A stretch of 64,000 nucleotides of DNA from Planctomycetota bacterium (GTDB lineage: Bacteria > Planctomycetota > Uabimicrobiia > Uabimicrobiales > JABWCH01). The stretch is from positions 1 to 64,000 of the forward strand of contig JAGOMP010000004.1 of NCBI GenBank assembly GCA_017993505.1, written 5' to 3'. The position numbers and the translations under genes were made by a program. Positions within the stretch are counted from its first letter, which is position 1; each line of letters opens with the position of its first letter. The notes beneath the pieces are model-generated. The model did no database searches and had not been told where the DNA came from. It saw nothing but the letters and a program-made list of their open reading frames with translations. Of this stretch, positions 1 through 64,000 are shown piece after piece.

Positions 1-373
1 GCATAACTATCTTTTTTTATCTCTCGCCTATTGTCAAAGATCTTGTGAAACCTTTTTTGATCTCACTTGACTTAGTATAACATCTTCTGTTGTAAAGTCA
101 AGATATTTTTTATTTTTTTTTATTTTTTTTCTAAATCATTGTTTTACTAAAACTTAAAATAAAACATTATTCTGATAAAATTAAAATATTAAGGAAAGTT
201 AGAATACTACATTTAACATCTTTTATTATTTATGAAAAATATTTTCATAAATACTTTTTTAATTGTTTTTCTTAATTCATTGTTTTATTTGATGTTATAA
301 ACATTTTAGAATATATTATGATAACTTATTTTTTTTATTATTATGCTGAGCTATTGTTTGTATATTTGTAAAT
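1..373. other. Non-coding left edge
   Basis: No credible reading frame is seen. The stretch holds a strong minus-strand promoter (74-101) and an AT-rich inverted repeat at 228-252 (ATTTATGAAAA paired with TTTTCATAAAT, 3-nt loop) followed by a T-run on the plus strand. No plus-strand gene ends before that hairpin, so its role as a terminator is uncertain. Confidence 0.5.
74..101 (-). promoter_or_regulatory. Sigma-70-type promoter reading out of the window
   Basis: On the minus strand TTGACT (96-101) and TATACT (74-79) are separated by 16 bp, a near-consensus housekeeping promoter. Transcription would run off the left edge. The same bases form an 8-bp inverted repeat (CTTGACTT at 66-73, AAGTCAAG at 95-102), which may instead be an operator or a terminator of something on the plus strand. 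The downstream gene is outside the window. Confidence 0.5.
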
Positions 374-1597
374 CTATTGTCCGTATATTTTCCCAGCTAA
401 AGTACCACTAGAAAATGCCCACTGCAAGTTATAACCACCACAAGGACCATCAATATCTATGACTTCGCCTGCAAAGTAGAGGTTTTTAATAAATCGACTT
501 TGTAGGGTATTGGGATTGACTTGTTTTGTATCTACGCCTCCTCGTGTGATCATAGCTTTGGAAAAGCCTGCTGTTTGTGTAATATGGAATGGATATTGTG
601 TAAGGAGTGTGATAAATTGTTTTTTTTGTGGACTTGGTAGATTGTTAGCTTGGTAGTCTTGATCGTTGCAAACTTGTTGGTACAGTATATTGACAAGATT
701 TTGAGGTATGTACTGACTCAGCAGTGTGCGTATGTTTTTTTTACCATGATGAGTATGCCATTCTTGGAATAATTTTTGATATTTTTGTATATCTTGCTCA
801 GCATTCCATGTACATAGAATTTTCACTATTTTTTGTTGTGTAAGTTGATAGGCAACTTCTGCAGAAATGTCAAGGACAGCAGGTCCTGAGATACCTTGGT
901 GTGTAAATAGTAGTTCTCCTTTTGTTGTATATTTGATATTAGGGATTTTGATTTGTGCGTTAGGAAGAACAATGCCAGCACATTTGGTAGGCCATGTTTC
1001 TTTTGTTTGTAGAGCTACTAGTCCTGGTAGAGGTTGGATGATGTTATGACCAGCTTGTTGGACAAGTTTGTAGCCATCTCCTGTAGCACCGAGAATAGGA
1101 TAGCTTTTTCCACCTGTAGCAAGTATGAGTATATCTAATTGTATTATTTGTTGATTAGATAGTTGTATGGCTTGTATTGTGTTGTTTTGTATAATTAAGT
1201 TTTGTATTTTTGTGTTGAAGTGAAATTGTATTTTTTTTTGTAGGCATTTGTTGTAGAAAGCGTACAAGATATCGCTTGCTTTTTGGCTATTAGGAAATAC
1301 ATGAAATCCATCAAGAGCAATAGTTTTTACTCCTTGCTGTAAAAGAAATTGTCGTAAATCTCTATTTGTATATTGGGTGAGGGCAGGAGTAATGAATTTT
1401 TGATGGTATTGAAATTGTTGAATAAAGTTTGGAATAGTATGCGTATTTGTGACATTACAACGCCCTCCTCCTGTAGCAAGGAGTTTGATTCCTGGTCGCT
1501 CTTTAGCTTCTATGATGTGGATTTGATAGTCTTCGGGAGCTGAGATAGCAGCTGCTAAACCTGCTGGTCCAGCACCTGCAATGATAAGTTTTTTCAT
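374..1597 (-). CDS. HI0933/YhiN-like FAD-dependent oxidoreductase
   Basis: A 407-aa flavoprotein of the HI0933/YhiN (BaiN-like) family, often annotated as an NAD(P)/FAD-dependent oxidoreductase or aminoacetone oxidase family protein. The N-terminus has the dinucleotide-binding GAGPAGLAAA at about residues 8-17 and the family signature GGGRCNVTNTH near residue 45. A second conserved region near the C-terminus, FAGEVIDIDGPCGGYNLQWAFSSG, contacts FAD in the family. Length is typical. The ATG at 1597 directly precedes the nucleotide-binding strand, so the start is secure. The physiological substrate of this family is poorly defined and the neighbours (nhaC upstream on the same strand) do not help. 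Confidence 0.88.
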   Translation of the reverse strand: MKKLIIAGAGPAGLAAAISAPEDYQIHIIEAKERPGIKLLATGGGRCNVTNTHTIPNFIQQFQYHQKFITPALTQYTNRDLRQFLLQQGVKTIALDGFHVFPNSQKASDILYAFYNKCLQKKIQFHFNTKIQNLIIQNNTIQAIQLSNQQIIQLDILILATGGKSYPILGATGDGYKLVQQAGHNIIQPLPGLVALQTKETWPTKCAGIVLPNAQIKIPNIKYTTKGELLFTHQGISGPAVLDISAEVAYQLTQQKIVKILCTWNAEQDIQKYQKLFQEWHTHHGKKNIRTLLSQYIPQNLVNILYQQVCNDQDYQANNLPSPQKKQFITLLTQYPFHITQTAGFSKAMITRGGVDTKQVNPNTLQSRFIKNLYFAGEVIDIDGPCGGYNLQWAFSSGTLAGKIYGQ

Positions 1598-1757
1598 GGT
1601 GTAATATATATATGTAATATAAGTTTGTGTTTTGATTTTTGTAGGTTATTCTATTGTGTTATTTTTCAGTTGATCCCATTATAATTTGTTTTTGAATCTA
1701 TTTATTTATGTATTATTTTTGTTTTCTGTTGTTTTAAATTGTGGTTTGTGATTATGT

Positions 1758-3227
1758 TTAATCTAGGGATTTTTCTGTTGTTGGTGGAAGTTTTACGATA
1801 TTGATGCCAAATCCAGCGTAGAATGTAGCTACAAGGATGTTGGTAATATTGAAAAAGCAGTAGGGAATGAATGTAAGTGGACTGACTTGTAAAACTCCTG
1901 AAATATATGCTGCACAAGAGTTCCATGGTATAAGAACAGAGGAAAGTGTGCCTGCATCTTCTAAGGCTCGGGAAAGGTTTTTAGGATGAAGATTGAATTT
2001 TTCATATGCTGATTTGAACATGCGTCCTGGTAAGACAATAGAAATGTATTGGTCGCTTGTAAGTATATTCATGGTTATGGTGCTGGCTAAGGTAGCAGCT
2101 ACTAGAGACCCTGCATTTCGTACTAGACTGAGAATTTTTTCTGCAACAACTTGGAGCATGCCTGTTCCTTCCATGGATCCTCCAAATACCATTGCCATCA
2201 AGATGAGCCATACTGTATTGAGCATACTTGCCATTCCACCTCGATTGAAGAGGACGTTCATAAGTTCATGATCTGTTTGTATTTCAAAGCCTTGATATGC
2301 GATATACATGATTTGTTTGTAATAGGAAAAAATCGTAGGAGGTAAGTTTTGTTGGGCAAAAAATGTATGAAGTAAGTTGTTTTGGAAGATAATAGCTACA
2401 ATGACGCCTCCTAGCACTCCTACGACTAGGCTGGGGAGGGCTGGCACTTTTTTGATCACAAGAAATACTACCAATAGGGGGACTAGAAATATGAGTGGAT
2501 TGATATTGAATGTTTGTGTAATGGCTGTTCTGAGAATATATATGTTTTCTATTGTTGCTTGATCATTTTGAAAGGAAATGCTGAGTATAGTAAAGCCCAC
2601 AAGGGCAATAATGATAGAAGGTAGTGTAGTGTTAACCATATGTCGTATATGTGTGAATACATCTGTACCAGCTACGGCAGGAGCTAGGTTAGTTGTGTCA
2701 GAAAGGGGCGACATTTTATCGCCGAAGTAAGAGCCTGAGATAATGGCACCTGCTACCATTCCATCGGGAATACCCAGTGCTTTTCCAATTCCCATCAGTG
2801 CAATGCCTATTGTTCCAGCAGTAGACCAGCTACTTCCTGTGGCTGTAGATACGATTAAACAAATTAGACATGCTACAGGAAGGAAGTATTGAGGGGAGAG
2901 TAGAAATAGACCATAGTAGATCAGACCAGGAACGATTCCGCTCAAAATCCATATGCTAATGATCACTCCGACTAATAATAGTATGAGTATAGCCTGTGCA
3001 GACATAGTGATGGATTCGACGATTTTTTTCTCAATGAGTTCGTATTTTTTTTTGTATCCAAAGACTCCTATGGCTATACATACAAAGGAGGAGATGAATA
3101 GTGCTAATTGATTGGAACCATCTAGTGTTGCATCTCCGTATATTTTGATGTTAAATACAAGTAGAGTGAGTAATACAATGATAGGGATGAGAGAAATGAT
3201 GAAATGAGGTTTTTTTGTTTCTTCCAT
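1758..3227 (-). CDS. nhaC: NhaC-family Na+/H+ antiporter
   Basis: A 489-aa polytopic inner-membrane protein with about eleven hydrophobic segments, matching the NhaC Na+/H+ antiporter family, which exchanges cytoplasmic Na+ for external protons. Family-like stretches include TATGSSWSTAGTIGIALMG (about residues 129-147) and ISGSYFGDKMSPLSDTTNLA (about 164-183), which hold the conserved polar residues of the transport core. Length is normal for the family. It follows a hairpin terminator (3287-3331), so it probably has its own promoter in the 173-bp gap. Some NhaC-like carriers exchange other pairs (malate/lactate), so the ion specificity is inferred. Confidence 0.87.
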   Translation of the reverse strand: MEETKKPHFIISLIPIIVLLTLLVFNIKIYGDATLDGSNQLALFISSFVCIAIGVFGYKKKYELIEKKIVESITMSAQAILILLLVGVIISIWILSGIVPGLIYYGLFLLSPQYFLPVACLICLIVSTATGSSWSTAGTIGIALMGIGKALGIPDGMVAGAIISGSYFGDKMSPLSDTTNLAPAVAGTDVFTHIRHMVNTTLPSIIIALVGFTILSISFQNDQATIENIYILRTAITQTFNINPLIFLVPLLVVFLVIKKVPALPSLVVGVLGGVIVAIIFQNNLLHTFFAQQNLPPTIFSYYKQIMYIAYQGFEIQTDHELMNVLFNRGGMASMLNTVWLILMAMVFGGSMEGTGMLQVVAEKILSLVRNAGSLVAATLASTITMNILTSDQYISIVLPGRMFKSAYEKFNLHPKNLSRALEDAGTLSSVLIPWNSCAAYISGVLQVSPLTFIPYCFFNITNILVATFYAGFGINIVKLPPTTEKSLD

Positions 3228-3286
3228 AAGATTTCTTTCTTTGTAAAGCGTGTTTCTGATGAAGTGATTTTTTTTATTTCTTGCAT

Positions 3287-3331
3287 AAAAAAAATCCTTT
3301 CCTTTAAAACATATTTTGGGTAGGATTTTTT
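3287..3331. terminator. Intrinsic terminator after the 1150-aa gene
   Basis: The inverted repeat AAAAAATCCT (about 3289-3298) and AGGATTTTTT (3322-3331) is flanked by A- and T-runs on both sides. It lies just past the stop of the minus-strand gene ending at 3401 and before nhaC, so it should separate the two transcripts. Confidence 0.6.
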
Positions 3332-3400
3332 CAGATATTTTTTTATATTGTGTTTTTTTTTAGAATGTTTTGTTGGTTTAGTTATATAAATGTAGTGTGT

Positions 3401-6400
3401 TTATATTTTTGCCATAAACATATTTTGTGTAATGTCTAGAACGTTTTGGGCAGATGCGTCTTGTATGTTGTTGGAATCACGAATGTAAATGCTAGAAATA
3501 GTTTCTTGGATTTGTTCAAGAACAGTAGGAAGTGGGAAAGCGTTTAAAGATGTACTACCACTAGCCATGAGTTCTGGTGATACAATAATGGTGTTTACAG
3601 GATAATCTTTTTCTATAGGAGGATTAAACCATAATGTGTCTGGTGTGTATTTATAGGGAACTCGTTCTTCTTTTTTAGTGCCTGCGTTGAATATGAGAGT
3701 ACCTTGTTCTGGAATAGTACTAATATCATTGATTTCTATGTATGTTGAATCAGGTCGAAGGTGGTTATTAAGATAAAGGCTGGGGATACTGATATAAGCA
3801 TGTGTGGAAAAATGATAGGGACAAGGTTCTTGGAGATAAAGGATGTTGTCTGTGCGTTTGTATTGAGTAGTGTATGTATGGAATAGTCCTTCAATGATAA
3901 TTTTTCCTATCTTTGGTAGGTCTTGGGCATTGTGGAGTTTGATTTCCTGAGTACCTTTTGCAATGTTTTCAGCAAGAGCAAGTTCTGAGCGAAGATGGGC
4001 GATGTATATGGATTCGCCTTTTCTATGGTGGTATTTGACAGGTGCTTGCAAGATGAGTCGGTAAGGATGTTTTTTGTACCAAAGGATGTCAATTTTTTCT
4101 TTGCTATCTATATATAGACTCCCTTGGCTTGGTAAAAGTGTTTGAATATCTATGTTAAGTTTTTCATCTAGTGATGTAAGAGGAGTCTTTATTTCTGTTT
4201 GCATGTAATCTTGGAAGTCAAGAACAGTGCCTACAGAGTGTAAAAACTCAAGGGCTTTTGTAAAGTAAATTCTATGGGGATGACGTTGAAATTGTGCCAT
4301 TTCTTCAGATTGGCTACCTGGTTCCAAAATGATTGTGCCTTGTATAGGAAAGTCGGGTACACAAGAAAAATCTACATGAATTGTAGTATCATTGTAAAAG
4401 GATTCTTGAGCGGGAACATCCACAGCATGAATTTGTATAGGAGTATTGATAGGATAGTGGTCTTTATTTTTAGATTGCAATAAGAGTGTGTTACTGCATT
4501 CTGTTCGTACAAATGGAAATACTTCTTTAACACCTTTTGTACCATTGAAGTGGATTTCTAATTTTCCTTTTAATGGAAAGTGAGTAGCGTCTTCTACTGT
4601 AATAATATGATTCCCTTGGTATGCTTCATATTTAAGGGGGCTTTCTAGTTTAGCTTCTATAACTTGTTCATTAGGGAAGTGTGTGTATCGTGTAGGTGTA
4701 GTAAGTTCAAAATATCGTTTAATGACTTGAAAATCGCATATTTCTTGGTTGTTTTCACCAGGATCTAGGATAATTTGACCATGACTAATATCTTCTGAGA
4801 AAGCTTGTAGTATGAGTTTTGTTGCTTTTCGTGCTGCGAAAGCAATAGTTTTTGTTTTTAAGTTTGTATCTTTGAGTTGAACGATGATATTGATGTTATG
4901 ATTAAACTGTAAAGGTGATGTGAGTTTTAATTCAATGGTTTCACCTTGTGGAATGACTCGTTCTTCTGTAGATGTATCAGGAGCAATGATTAATAGCCCA
5001 CGTTTATTAAAATATTTTGTGCTAACAACTGGTAGATAGACAGAACGTGCAGCGATTTTTTTTTGGATGGTGGTTGTGGGAGGAATGAGACGTACTGTAG
5101 CATTAGTTGGAATATTACTCGATTCTGTATCATGAAGTTGGAGTGTATTTTTTACAAGAGTATAAGGAATGATTTTAGTTGTTTGATTGTATTGAATCTT
5201 GACTAGACCTTTTTCTGAAAATGTAATGTCGTAAGGTAAAGGAATTTTGTCAGTACATTCTTCTTCTGTGGTGAATTGTGGAAGTATAGGGCGAACAAGA
5301 ACAGGATTATCTTCTGTGGGTATATGACGATAACGTAATCCTGTGTCTAGGTGCAGGATAGGGCTATTGGGTTTGCGATGGTAGCGAAATTCTTCAGAGT
5401 CTTGTATTTTAGCAATGCCTCTGAGGGGAATTTTCTCTAAGTTATTGAGTACGATAGTAAATTGATTCTGATCAACATATGCTTCTTGAGCTAGTTTTGT
5501 TTGGTATGGTATAGTAGGCAACCAACGAACAGAGGCACCATTGGCATGAGAATAGCTAAGTCCTTTTTCTAGGTATAAAATATAGGGATTGTAAGTGAAT
5601 GTTCGTTTTTCTCTTAGAGTGGTGCCAGGAGCAATGTGTACAATTCCTTTGTTTAATATAGGAACAGAAGAAGGGGCTAAGTCCATGTACATGGCTCCCG
5701 GTTCTGTGAGTATTTGTAGATAATGTTTATATGGTTTACTTGATTTGATAAAAGGAATAGTATCGTGAGGTTTTTGTTCGCTTACTAAGAGTTCTGAGAG
5801 TACGTTTTCTACATTTAAATTGATACGAACTCCAAAATGTTTAAGGGCAAATTCATGAATGTATTGGGTGAGGTTGATGGTAGTAATAGGAGATTCTGTC
5901 CAATATTTGTGTTGCCAAAAAGCGTATAAAACAATGAGTTGTTGTTTGTATGTTTCTTCTTCGATTCTGTCAATAAGATACACAAGAACGCCATGATTAT
6001 TTCCTACGTTATTGTAGTAAAAATGACGGAGCATATCTTGATAGTAGTGGCGTTTCTGTTTATCCCATGCGTAGATGGCGTGGAATAAAGATAATAAGGA
6101 AGCAACTGCTAAGAGAGTGAACCAAGGGCTAAGGATAGATAGGATGGATGCTATGCTTGCAACGAGTCCATGACAAGCAACGTAAAGTTTTTTTTGCCAA
6201 GATATTTTTAAGTAGAGACCTGGAAAAATAATGGCAAGGTATTCTTGTGGTATGTTCTGGAATAGTTTTAAAATAATAGGTTGTGGTAAAGAAGAACGAT
6301 CGCTTTCCATTATTTTATTATGTCGTCTTTGGAGTGTTTGGCGAAATGGACGTGTTAGAAAAGCAAGTCTTTTATAGCACGGAATGTTATAGGTTTGTTT

Positions 6401-6853
6401 TTTTAGCCACAAAGATTTCCAAGTTCGTTTTGTTCTTGTTTGAAAAAATGGATCCCGAAAGTAAATGATGAAATCACGACATTTTTCTGGTGAAAAGATA
6501 GATTGTACGCCTTTTAAGTGATTTTGATGTAGGATGTCTTGCATATCATATTCTGTAATTTCTTGGTATTGTGCTTGACCTAGAAATTGGCGAAATTTAT
6601 TAATGAGTATTTTTGCAAAATCTTCTTCTTCCTCTTCTGTGAGTTGTACTTGAGACGTAGTATCAGGGTTAAATGGATGATAGAGTATAGATAGTTTATT
6701 AGATACTTTTCGAAATTTATTAGATATATAAAAGTCAAATACTTTTGTGAAGTGACAAAAAAGTTCTCTATCTTGTTCTGAAATATGAGTTTGTAGGACT
6801 CGGAGAAATTTTTCTTTATGAATCGGGATTGCTTCTTCAAACCATATAGACAT
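3401..6853 (-). CDS. DUF3754-like membrane protein with about nine C-terminal beta-type repeats
   Basis: An 1150-aa protein of unknown function. Two hydrophobic segments lie at about residues 224-262. They are followed by YYNNVGNNHGVLVYLIDRIEEE, which resembles the DUF3754 (TMEM143-like) family, and a helical region to about 365. From about 430 to 1120 the chain is built of roughly 75-residue degenerate repeats. Each has a core of the form P-x-x-G-x-I-x-I, then an acidic EE, an aromatic, and a closing tyrosine/histidine-rich turn (for example LPSQGSLYIDS, FPIQGTIILEPG, IPEQGTLIFNAG). The gene starts 14 nt after lpxB and belongs to the same cluster. The repeats look like small beta units of the kind seen in phage-tail or adhesin proteins, but topology and role are unknown. 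The DUF3754 match is by eye. Confidence 0.75.
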   Translation of the reverse strand: MSIWFEEAIPIHKEKFLRVLQTHISEQDRELFCHFTKVFDFYISNKFRKVSNKLSILYHPFNPDTTSQVQLTEEEEEDFAKILINKFRQFLGQAQYQEITEYDMQDILHQNHLKGVQSIFSPEKCRDFIIYFRDPFFQTRTKRTWKSLWLKKQTYNIPCYKRLAFLTRPFRQTLQRRHNKIMESDRSSLPQPIILKLFQNIPQEYLAIIFPGLYLKISWQKKLYVACHGLVASIASILSILSPWFTLLAVASLLSLFHAIYAWDKQKRHYYQDMLRHFYYNNVGNNHGVLVYLIDRIEEETYKQQLIVLYAFWQHKYWTESPITTINLTQYIHEFALKHFGVRINLNVENVLSELLVSEQKPHDTIPFIKSSKPYKHYLQILTEPGAMYMDLAPSSVPILNKGIVHIAPGTTLREKRTFTYNPYILYLEKGLSYSHANGASVRWLPTIPYQTKLAQEAYVDQNQFTIVLNNLEKIPLRGIAKIQDSEEFRYHRKPNSPILHLDTGLRYRHIPTEDNPVLVRPILPQFTTEEECTDKIPLPYDITFSEKGLVKIQYNQTTKIIPYTLVKNTLQLHDTESSNIPTNATVRLIPPTTTIQKKIAARSVYLPVVSTKYFNKRGLLIIAPDTSTEERVIPQGETIELKLTSPLQFNHNINIIVQLKDTNLKTKTIAFAARKATKLILQAFSEDISHGQIILDPGENNQEICDFQVIKRYFELTTPTRYTHFPNEQVIEAKLESPLKYEAYQGNHIITVEDATHFPLKGKLEIHFNGTKGVKEVFPFVRTECSNTLLLQSKNKDHYPINTPIQIHAVDVPAQESFYNDTTIHVDFSCVPDFPIQGTIILEPGSQSEEMAQFQRHPHRIYFTKALEFLHSVGTVLDFQDYMQTEIKTPLTSLDEKLNIDIQTLLPSQGSLYIDSKEKIDILWYKKHPYRLILQAPVKYHHRKGESIYIAHLRSELALAENIAKGTQEIKLHNAQDLPKIGKIIIEGLFHTYTTQYKRTDNILYLQEPCPYHFSTHAYISIPSLYLNNHLRPDSTYIEINDISTIPEQGTLIFNAGTKKEERVPYKYTPDTLWFNPPIEKDYPVNTIIVSPELMASGSTSLNAFPLPTVLEQIQETISSIYIRDSNNIQDASAQNVLDITQNMFMAKI

Positions 6854-6867
6854 GTTTGCTACCTTGT

Positions 6868-8037
6868 TTATTGTATTTTACCATTGTTTTGTAATATTGT
6901 ATATATTTCTTGAGCAACTTTTTCTGATGCACCTGGTTTTTCAAGTTGTTGACAAAGTTGTTGTAGATTTTCTTTCATTTGTTTTCGTTCAGGGCTATCT
7001 TCATTCCATAAGGCAAGGAATGATGCCATGATTTCTTGGGGAGTTTCTGAAGTTACAAGATATTCAGGTATGATTTCTTTATCTGCAATAATATTGGGTA
7101 ATGTAAAATATTTGCATTGTAATATAAAATTTTTAAGTAGTCGATGGTAAAATTTTACTCTATATATAACAAGCATAGGTGTTTGTAAAATAGCAGTTTC
7201 TAATGTAGCAGTTCCTGATGTAACGAGTGCAAAATGAGAATTTTTCAAAACATCATACGTTTGTTTTTGAATAATTTGCAATTCTGGCAAGTTATATTTC
7301 TCTTTTCTTTTGTCATATATTTTTTTAATAAGGGGTAAATATTTTTCTGAAGATAATGCTAGAATGGCTGGTATGGGTTGTTTTTGTTGTTTGTTGAGTT
7401 GACTCCATGCCCAAAGCATGACAGGAAAATTACCTATGATTTCTACATGTCGACTTCCTGGGAGTAAAGCAAGGTAGGGTGATATAATATTATTTTCTAT
7501 TTTAAAATTTGTGTTGTATTGGTATGTAGCAATTCTATCTAATAATGGATGTCCTACATAGGAAACGGGTACATTAGCTTTTTGATAGAAAGAAACCTCA
7601 AAGGGAAATATCACAAGCATTTTGGAAATATATTTTTTAATTTTTTTTATGCGCCAAGGTGCCCATGCCCAAATTTGAGGCGTGACGTAATAAACTATAG
7701 GGATGTCCCATTTTTTTACTTGTGAAGCTAAGTGTAAGTTGAAGCCAGGATAGTCAATGAGAACAATTAAGTCAGGGCGTTCTTTTTTTATGTAGTCTAA
7801 TGCAATTTTACGAAAGTGCAGGACTTTACGCATTCCGAGTGCAATGGCTAAAAAACCCATAACAGAAAATTCGCGAACAAGATTGTATAGAAAATGCATG
7901 CCCGTGGATTGCATTTTATCGCCACCCATTCCAGAAAAGGTAAGGTCAGGATCATATTGTTGTAATGCTTGAATGACTTGGGCTCCATATATATCACCAG
8001 AAGCATCGCCTGATACGAAGAATATGTTTTTTTTCAT
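6868..8037 (-). CDS. lpxB: Lipid-A-disaccharide synthase
   Basis: A 389-aa GT-B glycosyltransferase that joins lipid X and UDP-2,3-diacylglucosamine to form lipid A disaccharide at the inner membrane. Diagnostic segments are VSGDASGDIYGAQ at about residues 8-20, FSGMGGDKM, the proline/tryptophan-rich YYVTPQIWAWAPWR near 120, and the donor-site LLPGSRHVEI near 195. Length matches E. coli LpxB (382 aa). It is 12 nt downstream of the pentapeptide membrane protein and 14 nt upstream of the DUF3754-like gene, so the three are probably co-transcribed. Other lipid A genes are absent from the window. Confidence 0.95.
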   Translation of the reverse strand: MKKNIFFVSGDASGDIYGAQVIQALQQYDPDLTFSGMGGDKMQSTGMHFLYNLVREFSVMGFLAIALGMRKVLHFRKIALDYIKKERPDLIVLIDYPGFNLHLASQVKKWDIPIVYYVTPQIWAWAPWRIKKIKKYISKMLVIFPFEVSFYQKANVPVSYVGHPLLDRIATYQYNTNFKIENNIISPYLALLPGSRHVEIIGNFPVMLWAWSQLNKQQKQPIPAILALSSEKYLPLIKKIYDKRKEKYNLPELQIIQKQTYDVLKNSHFALVTSGTATLETAILQTPMLVIYRVKFYHRLLKNFILQCKYFTLPNIIADKEIIPEYLVTSETPQEIMASFLALWNEDSPERKQMKENLQQLCQQLEKPGASEKVAQEIYTILQNNGKIQ

Positions 8038-8049
8038 GAATTATCCTAG

Positions 8050-10716
8050 CTAGATTCGTAATTTTGTACGAACAAATGTTATCATAAACAAAAATAAGCA
8101 ATAGAAACCTAATAAATTTTCTAAACATTGTAAAAGTAGATTTACGTAGTTTTCTTGAAAAAAAGATTCTTTCCAAAAAAGGATGCCTGAAGGCATAAAA
8201 GCGTGAAAACTTATCAGAATAGAAGATATAATGTTTTGCAGACTAGGTGTAGCTGATATTTTTGGCATATATATTGTTTGTGCTGGTGGACATTGAAAGT
8301 AAATACCGCCAAAAAGCAGAATGATAGCTAAAGAAAAAAGAAGTACGTTTAAAGGTTTTGTGCCATATCCACAACCTAGGTCAAGGAAGAGGAAGTTTAA
8401 GAAGTACTTGATAGGCTGGAGTGGATTTTTTGTAAAGATAGGTTGTGCTTTTCGTTCTGATTGTAAAGCTTTACAGTGTGCCCAATATGCATCTCTTTCT
8501 TGTCCTTGACGTTGGAAGATTTTTTGTAATGTGATATATTCGAGGTGCATTTGGTGGTAATTTTTTTCATATTCTGCAAGTAATTTTCCATCGATTTGTT
8601 TACGATCTAATCGTATATAGTCTCCAATGATGTTGGCAAAGGAAATGTATTTTTCAAAGATAGTTTCTTGTAAATCTAGTTTTTCATGAAAAATTGCTCT
8701 TTCAAATCGAACGTTTGTATAAAATGTGCATTCATAAATAGTGATGCTACCTGTAAAGATAGTTTCATGAAAATTGACTATGCCTTGAAATTTACATTGA
8801 TCTATTCTTGTGTTGCCTATTTCACCATGCGAACAGTCTACTTGGGATCCAAAGGAATTTTTTTCAAAAACAATTTTACCTTGCACGAAAAGTTTTGCCA
8901 TGTCTAGGTCTTGAAAAAACTCTGTTCTGCGAATGCAGAGGTTATTTTTGAAGATAGATTCGTTGAACTGTGTAAGTCCATAGAAGTAACAACCAATGAA
9001 TGTGAGACTATAGTCGGACTGTATTTTTTTGAAATTGGCTATCTTTTCAAATGGGCAATTGGAAAATTCTATTTTATTATTGAAGTTAGCTTCTTGAAAA
9101 TTTGTTTGAGTAAATTGTGTAGCTGTTATATAACAAGCACCATTGAGTTTTGCTTTAGAAAAATCGCAGATTGTGTCTATTTTGCTATCTGAAATACTAA
9201 GGAGTCCTTCTATTGTTGTTCCTTTAGCAATGATAGCATAAAATTGGCTATTGAATATACTAAAACCGCTTTCAAAGATAGTATCTGAAAGATGCCATTC
9301 ATTAAGAAATCGGCAGTTATTAATTTGTACTTTTTTGGCAAAAAAAGCATGATGCCAATTGACTTCGCTAGCAATGTCTACGTTTTGTAAGACAACATTG
9401 TTTTTAAAAATACTAGGATTATCTCCACCAAAAAGGAATATTTCTTTAATTTTACAATTTTTGATAAGAACGGTATCATTGAAATCTGCTTCATTGGCAA
9501 ATAAACGATGAATTTCGCAATCAACGATGTGTACTGGATAGTCGTAGACTTGATTTCGTAAATCTAAGCAATCAATTTTTTGACGCACGATTGATTTACC
9601 TTGTAATAATAATTCTACGTAATCAATATCGCTTTGTTCTTGTTTTTGTTGATTGTTGTTTTTACCAATGATTTTTTGGTATGTTTCTGGTTTATTGGAA
9701 TAGATTTGTGGTACTGCTTTTTCAAAAAACAAATCATTATGTCCATGCTCAGAAGGTTGGAATAAAAATTCACTTTCTTTGATTTTAGCAGTATCTTGTA
9801 GGCTTTTTTGTTCTTGGAATTGTTCTCTGGGTTGTTCTCTGAATTGTTGTCTGGGTTGTTCTTGAAATTGTTGTCTGGGTTGTTCTTGAAATTGTTGTCT
9901 AGGTTGTTCTTGAAATTGTTGTCTAGGTTGTTCTTGAAATTGTTGTCTAGGTTGTTCTTGAAATTGTTGTCTGGGTTGTTCTTGAAATTGTTGTCTGGGT
10001 TGTTCTTGAAATTGTTCTCTGGGTTGTTCTTGGAATTGTTGTTTGAAGCCTTCTTTGAATTGTTGTCTAAGATCTCTTTTTGTGACAATAAGTTTTTGAG
10101 TTTTTAAAGTTTTGATTTGTTGTAATTTTTCACTAAGCGAAAGAGGCATATTTTTTTCTTCTGAGACTGATAACTGTGTTTTTTGTTCTTGTTGTATAGA
10201 ATGAAAAATATCTTGATCATCCATTTCTTTTTTGTTATTTATAGTTTTTTGAGGACAAACACGTTCGACGTTTTCGCTAGACAATTCGTCAGTGTTTGTT
10301 TTATTTTCATATTGATTGTTTCTCTCTGCAGATGGTTGCATTTTTTCTACAGACAGTTGTATATTTTGTTCTTGAAGAGGCAAATAATTTTCTCCATTTT
10401 CTGAGTTCATTTTATTGGGATATAACAGCTCACTTTGTTTTTCTGATGGACTGGTAGGTTGAAATAAATCAAGGCGTGTTTCTTCCATATTTAATGGAAT
10501 GTTTTCTTCGGAAGTACTTTCATCAGCTATCTTTGTTTGGTCTTTTTTGGGTAGTATATCTATTGTTTCTCTAGATGATGAATTGTGTATCTGTGATTTT
10601 GAAAGTGTAAAATGTGAGTCTGATAAAATTGTTGGACTATATTTATACTTTTTCAAAAACGCTGCATTGTCAGTAGGTGGTACTGCATCAGAATTTGTGA
10701 CATTTTTGTATGTCAT
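8050..10716 (-). CDS. Pentapeptide-type membrane protein with QFQEQPRQ repeats
   Basis: An 888-aa three-part protein. Residues 1-220 are polar and disordered-looking. About 222-302 is an octapeptide tandem repeat, QFQEQPRQ. About 375-745 is a right-handed beta-helix-like region of degenerate pentapeptide repeats (F/N/I at every fifth position, for example FNDTVLIKNCKIKEI). The C-terminus carries CGYGTKPLNV followed by at least two hydrophobic segments (about 795-885). This layout resembles pentapeptide proteins fused to a two-helix ion-channel-like domain. No TxGYGD-type selectivity filter is visible, so transport is not claimed. The start is preceded by AAGGGG. It heads the cluster with lpxB. 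Confidence 0.75.
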   Translation of the reverse strand: MTYKNVTNSDAVPPTDNAAFLKKYKYSPTILSDSHFTLSKSQIHNSSSRETIDILPKKDQTKIADESTSEENIPLNMEETRLDLFQPTSPSEKQSELLYPNKMNSENGENYLPLQEQNIQLSVEKMQPSAERNNQYENKTNTDELSSENVERVCPQKTINNKKEMDDQDIFHSIQQEQKTQLSVSEEKNMPLSLSEKLQQIKTLKTQKLIVTKRDLRQQFKEGFKQQFQEQPREQFQEQPRQQFQEQPRQQFQEQPRQQFQEQPRQQFQEQPRQQFQEQPRQQFQEQPRQQFREQPREQFQEQKSLQDTAKIKESEFLFQPSEHGHNDLFFEKAVPQIYSNKPETYQKIIGKNNNQQKQEQSDIDYVELLLQGKSIVRQKIDCLDLRNQVYDYPVHIVDCEIHRLFANEADFNDTVLIKNCKIKEIFLFGGDNPSIFKNNVVLQNVDIASEVNWHHAFFAKKVQINNCRFLNEWHLSDTIFESGFSIFNSQFYAIIAKGTTIEGLLSISDSKIDTICDFSKAKLNGACYITATQFTQTNFQEANFNNKIEFSNCPFEKIANFKKIQSDYSLTFIGCYFYGLTQFNESIFKNNLCIRRTEFFQDLDMAKLFVQGKIVFEKNSFGSQVDCSHGEIGNTRIDQCKFQGIVNFHETIFTGSITIYECTFYTNVRFERAIFHEKLDLQETIFEKYISFANIIGDYIRLDRKQIDGKLLAEYEKNYHQMHLEYITLQKIFQRQGQERDAYWAHCKALQSERKAQPIFTKNPLQPIKYFLNFLFLDLGCGYGTKPLNVLLFSLAIILLFGGIYFQCPPAQTIYMPKISATPSLQNIISSILISFHAFMPSGILFWKESFFQENYVNLLLQCLENLLGFYCLFLFMITFVRTKLRI
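9816..10045. repeat. In-frame 24-bp tandem repeat (QFQEQPRQ)
   Basis: About nine to ten copies of a 24-bp unit (TTGTTGTCTRGGTTGTTCTT plus GAAA on the plus strand) encode QFQEQPRQ on the minus strand. Because the unit is a multiple of three, copy-number change keeps the frame and only alters linker length. It also leaves all six frames open here, which creates spurious reading frames. Confidence 0.93.
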
Positions 10717-10832
10717 TGTTTGCCCCTTTAGCCAATAAAAAATTCTCTATTTTGGACAAGAATAGAACCACTATAACACATCTAATGCCTATTGCAATAA
10801 AGTAGATAGTGGTTCTTCAGCGTTATATTTTA

Positions 10833-11942
10833 TTAGTTCTGTCTTATCCCTGGGATAGTTTGGTATTTAAGTTCAATTTTTCCTTTTTCATCTTGGTATC
10901 GAATCGCAGCTGTATTGTAGAATACTTTTTCTTCTTTTGTTTCGTATACAAGTTTTCCATCAATATCCTTTACTGGAATTTTTGTAATAGGATCGATTTT
11001 GAGTTGTCTAACTTCTTTCATATAAGAACGTTTGACATTAGGACGAATTCCTATAAGTTTCCAACCAGGATTAAAGTAAATTGATTTTTGTAATTCTTTG
11101 ATATATGCTCGTTTTTCAATTTTTTCACCTTTTCTTATTCGAGCAGATACTTTTCTCCAATCGCCTTTTTCCCATTTCATAAGTTCTATAAATGCTGTGT
11201 TGCCTGCTACGCCTTTTAATACTAAATCATATAAAGGTAAAATAGACCCTGATTTTCTTTCTGTATATTTGCTAACTATTATATTTTTAGGAAGATTAAA
11301 TTCTGTTATATCTTGTTTTGTAAGGGCTTCACCACCTTTAGCTTCTGTATTGTTTGTCCAGCAACGTACTTTATAGGAATAAGTAACTTTTGGTTCAATC
11401 TCAGTATCTTCGTAGCTTGTTTCTTGTAGACGAATAATGTCTCTTTGGATTTTATTGTCAGCTTTCCATTCTTTAATGAGGTGATATCCTGCTACGTCTG
11501 CTAAATCTTTATATTCCCCATCATCACCAATAAGTTTATCAGGTGCACTCCAAGAAAGATCAATTTTTTCACGTTCTATATTAATTTGAAAATTACTAGG
11601 AAGATTAATCCATTGAAAACTAGGTGCAACTCCTTGTCTAAAAATCTCTTTGGCTGTTTCATATATAAAATCTTGCTTAACAATAGCAAGCTTTTGTGTA
11701 TCTTTCTCCCAAGTTTTTCTAACAATATCAAGAAAAGGAGGAAGTTCTTTAACATGAACCTCTTGATTCTTCATCTCTTTTAGTATGTAGTTATAGTCTT
11801 TTTCTATCTCTTTAATTTTTTTCTCTGTTTGACTATCAGCAGTTGAGATAAAAGCACCGATAATCATTAAAACACTTACACTTAATGCAATCCAGCCACC
11901 AAATTTTATCAATATCTTTTTAAAATCTTCTAGGTTATTCAT
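10833..11942 (-). CDS. Single-pass membrane protein with FN3-like domain
   Basis: A 369-aa protein of unknown function. One hydrophobic helix at about residues 15-33 (WIALSVSVLMIIGAFI) is followed by a charged coiled-coil (about 36-75). A fibronectin-III-like beta region follows at about 120-205, with IDLSWSAP near its start and TYSYKVRCW near its end. The rest is beta-rich and lysine-rich. The predicted orientation puts the domain in the periplasm. It is 109 nt downstream of the 1488-aa voltage-sensor-like gene and on the same strand, so a shared transcript with gspE is plausible. The FN3 assignment rests on pattern only. Confidence 0.7.
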   Translation of the reverse strand: MNNLEDFKKILIKFGGWIALSVSVLMIIGAFISTADSQTEKKIKEIEKDYNYILKEMKNQEVHVKELPPFLDIVRKTWEKDTQKLAIVKQDFIYETAKEIFRQGVAPSFQWINLPSNFQINIEREKIDLSWSAPDKLIGDDGEYKDLADVAGYHLIKEWKADNKIQRDIIRLQETSYEDTEIEPKVTYSYKVRCWTNNTEAKGGEALTKQDITEFNLPKNIIVSKYTERKSGSILPLYDLVLKGVAGNTAFIELMKWEKGDWRKVSARIRKGEKIEKRAYIKELQKSIYFNPGWKLIGIRPNVKRSYMKEVRQLKIDPITKIPVKDIDGKLVYETKEEKVFYNTAAIRYQDEKGKIELKYQTIPGIRQN

Positions 11943-12051
11943 ACTTCTGCCTTTCCACTTTGAATATTACTTATGAAAATTCTGTATTGTTTATGTGAAC
12001 TGTATTGGAAATCATATCATGTTTTTTTTTTATATTCAACAAAATTTCAAT

Positions 12052-15000
12052 TTAATAATTTCCTAGTTGTGCAATATACTGCCTATAGTTTTTTACATCC
12101 ATTACAGAAAGTGTTTGGATCGTTCGAAGAGAAAGTAGCTCATCTGACCAAGAGCTTGAATTTAAAATAATACTTTCTATTATTTCATCTATAATCACAA
12201 TATCACCTTCATTTTTGATAATAAAGAGAACTTCTTTGAGTTGGGTTCGTTTCTCAATATATGCTTTCCAACAGCGTTTTTTATCTTTATTATTATATTT
12301 TTTATCGTATTCTATATCTTTCCAAAATTTTTTAAAATTTTCATATTCCCAATTATTATGCCAAGTACTCAATCGTCGTTTACATCTTAAAAAGAAAATA
12401 CGAATTTCTTGGATGAGTGATAATTTTTTTGATTCTAAAGTTGCATCAAATACTTCCATAAGAGTTTCTTTAGCATTAAGAAGGGAAGACAATTTTCGAT
12501 AATCAATGGTGTATGCAATTGCCAATGCTCTTAAAATTTGGTAATGCCGATGTTGGAGTTCTTTTACTAAACTATTGGCTTGTATATTTATATTGGGATT
12601 AATTTTTTTCAAATATTCAATAAAACCGTTTTCTACCCACCCTTGTTGTTCAACAAATTGAATGAATTTTCGTAATTGTTTTTTTCTTTTAGAAATTAAT
12701 TCACGAAAATAGTCATATTCATGGTTAAGAGCATGGATGTATTCTAAATCTTGCATTAATAGAGCAACATGTTGTTTTTCTTCATCTGTTTCTTTTATAG
12801 AATCAGTTGCTAAATCCTCAGACCATGGTAAAGAAAGTCCTAAATATTCAAAATCGTATTGAGCACGTAATTTTGCACATGCCATATAGATTGGTTTTCG
12901 CATTCGATTGATTTTTCGAATGGCTACATCAAAATCTGCTTTGGGAGACACTTCAAATTCAGAGTATTGATCTCGCTTTAATAATCTATTAATGTTCACA
13001 CAACACCATTTGAATGAAAACCAAATAGCTTTACAAGCCCACCATATTAATACGAATGGAAATAAAAATATTCTCCCTCCTGCTAGATGCTCGTGATACC
13101 ACTGATACATATTAATAGAACGTTGTGGTTTAGGGAGATTGCGCAAAGGATATGTACCAAAAACAGTTCGAATAATATTTTCTCTATCTTTGCAGAATAT
13201 TTCGTATAGTTCTTCGCTAAAATTGAATCGAATCATTTCATCTTGACTTGGATTATATGAAAGAAAATGGAGTGCATTAAAATACGTGGTACTATATTCT
13301 GGTTTTGTATTTTCCCATTTGAATAATGTTTGTTTGAATAATTTTAGTTTTTTTCTCTTAGAAAGTTCAGGAGATGGAATCTTCTCTACAGAAGCTCGAC
13401 GTTTTTTCCCAGAGCGTTTGTTAAGCCATTTATAGTAATGTGCTCTATTCTCTTTTGTTTGCATATTGAGAAGGGATTTTCGTATGGCATGTTTATTATA
13501 TTCAAAAATGAGTTGAGCTGTATTATGACAAATGCTTTGTGTAATGAAACTAAACCATAAATAGGGACTAAAAAAACTACGATTTTTTGTTAAATCAAGT
13601 CGTGATAGTTGTTTAAATTGTTTTTTTGTATATCTTAATCGATGTGTTCGAATATTGCTGATGATAATGTTTCCTAAAAATTGTTCTGTAGTTTTTATAT
13701 CACTTTTATGTAAGGGAGCTCCATCTAAGTAATCTTTGTATAGGAGTAAAACTTGTTGGTATAGTCGTTCGCTACTGACTTCTTCTCGAGTGACAGTTTC
13801 ATTACTCTCTTCCTCTTCTTGCATATTCGTAATATTATTTCGCATTTGTTCCATTAATGTAATAGATTCGGGGAAATTGCGATCTTCTTGTTGTCGTATT
13901 CTGACTTCAGGCTGTAAAACTCTATCGTGAATAAATTGTAAATCTTGTTCTAAAATTTCTATTTTTAATGTTTTTAATAAGTTAATGAATTGTGCCTCTG
14001 CTATTTTTTCATAAAATCCACTAGCTTCGCCTGCAACTTTTCTAAGCCAATATCCAAATAAAAAAGGAATAAGACATATACAGCCCATGATAATCAAAGG
14101 CATTCCAAATATTTTAGTTGTGTAGTTGAGTATAGTCTTCATAAAAGGGAAAGGGAGCATGCTAAAAAGCAGATTTGCAAGGATAAAAAATCCACCAAAC
14201 ATAAATAAACGTTTCGTAGGATGTTTAAAAGTAAGAATAAGTTTATCGGCAATTTTATCTAATAAACGAGATGCAGTTACAACGCCATATAGATCACAGA
14301 ACCAATATATACTTGCCAAGATTCGTTCTAGCATTCTGCCGAATAATCGACCAATACGTGCTGTAAAATCTGGTGCTAAATGTTTTTTATGCAAAGCCAA
14401 AATACGTTTGACAATAGGAAGTCGTCGTATTAAAGGAGCGTCTAAATATCCCATATATTGATGTATAACATAAGAAAAGTCACGTCCAAGTATGTCTTCT
14501 ACTTGTTTTCCTTGTAGATTTAAAAATAAATGCATGATGTCTTCAATTAAAATATCAGGTTTTAAAGAATAACTTTCTGCAATAATAATTCCTTCATCTG
14601 GTGTTTGTAAACGAATTTCTAAGGAAACTATGTAGGCAATCATAAAAGGCTGAGGACGCTCTAAATTCTCATAGAAACGTCGATTATTAAAAATATAATG
14701 AGTACGCAACTCTTGGATTTTTTGTAGGAATGTGGGTTCTTGAAGTTCTTGTACTTCATCAAAAGAACCAAAAAAAACAATATTTCGATTGAGCCATCGT
14801 GCATAGCGTTTTACAAGTCGATCAATTCCACGAACAAGAAATGTAATGACACGAAATATTCGAATAACAGGTCGAATGACGCGAATATATCGAACAATTC
14901 TTTGTAGTCGTATTATTCGATATAATCGTGCAAATTTTGCATATTCCATTCTTTGTAAACTAGTCGAAATGAAACCGACTGGAATCGAAGGTAAGATATC

Positions 15001-16518
15001 AATAAGAAAATGGCGATAAAAGTAGAACAGTTTTCCTTTGACTAAAATAAGTTTTGTGAAAATTTCCATTAAAAATATAAAACATATGATTAAGTCTAGC
15101 CAACGAAAAAAGGTGTGTATTTTTCCAATTAAGCGGACTTCTAATGTATGGTCTTTTGCAATCACTAAAAAGGAATATCCATGTTTTTTATCTACAATTT
15201 CCCATTCTTGATGGTATTTATGGATAAGCACAACTATATCTTGCGATAATACGTATTGATTTTTTTCAAAAATTTTATAGATAGCTTTAGGTAAGGGTTC
15301 TACTTTGCTTGCCATACCAGCTGTGTCTGCATCATTTAAATCTGTGGCGTATTTTGGTGCTAAATCAAATTTATATTCTGAAAAATATTTAGTATCGTCT
15401 AAAAATAATAATAGAATCATAAGAAAAATTAAGAAGATAATAAAATTTTCAAAATAAAATACAAATTTTTTCCCAAAAATTGATTCTAATTTTTCTTGTA
15501 ATTCTTGTTCCTGTAATTCGGTAACGACAGATCGATATAGTTTTTTTACCTTTTTGTATTTTTTTTTTAATTTTTTATCATTTTTATTATTTTTATAATT
15601 TTCTTTCAGAAATTTCAGTAGCCATTTACAATCTTCTTTAATTGTAGTCAGTGTTTTCACTGTTTTTGCAAGACTAACTTCTTCAATGCTGACAATGGCT
15701 TCATCAAATCGTTCTTGCATTTCTGTAATTAAGTGGTCCGTCCAAGATTCTGCATCTTCTGGTAAACTTGCTTGTATCCTTTGGAGAATATAATTTTTTA
15801 AATTATTTCTAGCATTTCTACAATTATTAAAGATTACACGATGAGATTTTTTGCGTCGACTCATATTAGATGGAATGACATTGCCCCAACGTGTGATTTT
15901 TTTTATTTGTTCAAAAGATATTTCATCCTGTGCAAGAAGACGTTCTGTTTCTGCTTGAAACACGCGTACTTCTTCCTGCAATACTTGATCACTTAAATTT
16001 TGTACTCGTGCTTTAATACATTTAAAATAAATTTTTTTTAAACGATAAGATTGACTAATAAAAGCATAAACTTCGCTAAAAATATCAGGTGATATGTTTT
16101 GGTCAATATTTTTTTCTAAATGAACAGCCAATTTTTTTAAAAATAATAATTCTACTGCATAACTTTGTACTTGTGCCACAAGAATATGACTATCGAGTTG
16201 AACATTATAATCAATCTCATTGAAAATAATTTCCAACTCATTAATACGTTTAGCAAGCCAATTTTTGGCTTCTTGAGGAGATTGTTTTAATCTTTGATAT
16301 AGTTCTTGATAAATTGATAATTCGGCAGTTGTTAATGTTTGAGATAATAAAATTAAATCATTTTCTTCTAGAATATTTAATGAAATGCTAAATGACTCTC
16401 GAATTTCTAAAGATTTGTGATATAAATTCCATATTTTTTCCATATCACATTGCATGAGATCCACGGCTTGTTCATTGAGTTCTAAAATATTTTTTTTTAA
16501 AACGTGTGCCTCTTCCAT
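12052..16518 (-). CDS. Giant membrane protein with voltage-sensor-like S1-S4 unit
   Basis: A 1488-aa protein. Residues 1-345 are helical and charged. A hydrophobic helix near 355-380 (S1-like) is followed by a loop of about 95 residues. Then come an S2-like helix with FLMEIFTKLI near 480, an S3-like FLIDILPSIPVGF, and an S4-like helix at about 525-560. In the S4-like helix seven arginines recur at exactly every third residue (RLYRIIRLQRIVRYIRVIR). Such S4 spacing, and the F-x-x-E charge-transfer pattern in S2, are hallmarks of voltage-sensor domains. No pore loop or selectivity-filter motif follows. Further helices lie at about 773-840 and 1150, inside long soluble helical regions. It begins 26 nt after gspE. 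Function is unknown. Confidence 0.75.
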   Translation of the reverse strand: MEEAHVLKKNILELNEQAVDLMQCDMEKIWNLYHKSLEIRESFSISLNILEENDLILLSQTLTTAELSIYQELYQRLKQSPQEAKNWLAKRINELEIIFNEIDYNVQLDSHILVAQVQSYAVELLFLKKLAVHLEKNIDQNISPDIFSEVYAFISQSYRLKKIYFKCIKARVQNLSDQVLQEEVRVFQAETERLLAQDEISFEQIKKITRWGNVIPSNMSRRKKSHRVIFNNCRNARNNLKNYILQRIQASLPEDAESWTDHLITEMQERFDEAIVSIEEVSLAKTVKTLTTIKEDCKWLLKFLKENYKNNKNDKKLKKKYKKVKKLYRSVVTELQEQELQEKLESIFGKKFVFYFENFIIFLIFLMILLLFLDDTKYFSEYKFDLAPKYATDLNDADTAGMASKVEPLPKAIYKIFEKNQYVLSQDIVVLIHKYHQEWEIVDKKHGYSFLVIAKDHTLEVRLIGKIHTFFRWLDLIICFIFLMEIFTKLILVKGKLFYFYRHFLIDILPSIPVGFISTSLQRMEYAKFARLYRIIRLQRIVRYIRVIRPVIRIFRVITFLVRGIDRLVKRYARWLNRNIVFFGSFDEVQELQEPTFLQKIQELRTHYIFNNRRFYENLERPQPFMIAYIVSLEIRLQTPDEGIIIAESYSLKPDILIEDIMHLFLNLQGKQVEDILGRDFSYVIHQYMGYLDAPLIRRLPIVKRILALHKKHLAPDFTARIGRLFGRMLERILASIYWFCDLYGVVTASRLLDKIADKLILTFKHPTKRLFMFGGFFILANLLFSMLPFPFMKTILNYTTKIFGMPLIIMGCICLIPFLFGYWLRKVAGEASGFYEKIAEAQFINLLKTLKIEILEQDLQFIHDRVLQPEVRIRQQEDRNFPESITLMEQMRNNITNMQEEEESNETVTREEVSSERLYQQVLLLYKDYLDGAPLHKSDIKTTEQFLGNIIISNIRTHRLRYTKKQFKQLSRLDLTKNRSFFSPYLWFSFITQSICHNTAQLIFEYNKHAIRKSLLNMQTKENRAHYYKWLNKRSGKKRRASVEKIPSPELSKRKKLKLFKQTLFKWENTKPEYSTTYFNALHFLSYNPSQDEMIRFNFSEELYEIFCKDRENIIRTVFGTYPLRNLPKPQRSINMYQWYHEHLAGGRIFLFPFVLIWWACKAIWFSFKWCCVNINRLLKRDQYSEFEVSPKADFDVAIRKINRMRKPIYMACAKLRAQYDFEYLGLSLPWSEDLATDSIKETDEEKQHVALLMQDLEYIHALNHEYDYFRELISKRKKQLRKFIQFVEQQGWVENGFIEYLKKINPNINIQANSLVKELQHRHYQILRALAIAYTIDYRKLSSLLNAKETLMEVFDATLESKKLSLIQEIRIFFLRCKRRLSTWHNNWEYENFKKFWKDIEYDKKYNNKDKKRCWKAYIEKRTQLKEVLFIIKNEGDIVIIDEIIESIILNSSSWSDELLSLRTIQTLSVMDVKNYRQYIAQLGNY

Positions 16519-16544
16519 ACATCATTATCTTTCGTTTTATTTAA

Positions 16545-18248
16545 TTATATTGTATCCATTTGTGTGACACGTAGAACTTCATCAATAGTAATTGCACCTT
16601 CTAATACTTTTTTAGCACCATCCATTCTCAAAGTTCGCAAACCACGTTTTACAGCCTCTTGTTTAATAATAGTGGCTCCTAAACGTTGGATGACTTGTTC
16701 ACGAACTCTATCAGTAATGGGCAAAATTTCATACAAACCAATTCGATCTTTATAGCCTGTTCTCATACATTTTTCACAACCACTTCCCGCCATAAGTGTG
16801 CCTTTAGGCCCTAAATCAGTACGACTTAAACCAATAGATTGCAATTTTGCAACTGTAGGTTCATATTCTTCTTGGCATCCTGTGCAAATGCGCCGTGCTA
16901 ATCGTTGAGCAATCACGCAAATCACAGAGGAAGAAACTAAATAAGGTTCCACACCAATATCTAGTAATCGAGTCATAGCACTTGCTGAATCATTTGTGTG
17001 CATAGTAGAAAACACTAAGTGTCCTGTCAATGCTGCTTGTATAGCGATTCTAGCTGTTTCTTCATCACGAATTTCACCCAACATAATAATATCTGGGTCT
17101 TGGCGAAGTAATGTCCGTAATCCCATAGCAAATGTAAGACCTTTTTTTTCTGAAACTTGGATCTGGCTAATATTGCGGAGATGGTATTCAATCGGGTCTT
17201 CGATAGTCATTACATTTTTTTCAATAGCATTGATTTTCAATAAAGAACCATATAATGTAGTAGATTTTCCACTACCTGTTGGACCTGTTACTAGCATAAT
17301 TCCATGTGTAAAATGAATGAATTGTTCAATCATTTTAAGATTTTTTTTATCTAGCCCAATTTCATCTAGAGAATACATACGAGCAGATTTATCTAATAAA
17401 CGCATCACAATTCGTTCGCCATGCGATGTGGGAACAGATGAAATACGAATATCAACTTCTGAATCGCCCATTTTAATGGTTTTACGTCCATCTTGAGGCA
17501 ATCGTTTTTCTGCAATATCCATTCGTCCCATAACTTTAACACGACTGATAATCGCATCTTGGTGTTTTTTAGGAACAGATTGTACATCATATAAAATACC
17601 ATCAATTCTATATCGAACTTGCAATTTTTCTTCATAGGGCTGTAAATGGATATCACTCACCCTTTGTTTGATGGCTTGTAAAATAATGTTATTGACGGTG
17701 CGAATGATGGGAGGTTTATTGGACGCATCTAAAATATCCATTTCTTCTTCATCAAAGTCATCCACACCATCAGAGTCTTCGTCTAAATCAGCAACATTTG
17801 TTTCACTATTAATATTTTGTTTATATGCATTGTTAATAACAGCCACAATTTCAGAGCGAGGTGCTAAAACACTGTCTAATTCTGCATCTAAAAGACTCGC
17901 CAATTCATCCATAGGATGTGTTAAAAGTGGCGTGCATGTAGCAATTTGATAAATATTGCCTTCCATGCCAATGGCAATCAAATTATAATTGCGTGAAAAA
18001 TTAATCGGAACTTTACGACAGAAACTTTCAGGAACTAAAGACGGATCAATTTTTTCAACAAGACGAAACCCAAATTCATCAGCAAAAACTTGCAAAAAAT
18101 CTTTTTCTGTAATATATCCTCTCTGGATCATAAACTGGTCGATAGATAAGTTAAATTCTTCAGAACCTGCAATAATTTCGCCTATTTTTGATTCGTCTAA
18201 TAATCCATTCGTGACAAAGATTTCTAATAATTTATTTTTATTGATCAT
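16545..18248 (-). CDS. gspE: Type II secretion / pilus assembly ATPase GspE
   Basis: A 567-aa hexameric assembly ATPase of the GspE/PilB family, which powers pseudopilus or pilus extension at the inner membrane. An N-terminal MshEN-like region (about 1-130) is followed by an acidic linker, then the ATPase core. The core has Walker A GPTGSGKSTTLY near residue 320, an Asp box, Walker B region IIMLGEIRDEETA and a His box GHLVFSTMHTND. A tetracysteine zinc site (CTGC ... CEKC, about 457-495) supports GspE/PilB over PilT. The gene lies downstream of gspD but is separated by a strong hairpin. No other gsp core genes are in the window, so T2SS versus type IV pilus remains open. Confidence 0.92.
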   Translation of the reverse strand: MINKNKLLEIFVTNGLLDESKIGEIIAGSEEFNLSIDQFMIQRGYITEKDFLQVFADEFGFRLVEKIDPSLVPESFCRKVPINFSRNYNLIAIGMEGNIYQIATCTPLLTHPMDELASLLDAELDSVLAPRSEIVAVINNAYKQNINSETNVADLDEDSDGVDDFDEEEMDILDASNKPPIIRTVNNIILQAIKQRVSDIHLQPYEEKLQVRYRIDGILYDVQSVPKKHQDAIISRVKVMGRMDIAEKRLPQDGRKTIKMGDSEVDIRISSVPTSHGERIVMRLLDKSARMYSLDEIGLDKKNLKMIEQFIHFTHGIMLVTGPTGSGKSTTLYGSLLKINAIEKNVMTIEDPIEYHLRNISQIQVSEKKGLTFAMGLRTLLRQDPDIIMLGEIRDEETARIAIQAALTGHLVFSTMHTNDSASAMTRLLDIGVEPYLVSSSVICVIAQRLARRICTGCQEEYEPTVAKLQSIGLSRTDLGPKGTLMAGSGCEKCMRTGYKDRIGLYEILPITDRVREQVIQRLGATIIKQEAVKRGLRTLRMDGAKKVLEGAITIDEVLRVTQMDTI

Positions 18249-18269
18249 CTTATCTGCTTTCTGATGGAA

Positions 18270-18304
18270 AAATAAAGCGAAAATTTGAAATTTTCGCTTT
18301 ATTT
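18270..18304. terminator. Bidirectional terminator between gspD and gspE
   Basis: A near-perfect palindrome of 17-bp arms (AAATAAAGCGAAAATTT around a central G, then its complement) with A/T runs outside. It lies 7 nt past the gspD stop and 22 nt before the gspE start, so gspE is probably expressed partly or wholly from its own promoter or by read-through. Confidence 0.7.
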
Positions 18305-18310
18305 TTTAAT

Positions 18311-20425
18311 TTAGTTTTGAGAAGGATTCTGTACATAAGGAGTTTTGTAGTCCATCATATAAATAGGTCGTAGCTCACCTTGTTTTACACCATATTTTTG
18401 TTGGTATTTTTTGAAATTGGCATCAATAGCATTCATATTTCCGCCCATATTTTGGACTTTCATTTTGTAGTCGTAAGAATGTTTGTATAAGTCAGAAAAA
18501 GATTCTTCTCTGAAAATATTAGGAGTTAAGAATAGATAAATATTGCGTTTTGCATGTTCTACAATGCGAGTTTGAAATAAAATACCAATAAGAGGTAAAT
18601 CACCTAAAAGAGGTATTTTTTCAATAGATTCAGATTCTTTATCATATGTAAAACCACCAATAGCAACTGTTTGACCATCAGGTACTGTAATAGAAGTTTG
18701 AATATGACGAACCTTTTTAGGATATACACCACTTATACTTGGTTGGCTTTTATCAAATTCATCAATGCTTTGGTCTATATCTAGACGAAGATAATTAGCT
18801 TCACCACTAATATGTGGCGTAATGGTCAATGTAGTTCCAGCTTCAATAAAACTATCAATACCTTGCGTTTGCGATCCTGAATTATTTTCTGTAATTTTGC
18901 TTGAGGGTGAAGAATCAGCAACTTTTATCACTGCTTGCTCATGGTCATTTGTCAAAACGCTAGGAATAGATAAAATTTTGAATTTGCCGTCCTGTTTCAT
19001 AGCTTTGAGCAACATAGGCATTGTAAAAACATCTTTGTAATTTAAAAAAGCATTGATGCCTCGGCTAATGTCCTTTCTATTACTAAAGGGTATTTTCCCA
19101 ATTTTTTCAGCTTCGATTTTTTTACTACCATCTATGAGACTAGCTTCTCCGTCTTTATCTATGGCCACTAAATTTGAAAAACCAAAATCAGAACCGCCTC
19201 CAAATGTAACTCTATCTTTATCAGGAGTTTCTGCCCAAAATAATTCAATGCCCAGCCCCATCATTTCATCAGGACTGATTTCAATCAATGCACCTTCAAT
19301 TAATACTTGAGGTCGTCTTACGTCTACTTGTTTGATGATTTGTTCAATTTCTTTCCAATCTTGTTGTTCTGCTTTGACAATCAAAGAATTTGTTTGAGAT
19401 TCTGCTTGAATGGAAGGTTGGATCATTTCTCCTGTACCTGTAGAAGAAGCAACTTTCCCAGTACTACCTGCACCACGTTTACTTAAACCGCCACCTTCTA
19501 ATAATTTTGTCAAAGTTTCTTGCAATTTTGTAGCATCCGCATGTTTTAAGCGAATATAATGAATATAACTAGGTTCTGCTATTAAATCTTGGTCCAATTC
19601 TTCAATTAAATTAATCATCAATTTCATTTTATCTTGATATGCTTGCAAAATCACAGCATTTAGACGTCGATCTGCAGAAATTTTAATATTTTCTACATCC
19701 ATGCCCATACCACCTGCACCCGCGACACCTGTTTTTTTATCCTTTGCAATTAATTCTGTTAATTTTTCTACGACTTCTTCAGCAATTGCATTTTTTAATC
19801 GAATAATTTTAAAATCACTTTCTGGTCCTTGTTGATCCATGAGTTTAATAACGTCATAGATACGTTTGACATTGGGTGCAAAATCTGTGATTAAAATAGT
19901 GTTTGATCCCTCAATACCAGCCAAGTTTCCACCTTGGGGGTTTACAATTCGCAAAGCTCTTAAAATGGTTTGTACTTCACGAGCAGAAATGTACGTTAAT
20001 TTCATAACCATAGAAATAAAATGGTCTTGTCCTTTAATGCTTTCTAATTCCTCTTCTGTATAGATTGTACGAGTTTGTGTCCAAGGTCCTTGCGTACTTC
20101 GTTTAATTTTTATTACTTCTGAACCATTTGTGCCTGTGGTTTCTAAAATATAACCATTATATTCAATAATAGATAAAAATATTTTATACAAATCATCGTC
20201 AGAAACTGCACTAGGGGACACTAAAAAAATCTTACGCCCTTTAACGCTATTATCATATAGAATCCTTTTATTTAGTTTTTTTGCAACATAATTAATAAAC
20301 AGTTCTAATTCATAATCTATTAATGTTAAATTACTATCAATGTCCTCTTGTGCTTTCACTTGCGGAGGAAAAATACAAACAAATGAAAAAATGAAGCAAA
20401 GCAATGCGATTAAACTAAATCTCAT
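18311..20425 (-). CDS. gspD: Type II secretion secretin GspD
   Basis: A 704-aa outer-membrane secretin. A signal peptide (about 1-25, ending VKAQ) is followed by several N-domains of about 70-80 residues (ISAREVQTILRAL, KIIRLKNAIAEEVVEKL, IHYIRLKHADATKL) and then the secretin core from about 370. The core carries QVLIEGALIEI, VPDGQTVAIGGF and IPLLGDLPLIGILF, the conserved closing motifs of the family. Length fits GspD better than PilQ. It is the most upstream gene of the minus-strand group and faces the RND operon across a 600-bp divergent spacer containing a repeat array. Confidence 0.93.
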   Translation of the reverse strand: MRFSLIALLCFIFSFVCIFPPQVKAQEDIDSNLTLIDYELELFINYVAKKLNKRILYDNSVKGRKIFLVSPSAVSDDDLYKIFLSIIEYNGYILETTGTNGSEVIKIKRSTQGPWTQTRTIYTEEELESIKGQDHFISMVMKLTYISAREVQTILRALRIVNPQGGNLAGIEGSNTILITDFAPNVKRIYDVIKLMDQQGPESDFKIIRLKNAIAEEVVEKLTELIAKDKKTGVAGAGGMGMDVENIKISADRRLNAVILQAYQDKMKLMINLIEELDQDLIAEPSYIHYIRLKHADATKLQETLTKLLEGGGLSKRGAGSTGKVASSTGTGEMIQPSIQAESQTNSLIVKAEQQDWKEIEQIIKQVDVRRPQVLIEGALIEISPDEMMGLGIELFWAETPDKDRVTFGGGSDFGFSNLVAIDKDGEASLIDGSKKIEAEKIGKIPFSNRKDISRGINAFLNYKDVFTMPMLLKAMKQDGKFKILSIPSVLTNDHEQAVIKVADSSPSSKITENNSGSQTQGIDSFIEAGTTLTITPHISGEANYLRLDIDQSIDEFDKSQPSISGVYPKKVRHIQTSITVPDGQTVAIGGFTYDKESESIEKIPLLGDLPLIGILFQTRIVEHAKRNIYLFLTPNIFREESFSDLYKHSYDYKMKVQNMGGNMNAIDANFKKYQQKYGVKQGELRPIYMMDYKTPYVQNPSQN

Positions 20426-20801
20426 TTTTTACCCTTCCCACCTTATATAAAAATCAACAATTTTTAATTATACGAAAAATTTTCATTTCAGTTTATCAAA
20501 TCATAATATATAAGTCAAAGAAAAATAATTTTGAACCCTACCATACAAAAGGCTTTAAGTATATTTATTTAACCATGATACTTATAATAATAATTTAGTT
20601 TCATTATTATAATGATTTCATTTCATTTTTCAAGATGTTTGTATCCTTTTTGCCACATGATTTCTATTTTTCATTTTTTTTGGATGAGTTGATAAAATAG
20701 ATCTTGATGAATATTTTTCTTGCATCTTTTTATAATTTCCTTTAAATTAAAGTACAAATTTTCTAATATAATTCATTAGGTATATTAAGAATACATAAAA
20801 A

Positions 20802-20991
20802 TTGAAAGTACAATACATAAAATTGAAAGTACAATACATAAAATTGAAAGTACAATACATAAAATTGAAAGTACAATACATAAAAAACATAAAATTGAAA
20901 GTACAATACATAAAAATTGAAAGTACAATACATAAAATTGAAAGTACAATACATAAAAATTGAAAGTACAATACATAAAAATTGAAAGTAC
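20802..20991. repeat. Nine-copy 21-22 bp tandem array
   Basis: The core TTGAAAGTAC occurs at 20802, 20823, 20844, 20865, 20895, 20917, 20938, 20960 and 20982, with spacers reading AATACATAAA(A)A. Spacing is 21 or 22 bp except one 30-bp step, that is, about two DNA turns. All copies face the same way, towards the RND efflux genes. Confidence 0.97.
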
Positions 20992-21008
20992 AAATTTTTT
21001 AATAGAAT
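20982..21008 (+). promoter_or_regulatory. Candidate promoter of the RND operon
   Basis: TTGAAA (20982-20987, the start of the last array unit) and TAGAAT (21003-21008) are separated by 15 bp, slightly short of ideal. A start about 8 nt further on would leave a short leader with AAGGA (21034-21038) before the ATG at 21045. Confidence 0.4.
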
Positions 21009-21044
21009 TTATTGGTATTAGGTAAAGAATACAAAGGAATTTTT

Positions 21045-22169
21045 ATGAAAATTAAGACATTATTATGTCAATTATTACAATTTATTATTGGTGTAACTAT
21101 TCTTGCTATAACTGTTTATTTTTATTTACAACAAACAAATAGTAGAGAGCAATTCCAAAGACAACGCGGTGGGAGTGTCCCCCTAGTCAACATTGCCCCT
21201 GTAAAAATGATGAGAATTAACCAATCCATTGAAAGTATTGGAACAGGTTATGCAAAAGAATCTGTCGATATTAGTTCCAATGTAACAGAAAAAGTCACAG
21301 GTGTATTTTTTGAAGATGGACAATATGTTAAAGAAGGCGACGTTCTTGTTCAATTAAATGATGCTCAATATCAAGCTGAACTTGTACAAGCTGAAGTAGA
21401 GTTAGAAGAACAAGAACGAGAATTTCTACGAATTTCAAAATTAAGTGAAAGTCGATCGATTTCTAAAAAAGAATATACAGTAAGTCAAACTGCTGTTGCA
21501 AAGGCACAAACTGTGATTGATATGGTCAAGTATCAAATCAACAACCGCAGAATTGTAGCTCCTTTTACTGGGAAATTAGGAATGCGTAATGTAAGTATGG
21601 GTGATTTGGTCACTCCTGGAAAAACAATCACAACGATTGATGATGTAAGTGAAATTAAAATTTCATTTAAAGTTGCAGAAAAATATTTTTATAAAATTCA
21701 TAATGGTTTGCAAGTTCGTTTGATTAGTTCAGCCTATCCTGGTACTGTTTTTTTAGGTAGAATCAGTGCTGTTTCACCTCGAATTGATCCTCTCACTCGT
21801 AGTGTTTCTGTTCGTGCTCTAGTGAAAAACGATGCACGAAAATTAGCTCCTGGGATGTTGTTTATTGTACAATTGAACCTTGGAAAATATAATGCCATTA
21901 TGATTCCTGAAAAAGCTATATTAAGTATTGGGGAAATGCAATATGTATTTGTATACCACAAACGTTCTCAAACAGTCAAACGAACACAAGTGAGTCTGGG
22001 AATGCGTAGCAATGGATATGTTGAAATTCAAAAAGGATTAAAATCAGGACAATATATTGTCACAGATGGCGTTTTAAAACTCGTAGATGGAATGCAAATT
22101 CGTTTAGAAGATGATGAAAAAGAAAAGTCAGAAAAAAAAGAAACCTCCCAAAAGGAGGACAATAGATGA
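21045..22169 (+). CDS. RND efflux periplasmic adaptor (MFP)
   Basis: A 374-aa HlyD/AcrA-type membrane fusion protein that links an RND pump to an outer-membrane channel. One N-terminal membrane helix (LLQFIIGVTILAITVYFYL) is followed by the lipoyl half-motifs VTEKVTGVFFEDGQYVKEGD and IVAPFTGKLGMRNVSMGD. These flank a helical hairpin (about 100-160), and the beta-barrel and membrane-proximal domains follow. I place the start at the ATG of MKIKTLL because AAGGA lies at the right distance. An upstream TTG at 21012 lacks such a site. The stop overlaps the next start by 4 nt (ATGA), showing translational coupling to the pump. Confidence 0.93.
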   Translation: MKIKTLLCQLLQFIIGVTILAITVYFYLQQTNSREQFQRQRGGSVPLVNIAPVKMMRINQSIESIGTGYAKESVDISSNVTEKVTGVFFEDGQYVKEGDVLVQLNDAQYQAELVQAEVELEEQEREFLRISKLSESRSISKKEYTVSQTAVAKAQTVIDMVKYQINNRRIVAPFTGKLGMRNVSMGDLVTPGKTITTIDDVSEIKISFKVAEKYFYKIHNGLQVRLISSAYPGTVFLGRISAVSPRIDPLTRSVSVRALVKNDARKLAPGMLFIVQLNLGKYNAIMIPEKAILSIGEMQYVFVYHKRSQTVKRTQVSLGMRSNGYVEIQKGLKSGQYIVTDGVLKLVDGMQIRLEDDEKEKSEKKETSQKEDNR

Positions 22170-25100
22170 ATTTTTACAAAATAGCAGTTGCCAGACCTGT
22201 AGCAATGACTGTACTCATGCTCATTATTATAGTCTTTGGGGTAATTGGATTGTCAAGAATTTCTGTACGCGAGTATCCTGATATTGATGTTCCAACGATC
22301 AACATTCGCACCTTATATGATGGTGCATCAGCAAGCGTTGTAGAATCAAAAATTACACAAATTATTGAAAGTGCAGTTTCGGGAGTAGAAGGGCTAGAAT
22401 CTATTGAATCACAAAGTTCAGATGGTCAATCAAGAATCACTTTGGAATTTGATATTAATCGGGACATAGATATTGCGGCAAATGACGTTCGGGATAAAGT
22501 AAGTCGCATTGCCCAAAGATTGCCTGATGAAGCAGATACTCCTGTTGTAGCAAAATATGATGCTGCTGGTTTTCCTGTGATGATTATTTGTTTTACAAGC
22601 GATAATCTTTCTAGAATGGAACTTTCAGATTATTTAGACCGCTATATAGTGGATCGTTTTTCTGTATTAGAAGGTGTTGCAGAAAGCATGATTTTAGGTA
22701 TCCAAGAACAATCTATGCGTGTTTGGCTCAATCGAACCAATATGGCAGCTCGCAATATCACAGTTAGTGACATTGAAACAGCTTTGAAAGCAGAAAATGT
22801 AGAATATCCTGGCGGACGTATTGAATCAAAAGACCGTGAATTTACTGTGCGTATTACACGACAATACCACACAGTAGAAGATTTTAAAAATATGGTGATT
22901 AAGAAAATCGGAGAAGACAATTATATTCGATTGCAAGATGTTGCCAATGTAGAAATTGGTCCTAGAAATCAACGACAAATTTTCACCTCCAATGGCGTGC
23001 CTATGGTTGGTTTAGGCATTAATAAACAGTCTACTGCCAATACTTTAAGCGTTGTAGCAGCAGCAAAAAAATTAATGAAAGAATTAGAACCAGATTTGCC
23101 AGAAGGCATGAAAATGGAAATTTTGCGTGATGATTCTATTTTTATACAAGCTTCTATTGATGAAGTAAAAAGTTCGCTACTCATTTCTAGTATCATTGTT
23201 GTTTTTGTTATTTTTCTATTTTTAGGAAATTTAAAAACTTCTCTTATTCCTACTTTTACGATTCCTATTGCTTTAATGGGTGCTTTTATCGTTTTATATA
23301 TGGTTAACTTCAGTATCAATTTGATCACATTATTAGCTCTTGTGCTTGCCATTGGAATGGTGGTAGATGATACAATTGTTGTGCTAGAAAATATTGACCG
23401 TCGCATTATAAAAGAAAAAGAAAACCCTCTTCTTGCTTCTGTATATGGCACAAAACAAATATTTTTTGCAGTCATTGCTACTACTCTTGTATTAGTAGCT
23501 GTGTTTATGCCTATTTCTTTATGGGCAGGAAAAACAGGGAAAATTTTCGCTGAATTTGCTGTAGCAATGACTGCTGCAGTTTGTTTTTCTAGTTTTATTG
23601 CATTGACCTTGGCCCCTATGCTTTGTTCAAAACTCATTTCAGCAGATGCTAAAGTATCATGGATTGGAATTATTATTAGTAAAATGATGAACATAATGGA
23701 AATGGTGTATGAATGGACTTTGATTCAAGTATGTAAAATAAAGACCATTGTCATTTTTTTATTCTTCTCTCTTTGTGTCATTATAGTATGGGGTTGGACT
23801 GCTCTACCTGCTGAATATGAACCAGAAGAAGATAGAGCAGGTTTTAATGTTCGCATGATGATGCCAGAAGGTACAAATTTTTATGCTATGAATGATGCTT
23901 CGTATAAAGCCATTCATATGATTATGCCATTAATTGAATCTGGCGAGGCTCGTACTATGATGAGCATTGTACCAACATTTGGCGATAGTCAAGGGGCAAC
24001 GAATAGAGGTTTGATTTTAGTACAATTGGAAGACTGGGGAAAGCGAGAAAGAAGTGCCCAAGAAATTGCAAATGAAATGCGGAAGAAATTAGCAGATATT
24101 GCAGAAATGCGTGCACTTAGTTTTATGCCTACAGGTTTAAATACAAGAGGGTATCCCATTCAATTTGTACTTGGTGGCCCAGATTATGCAGAACTTGTAA
24201 AATGGCGTGATATTATTGTGGCTAAGGCCAATGAATATCCTGGAATAACAGAAGTAGACTATGATTATAAAGAAACAACTCCACAATTTCATGTAGATAT
24301 TGACGTAGAACGTGCCAATGCTTTAGGAGTGCATGCATCTGTAATTGGTTCCACGCTAGAAACAATGTTGGGTTCTAAGAGAGTCACCACGTTTGTAGAC
24401 AGAGGGCAAGAATATAGCGTAGTCCTTCATGCAGATAGAAAAAGTCGTGCCACGCCTACAGATTTAAGTAACATTTATGTACGTTCCAACATAACACAAG
24501 ATCTTATTCCTTTAGATAATTTAGTCACATTGCGAGAAGTCGGTGATTCCGCAAGATTGAATCGTTATAATCGAACGTGTTCGATCACCATTACAGGGAA
24601 TATTGCACCAGGTTATACAATGAGCGATGTACTTGCATATTTAGAAAAATCTGTTCGAGAAAATTTACCAGAATACACACAAATTTCATATAAAGGTGCT
24701 TCCAAAGATTTCAAACAATCTTCTGGTTCTATGTATTTTGTGTTTGTCTTGGCATTACTTATATCTTACCTTGTACTTGCAGCACAATTTGAATCGTTTA
24801 TTAGTCCTTTCATTGTTATGCTCACAGTTCCTTTAGGAATGTTTGGTGCAGTTTTAGCACTCAATGCTGCTAATATGAGTATGAATATATATACTCAAAT
24901 TGGAATTATCATGCTCATTGGACTTGCTGCAAAAAACGGAATTTTGATTGTAGAATTTATAAACCAATTAAGAGACGAAGGAGAATCGTTTGAAACAGCG
25001 GTAATTAAAGCTTCTAAAATGCGACTTCGACCAATTTTAATGACTGGTATTTCTACAGTAGCTGGTGCAATTCCTTTGCTTTTAGCTTCTGGTGCTGGTG

Positions 25101-25288
25101 CTGTAAGCCGCCAATGTCTTGGCACAGTTGTATTTTTCGGTGGTTTTAGTGCTTGTATTCTTACATTATATGTGATTCCCGTAGGCTATCTTATTCTAGC
25201 TCGTGGTGAAAAATCACCTAAAGCAATTCTACGAAAAATTGAAGAACTTGAAAAAAATATTTCCATAACAGATTCTCAGATAGAATAA
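22166..25288 (+). CDS. RND efflux pump inner-membrane transporter
   Basis: A 1040-aa AcrB/MexB-type (HAE1) proton-driven drug exporter. The first helix near residue 12 is followed by a large periplasmic domain opening with REYPDIDVPTI. Helices 2-6 include the transmembrane motif AIGMVVDDTIVVLENI, with the paired Asp residues that carry the proton path. A second periplasmic domain and helices 8-12 follow, with GLAAKNGILIVEF and MRLRPILMTG near the end. Length is standard. It is coupled to the adaptor by a 4-nt overlap and ends at a strong terminator. No TolC-like gene is in the window, so the outer-membrane partner must be encoded elsewhere. Confidence 0.95.
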   Translation: MNFYKIAVARPVAMTVLMLIIIVFGVIGLSRISVREYPDIDVPTINIRTLYDGASASVVESKITQIIESAVSGVEGLESIESQSSDGQSRITLEFDINRDIDIAANDVRDKVSRIAQRLPDEADTPVVAKYDAAGFPVMIICFTSDNLSRMELSDYLDRYIVDRFSVLEGVAESMILGIQEQSMRVWLNRTNMAARNITVSDIETALKAENVEYPGGRIESKDREFTVRITRQYHTVEDFKNMVIKKIGEDNYIRLQDVANVEIGPRNQRQIFTSNGVPMVGLGINKQSTANTLSVVAAAKKLMKELEPDLPEGMKMEILRDDSIFIQASIDEVKSSLLISSIIVVFVIFLFLGNLKTSLIPTFTIPIALMGAFIVLYMVNFSINLITLLALVLAIGMVVDDTIVVLENIDRRIIKEKENPLLASVYGTKQIFFAVIATTLVLVAVFMPISLWAGKTGKIFAEFAVAMTAAVCFSSFIALTLAPMLCSKLISADAKVSWIGIIISKMMNIMEMVYEWTLIQVCKIKTIVIFLFFSLCVIIVWGWTALPAEYEPEEDRAGFNVRMMMPEGTNFYAMNDASYKAIHMIMPLIESGEARTMMSIVPTFGDSQGATNRGLILVQLEDWGKRERSAQEIANEMRKKLADIAEMRALSFMPTGLNTRGYPIQFVLGGPDYAELVKWRDIIVAKANEYPGITEVDYDYKETTPQFHVDIDVERANALGVHASVIGSTLETMLGSKRVTTFVDRGQEYSVVLHADRKSRATPTDLSNIYVRSNITQDLIPLDNLVTLREVGDSARLNRYNRTCSITITGNIAPGYTMSDVLAYLEKSVRENLPEYTQISYKGASKDFKQSSGSMYFVFVLALLISYLVLAAQFESFISPFIVMLTVPLGMFGAVLALNAANMSMNIYTQIGIIMLIGLAAKNGILIVEFINQLRDEGESFETAVIKASKMRLRPILMTGISTVAGAIPLLLASGAGAVSRQCLGTVVFFGGFSACILTLYVIPVGYLILARGEKSPKAILRKIEELEKNISITDSQIE

Positions 25289-25320
25289 TTAGAGTTCATT
25301 TATTTTTAAATTTTTTATTT

Positions 25321-25360
25321 AAAATGCAAAGAGCATAATATTATGTTCTTTGCATTTTTT
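25321..25360. terminator. Terminator after the RND operon
   Basis: The arms AAAATGCAAAGAGCATA and TATGTTCTTTGCATTTT form a long stem followed by a T-run. It sits 32 nt after the pump stop codon and before the convergent LtaS-like gene. Confidence 0.8.
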
Positions 25361-25476
25361 TTCTTGTTTCTATATACACAACCATAAAATATGGAAAAAC
25401 AATACACAAAAAATCGTTTTAAAAACCATACATCATGGAAATAATACATAAAGTCATTTTTTTTATGGATTTTATG

Positions 25477-27444
25477 CTATTTTGTATCTTGTATTGGATA
25501 AATTTTTTGTTCTTGTACAAGGCGACGAGCTGTTTCATATTGTGCTAAATATTCTTTGAGAAGTGTAGCTGTAAGTTCTGGTTGCTGTTCTGCTTGGTTA
25601 TTATAGTCTAATGTGTTATTTTGAACTTGGTACAATGTAGTTTGCTTTAAGAATGGAGAATATTGTAGTAGCCAAGGTTGTTTATAATAGATTCCATATT
25701 CTCTATTTCCACCAAGTGCAGGAATTTCGTGGGCATGGGAAGATAGAAGATTTTTACCAAATCCGCTGTAATGATGTGTATTTCCAAGTATGTACAGTAT
25801 AGTGGGCAATACATCAACTTGGCTTCCGTATACAGTTTGGTGATGAGTGTATGCATTGTTGAGTTGAGGATGATGAAATATTAAAGGAATTCTATTTCGT
25901 TCTAGAAAGTCCTCTGTTAAACAATAACCAACATGGTCTGCTAAGTATACAAAAAGAGTTTTGTTATATTGTTCTTTATTTTGTTGCAATCGTTTTATGA
26001 ATTTTTCTATGCTTTTGTCTGTATAGTGATAGGCGTTGAATGCTTGGGTTGAAAATATATTGGGAAAATCATCTGGAGTAGTCCATGGTGAATGGCTCGT
26101 GACTGTGATGAGGTGCATGACATATTTTGTTTTTGTGTTTTCTAGAATTTCTGCACATTCTTGTAGAAAGTATTCATCAAATATGCCTTGCATGTCTTCA
26201 GCTTTTTCTAGTAAGTCTTTTTCTTTGAGACAGTTATGGAATTCATTATATGTATATGATTGAAATCCTTGGTTGGTAGTAAATGTAATGAAGTCGTTGA
26301 TGTTTTGTCGAAAAGGAGTTGCCATGTAGAATGTATATTCTTCGCTCGGCAAGAGTTTCGTAAGTGTAGCAAAGTTGCAGTTGATTTCCGAGTTTGTGAA
26401 AATTTTTTGTTTTTCCTGAAAAGGATCTTTATGGATACTTGTAGCTGTGGAATAAAAACCACCTGAAGTAGCATTGTAACTCTGTAATATGTTAGGAAAG
26501 TAGATTCCCTCACGAGAAAGTTGATGACAAAAGGGCATGATAAATTGGTCATTGATTTGTTTTTCTAATATGCTTTGCGTCAAACCTTCAATTTGAACAA
26601 TCACTATATTTTCTATATTAAATGTATGCGGTGATTGTATAGTTTGTAAAAGAGGATATTTTTCATCTGTATGTGGAAGTTGCAATATATTTTTTGTGAT
26701 TGTCCATGCTTCTTGTTTATCTAATTTATATGGAAGTTGCTTTTGTAAAGATAAGGCAATATAAACTCGAAATAGTTCGTACCAAGGATTAGGGATGGCT
26801 TGATTTTGTATGTAGTTGTTGTATTTTGTGTAATATTTGCTATGTGCAAAACGTGGTTTCCATCCTAATGCAGATTTGCTTTTCTTAACAATAACAGGAT
26901 CAATCGTTGGCAAAAGGCAAAGAGCAGTGAGAAAAAGACATGGCAAAAGTGGACAGGGAAAATTCCAAATTTTTATGTCTTGTTGTTGGATTCTATTTTT
27001 GAAATATATAGTGAGGTAGATCCAAAAAAAAATCAAGAGTGTAAAGATAAATAGAAGATACCATTTGTTTTTAAGAACAGGGGAAACTGCAATCCATATT
27101 TCATAAGGACTGGCAATATATGCCATGAGACCTTCATTCAGGTGTTGGTAGCGTTCTTGAAAATAAAAAAGATTGGCAGTACAATATAATATATGGATGA
27201 ATGTGATGGTGCAAAAAAAAGTAAATATAGTGCGAAGGGAATGTTTATCTCTTAAAATTTGATACATTCCTATTAAAAAAATTTCAAAAAAGATAAGAGC
27301 TATGTCTAATCGACAACCTGATAATAATATGAGGTAATTTTTTTGGTTAGCAAATAAATGTAAAAAAAGAATGCGATAAATGGCAAATAAAAAGAGATTT
27401 ATAATACAGTAGCAAATACTATATTGAAAAAATTTTTTATACAT
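25477..27444 (-). CDS. LtaS-like membrane sulfatase-fold phosphotransferase
   Basis: A 655-aa protein with an N-terminal bundle of about five membrane helices (residues 1-190) and a C-terminal alkaline-phosphatase-superfamily domain, the LTA synthase/OpgB-like layout. Recognisable parts are NIVIVQIEGLTQS (metal-site glutamate), a likely nucleophile threonine in YNATSGGFYSTATS near 320, VTSHSPWTTP, and FVYLADHVGY with the metal-binding D-H pair. In a Gram-negative cell such enzymes usually transfer phosphoglycerol or phosphoethanolamine to periplasmic glycans or lipid A; the substrate here is unknown. I chose the ATG of MYKKFFQYS because an AGG lies 6 nt upstream; a TTG five codons earlier is the alternative. 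Confidence 0.82.
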   Translation of the reverse strand: MYKKFFQYSICYCIINLFLFAIYRILFLHLFANQKNYLILLSGCRLDIALIFFEIFLIGMYQILRDKHSLRTIFTFFCTITFIHILYCTANLFYFQERYQHLNEGLMAYIASPYEIWIAVSPVLKNKWYLLFIFTLLIFFWIYLTIYFKNRIQQQDIKIWNFPCPLLPCLFLTALCLLPTIDPVIVKKSKSALGWKPRFAHSKYYTKYNNYIQNQAIPNPWYELFRVYIALSLQKQLPYKLDKQEAWTITKNILQLPHTDEKYPLLQTIQSPHTFNIENIVIVQIEGLTQSILEKQINDQFIMPFCHQLSREGIYFPNILQSYNATSGGFYSTATSIHKDPFQEKQKIFTNSEINCNFATLTKLLPSEEYTFYMATPFRQNINDFITFTTNQGFQSYTYNEFHNCLKEKDLLEKAEDMQGIFDEYFLQECAEILENTKTKYVMHLITVTSHSPWTTPDDFPNIFSTQAFNAYHYTDKSIEKFIKRLQQNKEQYNKTLFVYLADHVGYCLTEDFLERNRIPLIFHHPQLNNAYTHHQTVYGSQVDVLPTILYILGNTHHYSGFGKNLLSSHAHEIPALGGNREYGIYYKQPWLLQYSPFLKQTTLYQVQNNTLDYNNQAEQQPELTATLLKEYLAQYETARRLVQEQKIYPIQDTK

Positions 27445-27580
27445 AATAGACCTATCCAAATGTATATTGAATAAAAAAAATTTCCTACACCCTACAAGAT
27501 AGTGTAGAAAATTGAGACAATTGTGTATTTCGTACCAATATTAGAAACGCAGACACAACATTATATTGTAGTGTTGTTTT

Positions 27581-27720
27581 AATATAAATTCTACGTATTT
27601 CAATGTTGAATATAAATTCTACTTGTTTCAATGTTGAATATAAATTCTACGTATTTCAATGTTGAACGTAAATTCTGCTTATTTCAATGTTGAATGTAAA
27701 TTCTGCTTGTTTCAATGTCA
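27581..27720. repeat. Five 28-bp tandem repeats entering a gene 3' end
   Basis: Five contiguous 28-bp units (AATATAAATTCTAC then KTRTTTCAATGTTG) run 27581-27608, 27609-27636, 27637-27664, 27665-27692 and 27693-27720. Units 4 and 5 overlap the last eleven codons and the TGA stop of the GNAT-like gene. There are no intervening spacers, so this is not a CRISPR array. Confidence 0.95.
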
Positions 27721-28241
27721 ATGGGAAGATCCCAACCTTTTTTTTTGCTTTCTCGTTGTAGACATTTGAGAATTAATCTCGTTTCTCTATTTTTTCCACA
27801 TTGAAAGTATTTGTAATTCAAAGGCTGATAATACTGATACACTTCATAGAACATATCGCTTAAGTGGGTAAATTGCGAAGAAGAGCCTTGCTGACGTAAT
27901 TCTGGTGTGATATATACATCAAACATTCCAATGATTTGTTTTTGTGGATGTTTTTGAAAAGAAATCATTCCAAAAATTTTATATTCTGTTTCAGTTGTCA
28001 CGAACCCAAGAAAAGCATCATAGCGGAATCGATATAAGAGTTTTGGAAGTAGCCAATGAGGAAACAATCGTTGCAACCATTTTACTTTTGTATTGAATTG
28101 AGATTGTGTAGCACTATTTTGAAGCAAGTCTAAACGGTGATAAATATATTCTAAAGCCAATATATAATCAGGAACTGGATGAAATCTTGATTGAATGAAT
28201 AATTCAGATAGCAATTTTGTTGTGTATATTTTTGTTTCCAT
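27684..28241 (-). CDS. GNAT-like acyltransferase-type protein
   Basis: A 185-aa protein whose middle and end look like a GNAT acetyltransferase fold: two strands (FLGFVTTETEYKIFGMISFQ), a central strand MFDVYITPELRQQG standing in for the acetyl-CoA loop, and a helix followed by NRETRLILKCLQRESKKKGW. The canonical Q/RxxGxG/A loop is only partly present, so activity is uncertain. The start is set at METKIYTT because AAGGAG lies 7 nt upstream; an ATG eight codons earlier has no such site. It lies 27 nt downstream of the coiled-coil kinase gene on the same strand. The last codons (DIETSRIYIQH) are made by the tandem repeat. Confidence 0.55.
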   Translation of the reverse strand: METKIYTTKLLSELFIQSRFHPVPDYILALEYIYHRLDLLQNSATQSQFNTKVKWLQRLFPHWLLPKLLYRFRYDAFLGFVTTETEYKIFGMISFQKHPQKQIIGMFDVYITPELRQQGSSSQFTHLSDMFYEVYQYYQPLNYKYFQCGKNRETRLILKCLQRESKKKGWDLPIDIETSRIYIQH

Positions 28242-28268
28242 GTATGTCTCCTTGGGTAGTGACATTTT

Positions 28269-30761
28269 TTATTTTTTCAAAGATTTTACAATATCTTCTA
28301 ATTCATGGACAAGTTCTGTGACGTTTTCATGTCGTTTTTTAATGTTTCTATTCATCATTTTTTCAATGACTGCACAAATATTTTTTGGTAAGTCAGATTT
28401 AATTTTAGCAGGACTTGGAGTTTTATTGAGTCGTTTTTGGATCACGTCAATGGGGTTATCTCCAGGGAATGGAACTTCACCCACAACCATGTGGAAGTAT
28501 GTGGCACCAAGGCTATAAATATCACTACGAATGTCAACATTAGTTTGATATGTTTGTTCAGGAGATAAGTAATAGGGAGTTCCTAAAATAATGCCTTCTG
28601 TTGTGAGAGAACAACTCCTATCTGTCATTTTTACAATACCAAAGTCTACAAGTTTTGGTGTTCCATTTTGTGTGATAATAATATTGGCTGGTTTTACATC
28701 TCGATGGACTAAGTGATGTTGTTCTAAGTATTCTAGAGCTCGTGCAACTCCTAGAACAATTTCTGTAGCTCGGAGTGGTTCGATCATAGGTTGTTCTTCT
28801 AAAATATCTTCTACAGAGTTTCCATCTAAGTACTCCATAACTAAGTAGCTTAAAGTAGTTCCTTGGTAAATATCGTAGCCTTGAACTAAATTTTCATGTT
28901 TAAATTCTAACATAGTACGAGCTTCTTGCACAAAACGGATAATAACTTTCATGTCTCCCATATGTTCTGGGAGCAATGTTTTTACAACTACAAAATTTTC
29001 ATCAGAACTGCGAAGAGCACTGTATACAAGCCCCATTCCACCTCGACCAATTAATTCTTGAATAATATATCGTTCTCCATTGCTACCTGCTAATAAAGCC
29101 CCTGGTTCCAAGTCACTACCATCTACGCTGACTTGTTGTAGTTGTTGCATTTTTTGTTCTGCACTTTTTAAACGGAATTCTAAGTCAACTTTTTCTTGCT
29201 CGATTTTTTTCTTTCGTTGCATTTCTTCTTCAAAGAGGTTCTTGTATTTATTTTTTTCTTGTTCGAGTTCGTCGTTATTTCCTAAAGATTCTTGGAATTG
29301 TTGGAGTTTGGCTTCGAGATTTTCACACCTCTGTTTATATTGAGATAGTTCGCTTTCCAAGGAAGTTTTAATTTGGTGCAACTCTTCTTCTTGTGCAATT
29401 CGTTTTTGGTTATATGTTTCTTCCATTTGTTTTTTTGCATTATTCGCATCTTTTAAATTTTGCTCGAGTTGTTTTTTGCTATTGTTAATATCTTTTAAAT
29501 TTTGTTCGAGTTGTTGCTTGCTATTGTTGGCATCTCGTAATGATTGTTCAAGTTGTTGTTTATCGTTATGAACATCTTTGATCGTTTGTTCCAGCTGTTT
29601 CTTATCTTGTTCGAGCTGTTTTTTCGATTGCAAGATTTCTTGCATATATGCTTCTTTTTCTCGCTTAAAGGCTTCAAATGTTTGTGTATGAGTTTTGTTT
29701 TCTTGTTGTTTTGCTTGCAATTCTTCAAGAAGATGACTTTGTTCTAACGCCATTTTTTGCATTTCTAAGTCTTGCTGATGCTTAGCTTCTTCGTTGAGTT
29801 GCTCTATTTTTGTTTCTAAATTTTGATTATTAATACGAGCATTTTCTAATTCTGTGGCAAATTCTTTGAGCTTTATTTCTAAGTTTTGCTTATGGAGATT
29901 ATGTGTTTCTAATTCATCTGTGAGTTCTTGCAAACGTGTTTCATTTTCTTGCAAATTTTGTTTTAATACAATTTTATCTTCTATTTCTCTTGCAAGTTTG
30001 TTTTTTTGGAATAGTAAATCTTTATTAACTCGTTCAAATTCTGCTTCCCATTTCATGCGTGCTTCTTCAGAAGTCTGTAATTCTGAACTTTGTTGGTCTA
30101 AAAGGTTAAAAAGACCTTTATATTTTTGACGCTCTTTTTGAACTAAGTCATCTTTTTCTAAAAGAATATTTTGAAATTTTTGAAGTTTATTTTCTCTTTC
30201 TAAAGATAATACTTTGAATTTTTTCAATTCCACTTCTAACACATCAATGACAGTTTGTTTATCTTGCAATTCTTGTTGTTTGAGTTCTTCAAATTCATTC
30301 AGTTTCTTTTCAGACGATTCTAATTTCCTTCTATAAAATTCTACTTGTTTTCGTTCTCGATCTAGAATTCTATCTTTTTCACTGATTTTTTGTTCCAGTA
30401 CTTCTCGTTCTTCTCGTGCAATGGCTCGGAATTGTTGTGTTGTCTCTTTAGGAAATTCTAAGTGATGCATGGGCTCTACTTGTTTTTTAGGCTCTTCTTT
30501 TTGGCTGAGACTTTCTCCAAAAGCACGTGCCACAGATGCATCCAATCGCTTACTCATCAAATGATTGACTTGTGATGGCGTAAGATATTTTTTTTCTTTG
30601 CATATTGTCAAGAGCGGAACTAAATTGTCTTCTGTACTTTGTTGTTCCTGTTCTTGAATACATTCTCGTAATAGTTCTTGTGTTAGAAATCCATATTCAA
30701 CAGCTTGAAATACAAAAATGCGATCTAATGCTTTCTTTTTAGATAATGCATAGTTGGACAT
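28269..30761 (-). CDS. Ser/Thr protein kinase with long N-terminal coiled coil
   Basis: An 830-aa Hanks-type kinase. Residues 1-85 form a short helical module (LTQELLRECIQEQEQ ... LTPSQVNHLMSKRL) of the kind found before planctomycete kinases. About 95-545 is an almost unbroken coiled coil rich in E, Q, K and L with KQQLEQ/KKQLEQ repeats. The kinase domain is about 560-825 and has every catalytic element: glycine loop IGRGGMG, VVVK lysine, HRDVKPAN, DFG and the YLSPEQ activation-segment end. No membrane helix is seen, so it is probably cytoplasmic. It should be active. It precedes the GNAT-like gene. Compare the inactive-looking relative at 38629-41025. Confidence 0.92.
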   Translation of the reverse strand: MSNYALSKKKALDRIFVFQAVEYGFLTQELLRECIQEQEQQSTEDNLVPLLTICKEKKYLTPSQVNHLMSKRLDASVARAFGESLSQKEEPKKQVEPMHHLEFPKETTQQFRAIAREEREVLEQKISEKDRILDRERKQVEFYRRKLESSEKKLNEFEELKQQELQDKQTVIDVLEVELKKFKVLSLERENKLQKFQNILLEKDDLVQKERQKYKGLFNLLDQQSSELQTSEEARMKWEAEFERVNKDLLFQKNKLAREIEDKIVLKQNLQENETRLQELTDELETHNLHKQNLEIKLKEFATELENARINNQNLETKIEQLNEEAKHQQDLEMQKMALEQSHLLEELQAKQQENKTHTQTFEAFKREKEAYMQEILQSKKQLEQDKKQLEQTIKDVHNDKQQLEQSLRDANNSKQQLEQNLKDINNSKKQLEQNLKDANNAKKQMEETYNQKRIAQEEELHQIKTSLESELSQYKQRCENLEAKLQQFQESLGNNDELEQEKNKYKNLFEEEMQRKKKIEQEKVDLEFRLKSAEQKMQQLQQVSVDGSDLEPGALLAGSNGERYIIQELIGRGGMGLVYSALRSSDENFVVVKTLLPEHMGDMKVIIRFVQEARTMLEFKHENLVQGYDIYQGTTLSYLVMEYLDGNSVEDILEEQPMIEPLRATEIVLGVARALEYLEQHHLVHRDVKPANIIITQNGTPKLVDFGIVKMTDRSCSLTTEGIILGTPYYLSPEQTYQTNVDIRSDIYSLGATYFHMVVGEVPFPGDNPIDVIQKRLNKTPSPAKIKSDLPKNICAVIEKMMNRNIKKRHENVTELVHELEDIVKSLKK

Positions 30762-31127
30762 TGATTTTCCTTTGCCCTATAATTTTGAAATGTGATGTTG
30801 ATACGTATCAAAACTTGTCAAGTTTCTATATTGTAACAAAACAAAGCAAGAAAAAAAACTCTTTTACAATTTTTTATGAGAAATTAAAGAAATTTTATAT
30901 AAATTTCTCTTTCATAGAAACATAAAAAAAGATAATCCTTATTTTTTTATTGTAAATTATAATAAGAAATTTTATATAAACTTCTTTCATAGAAACATAA
31001 AAAAAGATAATCCTTGCTTTTATTTCATTGTAAACTATAATAAATAACAGGACAATAGACTAAAGGCAGTCTATTGAAAATGTAAGTCATTTATTTAAAT
31101 ACAAACCTTTATTTTAGGAGCAAGGCA
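30762..31127. other. Divergent spacer between the kinase gene and ilvE
   Basis: No gene is seen. Most of it is a 77-bp tandem duplication carrying a TATAAT box in each copy (described separately), then an A/T-rich leader with AGGAG before ilvE. Confidence 0.7.
30887..31041 (+). repeat. 77-bp promoter-bearing tandem duplication upstream of ilvE
   Basis: Two copies (about 30887-30962 and 30964-31041) share AAGAAATTTTATATAAA, the phrase TTTCATAGAAACATAAAAAA, GATAATCCTT and ATTGTAAAYTATAAT. Each ends in TATAAT (30958-30963 and 31036-31041), so the duplication probably gives ilvE two -10 elements. A good -35 is not visible for either. Confidence 0.85.
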
Positions 31128-32168
31128 ATGCTAGATCCAAAAACGATCAATTGGAATGAATTGGGTTTTAGTTATAAACCAACGAAATCCATGTATATCG
31201 CTCGTTGTAAAGCTGGCGAAGAGTGGGAAAAAGGCTCATTAGTTCCTTTTGGTGACATTTCTATGTCTCCTGCTGCATGTATTCTAAATTATGGTCAAGG
31301 TTTATTTGAAGGACTCAAGGCATATCGTTGCCAAGACGGGGAAACAATACAAATGTTCCGCCCTATTGAAAATGCGAAACGAATGGCTATGGGATGCGAA
31401 CGTCTTTGTATGCCAAGACTTCCCGAAGAAATCTTCATGGATGGTGTGACGCAATTAGTCCGCGATAACAAAGACTATATTCCACCTTATCGAACAGATT
31501 CTCTTTCCCAAGGCTCCTTGTATTTGCGTCCTCTTGTTTGGGGAACAGGCCCTGTTTTAGGTGTGCGTCCTAGTGGTGAATACACATTTTTAGTATATTG
31601 TTCTCCAGTTGGTCCCTATTTTAAATCAGGATTCCAAGCAATCACTTTAAAAGTTACTACAGATTATCATCGTGCAGCCCCAGGTTGTACTGGTGGTATT
31701 AAAGCTGTAGGAAACTATGCTGGTGGTATGCTTCCTGCAGGACAAGCCAAGAAAGAAGGATTTTCTGAAATTTTATATCTTGATGCAAAAGAAGCCAAAT
31801 ATTTAGAAGAAGTTGGTGCAGCAAATTTTATCTGCATCAAAGGCAATAAAATGTTGACTCCTCAACTAGACGGATCTATTTTGCCAGGTATTACCAGAAA
31901 ATCTATTTTGCATTTAGCAGCAGATCGCTTTGGTTTTCAAGTAGAAGAACGCAAAGTATCTTTAGAAGAAGCCTTAGAGGCAGACGAAGCATTTGCAGCC
32001 GGTACAGCAGCTGTTATTTCTCCTATTGGCGCCATCCATTACAATGACAAAAATTATTCTATCAATGATGGCAAAGTAGGTGAAAAAACAAAAGCATTGT
32101 ATGATGCTCTAACTCGAATTCAACATGGCATTGATCCAGACCCATATGGTTGGATCCAAAAAATCTAA
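31128..32168 (+). CDS. ilvE: Branched-chain amino acid aminotransferase
   Basis: A 346-aa fold-type IV PLP enzyme that interconverts branched-chain amino acids and their 2-oxo acids with glutamate as partner. The PLP lysine is K192 in GGIKAVGNYAGGM. Further family segments are LNYGQGLFEGLKAYR near 50, FRPIENAKRM, LYLDAKEAKYLEEVGAANF and the phosphate-binding LPGITRKSIL near 260. The length and the long N-terminus match the eukaryote-like (class II) BCAT subgroup rather than the 309-aa E. coli type. AGGAG lies at the right distance from the ATG. It is monocistronic: a terminator follows and the next genes are convergent. Confidence 0.93.
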   Translation: MLDPKTINWNELGFSYKPTKSMYIARCKAGEEWEKGSLVPFGDISMSPAACILNYGQGLFEGLKAYRCQDGETIQMFRPIENAKRMAMGCERLCMPRLPEEIFMDGVTQLVRDNKDYIPPYRTDSLSQGSLYLRPLVWGTGPVLGVRPSGEYTFLVYCSPVGPYFKSGFQAITLKVTTDYHRAAPGCTGGIKAVGNYAGGMLPAGQAKKEGFSEILYLDAKEAKYLEEVGAANFICIKGNKMLTPQLDGSILPGITRKSILHLAADRFGFQVEERKVSLEEALEADEAFAAGTAAVISPIGAIHYNDKNYSINDGKVGEKTKALYDALTRIQHGIDPDPYGWIQKI

Positions 32169-32202
32169 TTTTTATTTTTCATGCCAATGATGAAAAAAAA
32201 CT

Positions 32203-32244
32203 AGCTTTCTTAAAAATAAAATATTTTTTAAGAAAGCTTTTTTT
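32203..32244. terminator. Bidirectional terminator between ilvE and aroK
   Basis: The arms AGCTTTCTTAAAAA (32203-32216) and TTTTTTAAGAAAGCT (32224-32238) are followed by a T-run on the plus strand and an A/T run on the other side. It sits between convergent genes. Confidence 0.8.
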
Positions 32245-32437
32245 ATGGATGCAAAAAATACACTTTATTCTTGGAAATAATTTGTTTGAAAATAGAACAT
32301 TTTCATAGGGGATTTATTGGAAAATAGAACATTTTCATAGGGGATTTATTGGAAAATATAGCAAAATATCTTTCAACAAAGCGAGTTTTATAGATGCAAA
32401 AAATGCACTTATTCTTGGAAATAATTTGTTTGGAAAT
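32241..32437. repeat. Duplicated aroK 3' end plus 32-bp repeats
   Basis: About 45 bp at 32241-32288 (ATGGATGCAAAAAATACACT then TTATTCTTGGAAATAATTTG) is a near copy of 32385-32433, which contains the aroK stop codon and its last eight codons. Between them, a 32-bp unit beginning GAAAATAGAACATTTTC occurs twice perfectly (32288-32319 and 32320-32351), with a third decayed copy starting at 32351. Confidence 0.9.
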
Positions 32438-32924
32438 ATTTTTCTTGGATTTGGAATATAATTTTTTCTATATGTTGCTCTGTAGAAACTTGTATAGGTA
32501 TAGAATCATAAAATTTTTTTCTCTGTTTATATAAAAATTCCCCTTGTTTGGCAAATAAAGGACGATTTTTATCATGACCAATTCGTTGTACAATTGTTTC
32601 CCAGCTTGCATGTAAACATATTAACACGCTAGATTTTTGAAATAATGTATAATTGCATGGCTGAAGCAAAGTTCCTCCGCCTGTAGCAATCACACAATTT
32701 GTTTTTTGTGTAACATGATTACAAATTTCTATTTCTTTTTGGCGAAAATAAAGTTCACCTGATTGTTGAAAAATTTCTGCGATTGTTCGTTGTTCTATTT
32801 TCTCAATATAATCATCAAGATCAATGAATTCACGTTGCATAGATTGTGCAACTAAAAAACCGATCGTAGATTTGCCAGTTCCCATAAAGCCAGTTAGAAC
32901 AAGATTTTTTTCATTGCTTAGCAT
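32409..32924 (-). CDS. aroK: Shikimate kinase
   Basis: A 171-aa P-loop kinase that phosphorylates shikimate at the 3-hydroxyl in aromatic amino acid synthesis. Walker A is GFMGTGKST at about residues 12-20. The shikimate-binding FIDLDDYIE contains the D-x-D motif, FRQKEIE the substrate arginine, ATGGGTLL the Gly-rich substrate loop, and RPLF the lid/adenine region. Length is standard. Its start lies inside the end of ftsI (14-nt overlap), so the two are translationally coupled, an unusual pairing of cell-wall and aromatic genes. Its 3' end is copied in the downstream spacer. Confidence 0.94.
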   Translation of the reverse strand: MLSNEKNLVLTGFMGTGKSTIGFLVAQSMQREFIDLDDYIEKIEQRTIAEIFQQSGELYFRQKEIEICNHVTQKTNCVIATGGGTLLQPCNYTLFQKSSVLICLHASWETIVQRIGHDKNRPLFAKQGEFLYKQRKKFYDSIPIQVSTEQHIEKIIFQIQEKYFQTNYFQE

Positions 32925-34620
32925 AGTAACAACAATGTTTTAAAATATTTGTTACAACAGGTGCAGAAACAGTCCCACCATAAGATGCACCTTGCGGTTC
33001 ATCCACCATAACTAAGGCACAATATGCAGGATTGTCTGCAGGAGCAAAGCCCACAAAAACAGCTATGTGCTTAGAATGGGAATATTGACCATTCACAATT
33101 TTTTGTGCTGTTCCTGTTTTTCCTGCAATGGATAATTCTTTAATATTGGCTCGTCTTGCTGTACCTTTTTGCACAACTGCATGTAAAATTTCTCTCATTT
33201 TAGGTAAAAGAGAAGGTGGAAAAATTTGTAAATACTCACTTGGTGGCTCTTTATATAAACAAGTTCCATCTTTATATTGTATTTTATGGATAATACTAGG
33301 CTTTCGATATATTCCATCGCCTGCCAAAGTTAAGTACGCAGCAGTCATTTGAAGAGGTGTTGCTGTAATTTCATGTCCCATAGGTACAGAAGTTAAGGTA
33401 AAATCAGACCATTTTTCTGGTGTTTTTAAAATACCAATGGATTCACCTTGTAATTCTATATTTGTTTTTTTACCAAATCCCAAAGAAGATAAATATGCAT
33501 ATAGTTTTTGTTTTCCTAAAATCATGCCTATTTTTGCACTACCAATATTGCTAGATTGAATCAGAACTTCTTCCACAGAAATTTTACCACATGGATGACT
33601 GTCTCGCAAAGTACGACCTGGAATGATTCGACACCATCCTGGACCACAATCTATGATAGTCTGAGGAGAAACTTTTTTTTCTGCTAATCCTGCGGCAACA
33701 ATGAGTGGTTTCATCACAGACCCTAATTCAAACGCATCTGATATTGCTTTATTGCGCCAATTTTCTCGAGGAGATTTTTGATATACATTGGGATTAAATG
33801 TAGGACGCGAAGACAGTGCAAGTACTTCTGCAGTATTGACATCTAAAAGAACGCATGCTGCTCCTAATGCTTTATATTTTTCCATCACATCATCTAATTC
33901 TTTTTCCACAATTGCCTGCATCCGAATATCTAGCGTCAAATAAACATCGATTCCAAGAACCATTTTTTGAGTGGGAGCATCTGGCAAAAGAATTCGATGC
34001 TGGCGAGTTCTACCATCTTTTAATGTCCATTGAAAACCATCTTGTCCAGCCAATTCTGATTGAAACGTCAATTCAATCCCTTCTAGCCCCTTTTGGTCAA
34101 TGTCTGCAAATCCTAGAATATGAGAAGCTAAATGTTGATGAGGATAGACTCGTTTCTGTTCTTCTACAAAACCTATTCCTGAAATTTTTTCTTTTTCTAC
34201 TAATTCTTTTTCTTTTGAAGAAATTTTTCGCTTGATCCAGACAAATCGCCGTTTAGGGTGTGTAATGCTCGATAAAATTGTTTCCTTAGAAAGAGAAAAA
34301 ATCTTCGATAAAATAGTTGCTGTTTTATCAGGATTTTGGATCAATCTTGGATTTGCATGACAAGAAAAGGATGGCACAGACATCGCTAAAACAACGCCAT
34401 GTCGATCTAAAATAGAACCACGAGGTGCTTCTAATGTTTGCTTTTTCCAATGTTGTTGAAATGCTTGTTTCTCGTAGTATTCTTGGCAATATACTTGCAA
34501 ATAAAGTAATCGACATATTAAAATGAAAAATAAAAAACTGAAAAATAGGAATATATATGTTTGACGTTGTAGAATAGATGGCAAATATTTTTCTGGCAAA
34601 AGGATCATGGCAGTTTCCAT
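32911..34620 (-). CDS. ftsI: Peptidoglycan D,D-transpeptidase (FtsI/PBP class B)
   Basis: A 569-aa class B penicillin-binding protein that cross-links septal peptidoglycan. An N-terminal membrane helix (about 20-42) precedes the pedestal domain, which contains RGSILDRHGVVLA near residue 56. The transpeptidase domain carries the three penicillin-binding motifs: SVMK near 300 (nucleophile serine), SSN near 355 and KTGTA near 500. No PASTA domains are present. The FtsL-like gene overlaps just upstream, an order seen in division/wall (dcw) clusters, which supports a septal role over elongation PBP2. The presence of this gene implies a peptidoglycan wall. Confidence 0.92.
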   Translation of the reverse strand: METAMILLPEKYLPSILQRQTYIFLFFSFLFFILICRLLYLQVYCQEYYEKQAFQQHWKKQTLEAPRGSILDRHGVVLAMSVPSFSCHANPRLIQNPDKTATILSKIFSLSKETILSSITHPKRRFVWIKRKISSKEKELVEKEKISGIGFVEEQKRVYPHQHLASHILGFADIDQKGLEGIELTFQSELAGQDGFQWTLKDGRTRQHRILLPDAPTQKMVLGIDVYLTLDIRMQAIVEKELDDVMEKYKALGAACVLLDVNTAEVLALSSRPTFNPNVYQKSPRENWRNKAISDAFELGSVMKPLIVAAGLAEKKVSPQTIIDCGPGWCRIIPGRTLRDSHPCGKISVEEVLIQSSNIGSAKIGMILGKQKLYAYLSSLGFGKKTNIELQGESIGILKTPEKWSDFTLTSVPMGHEITATPLQMTAAYLTLAGDGIYRKPSIIHKIQYKDGTCLYKEPPSEYLQIFPPSLLPKMREILHAVVQKGTARRANIKELSIAGKTGTAQKIVNGQYSHSKHIAVFVGFAPADNPAYCALVMVDEPQGASYGGTVSAPVVTNILKHCCYYAKQ

Positions 34621-34967
34621 TCTATGGGTGGTAAAAGTTGAAAATTTTGATTGATTTTTAGCAAATTTTCTGTGGAATGAAGTTCTGTATATTCTTGTTG
34701 CAATGCATGGATCTCTTTTTGCAAAATACGTTCTTGTTTTTGTAAGAGTGCTATCTGATACCCTAATGCTATAGCATCAGTCCGTACTTTTACTAAAACA
34801 AGTAGAAACACAATTAAAAAAAACAACAGACATAAAAAGGCACCATACTCAAGAATTGCTTCTTTCCGAGTGCGTCGTGCCATCTCTAATTTCATACGAA
34901 GATACGTGGAATTAGCTTTTTTTCGTATTTTTTGCGTAGCATGGTACCATGGATGTTTCATTTTCAT
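34605..34967 (-). CDS. ftsL: FtsL-like division protein
   Basis: A 120-aa bitopic protein: basic cytoplasmic N-terminus (about 1-38), one membrane helix (YGAFLCLLFFLIVFLLVLV, about 41-60), then a leucine/glutamine-rich coiled coil of about 40 residues, then a short proline-containing tail (LLPPIEWKLP). Size, topology and position directly before ftsI match FtsL, which with its partners activates FtsW/FtsI at the septum. FtsL proteins share little sequence, so the call rests on topology and synteny. It overlaps ftsI by 16 nt. Confidence 0.72.
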   Translation of the reverse strand: MKMKHPWYHATQKIRKKANSTYLRMKLEMARRTRKEAILEYGAFLCLLFFLIVFLLVLVKVRTDAIALGYQIALLQKQERILQKEIHALQQEYTELHSTENLLKINQNFQLLPPIEWKLP

Positions 34968-34990
34968 TCTCTATAAAAAAATATAAACAT

Positions 34991-35022
34991 AAAAAAACCC
35001 ACACACGTGTGTGGGTTTTTTT
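34991..35022. terminator. Perfect palindromic terminator
   Basis: The arms AAAAAAACCCACACAC and GTGTGTGGGTTTTTTT are perfectly complementary. It lies 14 nt beyond the stop of the prepilin-like gene and 23 nt before the FtsL-like start, so the ftsL-ftsI-aroK transcript starts after it or depends on read-through. Confidence 0.88.
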
Positions 35023-35036
35023 ATGAAAACAAAAGA

Positions 35037-35705
35037 TTATTTCGTTCCTAGTGGATCATACCAAGGATTACCTGTATTATTTTCTGAATAATCAGGTCCT
35101 TTGAAATCTTCTCGTTTAAGTTCTGTATCACCTATTTGAGGAATACGTTGGTGTTCGCAGTGACCATCTACAAATAAAAAGTTAACGTATTGACCATTTT
35201 CATGGTTGGGGTTTGTATCCCAGTCATCTGCACCCATAGGTGTCATGGTAGTTTCATGGTAGCTTCTAAAAAGCCCTGGATATTTTCTTTGACCAAATTT
35301 TGCATTTTGTCGGCCAGTGTAGCTAATAGCACCATCATCTTGTTCATTGTTTCTTCCAGTAGTACCTTCTGGAGCAGAATCTGCCAAGCTCGCACCTGTA
35401 CCATTATTTTCTTCATTGATGTCTGTAGTAGAAGGACAGAGATACACTTGAGGTTCTCTTAAAAGACGAGAAGAAAAAAGACGACCGATAAATGATTCAC
35501 CACTATCATTGGGATAGAAAATTCCACGACCATAGTCCCCAACATACATGGCAAGACATTTTCCAATGTTGTCCATGTTGAATTTACATTTTGTTTGTTT
35601 TGCTTTTTCTTGAACAGCTCCAAGAGAAGGCAACAATAATGCAGCTAGAATACCGATAATAGCAATAACTACCAATAATTCTACTAGTGTAAAACCTTTT
35701 TTCAT
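35037..35705 (-). CDS. Prepilin-type protein with H-x(n)-DG-like tail
   Basis: A 222-aa type IV pilin-like protein. A leader MKKG is cut before FTLVELLVVIAIIGILAALLLPSL, the classical N-methylated pilin helix with Glu at mature position 5. The rest is a soluble domain that ends with NFLFVDGHCEH, recalling the DUF1559 / H-X9-DG processing-associated family that is expanded in Planctomycetota and Lentisphaerota. The start is set at MKKGF because GGAGGG lies 7 nt upstream; the ATG inside that SD is rejected. It could be a T2SS pseudopilin, a pilin or a surface protein. GspD and GspE in the window may assemble it. Confidence 0.85.
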   Translation of the reverse strand: MKKGFTLVELLVVIAIIGILAALLLPSLGAVQEKAKQTKCKFNMDNIGKCLAMYVGDYGRGIFYPNDSGESFIGRLFSSRLLREPQVYLCPSTTDINEENNGTGASLADSAPEGTTGRNNEQDDGAISYTGRQNAKFGQRKYPGLFRSYHETTMTPMGADDWDTNPNHENGQYVNFLFVDGHCEHQRIPQIGDTELKREDFKGPDYSENNTGNPWYDPLGTK

Positions 35706-36017
35706 GATTTTACCCTCCATTTATATAGAGACTGCATTTTTTGTTTCTGGTATGATTGCTCGTTTTTGCACATAGGCAAAAATAAAGAGCTATATATATA
35801 TTAGTACAGTTTTGTTATGACATTACCATAACGGACAGAAACAAAAAATGAAAAATTAAAGTAAAGTACATGTAACAATTAGATTACATGTTATAAAGTA
35901 CCTACGAAAGTACTTTTCTACAAGTATACAATATATTATTTCACTTTGTCAACAACTATTTTTTTATTTTTCTATTTTTTTTATTTTTATTTTCTATCTT
36001 ATATCTATAAGATTCTT
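35706..36017. other. Spacer between the MCP gene and the prepilin gene
   Basis: No gene is seen. It contains an inverted repeat ACATGTAA / TTACATGT (about 35868-35891, 8-nt loop) flanked by three AAAGTAC direct repeats (about 35864, 35896, 35907). These could be an operator of the prepilin gene or a terminator of the MCP transcript. Confidence 0.45.
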
Positions 36018-37385
36018 TTATCCTCTATTTATATGGTTTTCCGCAACATTATTTTTTTTTGTATCTGTTTGAGAAGCTTGATATAAAGTCCAAATATGAT
36101 CCATAGTCAATAGTTGTTTTGTTATTTCTTCTGTATCTCGTTTGATTTCTGCTAAAAATTGTTGGTTATGTTGTTGGATTTGTTCTAAGGTAGTCATATT
36201 TTTTTTCAAATTATGACACATTTGTTTTTGCGTTTGTATTGTTTCTGTAAAATTTTTTGTAGTTTGGTTCATTTCTGTTGTGTTGTTTAAAAGTTTAATT
36301 TTACTTTGGTTTTTTTCTTGTGTTTTTGTCTGTATATTATCAAGGACTTCATGGAGTTTATCAACAGTATTTGTGACTCTCTTTAATGTTATGCTGGCTC
36401 TACTGACCATAGTGACGCTAGTTTCTACTTCTTTGCTTCCCCCTTCCATAGAATGGACAACGCCGGCTGTTTCTTCTTGCAAATTTTTAATCATAATGAC
36501 AATTTCTTTTGTTGCCTTTTGTGTTTTTTCTGCTAAATTTCGAACAGATTCAGCAACTACAGCAAAACCACGACCTTGTTCGCCTGCTCTTGCTGCTTCA
36601 ATCGATGCATTGAGTGCTAATAAGTTCGTTTGATCTGCAATATCATCAATGACACTACTGATATCTTCGATTTCATCAGAACTTTTTTGTAGTTTTTCAA
36701 TAGTTTCACTCGCATGTTTAACGTATTTTGAAATTTTATTAATTCCTTCTTCCATTTCTTTTACTACGCCACTGCATTCTCTCGTTGTATGGACAGCATC
36801 TTGGGAAGTACTGTTGGCTATGTGCATTTTTTGTGCTTCTTCATTCATATTATCATGAATACTTTGCACCTCCATTGTTGTTTGTCGAACTTTGTTTGAT
36901 AAATCTTCTGTTTGTTCTTTGAGCTTTTGGTTAGAATTATGAATTTCTAATATTTCTGTGATGCTATTTCTCATTGTGTTATTTTGTTGGGAAATATTTT
37001 TCCCGATTTCATTAATTTTTGCTAAAATTTCTTGAATCAATTGCAATGCTGTTTGGTTATTACTCTCCATATTTTTAATTTGTTCGTTTGTCTTTCCTCC
37101 TAATTGTATAATAGATTCTGCAAGAGGATACCATTTGTGAATGGAAATATAAGGATTTTTCGTATTTTGCCATTCTTGTTTCTCAAAAGATTGTATAATA
37201 TTTTGCAAAATTTCAAATTGTTTTTGTTGATTATATTGGTAGTAATAATCTACTAAGCAAGCGACAAAAATTCCAGGCAAGATAAATAAAGGCAGTTTTT
37301 CAAGACAATCACTAAATGCAAAACAAAATGCACAGAATATGAGGAAAGATAAAAACGCTACAATAAGTTTTATGTTTATTTTCAT
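36018..37385 (-). CDS. Methyl-accepting chemotaxis-type protein
   Basis: A 455-aa chemoreceptor-like protein. Two adjacent hydrophobic helices at the N-terminus (about 7-45) leave almost no periplasmic domain. A long helical signalling domain follows. Its hairpin tip is [28 protein letters not shown] near residues 245-275, the near-invariant CheA/CheW contact region. It should therefore signal to a CheA kinase, but without a periplasmic sensor domain it probably reports membrane or cytoplasmic state. AGGG lies 7-10 nt before the ATG. No che genes are in the window. It does not adjoin the pilin gene closely enough (312 nt) to claim an operon. Confidence 0.9.
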
Positions 37386-37523
37386 TTTTTTCCCTATTTA
37401 TATAAGTTATATGTATCTTGTTGAAGATACATGTATTTTTATGTTATTTTTAAATCTATGTCAAGATTTTTTTATAGAATAGGAAATTTATAAAATAGGC
37501 GTATTTTATCGATGAAATAAAAA

Positions 37524-37553
37524 AAAGAGACAAAGTATATTGCTTTGTCTCTT
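37524..37553 (-). terminator. Terminator of the tRNA-Leu transcript
   Basis: The arms AAAGAGACAAAG and CTTTGTCTCTTT surround a 7-nt loop. On the minus strand the stem is followed by a run of T. It begins directly after the tRNA-Leu CCA end. Confidence 0.85.
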
Positions 37554-37638
37554 TGGTGCGAGAAGTGGGAGTTGAACCCACACCCTCGAAAGGACTAGAT
37601 CCTAAGTCTAGCGCGTCTGCCATTTCCGCCATTCTCGC
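37554..37638 (-). tRNA. tRNA-Leu(UAG)
   Basis: A cloverleaf of about 85 nt on the minus strand. Acceptor GCGAGAA pairs with TTCTCGC, the anticodon loop CTTAGGA gives UAG, a long variable arm marks class II, and the T-arm is GTGGGTTCAACTCCCAC. CCA is encoded. It is 39 nt downstream of tRNA-Lys and probably shares its transcript. Confidence 0.95.
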
Positions 37639-37677
37639 ATAATTACAAAACTCTGGCTTTTATGAGCACTCTTAATA

Positions 37678-37751
37678 TGCGCCATGAAGGAATTGAACCT
37701 TCAACCTTCAGATTAAGAGTCTGCTGCTCTGCCGGGTTGAGCTAATGGCGC
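37678..37751 (-). tRNA. tRNA-Lys(CUU)
   Basis: A 74-nt cloverleaf on the minus strand. Acceptor GCGCCAT pairs with ATGGCGC, the anticodon loop CTCTTAA gives CUU (Lys, AAG codons), and the T-arm is GAAGGTTCAATTCCTTC. No CCA is encoded (ATAT follows), so a CCA-adding enzyme is required, unlike the adjacent tRNA-Leu. Confidence 0.93.
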
Positions 37752-37891
37752 AGAACACTTTACAAGAAAATGTTTGTCTAATTAGTTCATATATCATACA
37801 AAATTTTTTTGATTTTGTCAAGTACTTTTTTTTAAAATCAAAAGCTTTTTTTCTATGTATTTCGTAAGAGTTTACTATTACATGCATTTAT

Positions 37892-38341
37892 TTAATCAAT
37901 ATCATGCCTATTTTCTATTTCTTCATCCCAATTCCAAGTATAGCCTAATTCTAGTAAAACTTTTTTTTCTATAGAATGCATTTCTTTAAACTCTTCGTCT
38001 GTAAGATCATCATATCCCAATAAGTGAAGCGTACCATGGATTGTATACAATATTAATTCACCTTCTGGCTCAATATTTCGTTCTGTGGCTTCTCGCAATG
38101 CTGTTTCTGCAGAAACATAGATTTCACCTTCTGTTTTTTCTAAAGGATATGCCAATACATCGGTTGGACCTTCATGATGCAAATCGCGTTCATTTAGTTT
38201 AGCAATTTCTGCATCATTTAAATACACAATAGATAGACGGTATTTTTTTTCTTTTGCACCAGGCAACATATGAATAGCTTGTCGAATTTTTTCTTCTTGT
38301 ATTGAAATAAAATCTTGCTCGTTTGTAATTACAATTCTCAT
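37892..38341 (-). CDS. ybeY: Endoribonuclease YbeY
   Basis: A 149-aa metal-dependent RNase of the YbeY family, which acts in 16S rRNA 3' maturation and ribosome quality control. The signature region reads HGTLHLLGYDDLTDEEF. The first two metal-binding histidines of H-x3-H-x5-H are present, but the third position is aspartate. The N-terminal half has the family strand ILYLNDAEI-like YLNDAEIAKLNERD and TDVLAYPL. The start is set at MRIVITNE; the longer frame from 38380 adds an unlikely hydrophobic leader, and an AAGAAG lies before the chosen ATG. Ordinary bacterial neighbours (phoH, era) are absent. Confidence 0.9.
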   Translation of the reverse strand: MRIVITNEQDFISIQEEKIRQAIHMLPGAKEKKYRLSIVYLNDAEIAKLNERDLHHEGPTDVLAYPLEKTEGEIYVSAETALREATERNIEPEGELILYTIHGTLHLLGYDDLTDEEFKEMHSIEKKVLLELGYTWNWDEEIENRHDID

Positions 38342-38360
38342 GAAATACTTCTTAAAAGAG

Positions 38361-38447
38361 GATAACAAATAAATAAACATTCATAAAAAAATAGAATCAT
38401 CAATTCATAAACATTTATAAAAAAGATAACAAATAAATATAAACATT
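38361..38447. repeat. Short direct repeats upstream of ybeY
   Basis: GATAACAAATAAATAAACAT (38361 onward) recurs as GATAACAAATAAATATAAAC (38425 onward), with ATTCATAAACATTTATAAAA between resembling the first copy's tail. This is a decayed tandem duplication of about 64 bp in the divergent spacer with the pseudokinase gene. Confidence 0.6.
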
Positions 38448-38541
38448 ATACTGTTTTAAATTATATCATTGTTTCTTTTGTTTATCTATGAAAAATTTTA
38501 ATGATTCTTGCTAAGACGTAAAAAATAGTAATATTTCCTTT

Positions 38542-38570
38542 TTGACAGAAATTATAAAATATGATAAGAT
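38542..38570 (+). promoter_or_regulatory. Candidate promoter of the pseudokinase gene
   Basis: A consensus -35 TTGACA (38542-38547) is followed after 17 bp by TAAGAT (38565-38570), a weak -10. A start near 38577 would give a leader of about 50 nt before the ATG at 38629, with GAAAGG just upstream of it. Confidence 0.5.
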
Positions 38571-38628
38571 TGATTTTTTATGATTATGTTGAGGTAAGGA
38601 TCATAATATTTTATGAAAGGCCATCACA

Positions 38629-41025
38629 ATGCCTGATTATTCGGATCTTTTTTTAATACAAATATTATTGGAAAAAAAATTAATTACTGTAAAAGAACTA
38701 CGAGATCCACTTTGTTTTCATTATCGCAAAATGATGAGTGGAACTTCTATCCCTTTTTCTGAGACTTTAGAACAACTGGGCATTTTAAATCAGGAAGATC
38801 TATATAAAATTGACTTAAATATAAAAAAAATAATGAGTACAATTTCACCTATAAGTACGATTTTGCCTGAAAATATTTTGATAGAAGATTGTAAACAAGA
38901 AAAATTATTAGGAAATAATTCATTAGGAAGTACATATTTAGCCAATCACCCCCAATTGGGACATAGCATATATAAAAAATTAGATGGAATTATTGGACGC
39001 AATGCAAAATTTATGAAGCGATTTTTAAGTTCAATGAAAAAAATGGAGAAAATACGCCACAAAAATTTAGCAGATGTATATAAAGTAGACATAGAAAATC
39101 ATGTTGTGCTTCGCGAGTTTATAGAAGGAGAGACTCTAGAAACATTGCTTCAAAAACGTGTATTAAATTGCCAAGAAGCAAGCGTTGTTTTAGTAGATGT
39201 TATAAATGGATTGCAAACTCTGTACAAACACGGGATTTTGCATAGAAATTTAAAACCATCCAACATCATCATTACAAATGAAAGTCATGCTAAAATTTTA
39301 GATGCCTCATTACCTCCCACAGTAGCAACATACCTTGCACCAGAACAAATACAAAAAAAACGTACAGACGTTCGTTCTGATATTTATGCATTGGGTATGA
39401 TGTATTATCGTTCTTTAGGTGGTCAATCTCCAGATACATTGGCTGAATTTTTTCAAGAAAAAGAAATCCCAGAAATGGTATGTAAAATTTTGCAAAAAAT
39501 ATTGGATAGCAATTATGAAAATCGATATGCTAATTACGAAAATATTTTGCAAGATTTAAAAGAGTATTTAAATTTTGCTGAAATTGAAATTGAAGATACT
39601 ATTTTTTCTATTAAAGATCATTGCCAACGTGCACAACAAGTTGCAACAGAAATCATCCAAGAATTAATACCTTCTTGGACAGACGCCATACAAAATGCTT
39701 GTCTCCAACAAAAATTTTATGAACATCTTGCACCTATGATTCAAATTGCAACACAAAAATTTGTTCATAATGTGGGGGTAGAATGGTTAGATTATTTAGA
39801 CGTCGCATTAGAAGATTTGCGCCAAAGTGTGACATTAGAATTGATGCAATATCAAGACGAATTAGAAGATCAATATGACACTAGAACAGAAGAATCTGCT
39901 GAGGATCTTCCCAAAGGTTTTATTCCTATTGATGAACACGAAATTTTAGATGCAGAAGTAGCTTCTGCTGATTTAGCTGATATTATGGAAGAAGATTCTA
40001 TTTTTCAAACTTTTTCTGACTTAGAAAATATAGCAGAGACTTCTATGGATGCTGTTTCTGTAGATGATGAAAATGATTTTCAATGGGATACTGACGAATC
40101 CTTTCCACAAGAAAAAGATTTTGATATGGTATTTGGGAAACAACATAGTAGCTATACAACATGGGAACATGATATAGATGAATCTATTGATGATCAAGAA
40201 TATTTAGACGACATATCAGAAACAAAAATTAAACCGGCATTTCCTAAACAGGAAGAAACTTCCCCACACGAAACAAAAATCAAACCCGCCTTTCCCAAAA
40301 AAGAGGAAATGATCAGTAGCGATTCCAAAATCAAGCCAGCTTTCCCTAAAAAAGAAGCTTCCACTGACGAACCCATTGACAGTGGAACTAAAATCAAGCC
40401 AGCTTTCCCTAAAAAAGAAGATTCCACTGACGAACCCATTGACAGTGAAACTAAAATCAAGCCAGCTTTCCCTAAAAAAGAAGATTCCACTGATGAACCC
40501 ATTGACAGTGAGACTAAATTAAAGCCAGCTTTCCCTAAAAAAGAAGATCCCACTGACGAATCCATTGACAGTGATTCAAAAATCAAGCCTATCTTGTCTA
40601 AAAAACTCACTACCCATGAAGAAAAAAAAGTAGAATCTAAAAAAACAAGCCATCCCACATATTCGTTTACAACTACAGGACAAGCTATGCTTCACAAAAA
40701 AAATCGCTTTGAAAACAAGCCACTGTTGACAGAACAAAATACAGAAGAAGCACAAAATGAAGACATAGCTATATGGAAACGTCCTGCCAATGAAATTCAT
40801 ATTTCTAATAAACCTTTGCCAGACCAAGCAACTCTTTTAGAATTAGCCAAACAAGATATGCAAGCACAAGCAAAAAACGAAGAAAAAAAAGAGAATGACT
40901 TACAAGAACAACAAGAACAACAAGAAGAGCAAGAAGCACAAGAAAACGATTCTTTTCTTTCTGCAGAAGAAAAAGAAGCCAAATTAAAACCCTATTTTTT
41001 AACATCAAATACATCTGAGAATTAG
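38629..41025 (+). CDS. Predicted Ser/Thr pseudokinase with KIKPAFPKKED repeats
   Basis: A 798-aa protein. Residues 1-80 form the same kind of helical module as the kinase at 28269-30761 (LITVKELRD ... LGILNQEDL). A kinase fold follows at about 85-320, with a degenerate glycine loop (LGNNSLGSTY), a lysine pair at 116-117, HRNLKPSN at 205-212, DAS at 225-227 and YLAPEQ. The catalytic aspartate of HRD is replaced by asparagine, and the DFG motif by DAS, so phosphotransfer is not expected. About 330-520 is helical and acidic. About 524-657 holds repeats of the form SETKIKPAFPKKEDSTDEPI, and the C-terminus is E/Q-rich. It is 15 nt upstream of a coiled-coil membrane protein and likely acts with it as a scaffold. 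Confidence 0.85.
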   Translation: MPDYSDLFLIQILLEKKLITVKELRDPLCFHYRKMMSGTSIPFSETLEQLGILNQEDLYKIDLNIKKIMSTISPISTILPENILIEDCKQEKLLGNNSLGSTYLANHPQLGHSIYKKLDGIIGRNAKFMKRFLSSMKKMEKIRHKNLADVYKVDIENHVVLREFIEGETLETLLQKRVLNCQEASVVLVDVINGLQTLYKHGILHRNLKPSNIIITNESHAKILDASLPPTVATYLAPEQIQKKRTDVRSDIYALGMMYYRSLGGQSPDTLAEFFQEKEIPEMVCKILQKILDSNYENRYANYENILQDLKEYLNFAEIEIEDTIFSIKDHCQRAQQVATEIIQELIPSWTDAIQNACLQQKFYEHLAPMIQIATQKFVHNVGVEWLDYLDVALEDLRQSVTLELMQYQDELEDQYDTRTEESAEDLPKGFIPIDEHEILDAEVASADLADIMEEDSIFQTFSDLENIAETSMDAVSVDDENDFQWDTDESFPQEKDFDMVFGKQHSSYTTWEHDIDESIDDQEYLDDISETKIKPAFPKQEETSPHETKIKPAFPKKEEMISSDSKIKPAFPKKEASTDEPIDSGTKIKPAFPKKEDSTDEPIDSETKIKPAFPKKEDSTDEPIDSETKLKPAFPKKEDPTDESIDSDSKIKPILSKKLTTHEEKKVESKKTSHPTYSFTTTGQAMLHKKNRFENKPLLTEQNTEEAQNEDIAIWKRPANEIHISNKPLPDQATLLELAKQDMQAQAKNEEKKENDLQEQQEQQEEQEAQENDSFLSAEEKEAKLKPYFLTSNTSEN
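40213..40600. repeat. In-frame 63-bp repeats (KIKPAFPKKED)
   Basis: About seven degenerate units; the four central ones are nearly identical 63-bp blocks containing AAAATCAAGCCAGCTTTCCC and GACGAACCCATTGACAGTG. Outer copies are shorter (TKIKPAFPKQEE) and decayed, which suggests recent central expansion. Confidence 0.93.
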
Positions 41026-41040
41026 TTGAGGAGCATCTAG

Positions 41041-42270
41041 ATGATGATTGAAATTTTAATTGGAATAGTAGCGTTTGCGTCGGGAACATTTTTTGCATCT
41101 GGTCTTTTAAAGAAAAAAATGCAAGAAAAAGAATCACAAAGAATTCTAGATTTAGAAAGAGCAAGAGAAGAAATCCAAGGGAAAACAGAAGAATTAAATC
41201 TGCTTTCTAGCAATGTGATTACAAAAGACAAAGACTTAGATTCCTTACAAAAAAAAGTCAAAGAACAAAAAGAATTAACACAACGAAGAGAAGAAGAGAA
41301 TACTTCTTTGCAAAAAATGTTGGAGGAATATAAAGAAAAACTAGAGCAAGTATATGGTACATTAGAAGAAAAAGAAAAAGCAGCAGAAACTTTGCAATTA
41401 GAATTGATTGAAAAAAACAAACAATTGCAAGAAAAAGAGAAAATCCAGCAAGCTTTAATGGCAGAAAATAAAGACCAAGAAACTCGCTTATTAGAATCAG
41501 ACAAAAAAATATTAGAATATGAAAATGACATCTTAGAACAACAAAACATGCTAGATGAAAAAGACGAAGAAATTGAAAAATTACAAGCAGAATTATTAGA
41601 ATCAGAAGAACAAATAGAAACTTCTATGAAAGAAGTACAAAAAATAGAAGATGCCCATAAAGAAACGAAACAATCATTGCAACAAATGGAAGAAATGTAT
41701 CAAAAAAATGTAAAACTTCGTGTTTTAGCCTTACGTGACATGAAAAAAATCATGGAAAGTCTAGAAAGCGAAACTATTCCAGAAAATATTGATTTGCCAG
41801 ATGAAGATGAAGAAGTACATTTTTCTTTAGAAGAAGATACTGGAATGGAAGAATTCAGCGTACAATTGGCAGAACAAGAACGACTATTAAAAGAACAAGA
41901 AGAATTACTAGAAAAACAAGAACAAGAAATTCAAGAACTTAAACAACAGCAAATAAAAGAACAAGTAATAGCCCAAGAAGAAGCTAATGCAGAATATAAA
42001 GAAAAATATGAAATAGCAGCAAATCAAGTCGAAAAAATGGAAACAGATTTAGCAAACAAAGAAGACATGATTCAAAAATACATGCTACAAATCGAAGAAT
42101 TAGAAAAGCAAATTGTTGACTTAAAAAATGCACCAGTTGAATCACCACAAGAAGTGAAAATGGATGCCTTACAAGCCATTGAACAAGATCCCAATTTAAG
42201 CAAGGCTCACAAATATGCCATGCGCCTTCTCTATTCACAATATGAAGAAGAATCTAAAGAAGAAAACTAA
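41041..42270 (+). CDS. Membrane-anchored coiled-coil protein
   Basis: A 409-aa protein of unknown function. An N-terminal hydrophobic segment (about 3-20, IEILIGIVAFASGTFFASGL) is followed by an almost continuous coiled coil to about residue 370, very rich in E, K and Q. A short C-terminal cap (DALQAIEQDPNLSKAHKYAM, then RLLYSQYEEESK) looks like a small independent helical unit. GAGGAG lies before the ATG, 15 nt after the pseudokinase stop, so the two are co-transcribed. A partnership between pseudokinase and coiled coil is inference from this arrangement. The stop codon lies inside a 42-bp tandem duplication. Confidence 0.8.
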   Translation: MMIEILIGIVAFASGTFFASGLLKKKMQEKESQRILDLERAREEIQGKTEELNLLSSNVITKDKDLDSLQKKVKEQKELTQRREEENTSLQKMLEEYKEKLEQVYGTLEEKEKAAETLQLELIEKNKQLQEKEKIQQALMAENKDQETRLLESDKKILEYENDILEQQNMLDEKDEEIEKLQAELLESEEQIETSMKEVQKIEDAHKETKQSLQQMEEMYQKNVKLRVLALRDMKKIMESLESETIPENIDLPDEDEEVHFSLEEDTGMEEFSVQLAEQERLLKEQEELLEKQEQEIQELKQQQIKEQVIAQEEANAEYKEKYEIAANQVEKMETDLANKEDMIQKYMLQIEELEKQIVDLKNAPVESPQEVKMDALQAIEQDPNLSKAHKYAMRLLYSQYEEESKEEN

Positions 42271-42328
42271 GCACAATCTTAGTAAAAAGAAGAATCTAAA
42301 AAAGAAAACTAAGCACAATCTTAGTAAA
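42245..42328. repeat. 42-bp tandem duplication of a gene 3' end
   Basis: 42245-42286 and 42287-42328 differ by one base. The first copy encodes the last residues of the coiled-coil protein (EESKEEN) and its TAA; the second copy is downstream and non-coding. Confidence 0.95.
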
Positions 42329-42375
42329 AACTGTACTTTTAAATCTTAAAAAGCATAAAACTTCATAGACATCAT

Positions 42376-42415
42376 TTAAAAAAATGCTTATTTCGTGAAA
42401 TAAGCATTTTTTTAA
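42376..42415. terminator. Terminator after the pseudokinase operon
   Basis: A perfect stem of 18 bp (TTAAAAAAATGCTTATTT / AAATAAGCATTTTTTTAA) with a CGTG loop. It separates the pseudokinase pair from the rpsB promoter. Confidence 0.88.
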
Positions 42416-42435
42416 AAAAAATTGGAAAAATTTAT

Positions 42436-42463
42436 TTGATTAATTTCTACAAACTGTTATAAT
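42436..42463 (+). promoter_or_regulatory. rpsB operon promoter
   Basis: TTGATT (42436-42441) and TATAAT (42458-42463) with a 16-bp spacer make one of the best sigma-70-type promoters in the window. It predicts a start near 42470 and an untranslated leader of about 290 nt. Confidence 0.65.
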
Positions 42464-42469
42464 TTCTAA

Positions 42470-42758
42470 CAAAAGAAATCTACAATTTTTTTAGAATTTT
42501 TTTTTCAAAAGAAATCTACAATTTTTTAATTTTTTTTAGAATTTTTTTTTCAAAAAAAATTACCATGCCCAAAAAGGAGTTTGGCAAACACATCAAAATC
42601 AAATTTGGAAACAAGGACGCCTTTTTATTTTGCAAATTGCAAAACAACAATATTTCTAAAGTCCGTATGCATACTTATGTTCAGACGAGAAATATTTCAA
42701 AAAGGCTATTTATATCAAGTTTGAGAATACGGACAAACAATTATGGAGGTTTTTAGTA
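42470..42758 (+). promoter_or_regulatory. Long structured leader of rpsB
   Basis: The first part has two copies of a T-rich phrase starting AAAAGAAATCTACAATTTTT (about 42472 and 42507). The second part has potential hairpins: TGCC-CAAA with TTTGGCA (about 42568-42590), TTTTGC/GCAAAA, and an outer stem GTCCGTAT (42661-42668) with ATACGGAC (42727-42734) ending 10 nt before the Shine-Dalgarno GGAGG (42745-42749). The layout suits feedback control of S2 synthesis, as known for rpsB leaders in other bacteria. Homology to those is not shown. Confidence 0.5.
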
Positions 42759-43718
42759 TTGGCTATTATTTCAGTTAAAAGCCTGTTAGAAGCTGGCGTA
42801 CATTTCGGTCACAGAGTCAGCCGATGGAATCCCAAAATGGCTCCCTATATTTTTGGTCGTAGAAATAACATCCACATTATCGACCTAAGAGAAACTGTAA
42901 AAGGACTTATTAGAGCATATTACTTTTTAAAATCCGTTTCCGCAGAAGGATATGAAGTCTTATTTGTAGGTACAAAACGACAAGCAAAATCTGTAATTCA
43001 AAGAGAAGCCCTACGTTGCGAAATGCACTATGTTTCTGAAAGATGGTTAGGTGGTACACTTACAAACTTTGCCACTATCCATGAAAGACTCCAACGCCTA
43101 GAATACCTCGAAGCAATTGAGGAAGATGGTAGAATTCAAGATCTAAGCAAAAAAATGGCATCCATGCTCCGACGAGAAAAAAAGAAAACTCTCCGTAACT
43201 TGGAAGGTATTCGTAACATGGGGAAATTGCCAGGTGTACTAGTAGTGATCGATCCTCTCAAAGAACACATTGCTATTAAAGAAGCCATCAAATTAAATAT
43301 TCCTACTATTTGCTTAATGGATACAGATAGCAACCCTGATTTAGTTGACATTCCCATCCCAGGTAACGATGATGCTATGAGATCCATCGAAGTTATCTGC
43401 ACAAAATTAGCTGATGCCATTGCAGCTGGGAAAAAAGTTTGGAAAGAAAAACAAGAAATAGCTGAAAAACATCGCCGTGAATATAGCGTACAAAGAGAAC
43501 AAGGTACAGCACCTGATGGAGCTATAAAAGAAAGATTCCATCGTGATGGCGACAAACGAAATGAAGACGATAGAAGAAGACGAAGCAAGCGTCGTGGAAA
43601 TAAAAGATTTACAAGAGATAATGATCGAAAACAAGAAGGCGAAACACCTGTACAAACGACGGTAGAAGCAACACCAGCTCCCGTAGTAACTCCAGAAAAA
43701 GCTGAAGCCGCAGAATAA
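42759..43718 (+). CDS. rpsB: 30S ribosomal protein S2
   Basis: A 319-aa S2, a small-subunit protein needed for S1 docking. The core runs to about residue 225 with LLEAGVHFGHRVSRWNPKM, FVGTKRQAK, RWLGGTLTNF, PGVLVVIDP and the domain-closing IPTICLMDTDSNPDLVDIPI. A tail of about 90 residues, first basic (RRRRSKRRGNKRF) then T/P/A/E-rich, exceeds the usual 230-260 aa. The start is the TTG with GGAGG 9 nt upstream; no ATG fits. It heads rpsB-tsf-pyrH-frr. A hairpin after its stop could reduce read-through into tsf. Confidence 0.97.
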   Translation: MAIISVKSLLEAGVHFGHRVSRWNPKMAPYIFGRRNNIHIIDLRETVKGLIRAYYFLKSVSAEGYEVLFVGTKRQAKSVIQREALRCEMHYVSERWLGGTLTNFATIHERLQRLEYLEAIEEDGRIQDLSKKMASMLRREKKKTLRNLEGIRNMGKLPGVLVVIDPLKEHIAIKEAIKLNIPTICLMDTDSNPDLVDIPIPGNDDAMRSIEVICTKLADAIAAGKKVWKEKQEIAEKHRREYSVQREQGTAPDGAIKERFHRDGDKRNEDDRRRRSKRRGNKRFTRDNDRKQEGETPVQTTVEATPAPVVTPEKAEAAE

Positions 43719-43727
43719 TTCAATATT

Positions 43728-43757
43728 AAAAGAACCCACTGTTGTTGTGGGTTCTTT
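43728..43757 (+). terminator. Hairpin between rpsB and tsf
   Basis: The arms AAAGAACCCAC and GTGGGTTCTTT surround TGTTGTT. The T-tail is weak, so it may attenuate rather than end transcription, setting S2 above EF-Ts or the reverse. Confidence 0.65.
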
Positions 43758-43823
43758 CACACTATACAAACACCCTCAATAAAATTTAATATAATACAAA
43801 AAAACATTAAGAAAGGACAAAAA

Positions 43824-44417
43824 ATGGCCTCTTCTACCGAATTAATCAAAGAATTGCGCGAAAGAACAAATTGCGGACTCATGGATTGCAAAAAAGCATT
43901 AGAAGAAAACAATGGTGACATTGAAAAAGCAGTAGATTTTCTACGAAAAAAAGGTCTAGCAGATGCAAGCAAAAAAGCAGGTCGTGCAGCCAATGCAGGC
44001 AGAATCATATCTTACATCCACGCAGGCGGACAAATAGGAGTCATGATTGAACTCAACTGTGAAACAGACTTTGTAGGCAATACAGAAGAATTCCAAGAAC
44101 TAGGTAAAGATCTATGCATGCACATTTGTGCAACAAATCCAACAGTATGCCGTCGAGAAGAAATATCTGAGGAAGTCATTGAAAGAGAAAAAAAGATCTA
44201 CCTTGAACAAATCAAAGATAAACCTGAAGCAGCAAAAGAAAAAATTATTGAAGGAAAATTAGAGAAATTCTATAAAGACAATGTCCTTCTTGAACAAGCT
44301 TACGTCAAAGACGAACAATACACAGTAGAAGAACTCATTAAATCAAAAATTGGTACCATCAAAGAAAATATCACACTTGCCCGTTTTGTACGTTTCCAAA
44401 TCGGCGAAAAAGCTTAA
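43824..44417 (+). CDS. tsf: Elongation factor Ts (short form)
   Basis: A 197-aa EF-Ts, the nucleotide exchange factor of EF-Tu. The N-terminal UBA-like domain has LIKELRERTNCGLMDCKKAL and GDIEKAVDFLRKKG, and the core has the EF-Tu-contacting IGVMIELNCETDFVG near residue 73. The length is well below the E. coli form (283 aa) and close to the short Thermus type (196 aa), so most of the second core subdomain is missing. AAAGGA lies before the ATG. It lies between rpsB and pyrH in the conserved order. Confidence 0.95.
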   Translation: MASSTELIKELRERTNCGLMDCKKALEENNGDIEKAVDFLRKKGLADASKKAGRAANAGRIISYIHAGGQIGVMIELNCETDFVGNTEEFQELGKDLCMHICATNPTVCRREEISEEVIEREKKIYLEQIKDKPEAAKEKIIEGKLEKFYKDNVLLEQAYVKDEQYTVEELIKSKIGTIKENITLARFVRFQIGEKA

Positions 44418-44424
44418 TATAAGC

Positions 44425-44470
44425 TATTCCCATGTTTACATGTTTATACATGGGAATATTTATTTTTTTA
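44425..44470 (+). terminator. Hairpin after tsf
   Basis: The arms TATTCCCATGT (44425-44435) and ACATGGGAATA (44448-44458) are followed by a T-rich run. It lies 8 nt after the tsf stop and before the pyrH start, so pyrH may depend on read-through. Confidence 0.75.
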
Positions 44471-44491
44471 TTTTTCAATACAGTAAAAAAA

Positions 44492-45205
44492 ATGAAAAAA
44501 TATAATAAAATACTAATCAAACTTAGTGGAGAAAGTTTAGGAAAGAACGGTCAATTTCATTTAGAAAGAGTCCAGCATATCCTAGATGAAATAGTGCAAC
44601 TCCACGATAATGAAGTACAAATAGGAATTGTAGTAGGCGGAGGCAACTTCATACGAGGTGCTCAACTTACCACAGCGGGAATCTCGCGCCAAGTTGCTGA
44701 TGATATGGGTATGTTAGGGACAGTGATAAATGCACTACTCTTCCAAGAACTTCTTGCTCAAAGAGGCAAACAAAGTCAAATATACACAGCACGCGAAATT
44801 CAAGGAATTGGAAGCACATACCATTTCAGAAATATACAAGAAAATTTAATGCAAAGAAAAATTCTTATATTTGCAGCAGGAACAGGTCACCCTTACTTTA
44901 CAACAGACACTGGAGCAGCATTAAGAGCCGTGGAAATGGAAGCACAATGTTTATTTAAAGCAACCAAAGTAGATGGCGTTTACAACGATGATCCACATAC
45001 AAACCCAAAAGCAACAAAGTTTGATTATTTGACATATCAACAAGTTTTAACAGATAAATATAGAGTCATGGACTTAACAGCAGTTTCCTTTTGTATGGAA
45101 AACCATCTACCCATACTTGTATTTGATCTAATGAAACCAGGCAACCTCCTCAAAGCAATCCAGGGTGAAAATGTTGGAACCCTAATTACAGATTGCCAAA
45201 ACTAA
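44492..45205 (+). CDS. pyrH: UMP kinase
   Basis: A 237-aa hexameric UMP kinase of the amino-acid-kinase fold, which makes UDP. Motifs are ILIKLSGESLG at the start, VVGGGNFIRGA (phosphate loop), DDMGMLGTVINALLFQE (UMP site), FAAGTGHPYFTTDTGAALRA and ATKVDGVYNDDPHTNP. I start at MKKYNKILI, where the family begins. The longer frame from 44432 would start inside the terminator hairpin and add a hydrophobic leader. No clear Shine-Dalgarno sequence precedes this ATG, only an A-run. It is third in rpsB-tsf-pyrH-frr. Confidence 0.93.
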   Translation: MKKYNKILIKLSGESLGKNGQFHLERVQHILDEIVQLHDNEVQIGIVVGGGNFIRGAQLTTAGISRQVADDMGMLGTVINALLFQELLAQRGKQSQIYTAREIQGIGSTYHFRNIQENLMQRKILIFAAGTGHPYFTTDTGAALRAVEMEAQCLFKATKVDGVYNDDPHTNPKATKFDYLTYQQVLTDKYRVMDLTAVSFCMENHLPILVFDLMKPGNLLKAIQGENVGTLITDCQN

Positions 45206-45240
45206 TTTTCCAATTAGTCTCCACAAGAAAGGTATTCCAC

Positions 45241-45795
45241 ATGTCAGCAGAAGTATTAAAAGAAGTCGAAGAAAAAATGGACAAAGCATGTGAAGTTCTA
45301 GTCAATGATATGAAAGGACTCCGAACCGATAGAGCAACTCCTGCCCTAGTTGATAATATCAGAGTCGAATACTATGGATCTCCTACTCCATTAAAACAAA
45401 TCGCCAACGTATCTATTCCAGAACCTCGCATACTCATCATCAAACCCTTTGATGCATCCTCACTCAAAAACATTGAAAAAGCCATTTTAAAAAGCGATTT
45501 AGGAATCACACCAGCTAACGATGGAAAAATGCTAAGACTAACAGTGCCAGTTCTTTCAGAAGAACGACGCCTACAACTTATAAACCAAGTCAAAGACTTA
45601 ACAGAAAAAGCCAAAGTTGCTATCCGTAACATTCGTCGAGATGCCAACAAAAAAGCCGATCAACTAGAAAAAGACAAACTCCTTAGCGAAGATGAAAACA
45701 AAAAACTACAAGAAAGCATCCAAAAAACTACAAAATCCCACGAAGACGAAGTTGACAAACTCGCTGAAGAAAAGAAAAAAGAAATCCTCAAATAA
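45241..45795 (+). CDS. frr: Ribosome recycling factor
   Basis: A 184-aa ribosome recycling factor that splits post-termination ribosomes with EF-G. It has MKGLRTDRATPALVDNIRVEYYGSPTPLKQIANVSIPEPR, the conserved hinge, and the helical LPVLSEERR-like VPVLSEERRLQLINQVK, then RNIRRDANKK. Standard length. The ATG at MSAEVLKE is chosen since AAAGG lies at the right distance and the upstream frame overlaps pyrH. It closes the cluster before a long terminator. Confidence 0.96.
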   Translation: MSAEVLKEVEEKMDKACEVLVNDMKGLRTDRATPALVDNIRVEYYGSPTPLKQIANVSIPEPRILIIKPFDASSLKNIEKAILKSDLGITPANDGKMLRLTVPVLSEERRLQLINQVKDLTEKAKVAIRNIRRDANKKADQLEKDKLLSEDENKKLQESIQKTTKSHEDEVDKLAEEKKKEILK

Positions 45796-45813
45796 AAATT
45801 TTGACGGTACATT

Positions 45814-45868
45814 ATAAAAAAAAGTAAAAAGTAAATATGTTGCGTATTTACTTTTTACTTTTTTTTAT
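45814..45868 (+). terminator. Terminator of the rpsB-frr cluster
   Basis: A 24-bp stem (ATAAAAAAAAGTAAAAAGTA plus AATA and its complement) around TGTTGCG, ending in a long T-run. It marks the boundary between the core translation genes and the repeat/restriction region. Confidence 0.88.
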
Positions 45869-45925
45869 AGCACAACTTTTTCTCTTAGATAGACAAAACT
45901 TACTAAATTTACTCTTGCACTGGGT

Positions 45926-46245
45926 AAGTGTCTCTTGCTCTGGGGTGAAAAATTTGCTCTGGGGTGTAAATTTGCTCTGGGGTGTAAATTTGCTCTGGGA
46001 AAGCGAACTTGCTCGAGGAAATGAATGTTGCTCTGGGAAAGTGTCAGGTGCTCGGGGGAGGAAACCTTGCTCGGGGGAATGAATGTTGCTCTGGGAAAGT
46101 GTCAGGTGCTCGGGGGAGGAAACCTTGCTCGGGTGAGGTTGCTTCGGGGAATAAAATTGCTCTGGGGAGGCAAATTTGCTCGGGGGAGGCAAATATTGCA
46201 CGGAGGAGTTGCACGGGGGAATTAGTTTGCTCTGGGGAGGTGCTA
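45926..46245. repeat. G-rich TTGCTCTGGGG array A, downstream of the R-M gene
   Basis: About 18 copies of TTGCTCTGGGG/TTGCTCGGGGG and variants, spaced 15-30 bp, all on the plus strand. It contains a perfect duplication of about 54 bp (46021-46074 and 46079-46132, starting TGAATGTTGCTCTGGG). The array reaches to within about 20 nt of the restriction-modification gene stop. G-runs make it strongly unlike the A/T-rich surroundings. A minus-strand frame through it reads Ser-Pro-Glu-Gln repeats but has no credible start. Confidence 0.93.
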
Positions 46246-46262
46246 GAATAAAAGTTAAACGT

Positions 46263-49200
46263 CTAGCACTCTTTTTTTACGCGAAGTTTTTGAAATGTTG
46301 TTGTTTTAGTTACTTTTGATGTTATTATTTTTAGTTTTACTACTTTTTTTTCTATTTTTTCATTAGTTGTTTTTGTTTCTTTTGTTGATTTTGTTGTTAC
46401 TTTAGATTTTGCTACTTTTTTATTAGTTGTTGATTTGATAGTTGCTTTAGTAGCTTTTGGTGTTACTTTTTTTATGGTTCGTTTTGATGTCATAGGACTC
46501 GATGCGTAGATTTCTGTTTCAGTTTCATTATTGTCTGTTTTCTTTGTTTTTCTAGTTTTTACTTTTGTTTGTTTATTTTCTTTATCTTCTATTTCGTTGT
46601 TGTCTGTTTTCTTTATTTTTCTAGTTTTTACTTTTGTTTGTTTATTTTCTTTATCTTCTGTTTCGTTGTTGTCTGTTTTCTTTATTTTTCTAGTTTTTGC
46701 TTTTATTTGTTTATTTTCTAGTTCTTTGTTTTCTTTTTCCGTAGTTTCCGTGTTTTTTGTATTTTTATTTTTCGTAGTCTTTGTCTTTTTGCTTTCTTTT
46801 TTGTCCGTAGTTTCTAATTCTGTGTTTTCAGTGTTTTCAGTGGTTTCTATATTCTTATTGTCCGTGGTTTCTGTGTTTTTCGTGGTTTGTTTTTTGCTTT
46901 TTCTGGTTTTTGTCTTTGTACTTTGTTTTTTGTCTATGTTTTTGTTTTTGTCCGTAGTTTCTAATTCTGTGTTTTCAGTGGTTTCTATATTCTTATTGTC
47001 CGTGGTCTCCGTGGTCTCCGTGGTTTCATCATCTTCTGTGGTCTCCGTGGTCTCATCATCTTCTGTGTTTTCTGTATTCTTATTGTCCGTGGTCTCCGTG
47101 GTTAGGAGTTGTTGGTACATTTGCATAAGGTCAGAGACAATTTCTGCTTCGTTGTCAAGATCCCAGTTTTTGTTATAGATTTTTGCAACTTCTTTGTCTA
47201 GTTTTTGATGGGCTTTTCGTAGAGCAGGCGGCATAGTTAAAGGATCGTATAGAGCAGCTAAGTTAGAATCAGGATACTTTGCCCGTGTATCTAAAATATT
47301 TTGTCCTAGTTCATTGAGTTTTTGTTTTTGTGTTTCTGTAAGTTCAGGAAATGGAAAGTTATTGTAAACAACATTTGCAGAATAACGATAACCATTTCCA
47401 AATCGTCCTGTAACGACTCGCATCCATGCATTGTGAACTTGGGAATTTAAAATAGCAAATATATATAAAGGACAATCTGGAATACAATGGAGTGAATCTG
47501 TTGCAATAGTTGTATCTGATACAAAATCCATGGGAATATATTCTCTTTGATCGGATGTAACTCTTGGAATGACAAGGTAATTTGTTGTTGGATGACGTAT
47601 TTCAGCAAATAAGGAAGAAGTCAATGCTTTTTCTCGTGTAGATTTTTTAGAACTTTTTAAGCGGAAATTTCGCACTTTTTCAATTCGTTCTTGCACTAAA
47701 GGCATAGATTTGATTTCTTGTGGTGTGGCATCTACTAACCATAATGCATATCGATCTTTATTGTAAAGGAATTCTTGTGTACCTATTAATTTTTTTATAA
47801 ATTTTTTAGCTTTAGGTTCTTTTTTTATAAATTCATCATAATCTTTTTCTTCAATGATCAAATGACCACCATCAGTAGGTTTATTTGCATATACCATTTT
47901 AGGCACGTCACAAATTGGAGTAGTTCGACTTTGTACTATAATATTGGGTGCATCTACTAAATATGGGTTAATATTGTTTGCAATTTGTTTAATAACAATA
48001 GTTTCATATTTTTTTGTGTTTTTTGTCTTGTCTAGATAATCATCTATAGGTTTTTGTGTGTATGTGAATATAGTTTTTTCTTTGTCATTCTTTGTTTGAG
48101 AAAATCCAATGATCACACACGTAACAGTTGCTTTTTTTATTCGTTCTTGTTTTTGTTTTTTTTCTTTTTTCTGTCTTCCTTGTTTTTGTGCTCCTTGTTT
48201 TCTTGTTGTTGCTAATTCTAATTGTCTTTCTCTATATAAAATAGTTTCTTCTGATTCTTGATCCCATGGAAAACTTCTATAGCAAAAATCAATGTGCAAA
48301 CCATATTTTTCTATCATGTCTGTCCATAGAGGACCTACTTGTTCGCCTTGTGTAATGGAACTTGTAGATACAAAGGCAACTTGAATGTCTGTGTTTTGGA
48401 TATATTCTGCTGCTTTATAATACCAACACGCCACATAATCTAAAATTTTATGTGTAGTCAATCTAGATTGGTCTTGTTTTTGTTGTTTTGTCATCAAAGA
48501 AAAACCTAAAAACGGCGGATTTCCAATGATGTAATTTAATTTGTCTTTTGGAATGATATTTTGCCAATCGATTTGCAAGGCGTTTTCTTCATGGATATAC
48601 GCATTTGTTTTTAAAGGAAAGAATGGAATCTTTCGTTCCATGATAGATTCTGTTTTTTGCATCATTTGGAGTTCTGCAATCCATAAAGCAGTTTTTGCTA
48701 CAGTAACTGCAAAATCATTAATTTCAATTCCATGGAAATTTTCAATTTCTACTTTGATTTTTAGATTAGGCGTTTGTTGGTTTGTTTCTTTGTCTATGCA
48801 ATGGATAGATTCTAAGATTAGATTTTCTAATTTTCGTAAGGAAATGTACGTTTGTGTAAGAAAATTACCAGAACCGCACGCAGGATCTAGGAATGTTAAA
48901 GAGGCAATTTTTGTTTGTAGATCAAGTAAGGCTTGTTTTTTTTCTTGTAAGATCGTTTGTTTTTTAATGTTTCGAAATTCATCTTTTAAATCATCTAAAA
49001 ATAAAGGATCAATGACTTTATGGATATTTTCAATGCTAGTATAGTGCATGCCACCTTTTCCACGAGTTTCTGGATTTAAAGTATTTTCAAATACAGAACC
49101 AAATACAGTTGGGCTGATTTCTGACCAATCAAAGTTTTTAGTAGCTTCTTCAACTAATAAATGATAGATAGCGTGCGTGCATTTTGGAATCGTAATGTTT

Positions 49201-50060
49201 TTATCTTGAAAAAGTCCACCATTAATATAAGGAAATGCAGCAAAATCATCTTCTAAAAAGGGATCTCGTTCGTTTTGTTTTTGGTTTAAGACTTTAAATA
49301 AACGCATTAAAGTTTCACGTAAATTAATTTCATTTCTAGATTTAAGTAAATCTTGAAACATTCCTTTTCTACCAAATAATTCAGAACTATCAGAATATAA
49401 ACAAAAAACAATGCGGACGCAAAGTATATTTAAGCTAGTTAAAACGTGTTCTGTAATAGGCATGTTCGCAGATGTAAATTCTTGTTTTAAAAGGTCATAC
49501 AATTGTGCAACGATTTCTCCAGCTTTTAAGGAAACAGCAGTTTCTTTTTGAATTTGCGTACTATCTGCGTCAATGAGAAAATTAAGTCGGTAATATTCTT
49601 GTGGTAAGTCTTTTAAATACAGAATCTCGGGCGGTTCTTGTTTATTTTCCATGTCATAGATGTAGAATTCTTGAAAATTGCAAACAATGATCCAACGCGG
49701 CATTTCAGAATAATCTAGCATGTCACTATAAAAATGTGCTTGGTCAATCGCAGATAACAACGTACCATCGCTTTGTTTAACTGGTTTTTCTAGGTTGACA
49801 TTCGAACTTTTTTGTTCAATCAATACTTTAGTTTCAGGAATGTACGCATCAATAAATTTAATCGTTGTATTTTTAGCAGGCTTTTCAAATTGGATGAATT
49901 CATCAGGATATTTAACACCAAATACACGATGTAGCAATCCTGACCAAAACATTTGACAATTGCCCTTTTCATATCCTTTATTTTGGTGCAACTTCACAAA
50001 ATCTATTGCTGCATTTTTCTTGTCTAATTTAGACATAGGAATTAAATCATCTAATTTCAT
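46263..50060 (-). CDS. MmeI-like type IIL restriction-modification enzyme
   Basis: A 1265-aa single-chain R-M protein that both cuts and methylates DNA. The N-terminal nuclease motif is D71-x10-E82-x-K84, almost where MmeI has D70/E80/K82. A helical linker follows. The N6-adenine methyltransferase has motif I FLDPACGSGNFL near 390 and motif IV NPPF near 511. A target-recognition region and the family's C-terminal NGYRYSANVVYNNFPFP follow. The MmeI-like part ends near 983. The remaining 280 residues are T/E/N/K-rich repeats (TETTDNKN, KKTDNNE), not part of the known family. It is bracketed by arrays A and B. One specificity should be methylated on one strand only, as in other type IIL enzymes. 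Confidence 0.88.
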   Translation of the reverse strand: MKLDDLIPMSKLDKKNAAIDFVKLHQNKGYEKGNCQMFWSGLLHRVFGVKYPDEFIQFEKPAKNTTIKFIDAYIPETKVLIEQKSSNVNLEKPVKQSDGTLLSAIDQAHFYSDMLDYSEMPRWIIVCNFQEFYIYDMENKQEPPEILYLKDLPQEYYRLNFLIDADSTQIQKETAVSLKAGEIVAQLYDLLKQEFTSANMPITEHVLTSLNILCVRIVFCLYSDSSELFGRKGMFQDLLKSRNEINLRETLMRLFKVLNQKQNERDPFLEDDFAAFPYINGGLFQDKNITIPKCTHAIYHLLVEEATKNFDWSEISPTVFGSVFENTLNPETRGKGGMHYTSIENIHKVIDPLFLDDLKDEFRNIKKQTILQEKKQALLDLQTKIASLTFLDPACGSGNFLTQTYISLRKLENLILESIHCIDKETNQQTPNLKIKVEIENFHGIEINDFAVTVAKTALWIAELQMMQKTESIMERKIPFFPLKTNAYIHEENALQIDWQNIIPKDKLNYIIGNPPFLGFSLMTKQQKQDQSRLTTHKILDYVACWYYKAAEYIQNTDIQVAFVSTSSITQGEQVGPLWTDMIEKYGLHIDFCYRSFPWDQESEETILYRERQLELATTRKQGAQKQGRQKKEKKQKQERIKKATVTCVIIGFSQTKNDKEKTIFTYTQKPIDDYLDKTKNTKKYETIVIKQIANNINPYLVDAPNIIVQSRTTPICDVPKMVYANKPTDGGHLIIEEKDYDEFIKKEPKAKKFIKKLIGTQEFLYNKDRYALWLVDATPQEIKSMPLVQERIEKVRNFRLKSSKKSTREKALTSSLFAEIRHPTTNYLVIPRVTSDQREYIPMDFVSDTTIATDSLHCIPDCPLYIFAILNSQVHNAWMRVVTGRFGNGYRYSANVVYNNFPFPELTETQKQKLNELGQNILDTRAKYPDSNLAALYDPLTMPPALRKAHQKLDKEVAKIYNKNWDLDNEAEIVSDLMQMYQQLLTTETTDNKNTENTEDDETTETTEDDETTETTETTDNKNIETTENTELETTDKNKNIDKKQSTKTKTRKSKKQTTKNTETTDNKNIETTENTENTELETTDKKESKKTKTTKNKNTKNTETTEKENKELENKQIKAKTRKIKKTDNNETEDKENKQTKVKTRKIKKTDNNEIEDKENKQTKVKTRKTKKTDNNETETEIYASSPMTSKRTIKKVTPKATKATIKSTTNKKVAKSKVTTKSTKETKTTNEKIEKKVVKLKIITSKVTKTTTFQKLRVKKEC
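46290..47110. repeat. Low-complexity repeats in the R-M tail
   Basis: In-frame degenerate repeats encode TETTDNKNIETTENTE-type units (about 46800-47100) and a 75-bp-like unit encoding TKVKTRKIKKTDNNE (about 46520-46720, three copies). The last part is basic (KATKATIKSTTNKKVAKSK). Codons stay A/T-rich, unlike the flanking G-rich arrays. Confidence 0.85.
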
Positions 50061-50239
50061 CGTATGCCTACCTTTTTAATCAATACACCACGCCTAGAAA
50101 CTAAGACCACCTAGAAACTAAGATATAGAATAAAAACAACTTCCAAACAATAATCTAATCCATAAAAAATAATTGCACGCCATTGTATCAAAAATACAAT
50201 GCAAAAAAAAGAGAAAAAAGGAATATATTTTTATATGGA

Positions 50240-50545
50240 AAGTTGCTCTGGGGAGGCAATGTTGCTCTGGGGAGTTAATCTGCTCTGGGGAGGTACTCTG
50301 GGGAGGCAATGTTGCTTTGGGGAAGTGTCAGGTGCTCGGGGGATGGTAATGTTGCTCGGGGGAGGCAATGTTGCTCTGGGGAGTTAATCTGCTCGGGGGA
50401 GTTAATCTGCTCCGGGGAGTTGGTAATGTTGCTCGGGGGAGGCAATGTTGCTCTGGGGAGTTAATCTGCTCGGGGGAGTTAATCTGCTCTGGGGAGTTAA
50501 ATATTGCTCTGGGGAGTTAAATTCTGGGAAGTGAATTCTGGGGAC
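50240..50545. repeat. G-rich TTGCTCTGGGG array B, upstream of the R-M gene
   Basis: About 15 good copies of the array A motif plus two decayed ones, all in the same orientation as array A. Sub-blocks such as GGCAATGTTGCTCTGGGGAG and TTAATCTGCTCGGGGGAG recur. The phrase GTGTCAGGTGCTCGGGGGA is shared exactly with array A, showing common origin. Confidence 0.93.
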
Positions 50546-50569
50546 TGAAATTTATTAAATTTATTAATG

Positions 50570-50770
50570 CGTCTGTGAAAACAAAAAGGCTTAGAATTAC
50601 ATAGAATGTGTGAATAGAAATGAAAATACGTAAAATTACATAAAATTCGTAAATGAAAATAAAAACGCGTAAAAATGCATAAAATACATTAAAACGCGTA
50701 AAAATTTGTAAAATCCGTGAATCGAAATGAAAACGCGTAGAATTACTTGAAAATGCTTGAATACTTAGAA
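50570..50770. repeat. Degenerate AACGCGTAAAAAT repeat zone
   Basis: Irregular units of about 20-30 bp, with AAAACGCGTA three times (near 50655, 50692, 50731) and related ACGTAAAATTACATAAAAT phrases. It adjoins array B and seems to be an independent, more decayed repeat. Confidence 0.65.
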
Positions 50771-50786
50771 ATGTGCGAGTTTCCTT

Positions 50787-50822
50787 TACTCTGGGGAGAC
50801 AATGTTGCTCGGGGGAAGCAAA
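50787..50822. repeat. Isolated copies of the G-rich motif
   Basis: CTCTGGGGAGACAATGTTGC and TGCTCGGGGGAAGC lie 110 nt before sbcD, separated from array B by the ACGCGT zone. They suggest that array B was once longer or was interrupted. Confidence 0.8.
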
Positions 50823-50932
50823 ACAATGCTTTTACCAATGCGTTTTTATATCGTTGTATTTTTTATTTTATATTTGTATAAGATTTTTGTATAGTATACA
50901 AAAAATGTAAGAATATTAGAGAAAGGAAATGT

Positions 50933-52081
50933 ATGAAAATTGTACATACTGCAGATTGGCATATTGGAAAAATATTATATGGACAACAACGCTACCAAGA
51001 ATATATAGATATTTTAGAGGAATTTAAGGAGCATCTTTTTCAAAGGGAAGTGGATGTGCTTTTGATTGCTGGCGATGTTTATGATTATCAAAATCCATCA
51101 CCAGATTCTAAAAAATTACTTTATGATTTTCTATATGATATTTCTAAACGCAATATACAAACAGTAATAATTGCTGGCAATCATGATAGTGAGAATTATT
51201 TTGAAGCTTTAAAAAATATTATGCAACTTGCAAATGTTACTATTCGTGGGTTTGTCCATCCAGATGCTACTCCCACTACTCTTATATTAGAAAAAAATGG
51301 CCAGATTGTTCATTTTTTTCTACTTCCTTTTATTTCAGAAAAATATTTTTTGCAAACACAAAATTTTGAAAAAGAAGATACGCATCAACAATTATATTCG
51401 AAGGGAGTGGGAAAAATATTGAATAGGATTGTAGAAGGGAAAAATCCAGACCATATATACATTGTGGTGTCTCATATTTTAATTCATGGTGCAAAGGTCA
51501 GTGGGAGTGAAAAACGCTTATATCTTGGTTCAAATTATGCTGTTCATCCCTCACAAGTTCCAGATGGCATTGATTATTTTGCATTGGGGCATATGCATTA
51601 TCAACAAAAAATTGAAGAATCTTTAGTTCCTATATATTATGCAGGCTCTATTTTACAAATTGATTTTGCTGAACGTGAAACGCAAAAAGGATACTTATTT
51701 TTAGATACAGAACAAGATCGACCGTTTGTTCCAGAATTTGTTCCTCTTTCAAAATCAAAAAAATTAGTATCTTTAAAAGGAACGTGGCAGGAGATTCAAC
51801 AACAAACAGAGACAATAGATAAAGAAAATACATATTTTGCATTAGATATTCAAGAACAAATGAATATTCCTATTTCACAAATTCAGAAGGAGTTACCAAA
51901 TACATTAAAAATTCAACAACAACCTCAAGTAATTCCTGATGTAGAAATTCATCATCAAGCTGCAGATTGGTTGCCAGATATGTATAGAAAATATTATCAA
52001 GCACAAGAAAAGCAGCAGGTTTTGCCACAAGTTTTGCAAGAATTTCAGCAACTGTATACGAGTTGTGTGCGAAAAAAGTAG
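50933..52081 (+). CDS. sbcD: DNA double-strand-break nuclease subunit SbcD
   Basis: A 382-aa Mre11-type metallophosphoesterase that cuts hairpins and blocked DNA ends together with the SbcC ATPase. All metal-site motifs are present: D8-W-H10 in TADWHIGK, GDVYD near 48, GNHDS near 83, SHILIHG near 178 and GHMHYQ near 223. The C-terminal capping domain is of normal length. The ATG follows AGAAAGG. SbcC is not adjacent, which is unusual because the pair is normally one operon; here the next gene is a barrel protein 181 nt downstream. Confidence 0.93.
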   Translation: MKIVHTADWHIGKILYGQQRYQEYIDILEEFKEHLFQREVDVLLIAGDVYDYQNPSPDSKKLLYDFLYDISKRNIQTVIIAGNHDSENYFEALKNIMQLANVTIRGFVHPDATPTTLILEKNGQIVHFFLLPFISEKYFLQTQNFEKEDTHQQLYSKGVGKILNRIVEGKNPDHIYIVVSHILIHGAKVSGSEKRLYLGSNYAVHPSQVPDGIDYFALGHMHYQQKIEESLVPIYYAGSILQIDFAERETQKGYLFLDTEQDRPFVPEFVPLSKSKKLVSLKGTWQEIQQQTETIDKENTYFALDIQEQMNIPISQIQKELPNTLKIQQQPQVIPDVEIHHQAADWLPDMYRKYYQAQEKQQVLPQVLQEFQQLYTSCVRKK

Positions 52082-52262
52082 GATGCATATTTTGCATTTA
52101 ACACAACACAATAAAAAAAATAAAAATGTAAAATTTTTTAAGTTTTTATTTTATTATTTAGTAAATAAGACATTTTTTATAGAATACAAAGAATAAAAAT
52201 AGAATAATATTGATTTTTAATAAAAATTTAAAATTTTACATTATTTAGGTATGTAGAAACAA

Positions 52263-54335
52263 ATGATAAAAAATAAAATACAACAACAAATTTATTTCAA
52301 AATATTTCTTATATTTACATTATTAAATACATTGCAGGCACAAGAAAAACATGTAAATAGCCCAAAACTTTTCATACAAGGCAATCATAATTATTCAGAG
52401 TTAAAAATTCAAAGTATTATAAAAGAAGAATGGGAACAGTATGTAAAAACTAGAAAATTGCATTTTATTGACGATGCAGTATATATTTTACAAAATCATT
52501 ATAAAAATAATGGATATTCCTTTGTACAAGTAGATTATGAGTATGAACAAGATATTACGATTTATGTACAAGAATATTATCCTGTTGTGATTCAAAAAAT
52601 TACTATCCAATCAGCAACAGAACAAACGTTAAGTATGCCTATAACTGAACTATACTCATTGCTAACTCCTAAGCCTATGACAACACCTCATTATTTAAAA
52701 CAAGAAATCCTAGAACAAGATATAACTAATATTAAAAATTACTATAAAAACAGATCATTCTTAGATGTACGAGTACAATTGTTGATTCAATATAAGCCTG
52801 AACCACCAGAAAGTCAACGAGCAGATGTTCAAATAAATATTTATGAAGGTGCAAAACATTTTTTAACAAATTTGTCTTTTCAAGGGAATGCCTCTTTTCC
52901 TGCTGAAGAATTATTGCAAGAAAAAATGCCAAAACCATATATTCCAAGTATGATACAAGAATATGTACGTAAAATTAAATCACATTACAAAAATAATGCT
53001 TTTGCTAAAATTGAAATAAAAACGAACGTCACACAAAAAGAAGACAATCATCAAATTCACAAAACAATCCACTTTGTAATCAAAGAAAATAGAAAATATA
53101 CAATAAAAAATATTCAAATCAAAGGGAATCAAAAGGTGAATACTTCCTATATTCAAACAAAGCTGGAAATATTAGAAAATCAATTGTACAATGCACAAAA
53201 AATACAACAAACAAAAAAAAATTTATTCAATACTGGTCTGTTTTTGAATGTTGATATTCAAGAACAATATATAGAACAAGAACAAAATATTAAAGAAGGC
53301 ACTACAAATTTAATCATTCTTGTTCAAGAACGTCCTGACAATACAGTCAATCTTAGTTTAGGATACGATACATCTTATGGAGTGACAGCAGGCATTGAAT
53401 ATGAAATCCTATCTATCTTAGGAACAGGATTAAAAACTATTTTAAGTTTAGATGGAACGATTGTATCGTCTAATTTAACAAAAAGGCAAGCTAAAATTGA
53501 ATTTGTAGAGCCTGAATTTTTAGAAAGTAGTACTTGGAGTGCAACATACCAAATTCATGGATTAATGGAAGAAAATCCCACATATGATAGTATAGAATTA
53601 GGTGGTGCTCTTTTATTTACTAAAAAGTTTAATACAATATATAGTTTACAACTAGGCTATGAATTTACATGGACTGATATTAGCGATATACAAGACAATA
53701 CAGTAGACACAGAAGAAGGCACGACGATTTTCTCTGTTTTATCACAAAAATTATTTGTAAATTATCGAGATGACAATGCATATCCTACTAGAGGAAGCTA
53801 CCATACATTAGAATTCAATGAAAGCTTAACAGCTATTTGCTCAGATGTAGACTACTTTAAAATCCATGCACAGACAAGCTATTATTTTCATTTGGGGCAT
53901 CAAATTGTACTTGCTCTAAGTTTACAAGCTGGAGCCATTATTCCATTTAATAATTCCGATAATATTCCTATTCAAAGACGCTACTTTTCAGGTGGTGCTA
54001 CTACGATCCGAAGTTTTAAAGAAAAACAACTGCCACCATTAAATGATCAACATAAACCCATTGGTGGTGAAGCCATTTTCCTATTTTCTACAGAACTGCG
54101 TATTCCTATTTATAATAGTTTTGGAATTTCCCCATTTTATGACACAGGACAAATTTTTCAAAGATTTCGTCGTTTTAAAGATTATCGGATTAATAAGTTA
54201 CGACATGCCCTTGGTCTATCTCTATGGTACCAAACTCCTATTGGACCTATTCGATTAGATTTTGGTTTTAATCCTGACAAACAAAAACATGAAAAACTTT
54301 TTGCATGGTTTATTTCTATTGGATTTTCTTTTTAA
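52263..54335 (+). CDS. BamA/Omp85-family outer-membrane assembly protein
   Basis: A 690-aa Omp85 protein. A signal peptide ends near LQAQ (about 29). Four or so POTRA domains follow to about 355 (one contains YTIKNIQIKGNQKVNTSYIQ), then a 16-strand barrel. In the barrel YFSGGATTIRSF is the loop-6 motif (usually F-x-G-G-x-x-x-R-G-F; here Ser replaces Gly), and GPIRLDFGF closes the domain before a C-terminal phenylalanine. BamA inserts barrels in the outer membrane; TamA has fewer POTRAs. Length and POTRA number fit BamA or a paralogue. No Skp-like or lpx gene follows, so it may not be the primary BamA. Confidence 0.85.
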   Translation: MIKNKIQQQIYFKIFLIFTLLNTLQAQEKHVNSPKLFIQGNHNYSELKIQSIIKEEWEQYVKTRKLHFIDDAVYILQNHYKNNGYSFVQVDYEYEQDITIYVQEYYPVVIQKITIQSATEQTLSMPITELYSLLTPKPMTTPHYLKQEILEQDITNIKNYYKNRSFLDVRVQLLIQYKPEPPESQRADVQINIYEGAKHFLTNLSFQGNASFPAEELLQEKMPKPYIPSMIQEYVRKIKSHYKNNAFAKIEIKTNVTQKEDNHQIHKTIHFVIKENRKYTIKNIQIKGNQKVNTSYIQTKLEILENQLYNAQKIQQTKKNLFNTGLFLNVDIQEQYIEQEQNIKEGTTNLIILVQERPDNTVNLSLGYDTSYGVTAGIEYEILSILGTGLKTILSLDGTIVSSNLTKRQAKIEFVEPEFLESSTWSATYQIHGLMEENPTYDSIELGGALLFTKKFNTIYSLQLGYEFTWTDISDIQDNTVDTEEGTTIFSVLSQKLFVNYRDDNAYPTRGSYHTLEFNESLTAICSDVDYFKIHAQTSYYFHLGHQIVLALSLQAGAIIPFNNSDNIPIQRRYFSGGATTIRSFKEKQLPPLNDQHKPIGGEAIFLFSTELRIPIYNSFGISPFYDTGQIFQRFRRFKDYRINKLRHALGLSLWYQTPIGPIRLDFGFNPDKQKHEKLFAWFISIGFSF

Positions 54336-54342
54336 GTCATAA

Positions 54343-54390
54343 TCAAGCAATATTGTTTGATTTTTTTCTAGAAAAATTTCTAGAAAAAAA
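54343..54390. terminator. Double hairpin between convergent genes
   Basis: First AATCAA/TTTGATT with a T-run, then a 13-bp stem TTTTTTCTAGAAA / TTTCTAGAAAAAA (54362-54389). Together they can stop transcripts from both sides. Confidence 0.7.
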
Positions 54391-54444
54391 TGAAATAGGG
54401 ACATTTTTTTTATGTAAATACAATTGTATTGGGAGAATAAAGAT

Positions 54445-56274
54445 CTAAAAAGATTCTTGAACATTCTTTTTGAATGAATATAATTCTCGTCGAAAGTACA
54501 TTTTATTTTGGAAATAATATTCTGAAAGTATTTCACCTAATAAATGAGAATAATATTCCTTATACATATAATTAGGGTCATTATTAAATGTAGTGATCAC
54601 TTCTATACAATAGTATTCATTATTTTCAATTTTAATGGGAATAAAGTAATTCGTAATTTTCGATGTTGCACCTTCTCCTTCTGACGTTCTCTCCCATTGT
54701 TGAGACCAATGTAATGTTTTGGGCAATATTTTTTCACTATTTTTATAATAAAATTTGTTATCTAAAGACCAAATTTGATGCGGCTTGCGAAGATTACTTG
54801 TTACAACAGAATAGAGATTATTGTTAGAGGAATGAATATAATAATAAGCATATTTCTGAATAATTTCTGTCTCATCTACATAATATATTTCTCTATATTG
54901 ACATAAATTATTTTTTTGCAATGGAAAAAATTGTTGTATTTTTAAATATTGGTTAATAATATTAGGATCGTTTATTTCTGTTTTTTTATGTTCAAAATAA
55001 ATATTGTAATGTTCAACAGATACATCAAAATTTTGTATCTTTGCACTTAATTCTGCCATAATTTTATTATACTCTATAGGATAATCTTCATAACACATAG
55101 TATACTTAGAATATATATTATAAAGTTTTTCCAGTTCAGTAGAGTATTTTTGAAATAGAGATATAAGAACCTCAAATAGCATTTTTTTTTCTGGTTCAGG
55201 AATATCATCAATTTCAAAACTTTGTAAATGTAATAATGCTTTTAAATTTTGATTAAGTTGATAATAACTATATCCTATAAAAAAATGACTTACAGAAGTA
55301 TGCTGAAAATTTTTTAAAGATGTATAATAATTTATAATTGGTTGCCATTTTTTTTCTTGAAAATGATGATAAATAATTTTTTCTTCCTCTGTCTGCATGA
55401 ATTCATACATATTTTTTGCTTTTTTATAAACTATATAGTCATTATTTTTATATTCTTCCCATGTAATATAACTTAAAAAAAAGCAACATATCATCAAACA
55501 GAATAAAAAAAACACACACGCTACATATTGCAACTTTTTTAATTTGGAAGAGTCTTTTTTAAATTCATTTGATCCTGAAGAATTTTCTATCAGTTTATCT
55601 TCATGAAGATATGTTATACTATTATCTTCTGCTTTATGTATATTGTTTGCATTTTTCTGGTAGTTATTCAACTTAGGTCTTTGCTTAGAGGATGGTTCGA
55701 AAGAAGGTGAGAGAGAATTTTGTATGGTGGCTTCACGGATAGAAACAGTGTCTGCAGTAAGAATGTCACAGGTTTCCATTGGTTTAAGATTTTCTAATTT
55801 TGCAGGCGTTTTTTCTTTTTTTTTAATAGGAATAATTTTTTGGGGAGTAATTTCTAGTGAATTAGGAATAATTTTTTGGGGAGTAGCTTCTATAGTTCCA
55901 AAATTTTTTAATAATCTGTCCTTTTCTTCTTCAGAAATTTCAGTATAAATATCAATACCTGAAATATGAAAAGATTCAGAAGTTAAATATTTAGATTTTA
56001 TATAATTAGCAATTTCTTCTAAATTTTGTTGACACGCAGCTGAAAAAATTTTTTTTTGTGGTGCTGATTCTATAATCTCTAAATTTTCTGATTGTGTATT
56101 TTTTAATATTTTTTTAACAGATATATCTATAGTATCTGCATCAGGCGGAGAATATATACCTGCTTGAAGACAATATTCTTTGAAATCTTCTAATTGTTTT
56201 TGTTGTTTTGAATTTAATTGATTTTTTTTTACATTAGATGATGTTGTACTCTCTATTTGTTGACTATTTTCCAT
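54445..56274 (-). CDS. Single-pass membrane protein of unknown function
   Basis: A 609-aa protein. Residues 1-245 are polar and cytoplasmic-looking with a duplicated TPQKIIP phrase (about 131-150). One membrane helix lies at about 252-274 (VACVFFLFCLMICCFFLSYI). The C-terminal 330 residues would be periplasmic. Their first half is helical and has TPR-like helix pairs (KKWQPIINYYTSLKNF ... HFFIGYSYYQLNQNLKALLHL). The last part is beta-like and rich in Y and N. GGAG lies 7 nt before the ATG. No family is recognised. It converges on the Omp85 gene and stands alone. Confidence 0.7.
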   Translation of the reverse strand: MENSQQIESTTSSNVKKNQLNSKQQKQLEDFKEYCLQAGIYSPPDADTIDISVKKILKNTQSENLEIIESAPQKKIFSAACQQNLEEIANYIKSKYLTSESFHISGIDIYTEISEEEKDRLLKNFGTIEATPQKIIPNSLEITPQKIIPIKKKEKTPAKLENLKPMETCDILTADTVSIREATIQNSLSPSFEPSSKQRPKLNNYQKNANNIHKAEDNSITYLHEDKLIENSSGSNEFKKDSSKLKKLQYVACVFFLFCLMICCFFLSYITWEEYKNNDYIVYKKAKNMYEFMQTEEEKIIYHHFQEKKWQPIINYYTSLKNFQHTSVSHFFIGYSYYQLNQNLKALLHLQSFEIDDIPEPEKKMLFEVLISLFQKYSTELEKLYNIYSKYTMCYEDYPIEYNKIMAELSAKIQNFDVSVEHYNIYFEHKKTEINDPNIINQYLKIQQFFPLQKNNLCQYREIYYVDETEIIQKYAYYYIHSSNNNLYSVVTSNLRKPHQIWSLDNKFYYKNSEKILPKTLHWSQQWERTSEGEGATSKITNYFIPIKIENNEYYCIEVITTFNNDPNYMYKEYYSHLLGEILSEYYFQNKMYFRRELYSFKKNVQESF

Positions 56275-56610
56275 AAATAATCTCCAATAATAAATGGAAA
56301 GAAATTTATAATTTAATTACAACAAATAATGAATCATGCTATGGATAAATCATAAAATAAAAGAAAACAAAATATATTGAATGAAATCTTAAGAATTAGA
56401 AAATTTTTAAAAAATGGTATTAAGAATTGTAGATTTTGTAGAAAATTGAGTTGATTTTATAGAAAAGCAAAAGTTTAGATTAAAATAGGAATAAAATAAA
56501 AAAAATAAATTACTATAGTTTAGTATTCATATATTTGTCACATATATGAATATAAAATAAGCAATTTATAACACAATATTAAAAATAATTATATATAAAC
56601 ATAAAAAAAG
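56275..56610. other. A/T-rich spacer without a gene
   Basis: I see no gene, only A/T-rich sequence with short near-repeats (TTAAGAATT near 56389 and 56421). The tRNA-Ser transcript should end here, but no convincing hairpin was found. Confidence 0.5.
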
Positions 56611-56699
56611 CGGAGAGAACGAGATTCGAACTCGTGAAGGCAAAAAATTACCTTAACAGATTAGCAATCTGCCGCTATCGGCCCCTCAGCCATCTCTCC
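56611..56699 (-). tRNA. tRNA-Ser(GCU)
   Basis: An 89-nt class II tRNA on the minus strand. Acceptor GGAGAGA pairs with TCTCTCC, anticodon loop TTGCTAA gives GCU (AGC/AGU codons), with a long variable arm and T-arm ACGAGTTCGAATCTCGT. CCA is not encoded. It is 8 nt from the next tRNA-Ser. Confidence 0.95.
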
Positions 56700-56707
56700 T
56701 AGCTTTA

Positions 56708-56792
56708 CGGGGGGAGTAGGATTCGAACCCACGATCCCCGAAGGAACTACGATTTTCAAGACCGTCGCAATCAGCCGCTCTGCCATCCCCCC
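56708..56792 (-). tRNA. tRNA-Ser(UGA)
   Basis: A class II tRNA on the minus strand. Acceptor GGGGGGA pairs with TCCCCCC, anticodon loop CTTGAAA gives UGA (UCA codons), and the T-arm is GTGGGTTCGAATCCTAC. CCA is not encoded. The pair is probably co-transcribed. Confidence 0.94.
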
Positions 56793-56928
56793 GTATAGTG
56801 AATATCATCTTATCATATTTTTTTTACTTGTCAAGAAAAATTTTTATTTCTCTTGAAAAATATAAAATTCGCCAATAAAAAACTCAAAAAACATCTAAAG
56901 TAGCTTGCTTTTCATCAAGTATATTTTG

Positions 56929-58377
56929 TTATTCCATTGTTTTTTGTTCAGTAGGAGTTGTTTGCTCGGGGGTGGTTTCTTTTTCTGTATTTTCTTCTTG
57001 TATTGGTTCTTGTTCAATTGGAGTTGTTTGCTCTGAGGTGTTCGTTTGATCAGGCGTTGCTTGTTCAATTGGTGTTGTTTGCTCTGGGGTGATTGTTTGC
57101 TCCGTGGTTGCTTGTTCAGTAGGAGTTGTTTGCTCTGGGGTGATAGTTTGATCAGGCGTTGTTTGCTCTTCTTGTATTAGTTCTTGTTCAATTGGTGTTG
57201 TTTGCTCTGGGGTGATCGTTTGCTCCGTGGTTGCTTGTTCAGTAGGAGTTGTTTGCTCTGGGGTGATAGTTTGATCAGGCGTTGTTTGCTCTTCTTGTAT
57301 TGGTTCTTGTTCTATAGGAGTTGTTTGCTCTGGGGTGATCGTTTGATCTGGCATTGTTTGCTCTGGGGTGATCGTTTGATCTGGCATTGTTTGCTCTGGG
57401 GTGTTCGTTTGCTCTGGGGTGATCGTTTGCTCTGGGGTGATCGTTTGCTCCGTGGTTGCTTGTTCAGTAGAAGTTGTTTGTTCTGGCGTTGCTTGTTCAG
57501 TAGGAGTTGTTTGCTCTGGCGTTGCTTGTTCAGTTGTTTCTTGTTCAGTAGGAGTTGTTTGCTCTGGGGTGATCGTTTGATCTGGCATTGTTTGCTCTGG
57601 GGTGTTCGTTTGCTCTGGAGTGATAGTTTGCTCCGTGGTTGCTTGTTCAGTAGGCGTTGTTTGTTCTGGCGTTGCTTGTTCAGTTGTTTCTTGTTCAGTA
57701 GGAGTTGTTTGCTCTGGCGTTGCTTGTTCAGTTGTTTCTTGTTCAGTAGGAGTTGTTTGTTCTGGCGTTGCTTGTTCAGTTGTTTCTTGTTCAGTTGGTG
57801 TTGTTTGTTCTGTTTGCTCTGGGGTGATTGGTTGCTCCATAGTTGCTTGTTCGGACGTTGTTTGGTCAGGTGCTGTTTGTTTTTGTTGAATCTTTTGTCT
57901 GGGCAATTGAGTTTGTTTTTTATTTGTGGTAACAGGATGTTGATGTTTTTTACTAATTGGTTGGGCTGGTTTTTGTTTTATTTTTTGAAAGATGCGTTTT
58001 ATCTTTATGGTATAAGAAGTAATCGTATTTTTTAGTTGTTGATAGTTGTTTTTTATGTATTTTTCTTGTTCTTGTTGTAGGAGTTGTACATATGTATCGT
58101 TGTATATATTTTGTAGGAATGATAGTTCTTTGAATGATTTTTTGCTTTTTGGAATGAAGTGGATGGTAATTTCAAAGAGTATTAGTAAGATAAAGAGTAG
58201 ATATATAGTGAGTGTCAATGTGTTTTTGATGAATTTGTATATAGGGCGTTTTTTAGGTGGCTTAGGATTTTGGATTGTAATGGGAATGCTACAGTAGGGG
58301 CAATTTCCTGTTTTGTTATGGCTGTTTTCTGGTGCTAGTATGATGTTACCACAGTTGCATTGAATTTTAATAGCCAT
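56929..58377 (-). CDS. Zinc-ribbon membrane protein with TPEQ repeat tail
   Basis: A 482-aa protein. The N-terminus is a short zinc ribbon (CNCGNIILAPENSHNKTGNC then PYC; C7/C9 with C26/C29 roughly). One membrane helix follows at about 49-70 (TLTIYLLFILLILFEITIHF), then a basic linker. From about 175 to the end, some 300 residues consist of TPEQTTPTEQ, TIT-PEQ and TTEQA repeats. The zinc ribbon should be cytoplasmic and the acidic, proline-rich tail extracytoplasmic. Such tails act as spacers or adhesins in other proteins; here the role is unknown. The T-P-E-Q codons are ACCCCAGAGCAA, the exact complement of the intergenic motif of arrays A and B. Confidence 0.8.
   Translation of the reverse strand: MAIKIQCNCGNIILAPENSHNKTGNCPYCSIPITIQNPKPPKKRPIYKFIKNTLTLTIYLLFILLILFEITIHFIPKSKKSFKELSFLQNIYNDTYVQLLQQEQEKYIKNNYQQLKNTITSYTIKIKRIFQKIKQKPAQPISKKHQHPVTTNKKQTQLPRQKIQQKQTAPDQTTSEQATMEQPITPEQTEQTTPTEQETTEQATPEQTTPTEQETTEQATPEQTTPTEQETTEQATPEQTTPTEQATTEQTITPEQTNTPEQTMPDQTITPEQTTPTEQETTEQATPEQTTPTEQATPEQTTSTEQATTEQTITPEQTITPEQTNTPEQTMPDQTITPEQTMPDQTITPEQTTPIEQEPIQEEQTTPDQTITPEQTTPTEQATTEQTITPEQTTPIEQELIQEEQTTPDQTITPEQTTPTEQATTEQTITPEQTTPIEQATPDQTNTSEQTTPIEQEPIQEENTEKETTPEQTTPTEQKTME
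56941..57850. repeat. Coding TPEQ repeat array
   Basis: Around 50 units of 12-18 bp with plus-strand core TTGCTCTGGGGTGATNGTTT or TTGTTCAGTAGGAGTTGTTT. Larger blocks (for example 57062-57180 versus 57183-57295) are near-identical, showing segmental duplication. One copy (near 56962) has the TTGCTCGGGGG form also found in array A. Confidence 0.93.
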
Positions 58378-58510
58378 TTTTTTTCCTTTTGTGTTTATGT
58401 TTATTATATTATTTTTTTATTGTGAATTTATTATATTATTTTGCTTATTATATTATATTTTTGTAGTATAAAATATTTTTTATTTATGTTTATTTTTATC
58501 TATATTTATA

Positions 58511-58548
58511 AAAAAACCCTAATGCTAGGTGTATGATTAGGGTTTTTA
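58511..58548. terminator. Terminator after the dynamin-like gene
   Basis: The arms AAAAAACCCTAAT and ATTAGGGTTTTT are separated by 12-13 nt and flanked by A and T runs, directly after the stop of the minus-strand GTPase gene. Confidence 0.8.
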
Positions 58549-58559
58549 AGTATGTTTTG

Positions 58560-61118
58560 TTATACTGTGATGTTACCAGTAGCGCCAATGAGCTCTCTGC
58601 ATTGGTGCATAAGCATTTGAATTTTTTGTTGTTGCTCTGTAATTTTTGCGTTGCGTTGGGTAACTTTGATTTCTAGGTTTACGCTAGCTGCTTCTTTGAA
58701 GACTGCAAACTTCTCTTTAATGGAAGCTTCGATCATTTCAAATAGAGCTTTTTCGTAAGTTTGACCTCGTCTGTCCATGGCTTTTCGTTCTTCGAAGATT
58801 TTGGAAGCAATGACGTCATGACGTCCGAGGAGTCCAACGAGTTGTTCTCGTCCTTTAGCAATTTTTTCAGCGAGTTCATCCCAACCTTCTTCTAAAAGAG
58901 TTTGGAATGCAATGGCAATGTGTTGTTTGTAGTTTTCTGTTAAGTATTCTATAAATATGTCTTGTTTTTTTCTACAATTTTCTTGTGTATCTGAAGGTAT
59001 GGCTGCAACTCTAGTCAGGTCGTCGTTGTAGACACCAACTTCGTCGAGTTTTTTGATTGCCATTTCTGCCATGATTTTGCAAGCTTCGTTCATCTTATTT
59101 TTGAGTTCATCCATGAATTTGGCAAACATGGTGTGAGGTTGTATATATAAGTTAAGGTTAAATTGGCTTAGGATGTTTTCGATTCTATCTATGTAACCTT
59201 CATTATCAATAGTGCGACATAGACTGGAGATATGATGTGCAACGATAGTGACAAGTACTTCTAGAAATTTTTCTCTCAGAGATTTATTGACGTCTTTTAT
59301 TACAGCAAGTTCAATTTCATGAGATAAGACTTTGGATCTGCCTGCTGTATAGTTTCTAATGACGCGAGCACGTTGGTAGATATCAATATGAGGGAAAATT
59401 TCTTTAACTAAAAAGGTGAGCATATCTACTGGTCTTTGTGGTACAAGTTCACCGTGTTCATCGTTGTCAATTGGATCTAGGTCTGGTTCTGGTACGTCGT
59501 CTTCAAATACAACAGATTCTTCTATTCCTCCTGGTACATCTAGTTCACGTGGTGATTTGTTGCGAACTTTTCGTTTTTTTCGATTTGTAATTCTATAGAG
59601 AAGACGTGAGATAGTACCACGAGGAACAGCCTCAAATTCACCGTCTTCAAATAACATAACTTTGCCACGAGTTGTTTCTATGAGTTTTTCTAGGCTATGT
59701 TGTAGGCTATCAGTGAATTCATCAAGTCTTGCTTCTATTTCATGGACGCATTCTCGAAAACTGGCTATTCCTGCTTCGTGACGACTGAGTTCATCTCCTG
59801 GTTCCAACATGGTAGGATGGATGTTTCCCTCTTGTAGATTGACTACAATTTCTTCAAGTCGTTTTGACATGGCTTTTAAAAAGTCATGGAGTGTTTCGCT
59901 GTGGTTTTTAACAGCTAGCATGGGAAGGCTATTTTCGCAGTAGTATTCTAGAAATTCTTTAAGGGGTTCGATCCCCATTTCTGCAAGAAGGCGATTTCCG
60001 TATTGTTGTTTTAGTTCTCTATAGTTGTTATTTGCCCATTCTTGTTTATTTCGTCTATACTTTGCTTCTATATCAGTACCATCTCGTTCTTCTAGGTACA
60101 TAAGTGCAGGTAGAGCAGATACTCGAAAGATGTTGCGACTTTGGAAGTGATAGTTTTCAATGACTTCACGAACAGCTTTTTCAGCACCAGGGTGATCTGT
60201 GTCATGCCATTTGTTAAAGATGAAAAAGCATTTTTTTTGTATATCATATAATTTGGAAGAAATATGTGTGAGCAGTTCTTGTTCGCCTTCAGTAAAACTT
60301 GGTTTTTGGGCGTCTTTTAAAAATAGAACAGCATCTGCTTCCTCTGCTATGAATTTATAAGAAAATTGTCTATGTGCTAGGTTGGGCACGTCCATGCCAG
60401 GTAGATCCACAAGTTGTATGGGATAGGTGACGTTGCGGGCAGGTACAGATATGGAAATGGATTTTAAGCTACGAGATGCTTTAGGATCTTTGATAGCAGC
60501 AAGTGCACTTTGTATAGTATTGATAGCAGGCATTTTGTAGTCAGGTTCCAATGTACGAAATATTTGGATGGCTTCTTGCAATTCTCGAATGTAGTGTTCA
60601 TGAGATGCACTGGTACCGCCTCGAACAGGTTTTTTTAAGATAGGAATGGCAACATCATTGACCCATGCTTGAAAAGAATTCGGACTTAAATCACTAAAAT
60701 TCGGTTTTTCAATAGATACTTTATTAGCAATTTGTTCTACTGTCCATCGAATAGCAGATAAAAAATCAGCTGGTGTGATAGCATCTGCACGCACATAACA
60801 GTGTTCCGTATACCCTGGAATCATTTTAATGATGGTGGGGACTTGTGTCGTGATATCGGCGGCAGTAGGTAGGTCTACTTCGTAAAGACCTCGGTCAAAA
60901 AATAGTGCTTTTAGTAGTGTTGTTTTTCCTGTGCTATAACTTCCTACTACAGCGATTTTGTAAAAACCTTGGGAACTGACAAAGTATTTTTCTTCCTCTT
61001 CTAGTGTTTGAGAAAGTTTTACAGTCCCAAATTCTGGAAATTCTGTGACGATTTCTTCATATGATTTTTTTATTTCGTCAAATAATTCAGCAAGTTTTGC
61101 TCGACGGTCTTCTTTCAT
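58560..61118 (-). CDS. Dynamin-family GTPase
   Basis: An 852-aa large GTPase. The G domain has G1 GSYSTGKTT (about 59-67), a G2-like threonine region PTAADITTQVPT, G3 DLPGMD near 238 and a G4-like FNKWHD near 300 (one residue longer than N-K-x-D). Long helical stretches, about 400-850, form the stalk/bundle expected of bacterial dynamin-like proteins. An acidic insertion lies near 520-545. No clear membrane helix is present, so binding would be through a paddle or a partner. Such proteins remodel or repair membranes. The leader has an unusual hairpin between the Shine-Dalgarno sequence and the ATG. It lies 355 nt downstream of the VWA gene on the same strand. Confidence 0.88.
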   Translation of the reverse strand: MKEDRRAKLAELFDEIKKSYEEIVTEFPEFGTVKLSQTLEEEEKYFVSSQGFYKIAVVGSYSTGKTTLLKALFFDRGLYEVDLPTAADITTQVPTIIKMIPGYTEHCYVRADAITPADFLSAIRWTVEQIANKVSIEKPNFSDLSPNSFQAWVNDVAIPILKKPVRGGTSASHEHYIRELQEAIQIFRTLEPDYKMPAINTIQSALAAIKDPKASRSLKSISISVPARNVTYPIQLVDLPGMDVPNLAHRQFSYKFIAEEADAVLFLKDAQKPSFTEGEQELLTHISSKLYDIQKKCFFIFNKWHDTDHPGAEKAVREVIENYHFQSRNIFRVSALPALMYLEERDGTDIEAKYRRNKQEWANNNYRELKQQYGNRLLAEMGIEPLKEFLEYYCENSLPMLAVKNHSETLHDFLKAMSKRLEEIVVNLQEGNIHPTMLEPGDELSRHEAGIASFRECVHEIEARLDEFTDSLQHSLEKLIETTRGKVMLFEDGEFEAVPRGTISRLLYRITNRKKRKVRNKSPRELDVPGGIEESVVFEDDVPEPDLDPIDNDEHGELVPQRPVDMLTFLVKEIFPHIDIYQRARVIRNYTAGRSKVLSHEIELAVIKDVNKSLREKFLEVLVTIVAHHISSLCRTIDNEGYIDRIENILSQFNLNLYIQPHTMFAKFMDELKNKMNEACKIMAEMAIKKLDEVGVYNDDLTRVAAIPSDTQENCRKKQDIFIEYLTENYKQHIAIAFQTLLEEGWDELAEKIAKGREQLVGLLGRHDVIASKIFEERKAMDRRGQTYEKALFEMIEASIKEKFAVFKEAASVNLEIKVTQRNAKITEQQQKIQMLMHQCRELIGATGNITV

Positions 61119-61151
61119 ATACTCTTAGGCGATAAAAAGAACGCCCCTCCC
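61119..61151 (-). promoter_or_regulatory. Hairpin between Shine-Dalgarno and start (dynamin gene)
   Basis: On the minus strand GGGAGGGG (61144-61151) lies about 26 nt before the ATG. Between them GGCG and CGCC (61128-61131) can pair across UUCUUUUUAU. Folding would both bring the site to a normal distance and partly occlude it. The VWA gene has the same design. Confidence 0.5.
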
Positions 61152-61264
61152 TTTTGATTGTTTGAGGTAGAAATTATTTTTTGATAATTTTTCAACTATT
61201 TTTTTCGTTTGTTCATTTTAACAGGCTATTTTATAAATTGCAAGAAAATATTCTTGTTTATAGG

Positions 61265-61398
61265 TTTTATATATGTGAATTTAGTTAAAGTGGATGTTTT
61301 TTAGGTTTAGGTTTTGGATACGTGAATTTAGTTAGATAGATATTTTTTAGATTTAGGTTTTAAATATGTTAATTTTATTAGATAGATATTTTAGGTTG
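61265..61398. repeat. Three 46-bp degenerate tandem units
   Basis: Units start at about 61265, 61312 and 61358, each reading TTTTxxATAYGTGAATTTAG, then GATAGATATTTTTTAGATTT and AGG. The third is shortened. They lie in the spacer between the VWA gene terminator and the dynamin-like gene. Confidence 0.85.
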
Positions 61399-61413
61399 TT
61401 TTTTTTTAATTTG

Positions 61414-61463
61414 AAAAAAAATAATTGATGAATTTATATTTCAAATTCATCAATTATTTTTTG
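61414..61463. terminator. Terminator after the VWA gene
   Basis: A long stem (AAATAATTGATGAATTT with AAATTCATCAATTATTT) between A and T runs, 11 nt past the stop codon. It implies that the dynamin-like gene has its own promoter within the 46-bp repeat zone. Confidence 0.88.
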
Positions 61464-61473
61464 TTTTTTTATT

Positions 61474-63846
61474 TTATGGAAAAATTTCAACTTCTAACCA
61501 AGCATATTTGAAATCACTACCTGTTTCTGTCCACCATCTTCGTTTTGTTTGTGTGATGGGAATGCCTTGGGGTGTTATAATAGTTTCTTGTTCTTTTTCT
61601 TGAAGTACTAGGAATAGATGGTTGCACGTAGCTTCGAGCTTATTGATGATTTCTCTACGGAAGTTGGGATCTCGTGTTTTTTGGACAAAGTCATCGAGTG
61701 TATAGTTGAGAAGTCCATTCATAAAGGGAAGACCTGTGTGTTGAAGGATGAGGTTATCTAAAGGTTCGTTGGAAGGGATAGTATCTATTCCAAAGGTTGC
61801 TTTGAGGAGTGTTTTCCAAATTTCTATATATTGTTCTGGTTTAGAAGCCGAACGAAGTTGCATGAGAAGACTAGATAAAAATCCAATGAGTCGACTGAGT
61901 TCCATTTGGTCGATGAGTAGGGAAACTTGGATTTGTGGTAGATTGGTTTTAGGATGATATTCCCACACCCAACCTCTGTTGTAGAAGATACCATGCCCTC
62001 GAATGGCTTCCATGTCAATTTGGTGGCGTACGAGGAATTTTTGTAGTAAAGAGCGTAGTGTAATGGGAATAACTCGGCTTGCTTTGGCTTTTTCTGAAGC
62101 TGGATAAATGGAACTAAGACGAATAAGACGTTCCCAAATTCCCCAGTTTTTGCTCCATTCATCTAAGTATCTTGTTTCGATTTCTTCTACGGGAAAGCCA
62201 TGTCCCAAATCGTTGAGTCCTTGTGTAAAAATACCTAATTCACGTTGAAATTCTTCAAGAAGCATTCGTAAAAATGTGGTGAAGGAGAATGTTTTTTCAC
62301 GAAAGTCTTGTTCTACAGGGGAGAGCATGAGGTAACCACCTTCGCCCATATTTTGTGTGAGTTCAATGATTTGTTCGCCAAAGCTACAAACATTGTCTTC
62401 ATCTCTTTTACTAGGTATATCTTCAAATTGGACACCATAGATACGAATAGAATGTTTAGCTAAGTTTTCTTGGAGTTCTTTTTGTTGTAAATTGGTAATG
62501 TCGGGATTATCTTCAGGGTAGTTGCCTGTAGCACTAATGACGATAACGCAACGTGTGCTACCTTCTCGCCAGTTGATTTTTGAATGGGTCATCATGTCTA
62601 GAGCATAGTATAGGGATTTTGGTTCGTGTCTGTAGCCTTGGTATGGTTCATTATCCAAGTCGCGGAGGAGTTTATCTATATTTGTAGTGAAGTCATTGAG
62701 TCGAACTGCCCTTGGTTCTATGAGACGACCGCGACGATAGGGATATTTTTTATCTTTTTCAAATGTGTGGAAAAAACTTAAACCCCAATTTATGTCGAGT
62801 TCAAAGGATTGGTGAGTATAGGAAAGTCCAGAAAGCCATATTTTTGTTTTTTGGAGGGCTTCTTGTAGGCGTAAACGTGCAGCAGGGCTTAGAGAAGTGT
62901 CTAAAAGAAACATGAGATCTAGTTTTTTGACTTGTTCTTTTTGCTCTTTAATTTTAGCAATATGTTTTTGAGCAATTTCTCCGTTACCACCACTTAAAAA
63001 TGCAATTTGAAATAATCGTTTTTGTTTTTCTGTGGTGTTTTGGAGAAGGGGATAGCGAATCATATTGTATTCCCATTTGACACGAGGTGTTTCTTTGGAA
63101 ATAATTTTTTCTGTGTTCTCTTGAACAGCGTCATTGAGTGTCTCATAAATAGCAACAAGTCCATCTTGGCTGATTTTTTCTTGTTGGATGCGTTGCTCTT
63201 GTGTTTCTTCTTTGTAATGAACAGCAAGGCGTGTGTTCCATTCTCTTGAACTTTGTTTGTGAATCCATCCTAGTACGTCTTGTCCACTGTCTTCAAGATC
63301 GATTTTAGCGGCTACACCAATAAGATAGTAATCTTCTGTTTCTTTGTATACGTAAAAAAAGGAGAATAAAGGTGTTTTGTAGAGTTCTTCGGCTGTGTGC
63401 TGGGGAGCTGAAAAAATGGGGATTCTATTTTCGTGTTTGTTATCAAATACAATGATTCTGCGGTAGATTTTATTGGGTGTACGCAGTGCTTCAGTTTCGT
63501 CTAGTAAATATTCTTTGTCAACCCAGCCAATGGGACGGGCAAGTTTTAGATCGTTGCTATCAAAATCAGGATAGCCAATGTAGTAGTAGGTAGGTGTTTC
63601 TGCGTATACGTAGAAGGATGACCAGATATCTATAGCACCTTCGCGGCTATATTGAACAGAACCTCGAACTTTGATGTCACTTCGAGCTACGGATACGATG
63701 CAGGGTGCTTCGTTTTTGTAAATTGGGAGACTTCCTCGTCTTGGAACTCGTAAGCTATGGCTTTGAGCGAGAATTTGTGCAGAGCTAGAAAATAGGGATA
63801 TGAGTAAAAGGAAGTAGATTGCTCCTTTGATTGGTAGCAGTTTCAT
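61474..63846 (-). CDS. Secreted VWA-domain protein with SH3-like N-terminal repeats
   Basis: A 790-aa protein. A signal peptide ends near ILAQ (about 27). Two SH3b-like domains follow (about 35-110 and 120-215), each with a YYYIGYPD/YYLIGVA strand and a closing W (GWVDKEYL, GWIHKQSS). A von Willebrand A domain starts near 310 with DLMFLLDTSLSP (metal-site D-x-S-x-S) and continues through CVIVISATGNYPED. The remaining 250 residues are helical and unassigned. VWA domains mediate metal-dependent protein contacts; the SH3b units often bind wall or peptide ligands, so a periplasmic scaffold or sensor is a reasonable inference. It has its own terminator. Confidence 0.8.
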   Translation of the reverse strand: MKLLPIKGAIYFLLLISLFSSSAQILAQSHSLRVPRRGSLPIYKNEAPCIVSVARSDIKVRGSVQYSREGAIDIWSSFYVYAETPTYYYIGYPDFDSNDLKLARPIGWVDKEYLLDETEALRTPNKIYRRIIVFDNKHENRIPIFSAPQHTAEELYKTPLFSFFYVYKETEDYYLIGVAAKIDLEDSGQDVLGWIHKQSSREWNTRLAVHYKEETQEQRIQQEKISQDGLVAIYETLNDAVQENTEKIISKETPRVKWEYNMIRYPLLQNTTEKQKRLFQIAFLSGGNGEIAQKHIAKIKEQKEQVKKLDLMFLLDTSLSPAARLRLQEALQKTKIWLSGLSYTHQSFELDINWGLSFFHTFEKDKKYPYRRGRLIEPRAVRLNDFTTNIDKLLRDLDNEPYQGYRHEPKSLYYALDMMTHSKINWREGSTRCVIVISATGNYPEDNPDITNLQQKELQENLAKHSIRIYGVQFEDIPSKRDEDNVCSFGEQIIELTQNMGEGGYLMLSPVEQDFREKTFSFTTFLRMLLEEFQRELGIFTQGLNDLGHGFPVEEIETRYLDEWSKNWGIWERLIRLSSIYPASEKAKASRVIPITLRSLLQKFLVRHQIDMEAIRGHGIFYNRGWVWEYHPKTNLPQIQVSLLIDQMELSRLIGFLSSLLMQLRSASKPEQYIEIWKTLLKATFGIDTIPSNEPLDNLILQHTGLPFMNGLLNYTLDDFVQKTRDPNFRREIINKLEATCNHLFLVLQEKEQETIITPQGIPITQTKRRWWTETGSDFKYAWLEVEIFP

Positions 63847-63876
63847 ATTGTTTTAGGCGTTGGCAGCGCCCCTCCA
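63847..63876 (-). promoter_or_regulatory. Hairpin between Shine-Dalgarno and start (VWA gene)
   Basis: GGAGGGG (63869-63875, minus strand) lies about 22 nt before the ATG. GGCG (63867-63870 complement) and CGCC (63856-63859 complement) can pair across CUGCCAA. The design and much of the sequence (AGGGGCG ... CGCCTAA ... TATG) match the dynamin-like gene leader. Confidence 0.5.
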
Positions 63877-63936
63877 TTTTATTTTGTTTTTGCTTATTAT
63901 GTTTTTATGAATGTTTTTTTATTTTTTGTGCTTCTA

Positions 63937-64000
63937 TTAGCGCAGTTCTTTTCCACTGAGTTGTTTGACTAGCATCATTGTGTTGGCCATTCCTGTTGCT
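63937..64000 (-). CDS. C-terminal fragment of a gene cut by the window edge
   Basis: The frame reads ATGMANTMMLVKQLSGKELR and then TAA on the minus strand; the rest lies beyond 64000. Twenty codons are too few to name a family. An alternative frame is open but looks less protein-like. It may be the first gene of a transcript with the VWA gene, 90 nt downstream. Confidence 0.35.
   Translation of the reverse strand, partial: ATGMANTMMLVKQLSGKELR

Follow-up and report, generated by a model that had tools for sequence, protein, structure and literature searches.

A planctomycete protein family joining a putative voltage-sensor domain to a helical C-terminal module without a recognised pore

A planctomycete contig, of which we analysed a stretch of 64,000 nucleotides (the window), encodes on its minus strand a 1488-aa protein with an ATG start and an S4-like helix of strikingly regular arginines, raising the question of what a voltage-sensor domain (VSD) might be doing in a bacterial protein in which no channel pore is evident. 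According to a 2023 review based on database searches, all known prokaryotic VSDs accompany a K+, Na+ or Ca2+ pore, and Hv1 is not found in prokaryotes (PMC10377628). We found no description of the present family in the open-access literature.

Layout of the protein and its locus

We modelled the protein with AlphaFold2 as two overlapping constructs, residues 1-600 (pLDDT 85.8, pTM 0.80) and 331-1488 (pLDDT 81.8, pTM 0.76), which together predict a helical domain at the N terminus, the S1-S4 bundle, the paired helices TM5 and TM6 continuing as a helix of 64 residues, and a C-terminal module that is again helical (Table 1). The N-terminal domain is probably cytoplasmic and its first 260 residues are poorly conserved (mean identity 0.17), while the highest mean identity of the regions measured (0.57) falls in residues 1195-1230. 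The insertion between S1 and S2 is present in the window protein and in L031/L048 and missing from the other members of family alignment A1 shown over those columns. The topology suggests that the linker between S4 and TM5 is likewise cytoplasmic. An earlier note on this DNA had proposed three or more further helices; two are clear (about 768-789 and 802-824), and the third (1149-1167) is only possible.

Table 1. Features of the locus, with window coordinates
Feature	Coordinates	Strand	Evidence
gspD/secretin-like neighbour	18311..20425	-	ORF; kept in L048, L052
gspE-type ATPase, upstream neighbour	16545..18248	-	Pfam T2SSE E 2.3e-127, MshEN 1.9e-9
1488-aa protein: N-terminal helical domain, S1-S4 VSD, two-TM C-terminal module	12052..16518	-	ORF, full-length orthologues
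N-terminal all-helical domain, residues 1-344	15487..16518	-	AlphaFold2, pLDDT >85 over most of range
S1, residues 349-373	15400..15474	-	family hydropathy peak 357-375; predicted helix 350-375
S1-S2 insertion, residues 374-465, mixed strand/helix prediction	15124..15399	-	alignment A1; four predicted strands
S2, residues 466-492, D475, F482, E485 (charge-transfer-centre spacing) and K489	15043..15123	-	conservation in 51 sequences
S3, residues 496-516, R502, H503, D507, P510, P513	14971..15033	-	D507 D/E 47/51, P513 51/51
S4 and continuation, residues 526-571	14806..14943	-	conserved Arg; predicted helices 526-535, 538-571
S4-TM5 linker, residues 576-737	14308..14793	-	mean pairwise identity 0.26
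C-terminal module, residues 738-1488	12055..14307	-	no Pfam family; stand-alone homologues L106, L107
TM5, residues 768-789	14152..14217	-	family hydropathy peak 775-789; predicted helix 749-787
TM6, residues 802-824, opening the 64-residue predicted helix (791-854)	14047..14115	-	family hydropathy peak 802-823
Motif LYKDYLDGAPLHKSDIKTTEQFLGN region, residues 927-950	13669..13740	-	partly kept in stand-alone L106, L107
Possible third hydrophobic stretch, residues 1149-1167	13018..13074	-	missing in stand-alone L106, L107
Motif RKINRMRKP, residues 1201-1209	12892..12918	-	inside most conserved of measured regions
One-TM protein, downstream neighbour	10833..11942	-	weak fn3, E 0.0018, below cut-off; kept in L050, L052
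Pentapeptide-repeat protein with C-terminal hydrophobic hairpin	8050..10716	-	no K+ filter (C-termini compared)

Homology of S1-S4 to voltage sensors

The earlier note had counted seven S4 arginines at exact three-residue spacing, and the count is correct (R531, R534, R537, R540, R543, R546 and R549); together with K528 they form an unbroken run of eight basic residues at exact i+3 spacing. Across 2000 shuffles of the window protein, the longest such run was seven (5 cases) and eight was never reached, so the pattern lies far beyond chance. These basic residues (528-549) are followed by Pro550 and then by R553, R556, R563 and R567, and the part of the helix after the proline may be an interfacial S4-S5-like helix. 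The S2-like F-x-x-E...K pattern (F482-x-x-E485...K489) and S3-like acid (D507) that the note had also read are both present and conserved. Among 51 aligned sequences, D475 is invariant, position 485 is E or D throughout, and position 482 is F in 40 and L in 11, a spacing of acid, F/L and acid that we take to be that of Shaker E283-F290-E293.

Most S4 basic positions are kept in the orthologues as well: upstream of the proline, R537 is conserved in 50 of the 51 sequences, R543 in 48, R546 in 46, R540 in 41, R534 in 40, R531 in 32 and R549 in 28. Pro550 itself occurs in 41/51; past it R556 is invariant (51/51), and R553 and R563 come close to that. The S4 arginines are fewer in some members, with most of the variation at positions 531, 534 and 549. 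The family as a whole (51 sequences) combines an S2 charge-transfer centre, an S3 acid and a conserved S4 basic repeat.

Profile and structure comparisons point the same way. Searched against the PDB, family profile A1 matched the voltage sensors of Nav, Kv and HCN channels (best E 1.5e-7), and 13 of 14 members individually matched Pfam Ion_trans (PF00520; best 1.2e-10). The window protein alone gave no Ion_trans match at E <1, so its VSD assignment is carried by the family and its orthologues. With VIA-align, the top structural match of the S1-S4 model was PKD2 (Z 8.8, rmsd 4.7, 130 aligned), with Nav1.7 VSD4 (Z 7.6, rmsd 5.3, 120 aligned), Nav1.4 (Z 7.4, rmsd 4.0, 112 aligned), TRPC5 and Nanchung among the other matches, Z of 7-9 being a moderate range, reached in this aligner by common helical arrangements too. 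Foldseek by itself returned nothing for either model at an E of 0.001 or lower. The moderate structural scores agree with the sequence result, and the models predict an S1-S4 bundle resembling channel VSDs, not a soluble amphipathic S4. Orthologues, profiles and structure models together support a credible voltage-sensor domain, as first proposed, and we regard homology to voltage-sensor domains as nearly certain. On these sequence features, the family would be expected to sense voltage.

A helical module in the place of a pore

The window protein contains no recognised K+ or Na+/Ca2+ filter motif, and no normal pore domain was found further on; on both points the earlier reading held. Three of the 51 aligned sequences gave motif-like matches, none recurring across the family: one to a K+-filter pattern (TEGLGE at residue 1136 of L052, well away from the membrane helices) and two to a loosely defined Na+/Ca2+ pattern. 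The positive control for the filter patterns, TGGFGD in the L046 channel, was found. The spacer between TM5 and TM6 measures 7-17 residues in all 51 sequences, too short for the pore helix and filter of K+ and Na+ channels, and the family does not show the P-loop with filter that lies between S5 and S6 in six-TM voltage-gated cation channels. The absence of a conventional pore is therefore well supported, and we hold it to be very probable. The family thus appears to break the rule that prokaryotic VSDs accompany a pore.

What stands in this place is itself distinctive. Pfam, NCBIfam and PADLOC returned no family for the C-terminal module (the last ~750 residues), Foldseek (PDB and viral models) and VIA-align gave no convincing match to it, and the module profile, searched against PDB sequences, hit only ApoE (E 0.86). 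It may still have a known fold, since it was modelled only within the longer construct 331-1488. The phosphatase motif CX5R matched 29 of the 51 sequences and was uninformative.

The module also occurs alone, without a VSD, in at least three genomes (L106, L107 and G219). In L106 (572 aa) and L107 (520 aa), the match includes the hairpin and part of the 927-950 motif, and the stand-alone modules with the hairpin carry no channel signature in Pfam. Conversely, a 410-aa protein (L046:10067-11299, genome G048) has a pre-S1 and S1-S4 region of the family kind leading into an ordinary K+-type pore with TGGFGD (Ion_trans 5.2e-19) and no C-terminal module. In a tree with three other K+ channels of the phylum it falls with the family (100/100), on a long branch whose exact place is unsure. 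Stand-alone modules on one side and this sensor with a pore on the other indicate that the sensor and the C-terminal module can exist apart as units, by analogy with voltage-sensing phosphatases.

Set against known systems, the family shares with Nav, Kv and HCN channels the S1-S4 order, the S2 acid-aromatic-acid spacing, the S3 acid, the S4 basic repeat and profile and structural similarity, but where those have a pore domain it has a cytoplasmic linker of ~160 residues and a new two-TM module. Ci-VSP and TPTE offer an analogy, in that their VSD is joined to a non-channel module also found free of a VSD, although the window family has two extra TM helices, and our Pfam scans of the family found no phosphatase domain, PTEN-type or other.

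The most likely working model, which we hold with moderate confidence, is that of a voltage-sensor-to-effector transducer. An S1-S4 domain homologous to those of the VGIC superfamily would lie in the inner membrane; a change in membrane potential would shift S4 together with the helix after it; by way of the cytoplasmic linker this motion would reach the TM5-TM6 hairpin and the 64-residue helix continuing from it, and would alter the conserved helical C-terminal module in its conformation or its oligomeric state. That module, which exists free of the sensor, would be the output unit, and the TM5-TM6 pair, having no P-loop-sized segment between its helices, would not form a conventional ion pore. 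Given an undescribed helical module in the pore's place, the protein may relay membrane-voltage signals to a target that is not an ion current. The broader proposition, of a bacterial family whose voltage sensor drives a non-channel effector through an undescribed output module, as a counterpart of the eukaryotic voltage-sensing enzymes, strikes us as evenly balanced. Should the family indeed sense voltage, bacteria would possess in it a direct transducer of membrane potential, with a readout at the level of the protein, and the separation of sensor from pore would not be only eukaryotic.

The same hairpin could instead belong to a voltage-gated channel with an unconventional pore, in which TM5-TM6 hairpins from several subunits, perhaps with the third hydrophobic segment, would surround a path for ions that has no P-loop, in an MscS-like manner. 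TM5 and TM6 do sit in the S5-S6 position, TM6 has many glycines conserved in alignment A1, and the averaged net charges are consistent with an N-in topology in which TM5 starts and TM6 ends on the cytoplasmic side, although the segments behind S4 and behind TM6 carry almost no net charge. The missing filter, the short spacer in every sequence, and the sensor-free modules that keep the hairpin without a Pfam channel signature nevertheless make such a channel unlikely. Somewhat more doubtful is that S1-S4 serves as a structural or ligand-responsive scaffold that has lost voltage sensing, as in many TRP-type channels: PKD2 S1-S4 as the top structural match, the presence of TRPC5 and Nanchung among the others, and the variation of S4 basic positions in some lineages would suit it, but across the family the trio of the charge-transfer centre and the majority of S4 basic positions are conserved. 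Finally, a VSD with no conventional pore attached recalls Hv1 and TMEM266, but an Hv1-like proton channel conducting through S1-S4 is highly improbable, as S1 positions 358-372 lack an acidic residue in 51/51, the S4 RxWR pattern occurs in only 2/51, and the window protein is much larger, with two further TM helices after the VSD and the new C-terminal module.

Gene neighbourhood and distribution

The earlier note had placed the gene directly downstream of gspE, and indeed only 26 bases separate the end of gspE from its start. The minus-strand order in the window is gspD, gspE, the VSD protein, the one-TM weak-fn3 protein, the pentapeptide protein and an lpxB-like gene; we take the first to be gspD/secretin-like and the last to be lpxB from their sequences. 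Conservation of the gspE linkage, in contrast, did not hold up: gspE is adjacent in only three of five loci from the same order (window, L031/L048, L034/L052, L033/L050 and L035/L051), with the gene of one further genome of the same family split over two contigs. All window neighbours are kept in L052, gspD-gspE lie upstream in L048, the three downstream genes are kept in L050, and in Candidatus Uabimicrobium amorphum (L051) no homologue of these neighbours was found within 8 kb.

We also searched the 58 distinct loci from a scan of named-species genomes, 43 of which have at least 2.5 kb upstream. Only next to L048 and L052, both of the same order, did this search find homologues of the window gspE and gspD; blastp found none of the window neighbours in the other named loci, and neighbour clustering revealed no gene shared phylum-wide, only small lineage groups. 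The linkage is therefore an order-level feature, short of the consistent gsp association of a type II secretion component, and says little for a function specific to secretion. That the protein is devoted to regulating type II secretion or type IV pili, which the gspD-gspE-VSD order in the window, L048 and L052 might suggest, is very improbable given these counts and the lack of an adjacent gspE in L050 and U. amorphum, and the proposed secretion link is accordingly weak.

The family itself is widespread in the phylum. We found the protein in 16 of 59 phylum genomes searched, and most of the 58 named loci carry a Planctomycetota label, some of them lying in complete or isolate genomes (U. amorphum, strain Pan216, Aquisphaera insulae and Paludisphaera soli); three loci are labelled Myxococcota/Deltaproteobacteria, and a few belong to metagenome bins with other labels. 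A search of viral contigs and plasmids found nothing. In a profile search of 392 Planctomycetota genomes, the C-terminal module occurred in 61, three of which (G111, G166 and G219) have only the stand-alone form, with open frames of 526-588 aa, and two (G211 and G235) only fragments, leaving about 56/392 with the fused form, some of these genes being split over contig ends. Many further matches in the phylum search span only profile positions of about 350-476; the three such partial matches that we examined (L110-L112) proved to be short channels, each carrying a TVGYGD filter.

Relatives of the voltage-sensor protein

In the tree, the voltage-sensor domain (VSD) of a K+-type channel from a relative's locus, L046, groups with the VSDs of the window protein's family, and this channel is a possible intermediate between channels and the family's pore-less proteins. 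The family is also present in three Myxococcota-labelled bins (L053, L090 and L094), which form a separate starred clade; its range may therefore extend beyond Planctomycetota, going by the taxonomic labels of the bins. Alignment of family members places the S1-S2 insertion of the window protein in L031/L048 as well, at the position where PKD2 carries an extracytosolic domain between S1 and S2.

Features of the window and of related loci
Feature	Location	Description
K+-type channel	L046:10067-11299	410 aa, TGGFGD
S1-S2 insertion	window 15124-15399	92 residues; strands predicted
Pentapeptide-repeat protein	window 8050-10716	two genes downstream of VSD gene
C-terminal-module protein	L106:5672-7390	without VSD
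C-terminal-module protein	L107:5107-6669	without VSD

Stand-alone C-terminal modules

By sequence recognition only, we take one neighbour of the stand-alone module protein in L106 to be a prolyl-tRNA-synthetase-like gene, and one neighbour of its counterpart in L107 to be YidC-like.

The pentapeptide-repeat neighbour

The pentapeptide-repeat protein ends in a hydrophobic hairpin, with DLGCGYGTKP ahead of it, and its L033 and L034 homologues have C-termini of the same kind (DLGSGYGTKP in L034). Across these three C-termini, no K+ filter was found between the hairpin helices, where the sequence is FxPSG/FIPGG/FLPGN-like, and the sole GYG lies ahead of the hairpin, not inside it. Near-identical QEQPRQQF repeats form a series within the N-terminal third of the pentapeptide-repeat protein encoded in the window.

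Follow-up and report, generated by a model that had tools for sequence, protein, structure and literature searches.

A lineage-specific direct-repeat array element associated with RAYT-like transposases borders a Type IIL restriction-modification gene in a Planctomycetota genome

RAYTs are widespread domesticated transposases; known RAYT systems use palindromic REPs, and the way in which these proteins spread repeats is still poorly understood. The closest described counterparts of the repeats reported here are the REP, BIME and REPIN elements, which together with TnpAREP form REPtrons and, like our arrays, are high-copy, mostly extragenic and lineage-specific and cluster near a RAYT-type Y1 HUH transposase. 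However, REPs are palindromes in inverted pairs, whereas the units studied here are direct repeats in long arrays. REP types also come mostly with one full-length RAYT gene each, and no REPtron has been found transposing as a unit (PMC6006769), whereas the present genome possesses six or more close RAYT loci, all of them accompanied by arrays. IS200/IS605 elements likewise belong to the Y1_Tnp family and occur in multiple copies within one genome, but IS200 copies are near-identical, whereas the RAYT copies described below are diverged, under purifying selection and closer to the REP-associated model.

G-rich tandem repeats with short units are also highly enriched in some bacteria, including Xanthomonas and Nostoc (PMC4692102). 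In comparison to our arrays, their units are shorter (6-9 nt versus ~18-20 nt) and were studied as quadruplex formers, whereas the two arrays at the centre of this work, A and B, contain no canonical quadruplex. The gene lying between these arrays has the full domain set of the MmeI Type IIL restriction-modification (R-M) family and aligns with its solved member, 5hr4 (PMC4833311), but differs from the described family in that the genome holds seven paralogs with seven sets of contact residues, and in its long, repetitive Lys/Thr tail. R-M genes with repeat borders, as found here, are known from mobile R-M systems that are associated with repeats or IS (PMC3031569), although in the present case the borders are arrays common to many non-R-M loci.

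The window, meaning the whole stretch of 64,000 nt analysed here, comprises bases 1-64000 of contig C41, part of a fragmented MAG without 16S (3.08 Mb, 103 contigs). Its Pkinase-FGE proteins and its order mates with large genomes suggest a placement in Planctomycetota near Uabimicrobium. The first-pass annotation had described two G-rich repeat arrays in the same orientation on either side of a Type IIL R-M gene in an A/T-rich chromosome, and this arrangement was upheld (Table 1). The G-rich strand is the forward strand in both arrays, the window has a G+C content of 33%, and all five Pfam models of the MmeI family (MmeI_N, helical spacer, MTase, TRD and C) matched above cutoff within the single chain of the bracketed enzyme, which aligned with characterised MmeI (phmmer against 5hr4, E = 4.3e-169). 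The copy numbers originally given (~18 in A and ~15 in B) are approached when more degenerate units are counted in addition to those in Table 1. A and B do share a phrase, the longest exact one being 21 nt (AAGTGTCAGGTGCTCGGGGGA), at an overall identity of ~70%. Array A fills the gap in which frr and the MmeI-like gene converge, starting straight after the terminator hairpin of the latter, and array B occupies the divergent gap between the R-M gene and a sbcD-like gene. Stretches resembling the A/T-rich companion repeats also adjoin arrays on contigs C23 and C44. No Rfam family matched within positions 45000-51800. Five further tandem repeats, some of them intragenic, were observed in the window.

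Table 1 Features of the window and of comparable loci elsewhere in the genome
Feature	Location	Positions	Strand	Description
Array A	window	45935-46237	+ (G-rich strand)	14 units TTGCTC[TG]GGGG with at most 1 mismatch; spacers mostly 7-9 nt
Terminator-like hairpin	window	46238-46290	-	AGTGCTAGA...TCTAGCACT; 3' end of R-M gene
Type IIL (MmeI-like) R-M gene	window	46263-50060	-	1,265 aa; MmeI_N, hel, MTase, TRD and C domains plus tail
Tail of MmeI-like gene	window	46263-47100		C-terminal; Lys/Thr-rich, repetitive, length-variable
Upstream block	window	50061-50236	-	with TGCATTGTATTTTTGATACAATG hairpin; kept in paralogs C52, C20, C50
Array B	window	50243-50514	+ (G-rich strand)	13 units with at most 1 mismatch
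A/T-rich companion repeats	window	50553-50785	+	ACGCGTAAAATTACATAAAATTCGTAAAT type
Two-unit remnant of array element	window	50786-50815	+	core match with at most 1 mismatch
TPEQ-rich repeat-protein gene	window	56929-58377	-	17 in-frame copies of core (CCCCAGAGCAA read as xPEQ)
Tandem repeat	window	9808-10042		24 nt unit
Tandem repeat	window	20790-20993		21/43 nt
Tandem repeat	window	27581-27718		28 nt unit
Tandem repeat	window	40327-40589		63 nt
Tandem repeat	window	61261-61392		46 nt
Second tandem repeat upstream of RAYT genes	L151	14209-14768		~57 nt, CACCTGTCCAATGCACATGTATAAT...; internal palindromes
Second tandem repeat upstream of RAYT genes	L115	3174-3870		as above
C5 cytosine methylase (with HTH) and EcoRII-C-like nuclease	L126 (C65)	15479-17706		R-M pair between arrays
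NADAR antitoxin homologue	L130 (C69)	4513-5142		DarT1-associated; alone between two arrays

A and B represent an interspersed repeat that is specific to this lineage and forms arrays of direct repeats at well above 100 sites, most of them intergenic, in one A/T-rich genome. A genome-wide search for the core, TTGCTC[TG]GGGG, as proposed in the first-pass annotation, returned 1,014 exact occurrences in 3.08 Mb and none of the reversed control, which excludes a chance origin; 684 adjacent core pairs were counted. The two window arrays were among at least 126 arrays with three or more copies in the 2.33 Mb read (1,505 copies in total). These range from 3 to 32 units (median 11.5 copies, 245 bp) and draw on a common unit vocabulary, each unit consisting of the 11-nt core, usually followed by AG, and a purine-rich spacer mostly of 7-9 nt. 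Of the readable contig ends, 48/178 fall inside an array; the assembly is thus interrupted by arrays, whose true number is higher. Arrays at the ends of contigs C2/C62, C65/C67, C52/C98, C6/C76 and C1/C26 overlapped exactly over 86-120 nt; considered as candidates for inter-array gene conversion, these matches were read as assembly overlaps, and the paired contigs are probably neighbours in the real genome.

The element appeared restricted to this lineage. Array pairs occurred in none of the 118 relatives searched (0/118), three of the same family included, and among the matches listed for GTDB and viral contigs, those outside the studied genome were isolated and apparently due to chance. A literature search with the core sequence returned only unrelated papers, apparently through primers. 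Within the genome, arrays had a gene 3' end facing them in 116 cases and a 5' end in 57, a preference for 3' ends. The core was also found inside genes, namely those of four unrelated repeat proteins, one in the window (56929-58377, every spacing a multiple of 3) and the others on contigs C36, C70 and C82. Coding copies lie on the antisense strand, are always read as xPEQ and have spacings divisible by 3 in 40/40 cases, a constraint absent from intergenic spacings. This indicates that the same nucleotide element resides inside genes, with the reading frame kept.

Arrays are closely associated with a transposase family. Among the seven Y1_Tnp loci of the genome, six lie 520-911 bp from an array, thereby combining a RAYT with flanking repeats within 1 kb as REPtrons do, and the seventh copy is degenerate; most arrays have no RAYT nearby. 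The protein scored above the cutoff for Y1_Tnp (PF01797), carries NHVH and YIDLNM motifs and had TnpAREP (4er8, E = 0.002) as its sole PDB match. Against the REP-associated transposase model NF047646 it reached 73.7 bits, compared with 32.2 bits against the IS200 model; as the former value is below the curated NCBIfam cutoff of 80, we refer to the protein as RAYT-like. Placed by the YIDLNM motif only, it resembles RAYT subclass 2.1, which has YIELNP and for which no REP-like repeats were found (PMC6006769). The active-site motifs were kept in all four intact copies, whose dN/dS of 0.05-0.06 indicates strong purifying selection. Copies are homologous from an upstream array of a second, ~57-nt repeat (Table 1) through a hairpin and the gene itself to ~420 bp into the 3' flank, with homology ending where the array units begin. 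In the order-mate G005, a different motif, CGAGTCTGKCAC, was found in 24 copies, 19/24 of them within 2 kb of RAYTs and the motif not being genome-wide in that genome; the RAYT-repeat link therefore recurs with another sequence. The same-family genomes G001 and G002 had neither a match to the studied RAYT nor the array motif.

The palindromic architecture of REPs was considered as a general feature of the arrays and rejected, hairpins at unit junctions averaging -0.83 kcal/mol, a marginal gain over the -0.56 kcal/mol for shuffled spacers. With regard to a GT[AG]G foot, GGAG occurs in most units, GTAG is not unit-defining, and no general hairpin lies beside it. Since the palindrome is missing, the elements fall outside the strict definition of REPs and would be better described as REP-like in life style.

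Dispersed gene families showed the same proximity to arrays. Three families had at least three copies spread over contigs at 60% identity or more, namely the MmeI-like genes, the RAYTs and a Ser/Thr kinase with an FGE-like domain, and nearly all their copies are close to arrays; the other 16 families were pairs, 14/16 on one contig. A more diverged kelch family followed the same array-adjacent pattern. Contigs end both at multi-copy genes and at arrays, and the raw association is inflated as a result; end-excluded tests are therefore also given. Paralog genes were enriched near arrays overall (Fisher, p = 6e-6) and away from ends (p = 0.005), and, with arrays masked, those dispersed repeats that lie over 1 kb away from a stretch end abutted arrays in 10/51 cases versus 1.3 expected; the end-excluded tests thus stay positive, for few loci. 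Duplicated blocks end at arrays. Secreted kelch proteins were seen to adjoin arrays at L111, L091, L150, L163 and L059 (contigs C50, C29, C89, C97 and C2), and kelch genes neighbour an MmeI-like gene three times.

A second R-M pair, a C5 cytosine methylase and an EcoRII-C-like nuclease, lies between arrays on contig C65, one of which begins 5 bp past the nuclease stop. No target duplication or IS was identified at R-M borders. The check proposed in the first-pass annotation, whether other arrays flank accessory genes, came out positive for the multi-copy families (MmeI-like, 6/7 RAYT loci, kinase and kelch) and this R-M pair. However, arrays are not specific to restriction genes, as frr and sbcD in the window and a PriA-like gene on contig C60 also touch them. 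Among the 25 most frequent Pfam families listed per set, domains of the MmeI, kelch and Type I specificity kinds turned up near arrays but were missing from the far set, and in the PADLOC tally kinase models dominated near-array and far sets alike, making it uninformative on defence enrichment. A homologue of the DarT1-associated NADAR antitoxin was also observed alone between two arrays (Table 1).

The genome has seven genes with an MmeI_TRD domain, whereas no such gene was found in five order relatives. A common terminator, followed at once by an array, is present in four copies (C41, C52, C20 and C94), the terminator-like hairpin of the window gene being kept in the other three; in two copies (C2 and C97) a kelch gene and then an array follow, and one copy (C25) lacks a 3' array. 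Sequence related to the tail was also noted beside arrays on contigs C6, C26 and C44, in some cases without a nearby MmeI body. Identity between paralogs was 90-98% in the N-terminal and methyltransferase domains and 65-76% in the TRD. At the eight base-contacting positions described for MmeI (PMC4833311), the seven paralogs displayed seven different residue strings (C97 being read only in part), and columns with at least three residues were more frequent among contact positions (7/8) than among other TRD positions (33/182, p = 8e-5). Differing contact residues and more variable contact columns predict different specificities, and each MmeI-like paralog probably has its own. For the window enzyme, with a Tyr/Lys pair at the position-2 sites and an Arg/Asp pair at the position-3 sites, the published MmeI code predicts C:G at position 2 and G:C at position 3.

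To explain these observations we favour, at about an even chance of being correct, a lineage-specific, REP-like but non-palindromic array element that is linked to the RAYT, has spread through the genome and borders copied blocks. The RAYT would have nicked and moved array DNA, seeding new sites, where arrays would then have grown through local tandem duplication. Inter-array blocks, for example the R-M gene together with its promoter and terminator, would have been copied around the genome with the arrays as their borders. The paralogs would afterwards have diverged, chiefly in the target recognition domain, and so have provided the cell with a set of restriction specificities. The A-B bracket may thus represent a border left by block copying and not an efficient excision site today.

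A less probable but still serious competitor is that the arrays are passive minisatellites, grown by slippage and unequal exchange, spread by ordinary recombination or rearrangement and tolerated in 3' flanks, with the RAYT and R-M families carrying them passively. Long near-perfect duplications inside arrays (longest exact self-repeat, median 46 nt) are consistent with such growth, and the over-representation of convergent gaps (16/50 array gaps versus 122/1,274 gaps) is what neutral insertions would show. Array edges in general likewise displayed neither terminator enrichment nor a conserved terminator, an edge at a terminator being seen for the MmeI copies on C41, C52, C20 and C94. However, the 11-nt core is far better conserved than the spacers between distant arrays, G005 shows the RAYT-repeat link again with a different motif, and more than 100 dispersed sites are not explained by slippage alone.

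The first-pass annotation had proposed that the same-oriented arrays allow the R-M gene to be excised, duplicated or replaced by recombination. Ongoing exchange of this kind would fit seven MmeI-like genes that mostly lie beside arrays, the C5-methylase/EcoRII-C pair that is likewise found between arrays and the duplicated blocks with ends at arrays, but we consider it very unlikely. A and B have only the short exact phrase and ~70% identity in common, and their longest exact matches to other arrays (26 nt for A and 37 nt for B) are below the median of a random-unit null (41 nt), so that recent excision or exchange has left no visible trace. Other arrays, contig-end pairs excepted, also share no more exact sequence than this null. 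Furthermore, dS between paralogs is mostly 0.3-0.6, showing that the MmeI paralogs are not recent, and housekeeping genes are flanked by arrays too. A structural or regulatory role, in which protein binding or quadruplex formation by the G-rich units influences transcription, replication or nucleoid folding, is similarly improbable: the conserved core, G4Hunter maxima of at least 1.5 in 74/91 long arrays versus 0.07% of genome positions, folding of array B that surpasses shuffled sequence on either strand (z = -4.5 and -3.6) and a weak bias of the G-rich strand with GC skew (74/119) speak for it, but the canonical quadruplexes anticipated in the G-runs (four runs of at least 3 G, loops of at most 7 nt) were found in 1/126 arrays and in neither A nor B, array location follows no single gene function and no consistent promoter or terminator position, and relatives lack the arrays.

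Returning to the RAYT-linked element, a bolder proposal is that this RAYT lineage mobilises non-palindromic direct-repeat arrays, and that these serve as borders for copying and diversifying restriction, kinase and kelch genes, yielding seven specificities in one cell line; we regard this as speculative and rather unlikely in its full form. If a RAYT lineage is indeed tied to direct-repeat arrays at the borders of duplicated genes, this would broaden the present picture of RAYTs and offer a natural test of what a RAYT cuts. Finally, seven close Type IIL enzymes that differ at their contact residues would make the evolution of specificity within one genome testable by methylome sequencing.
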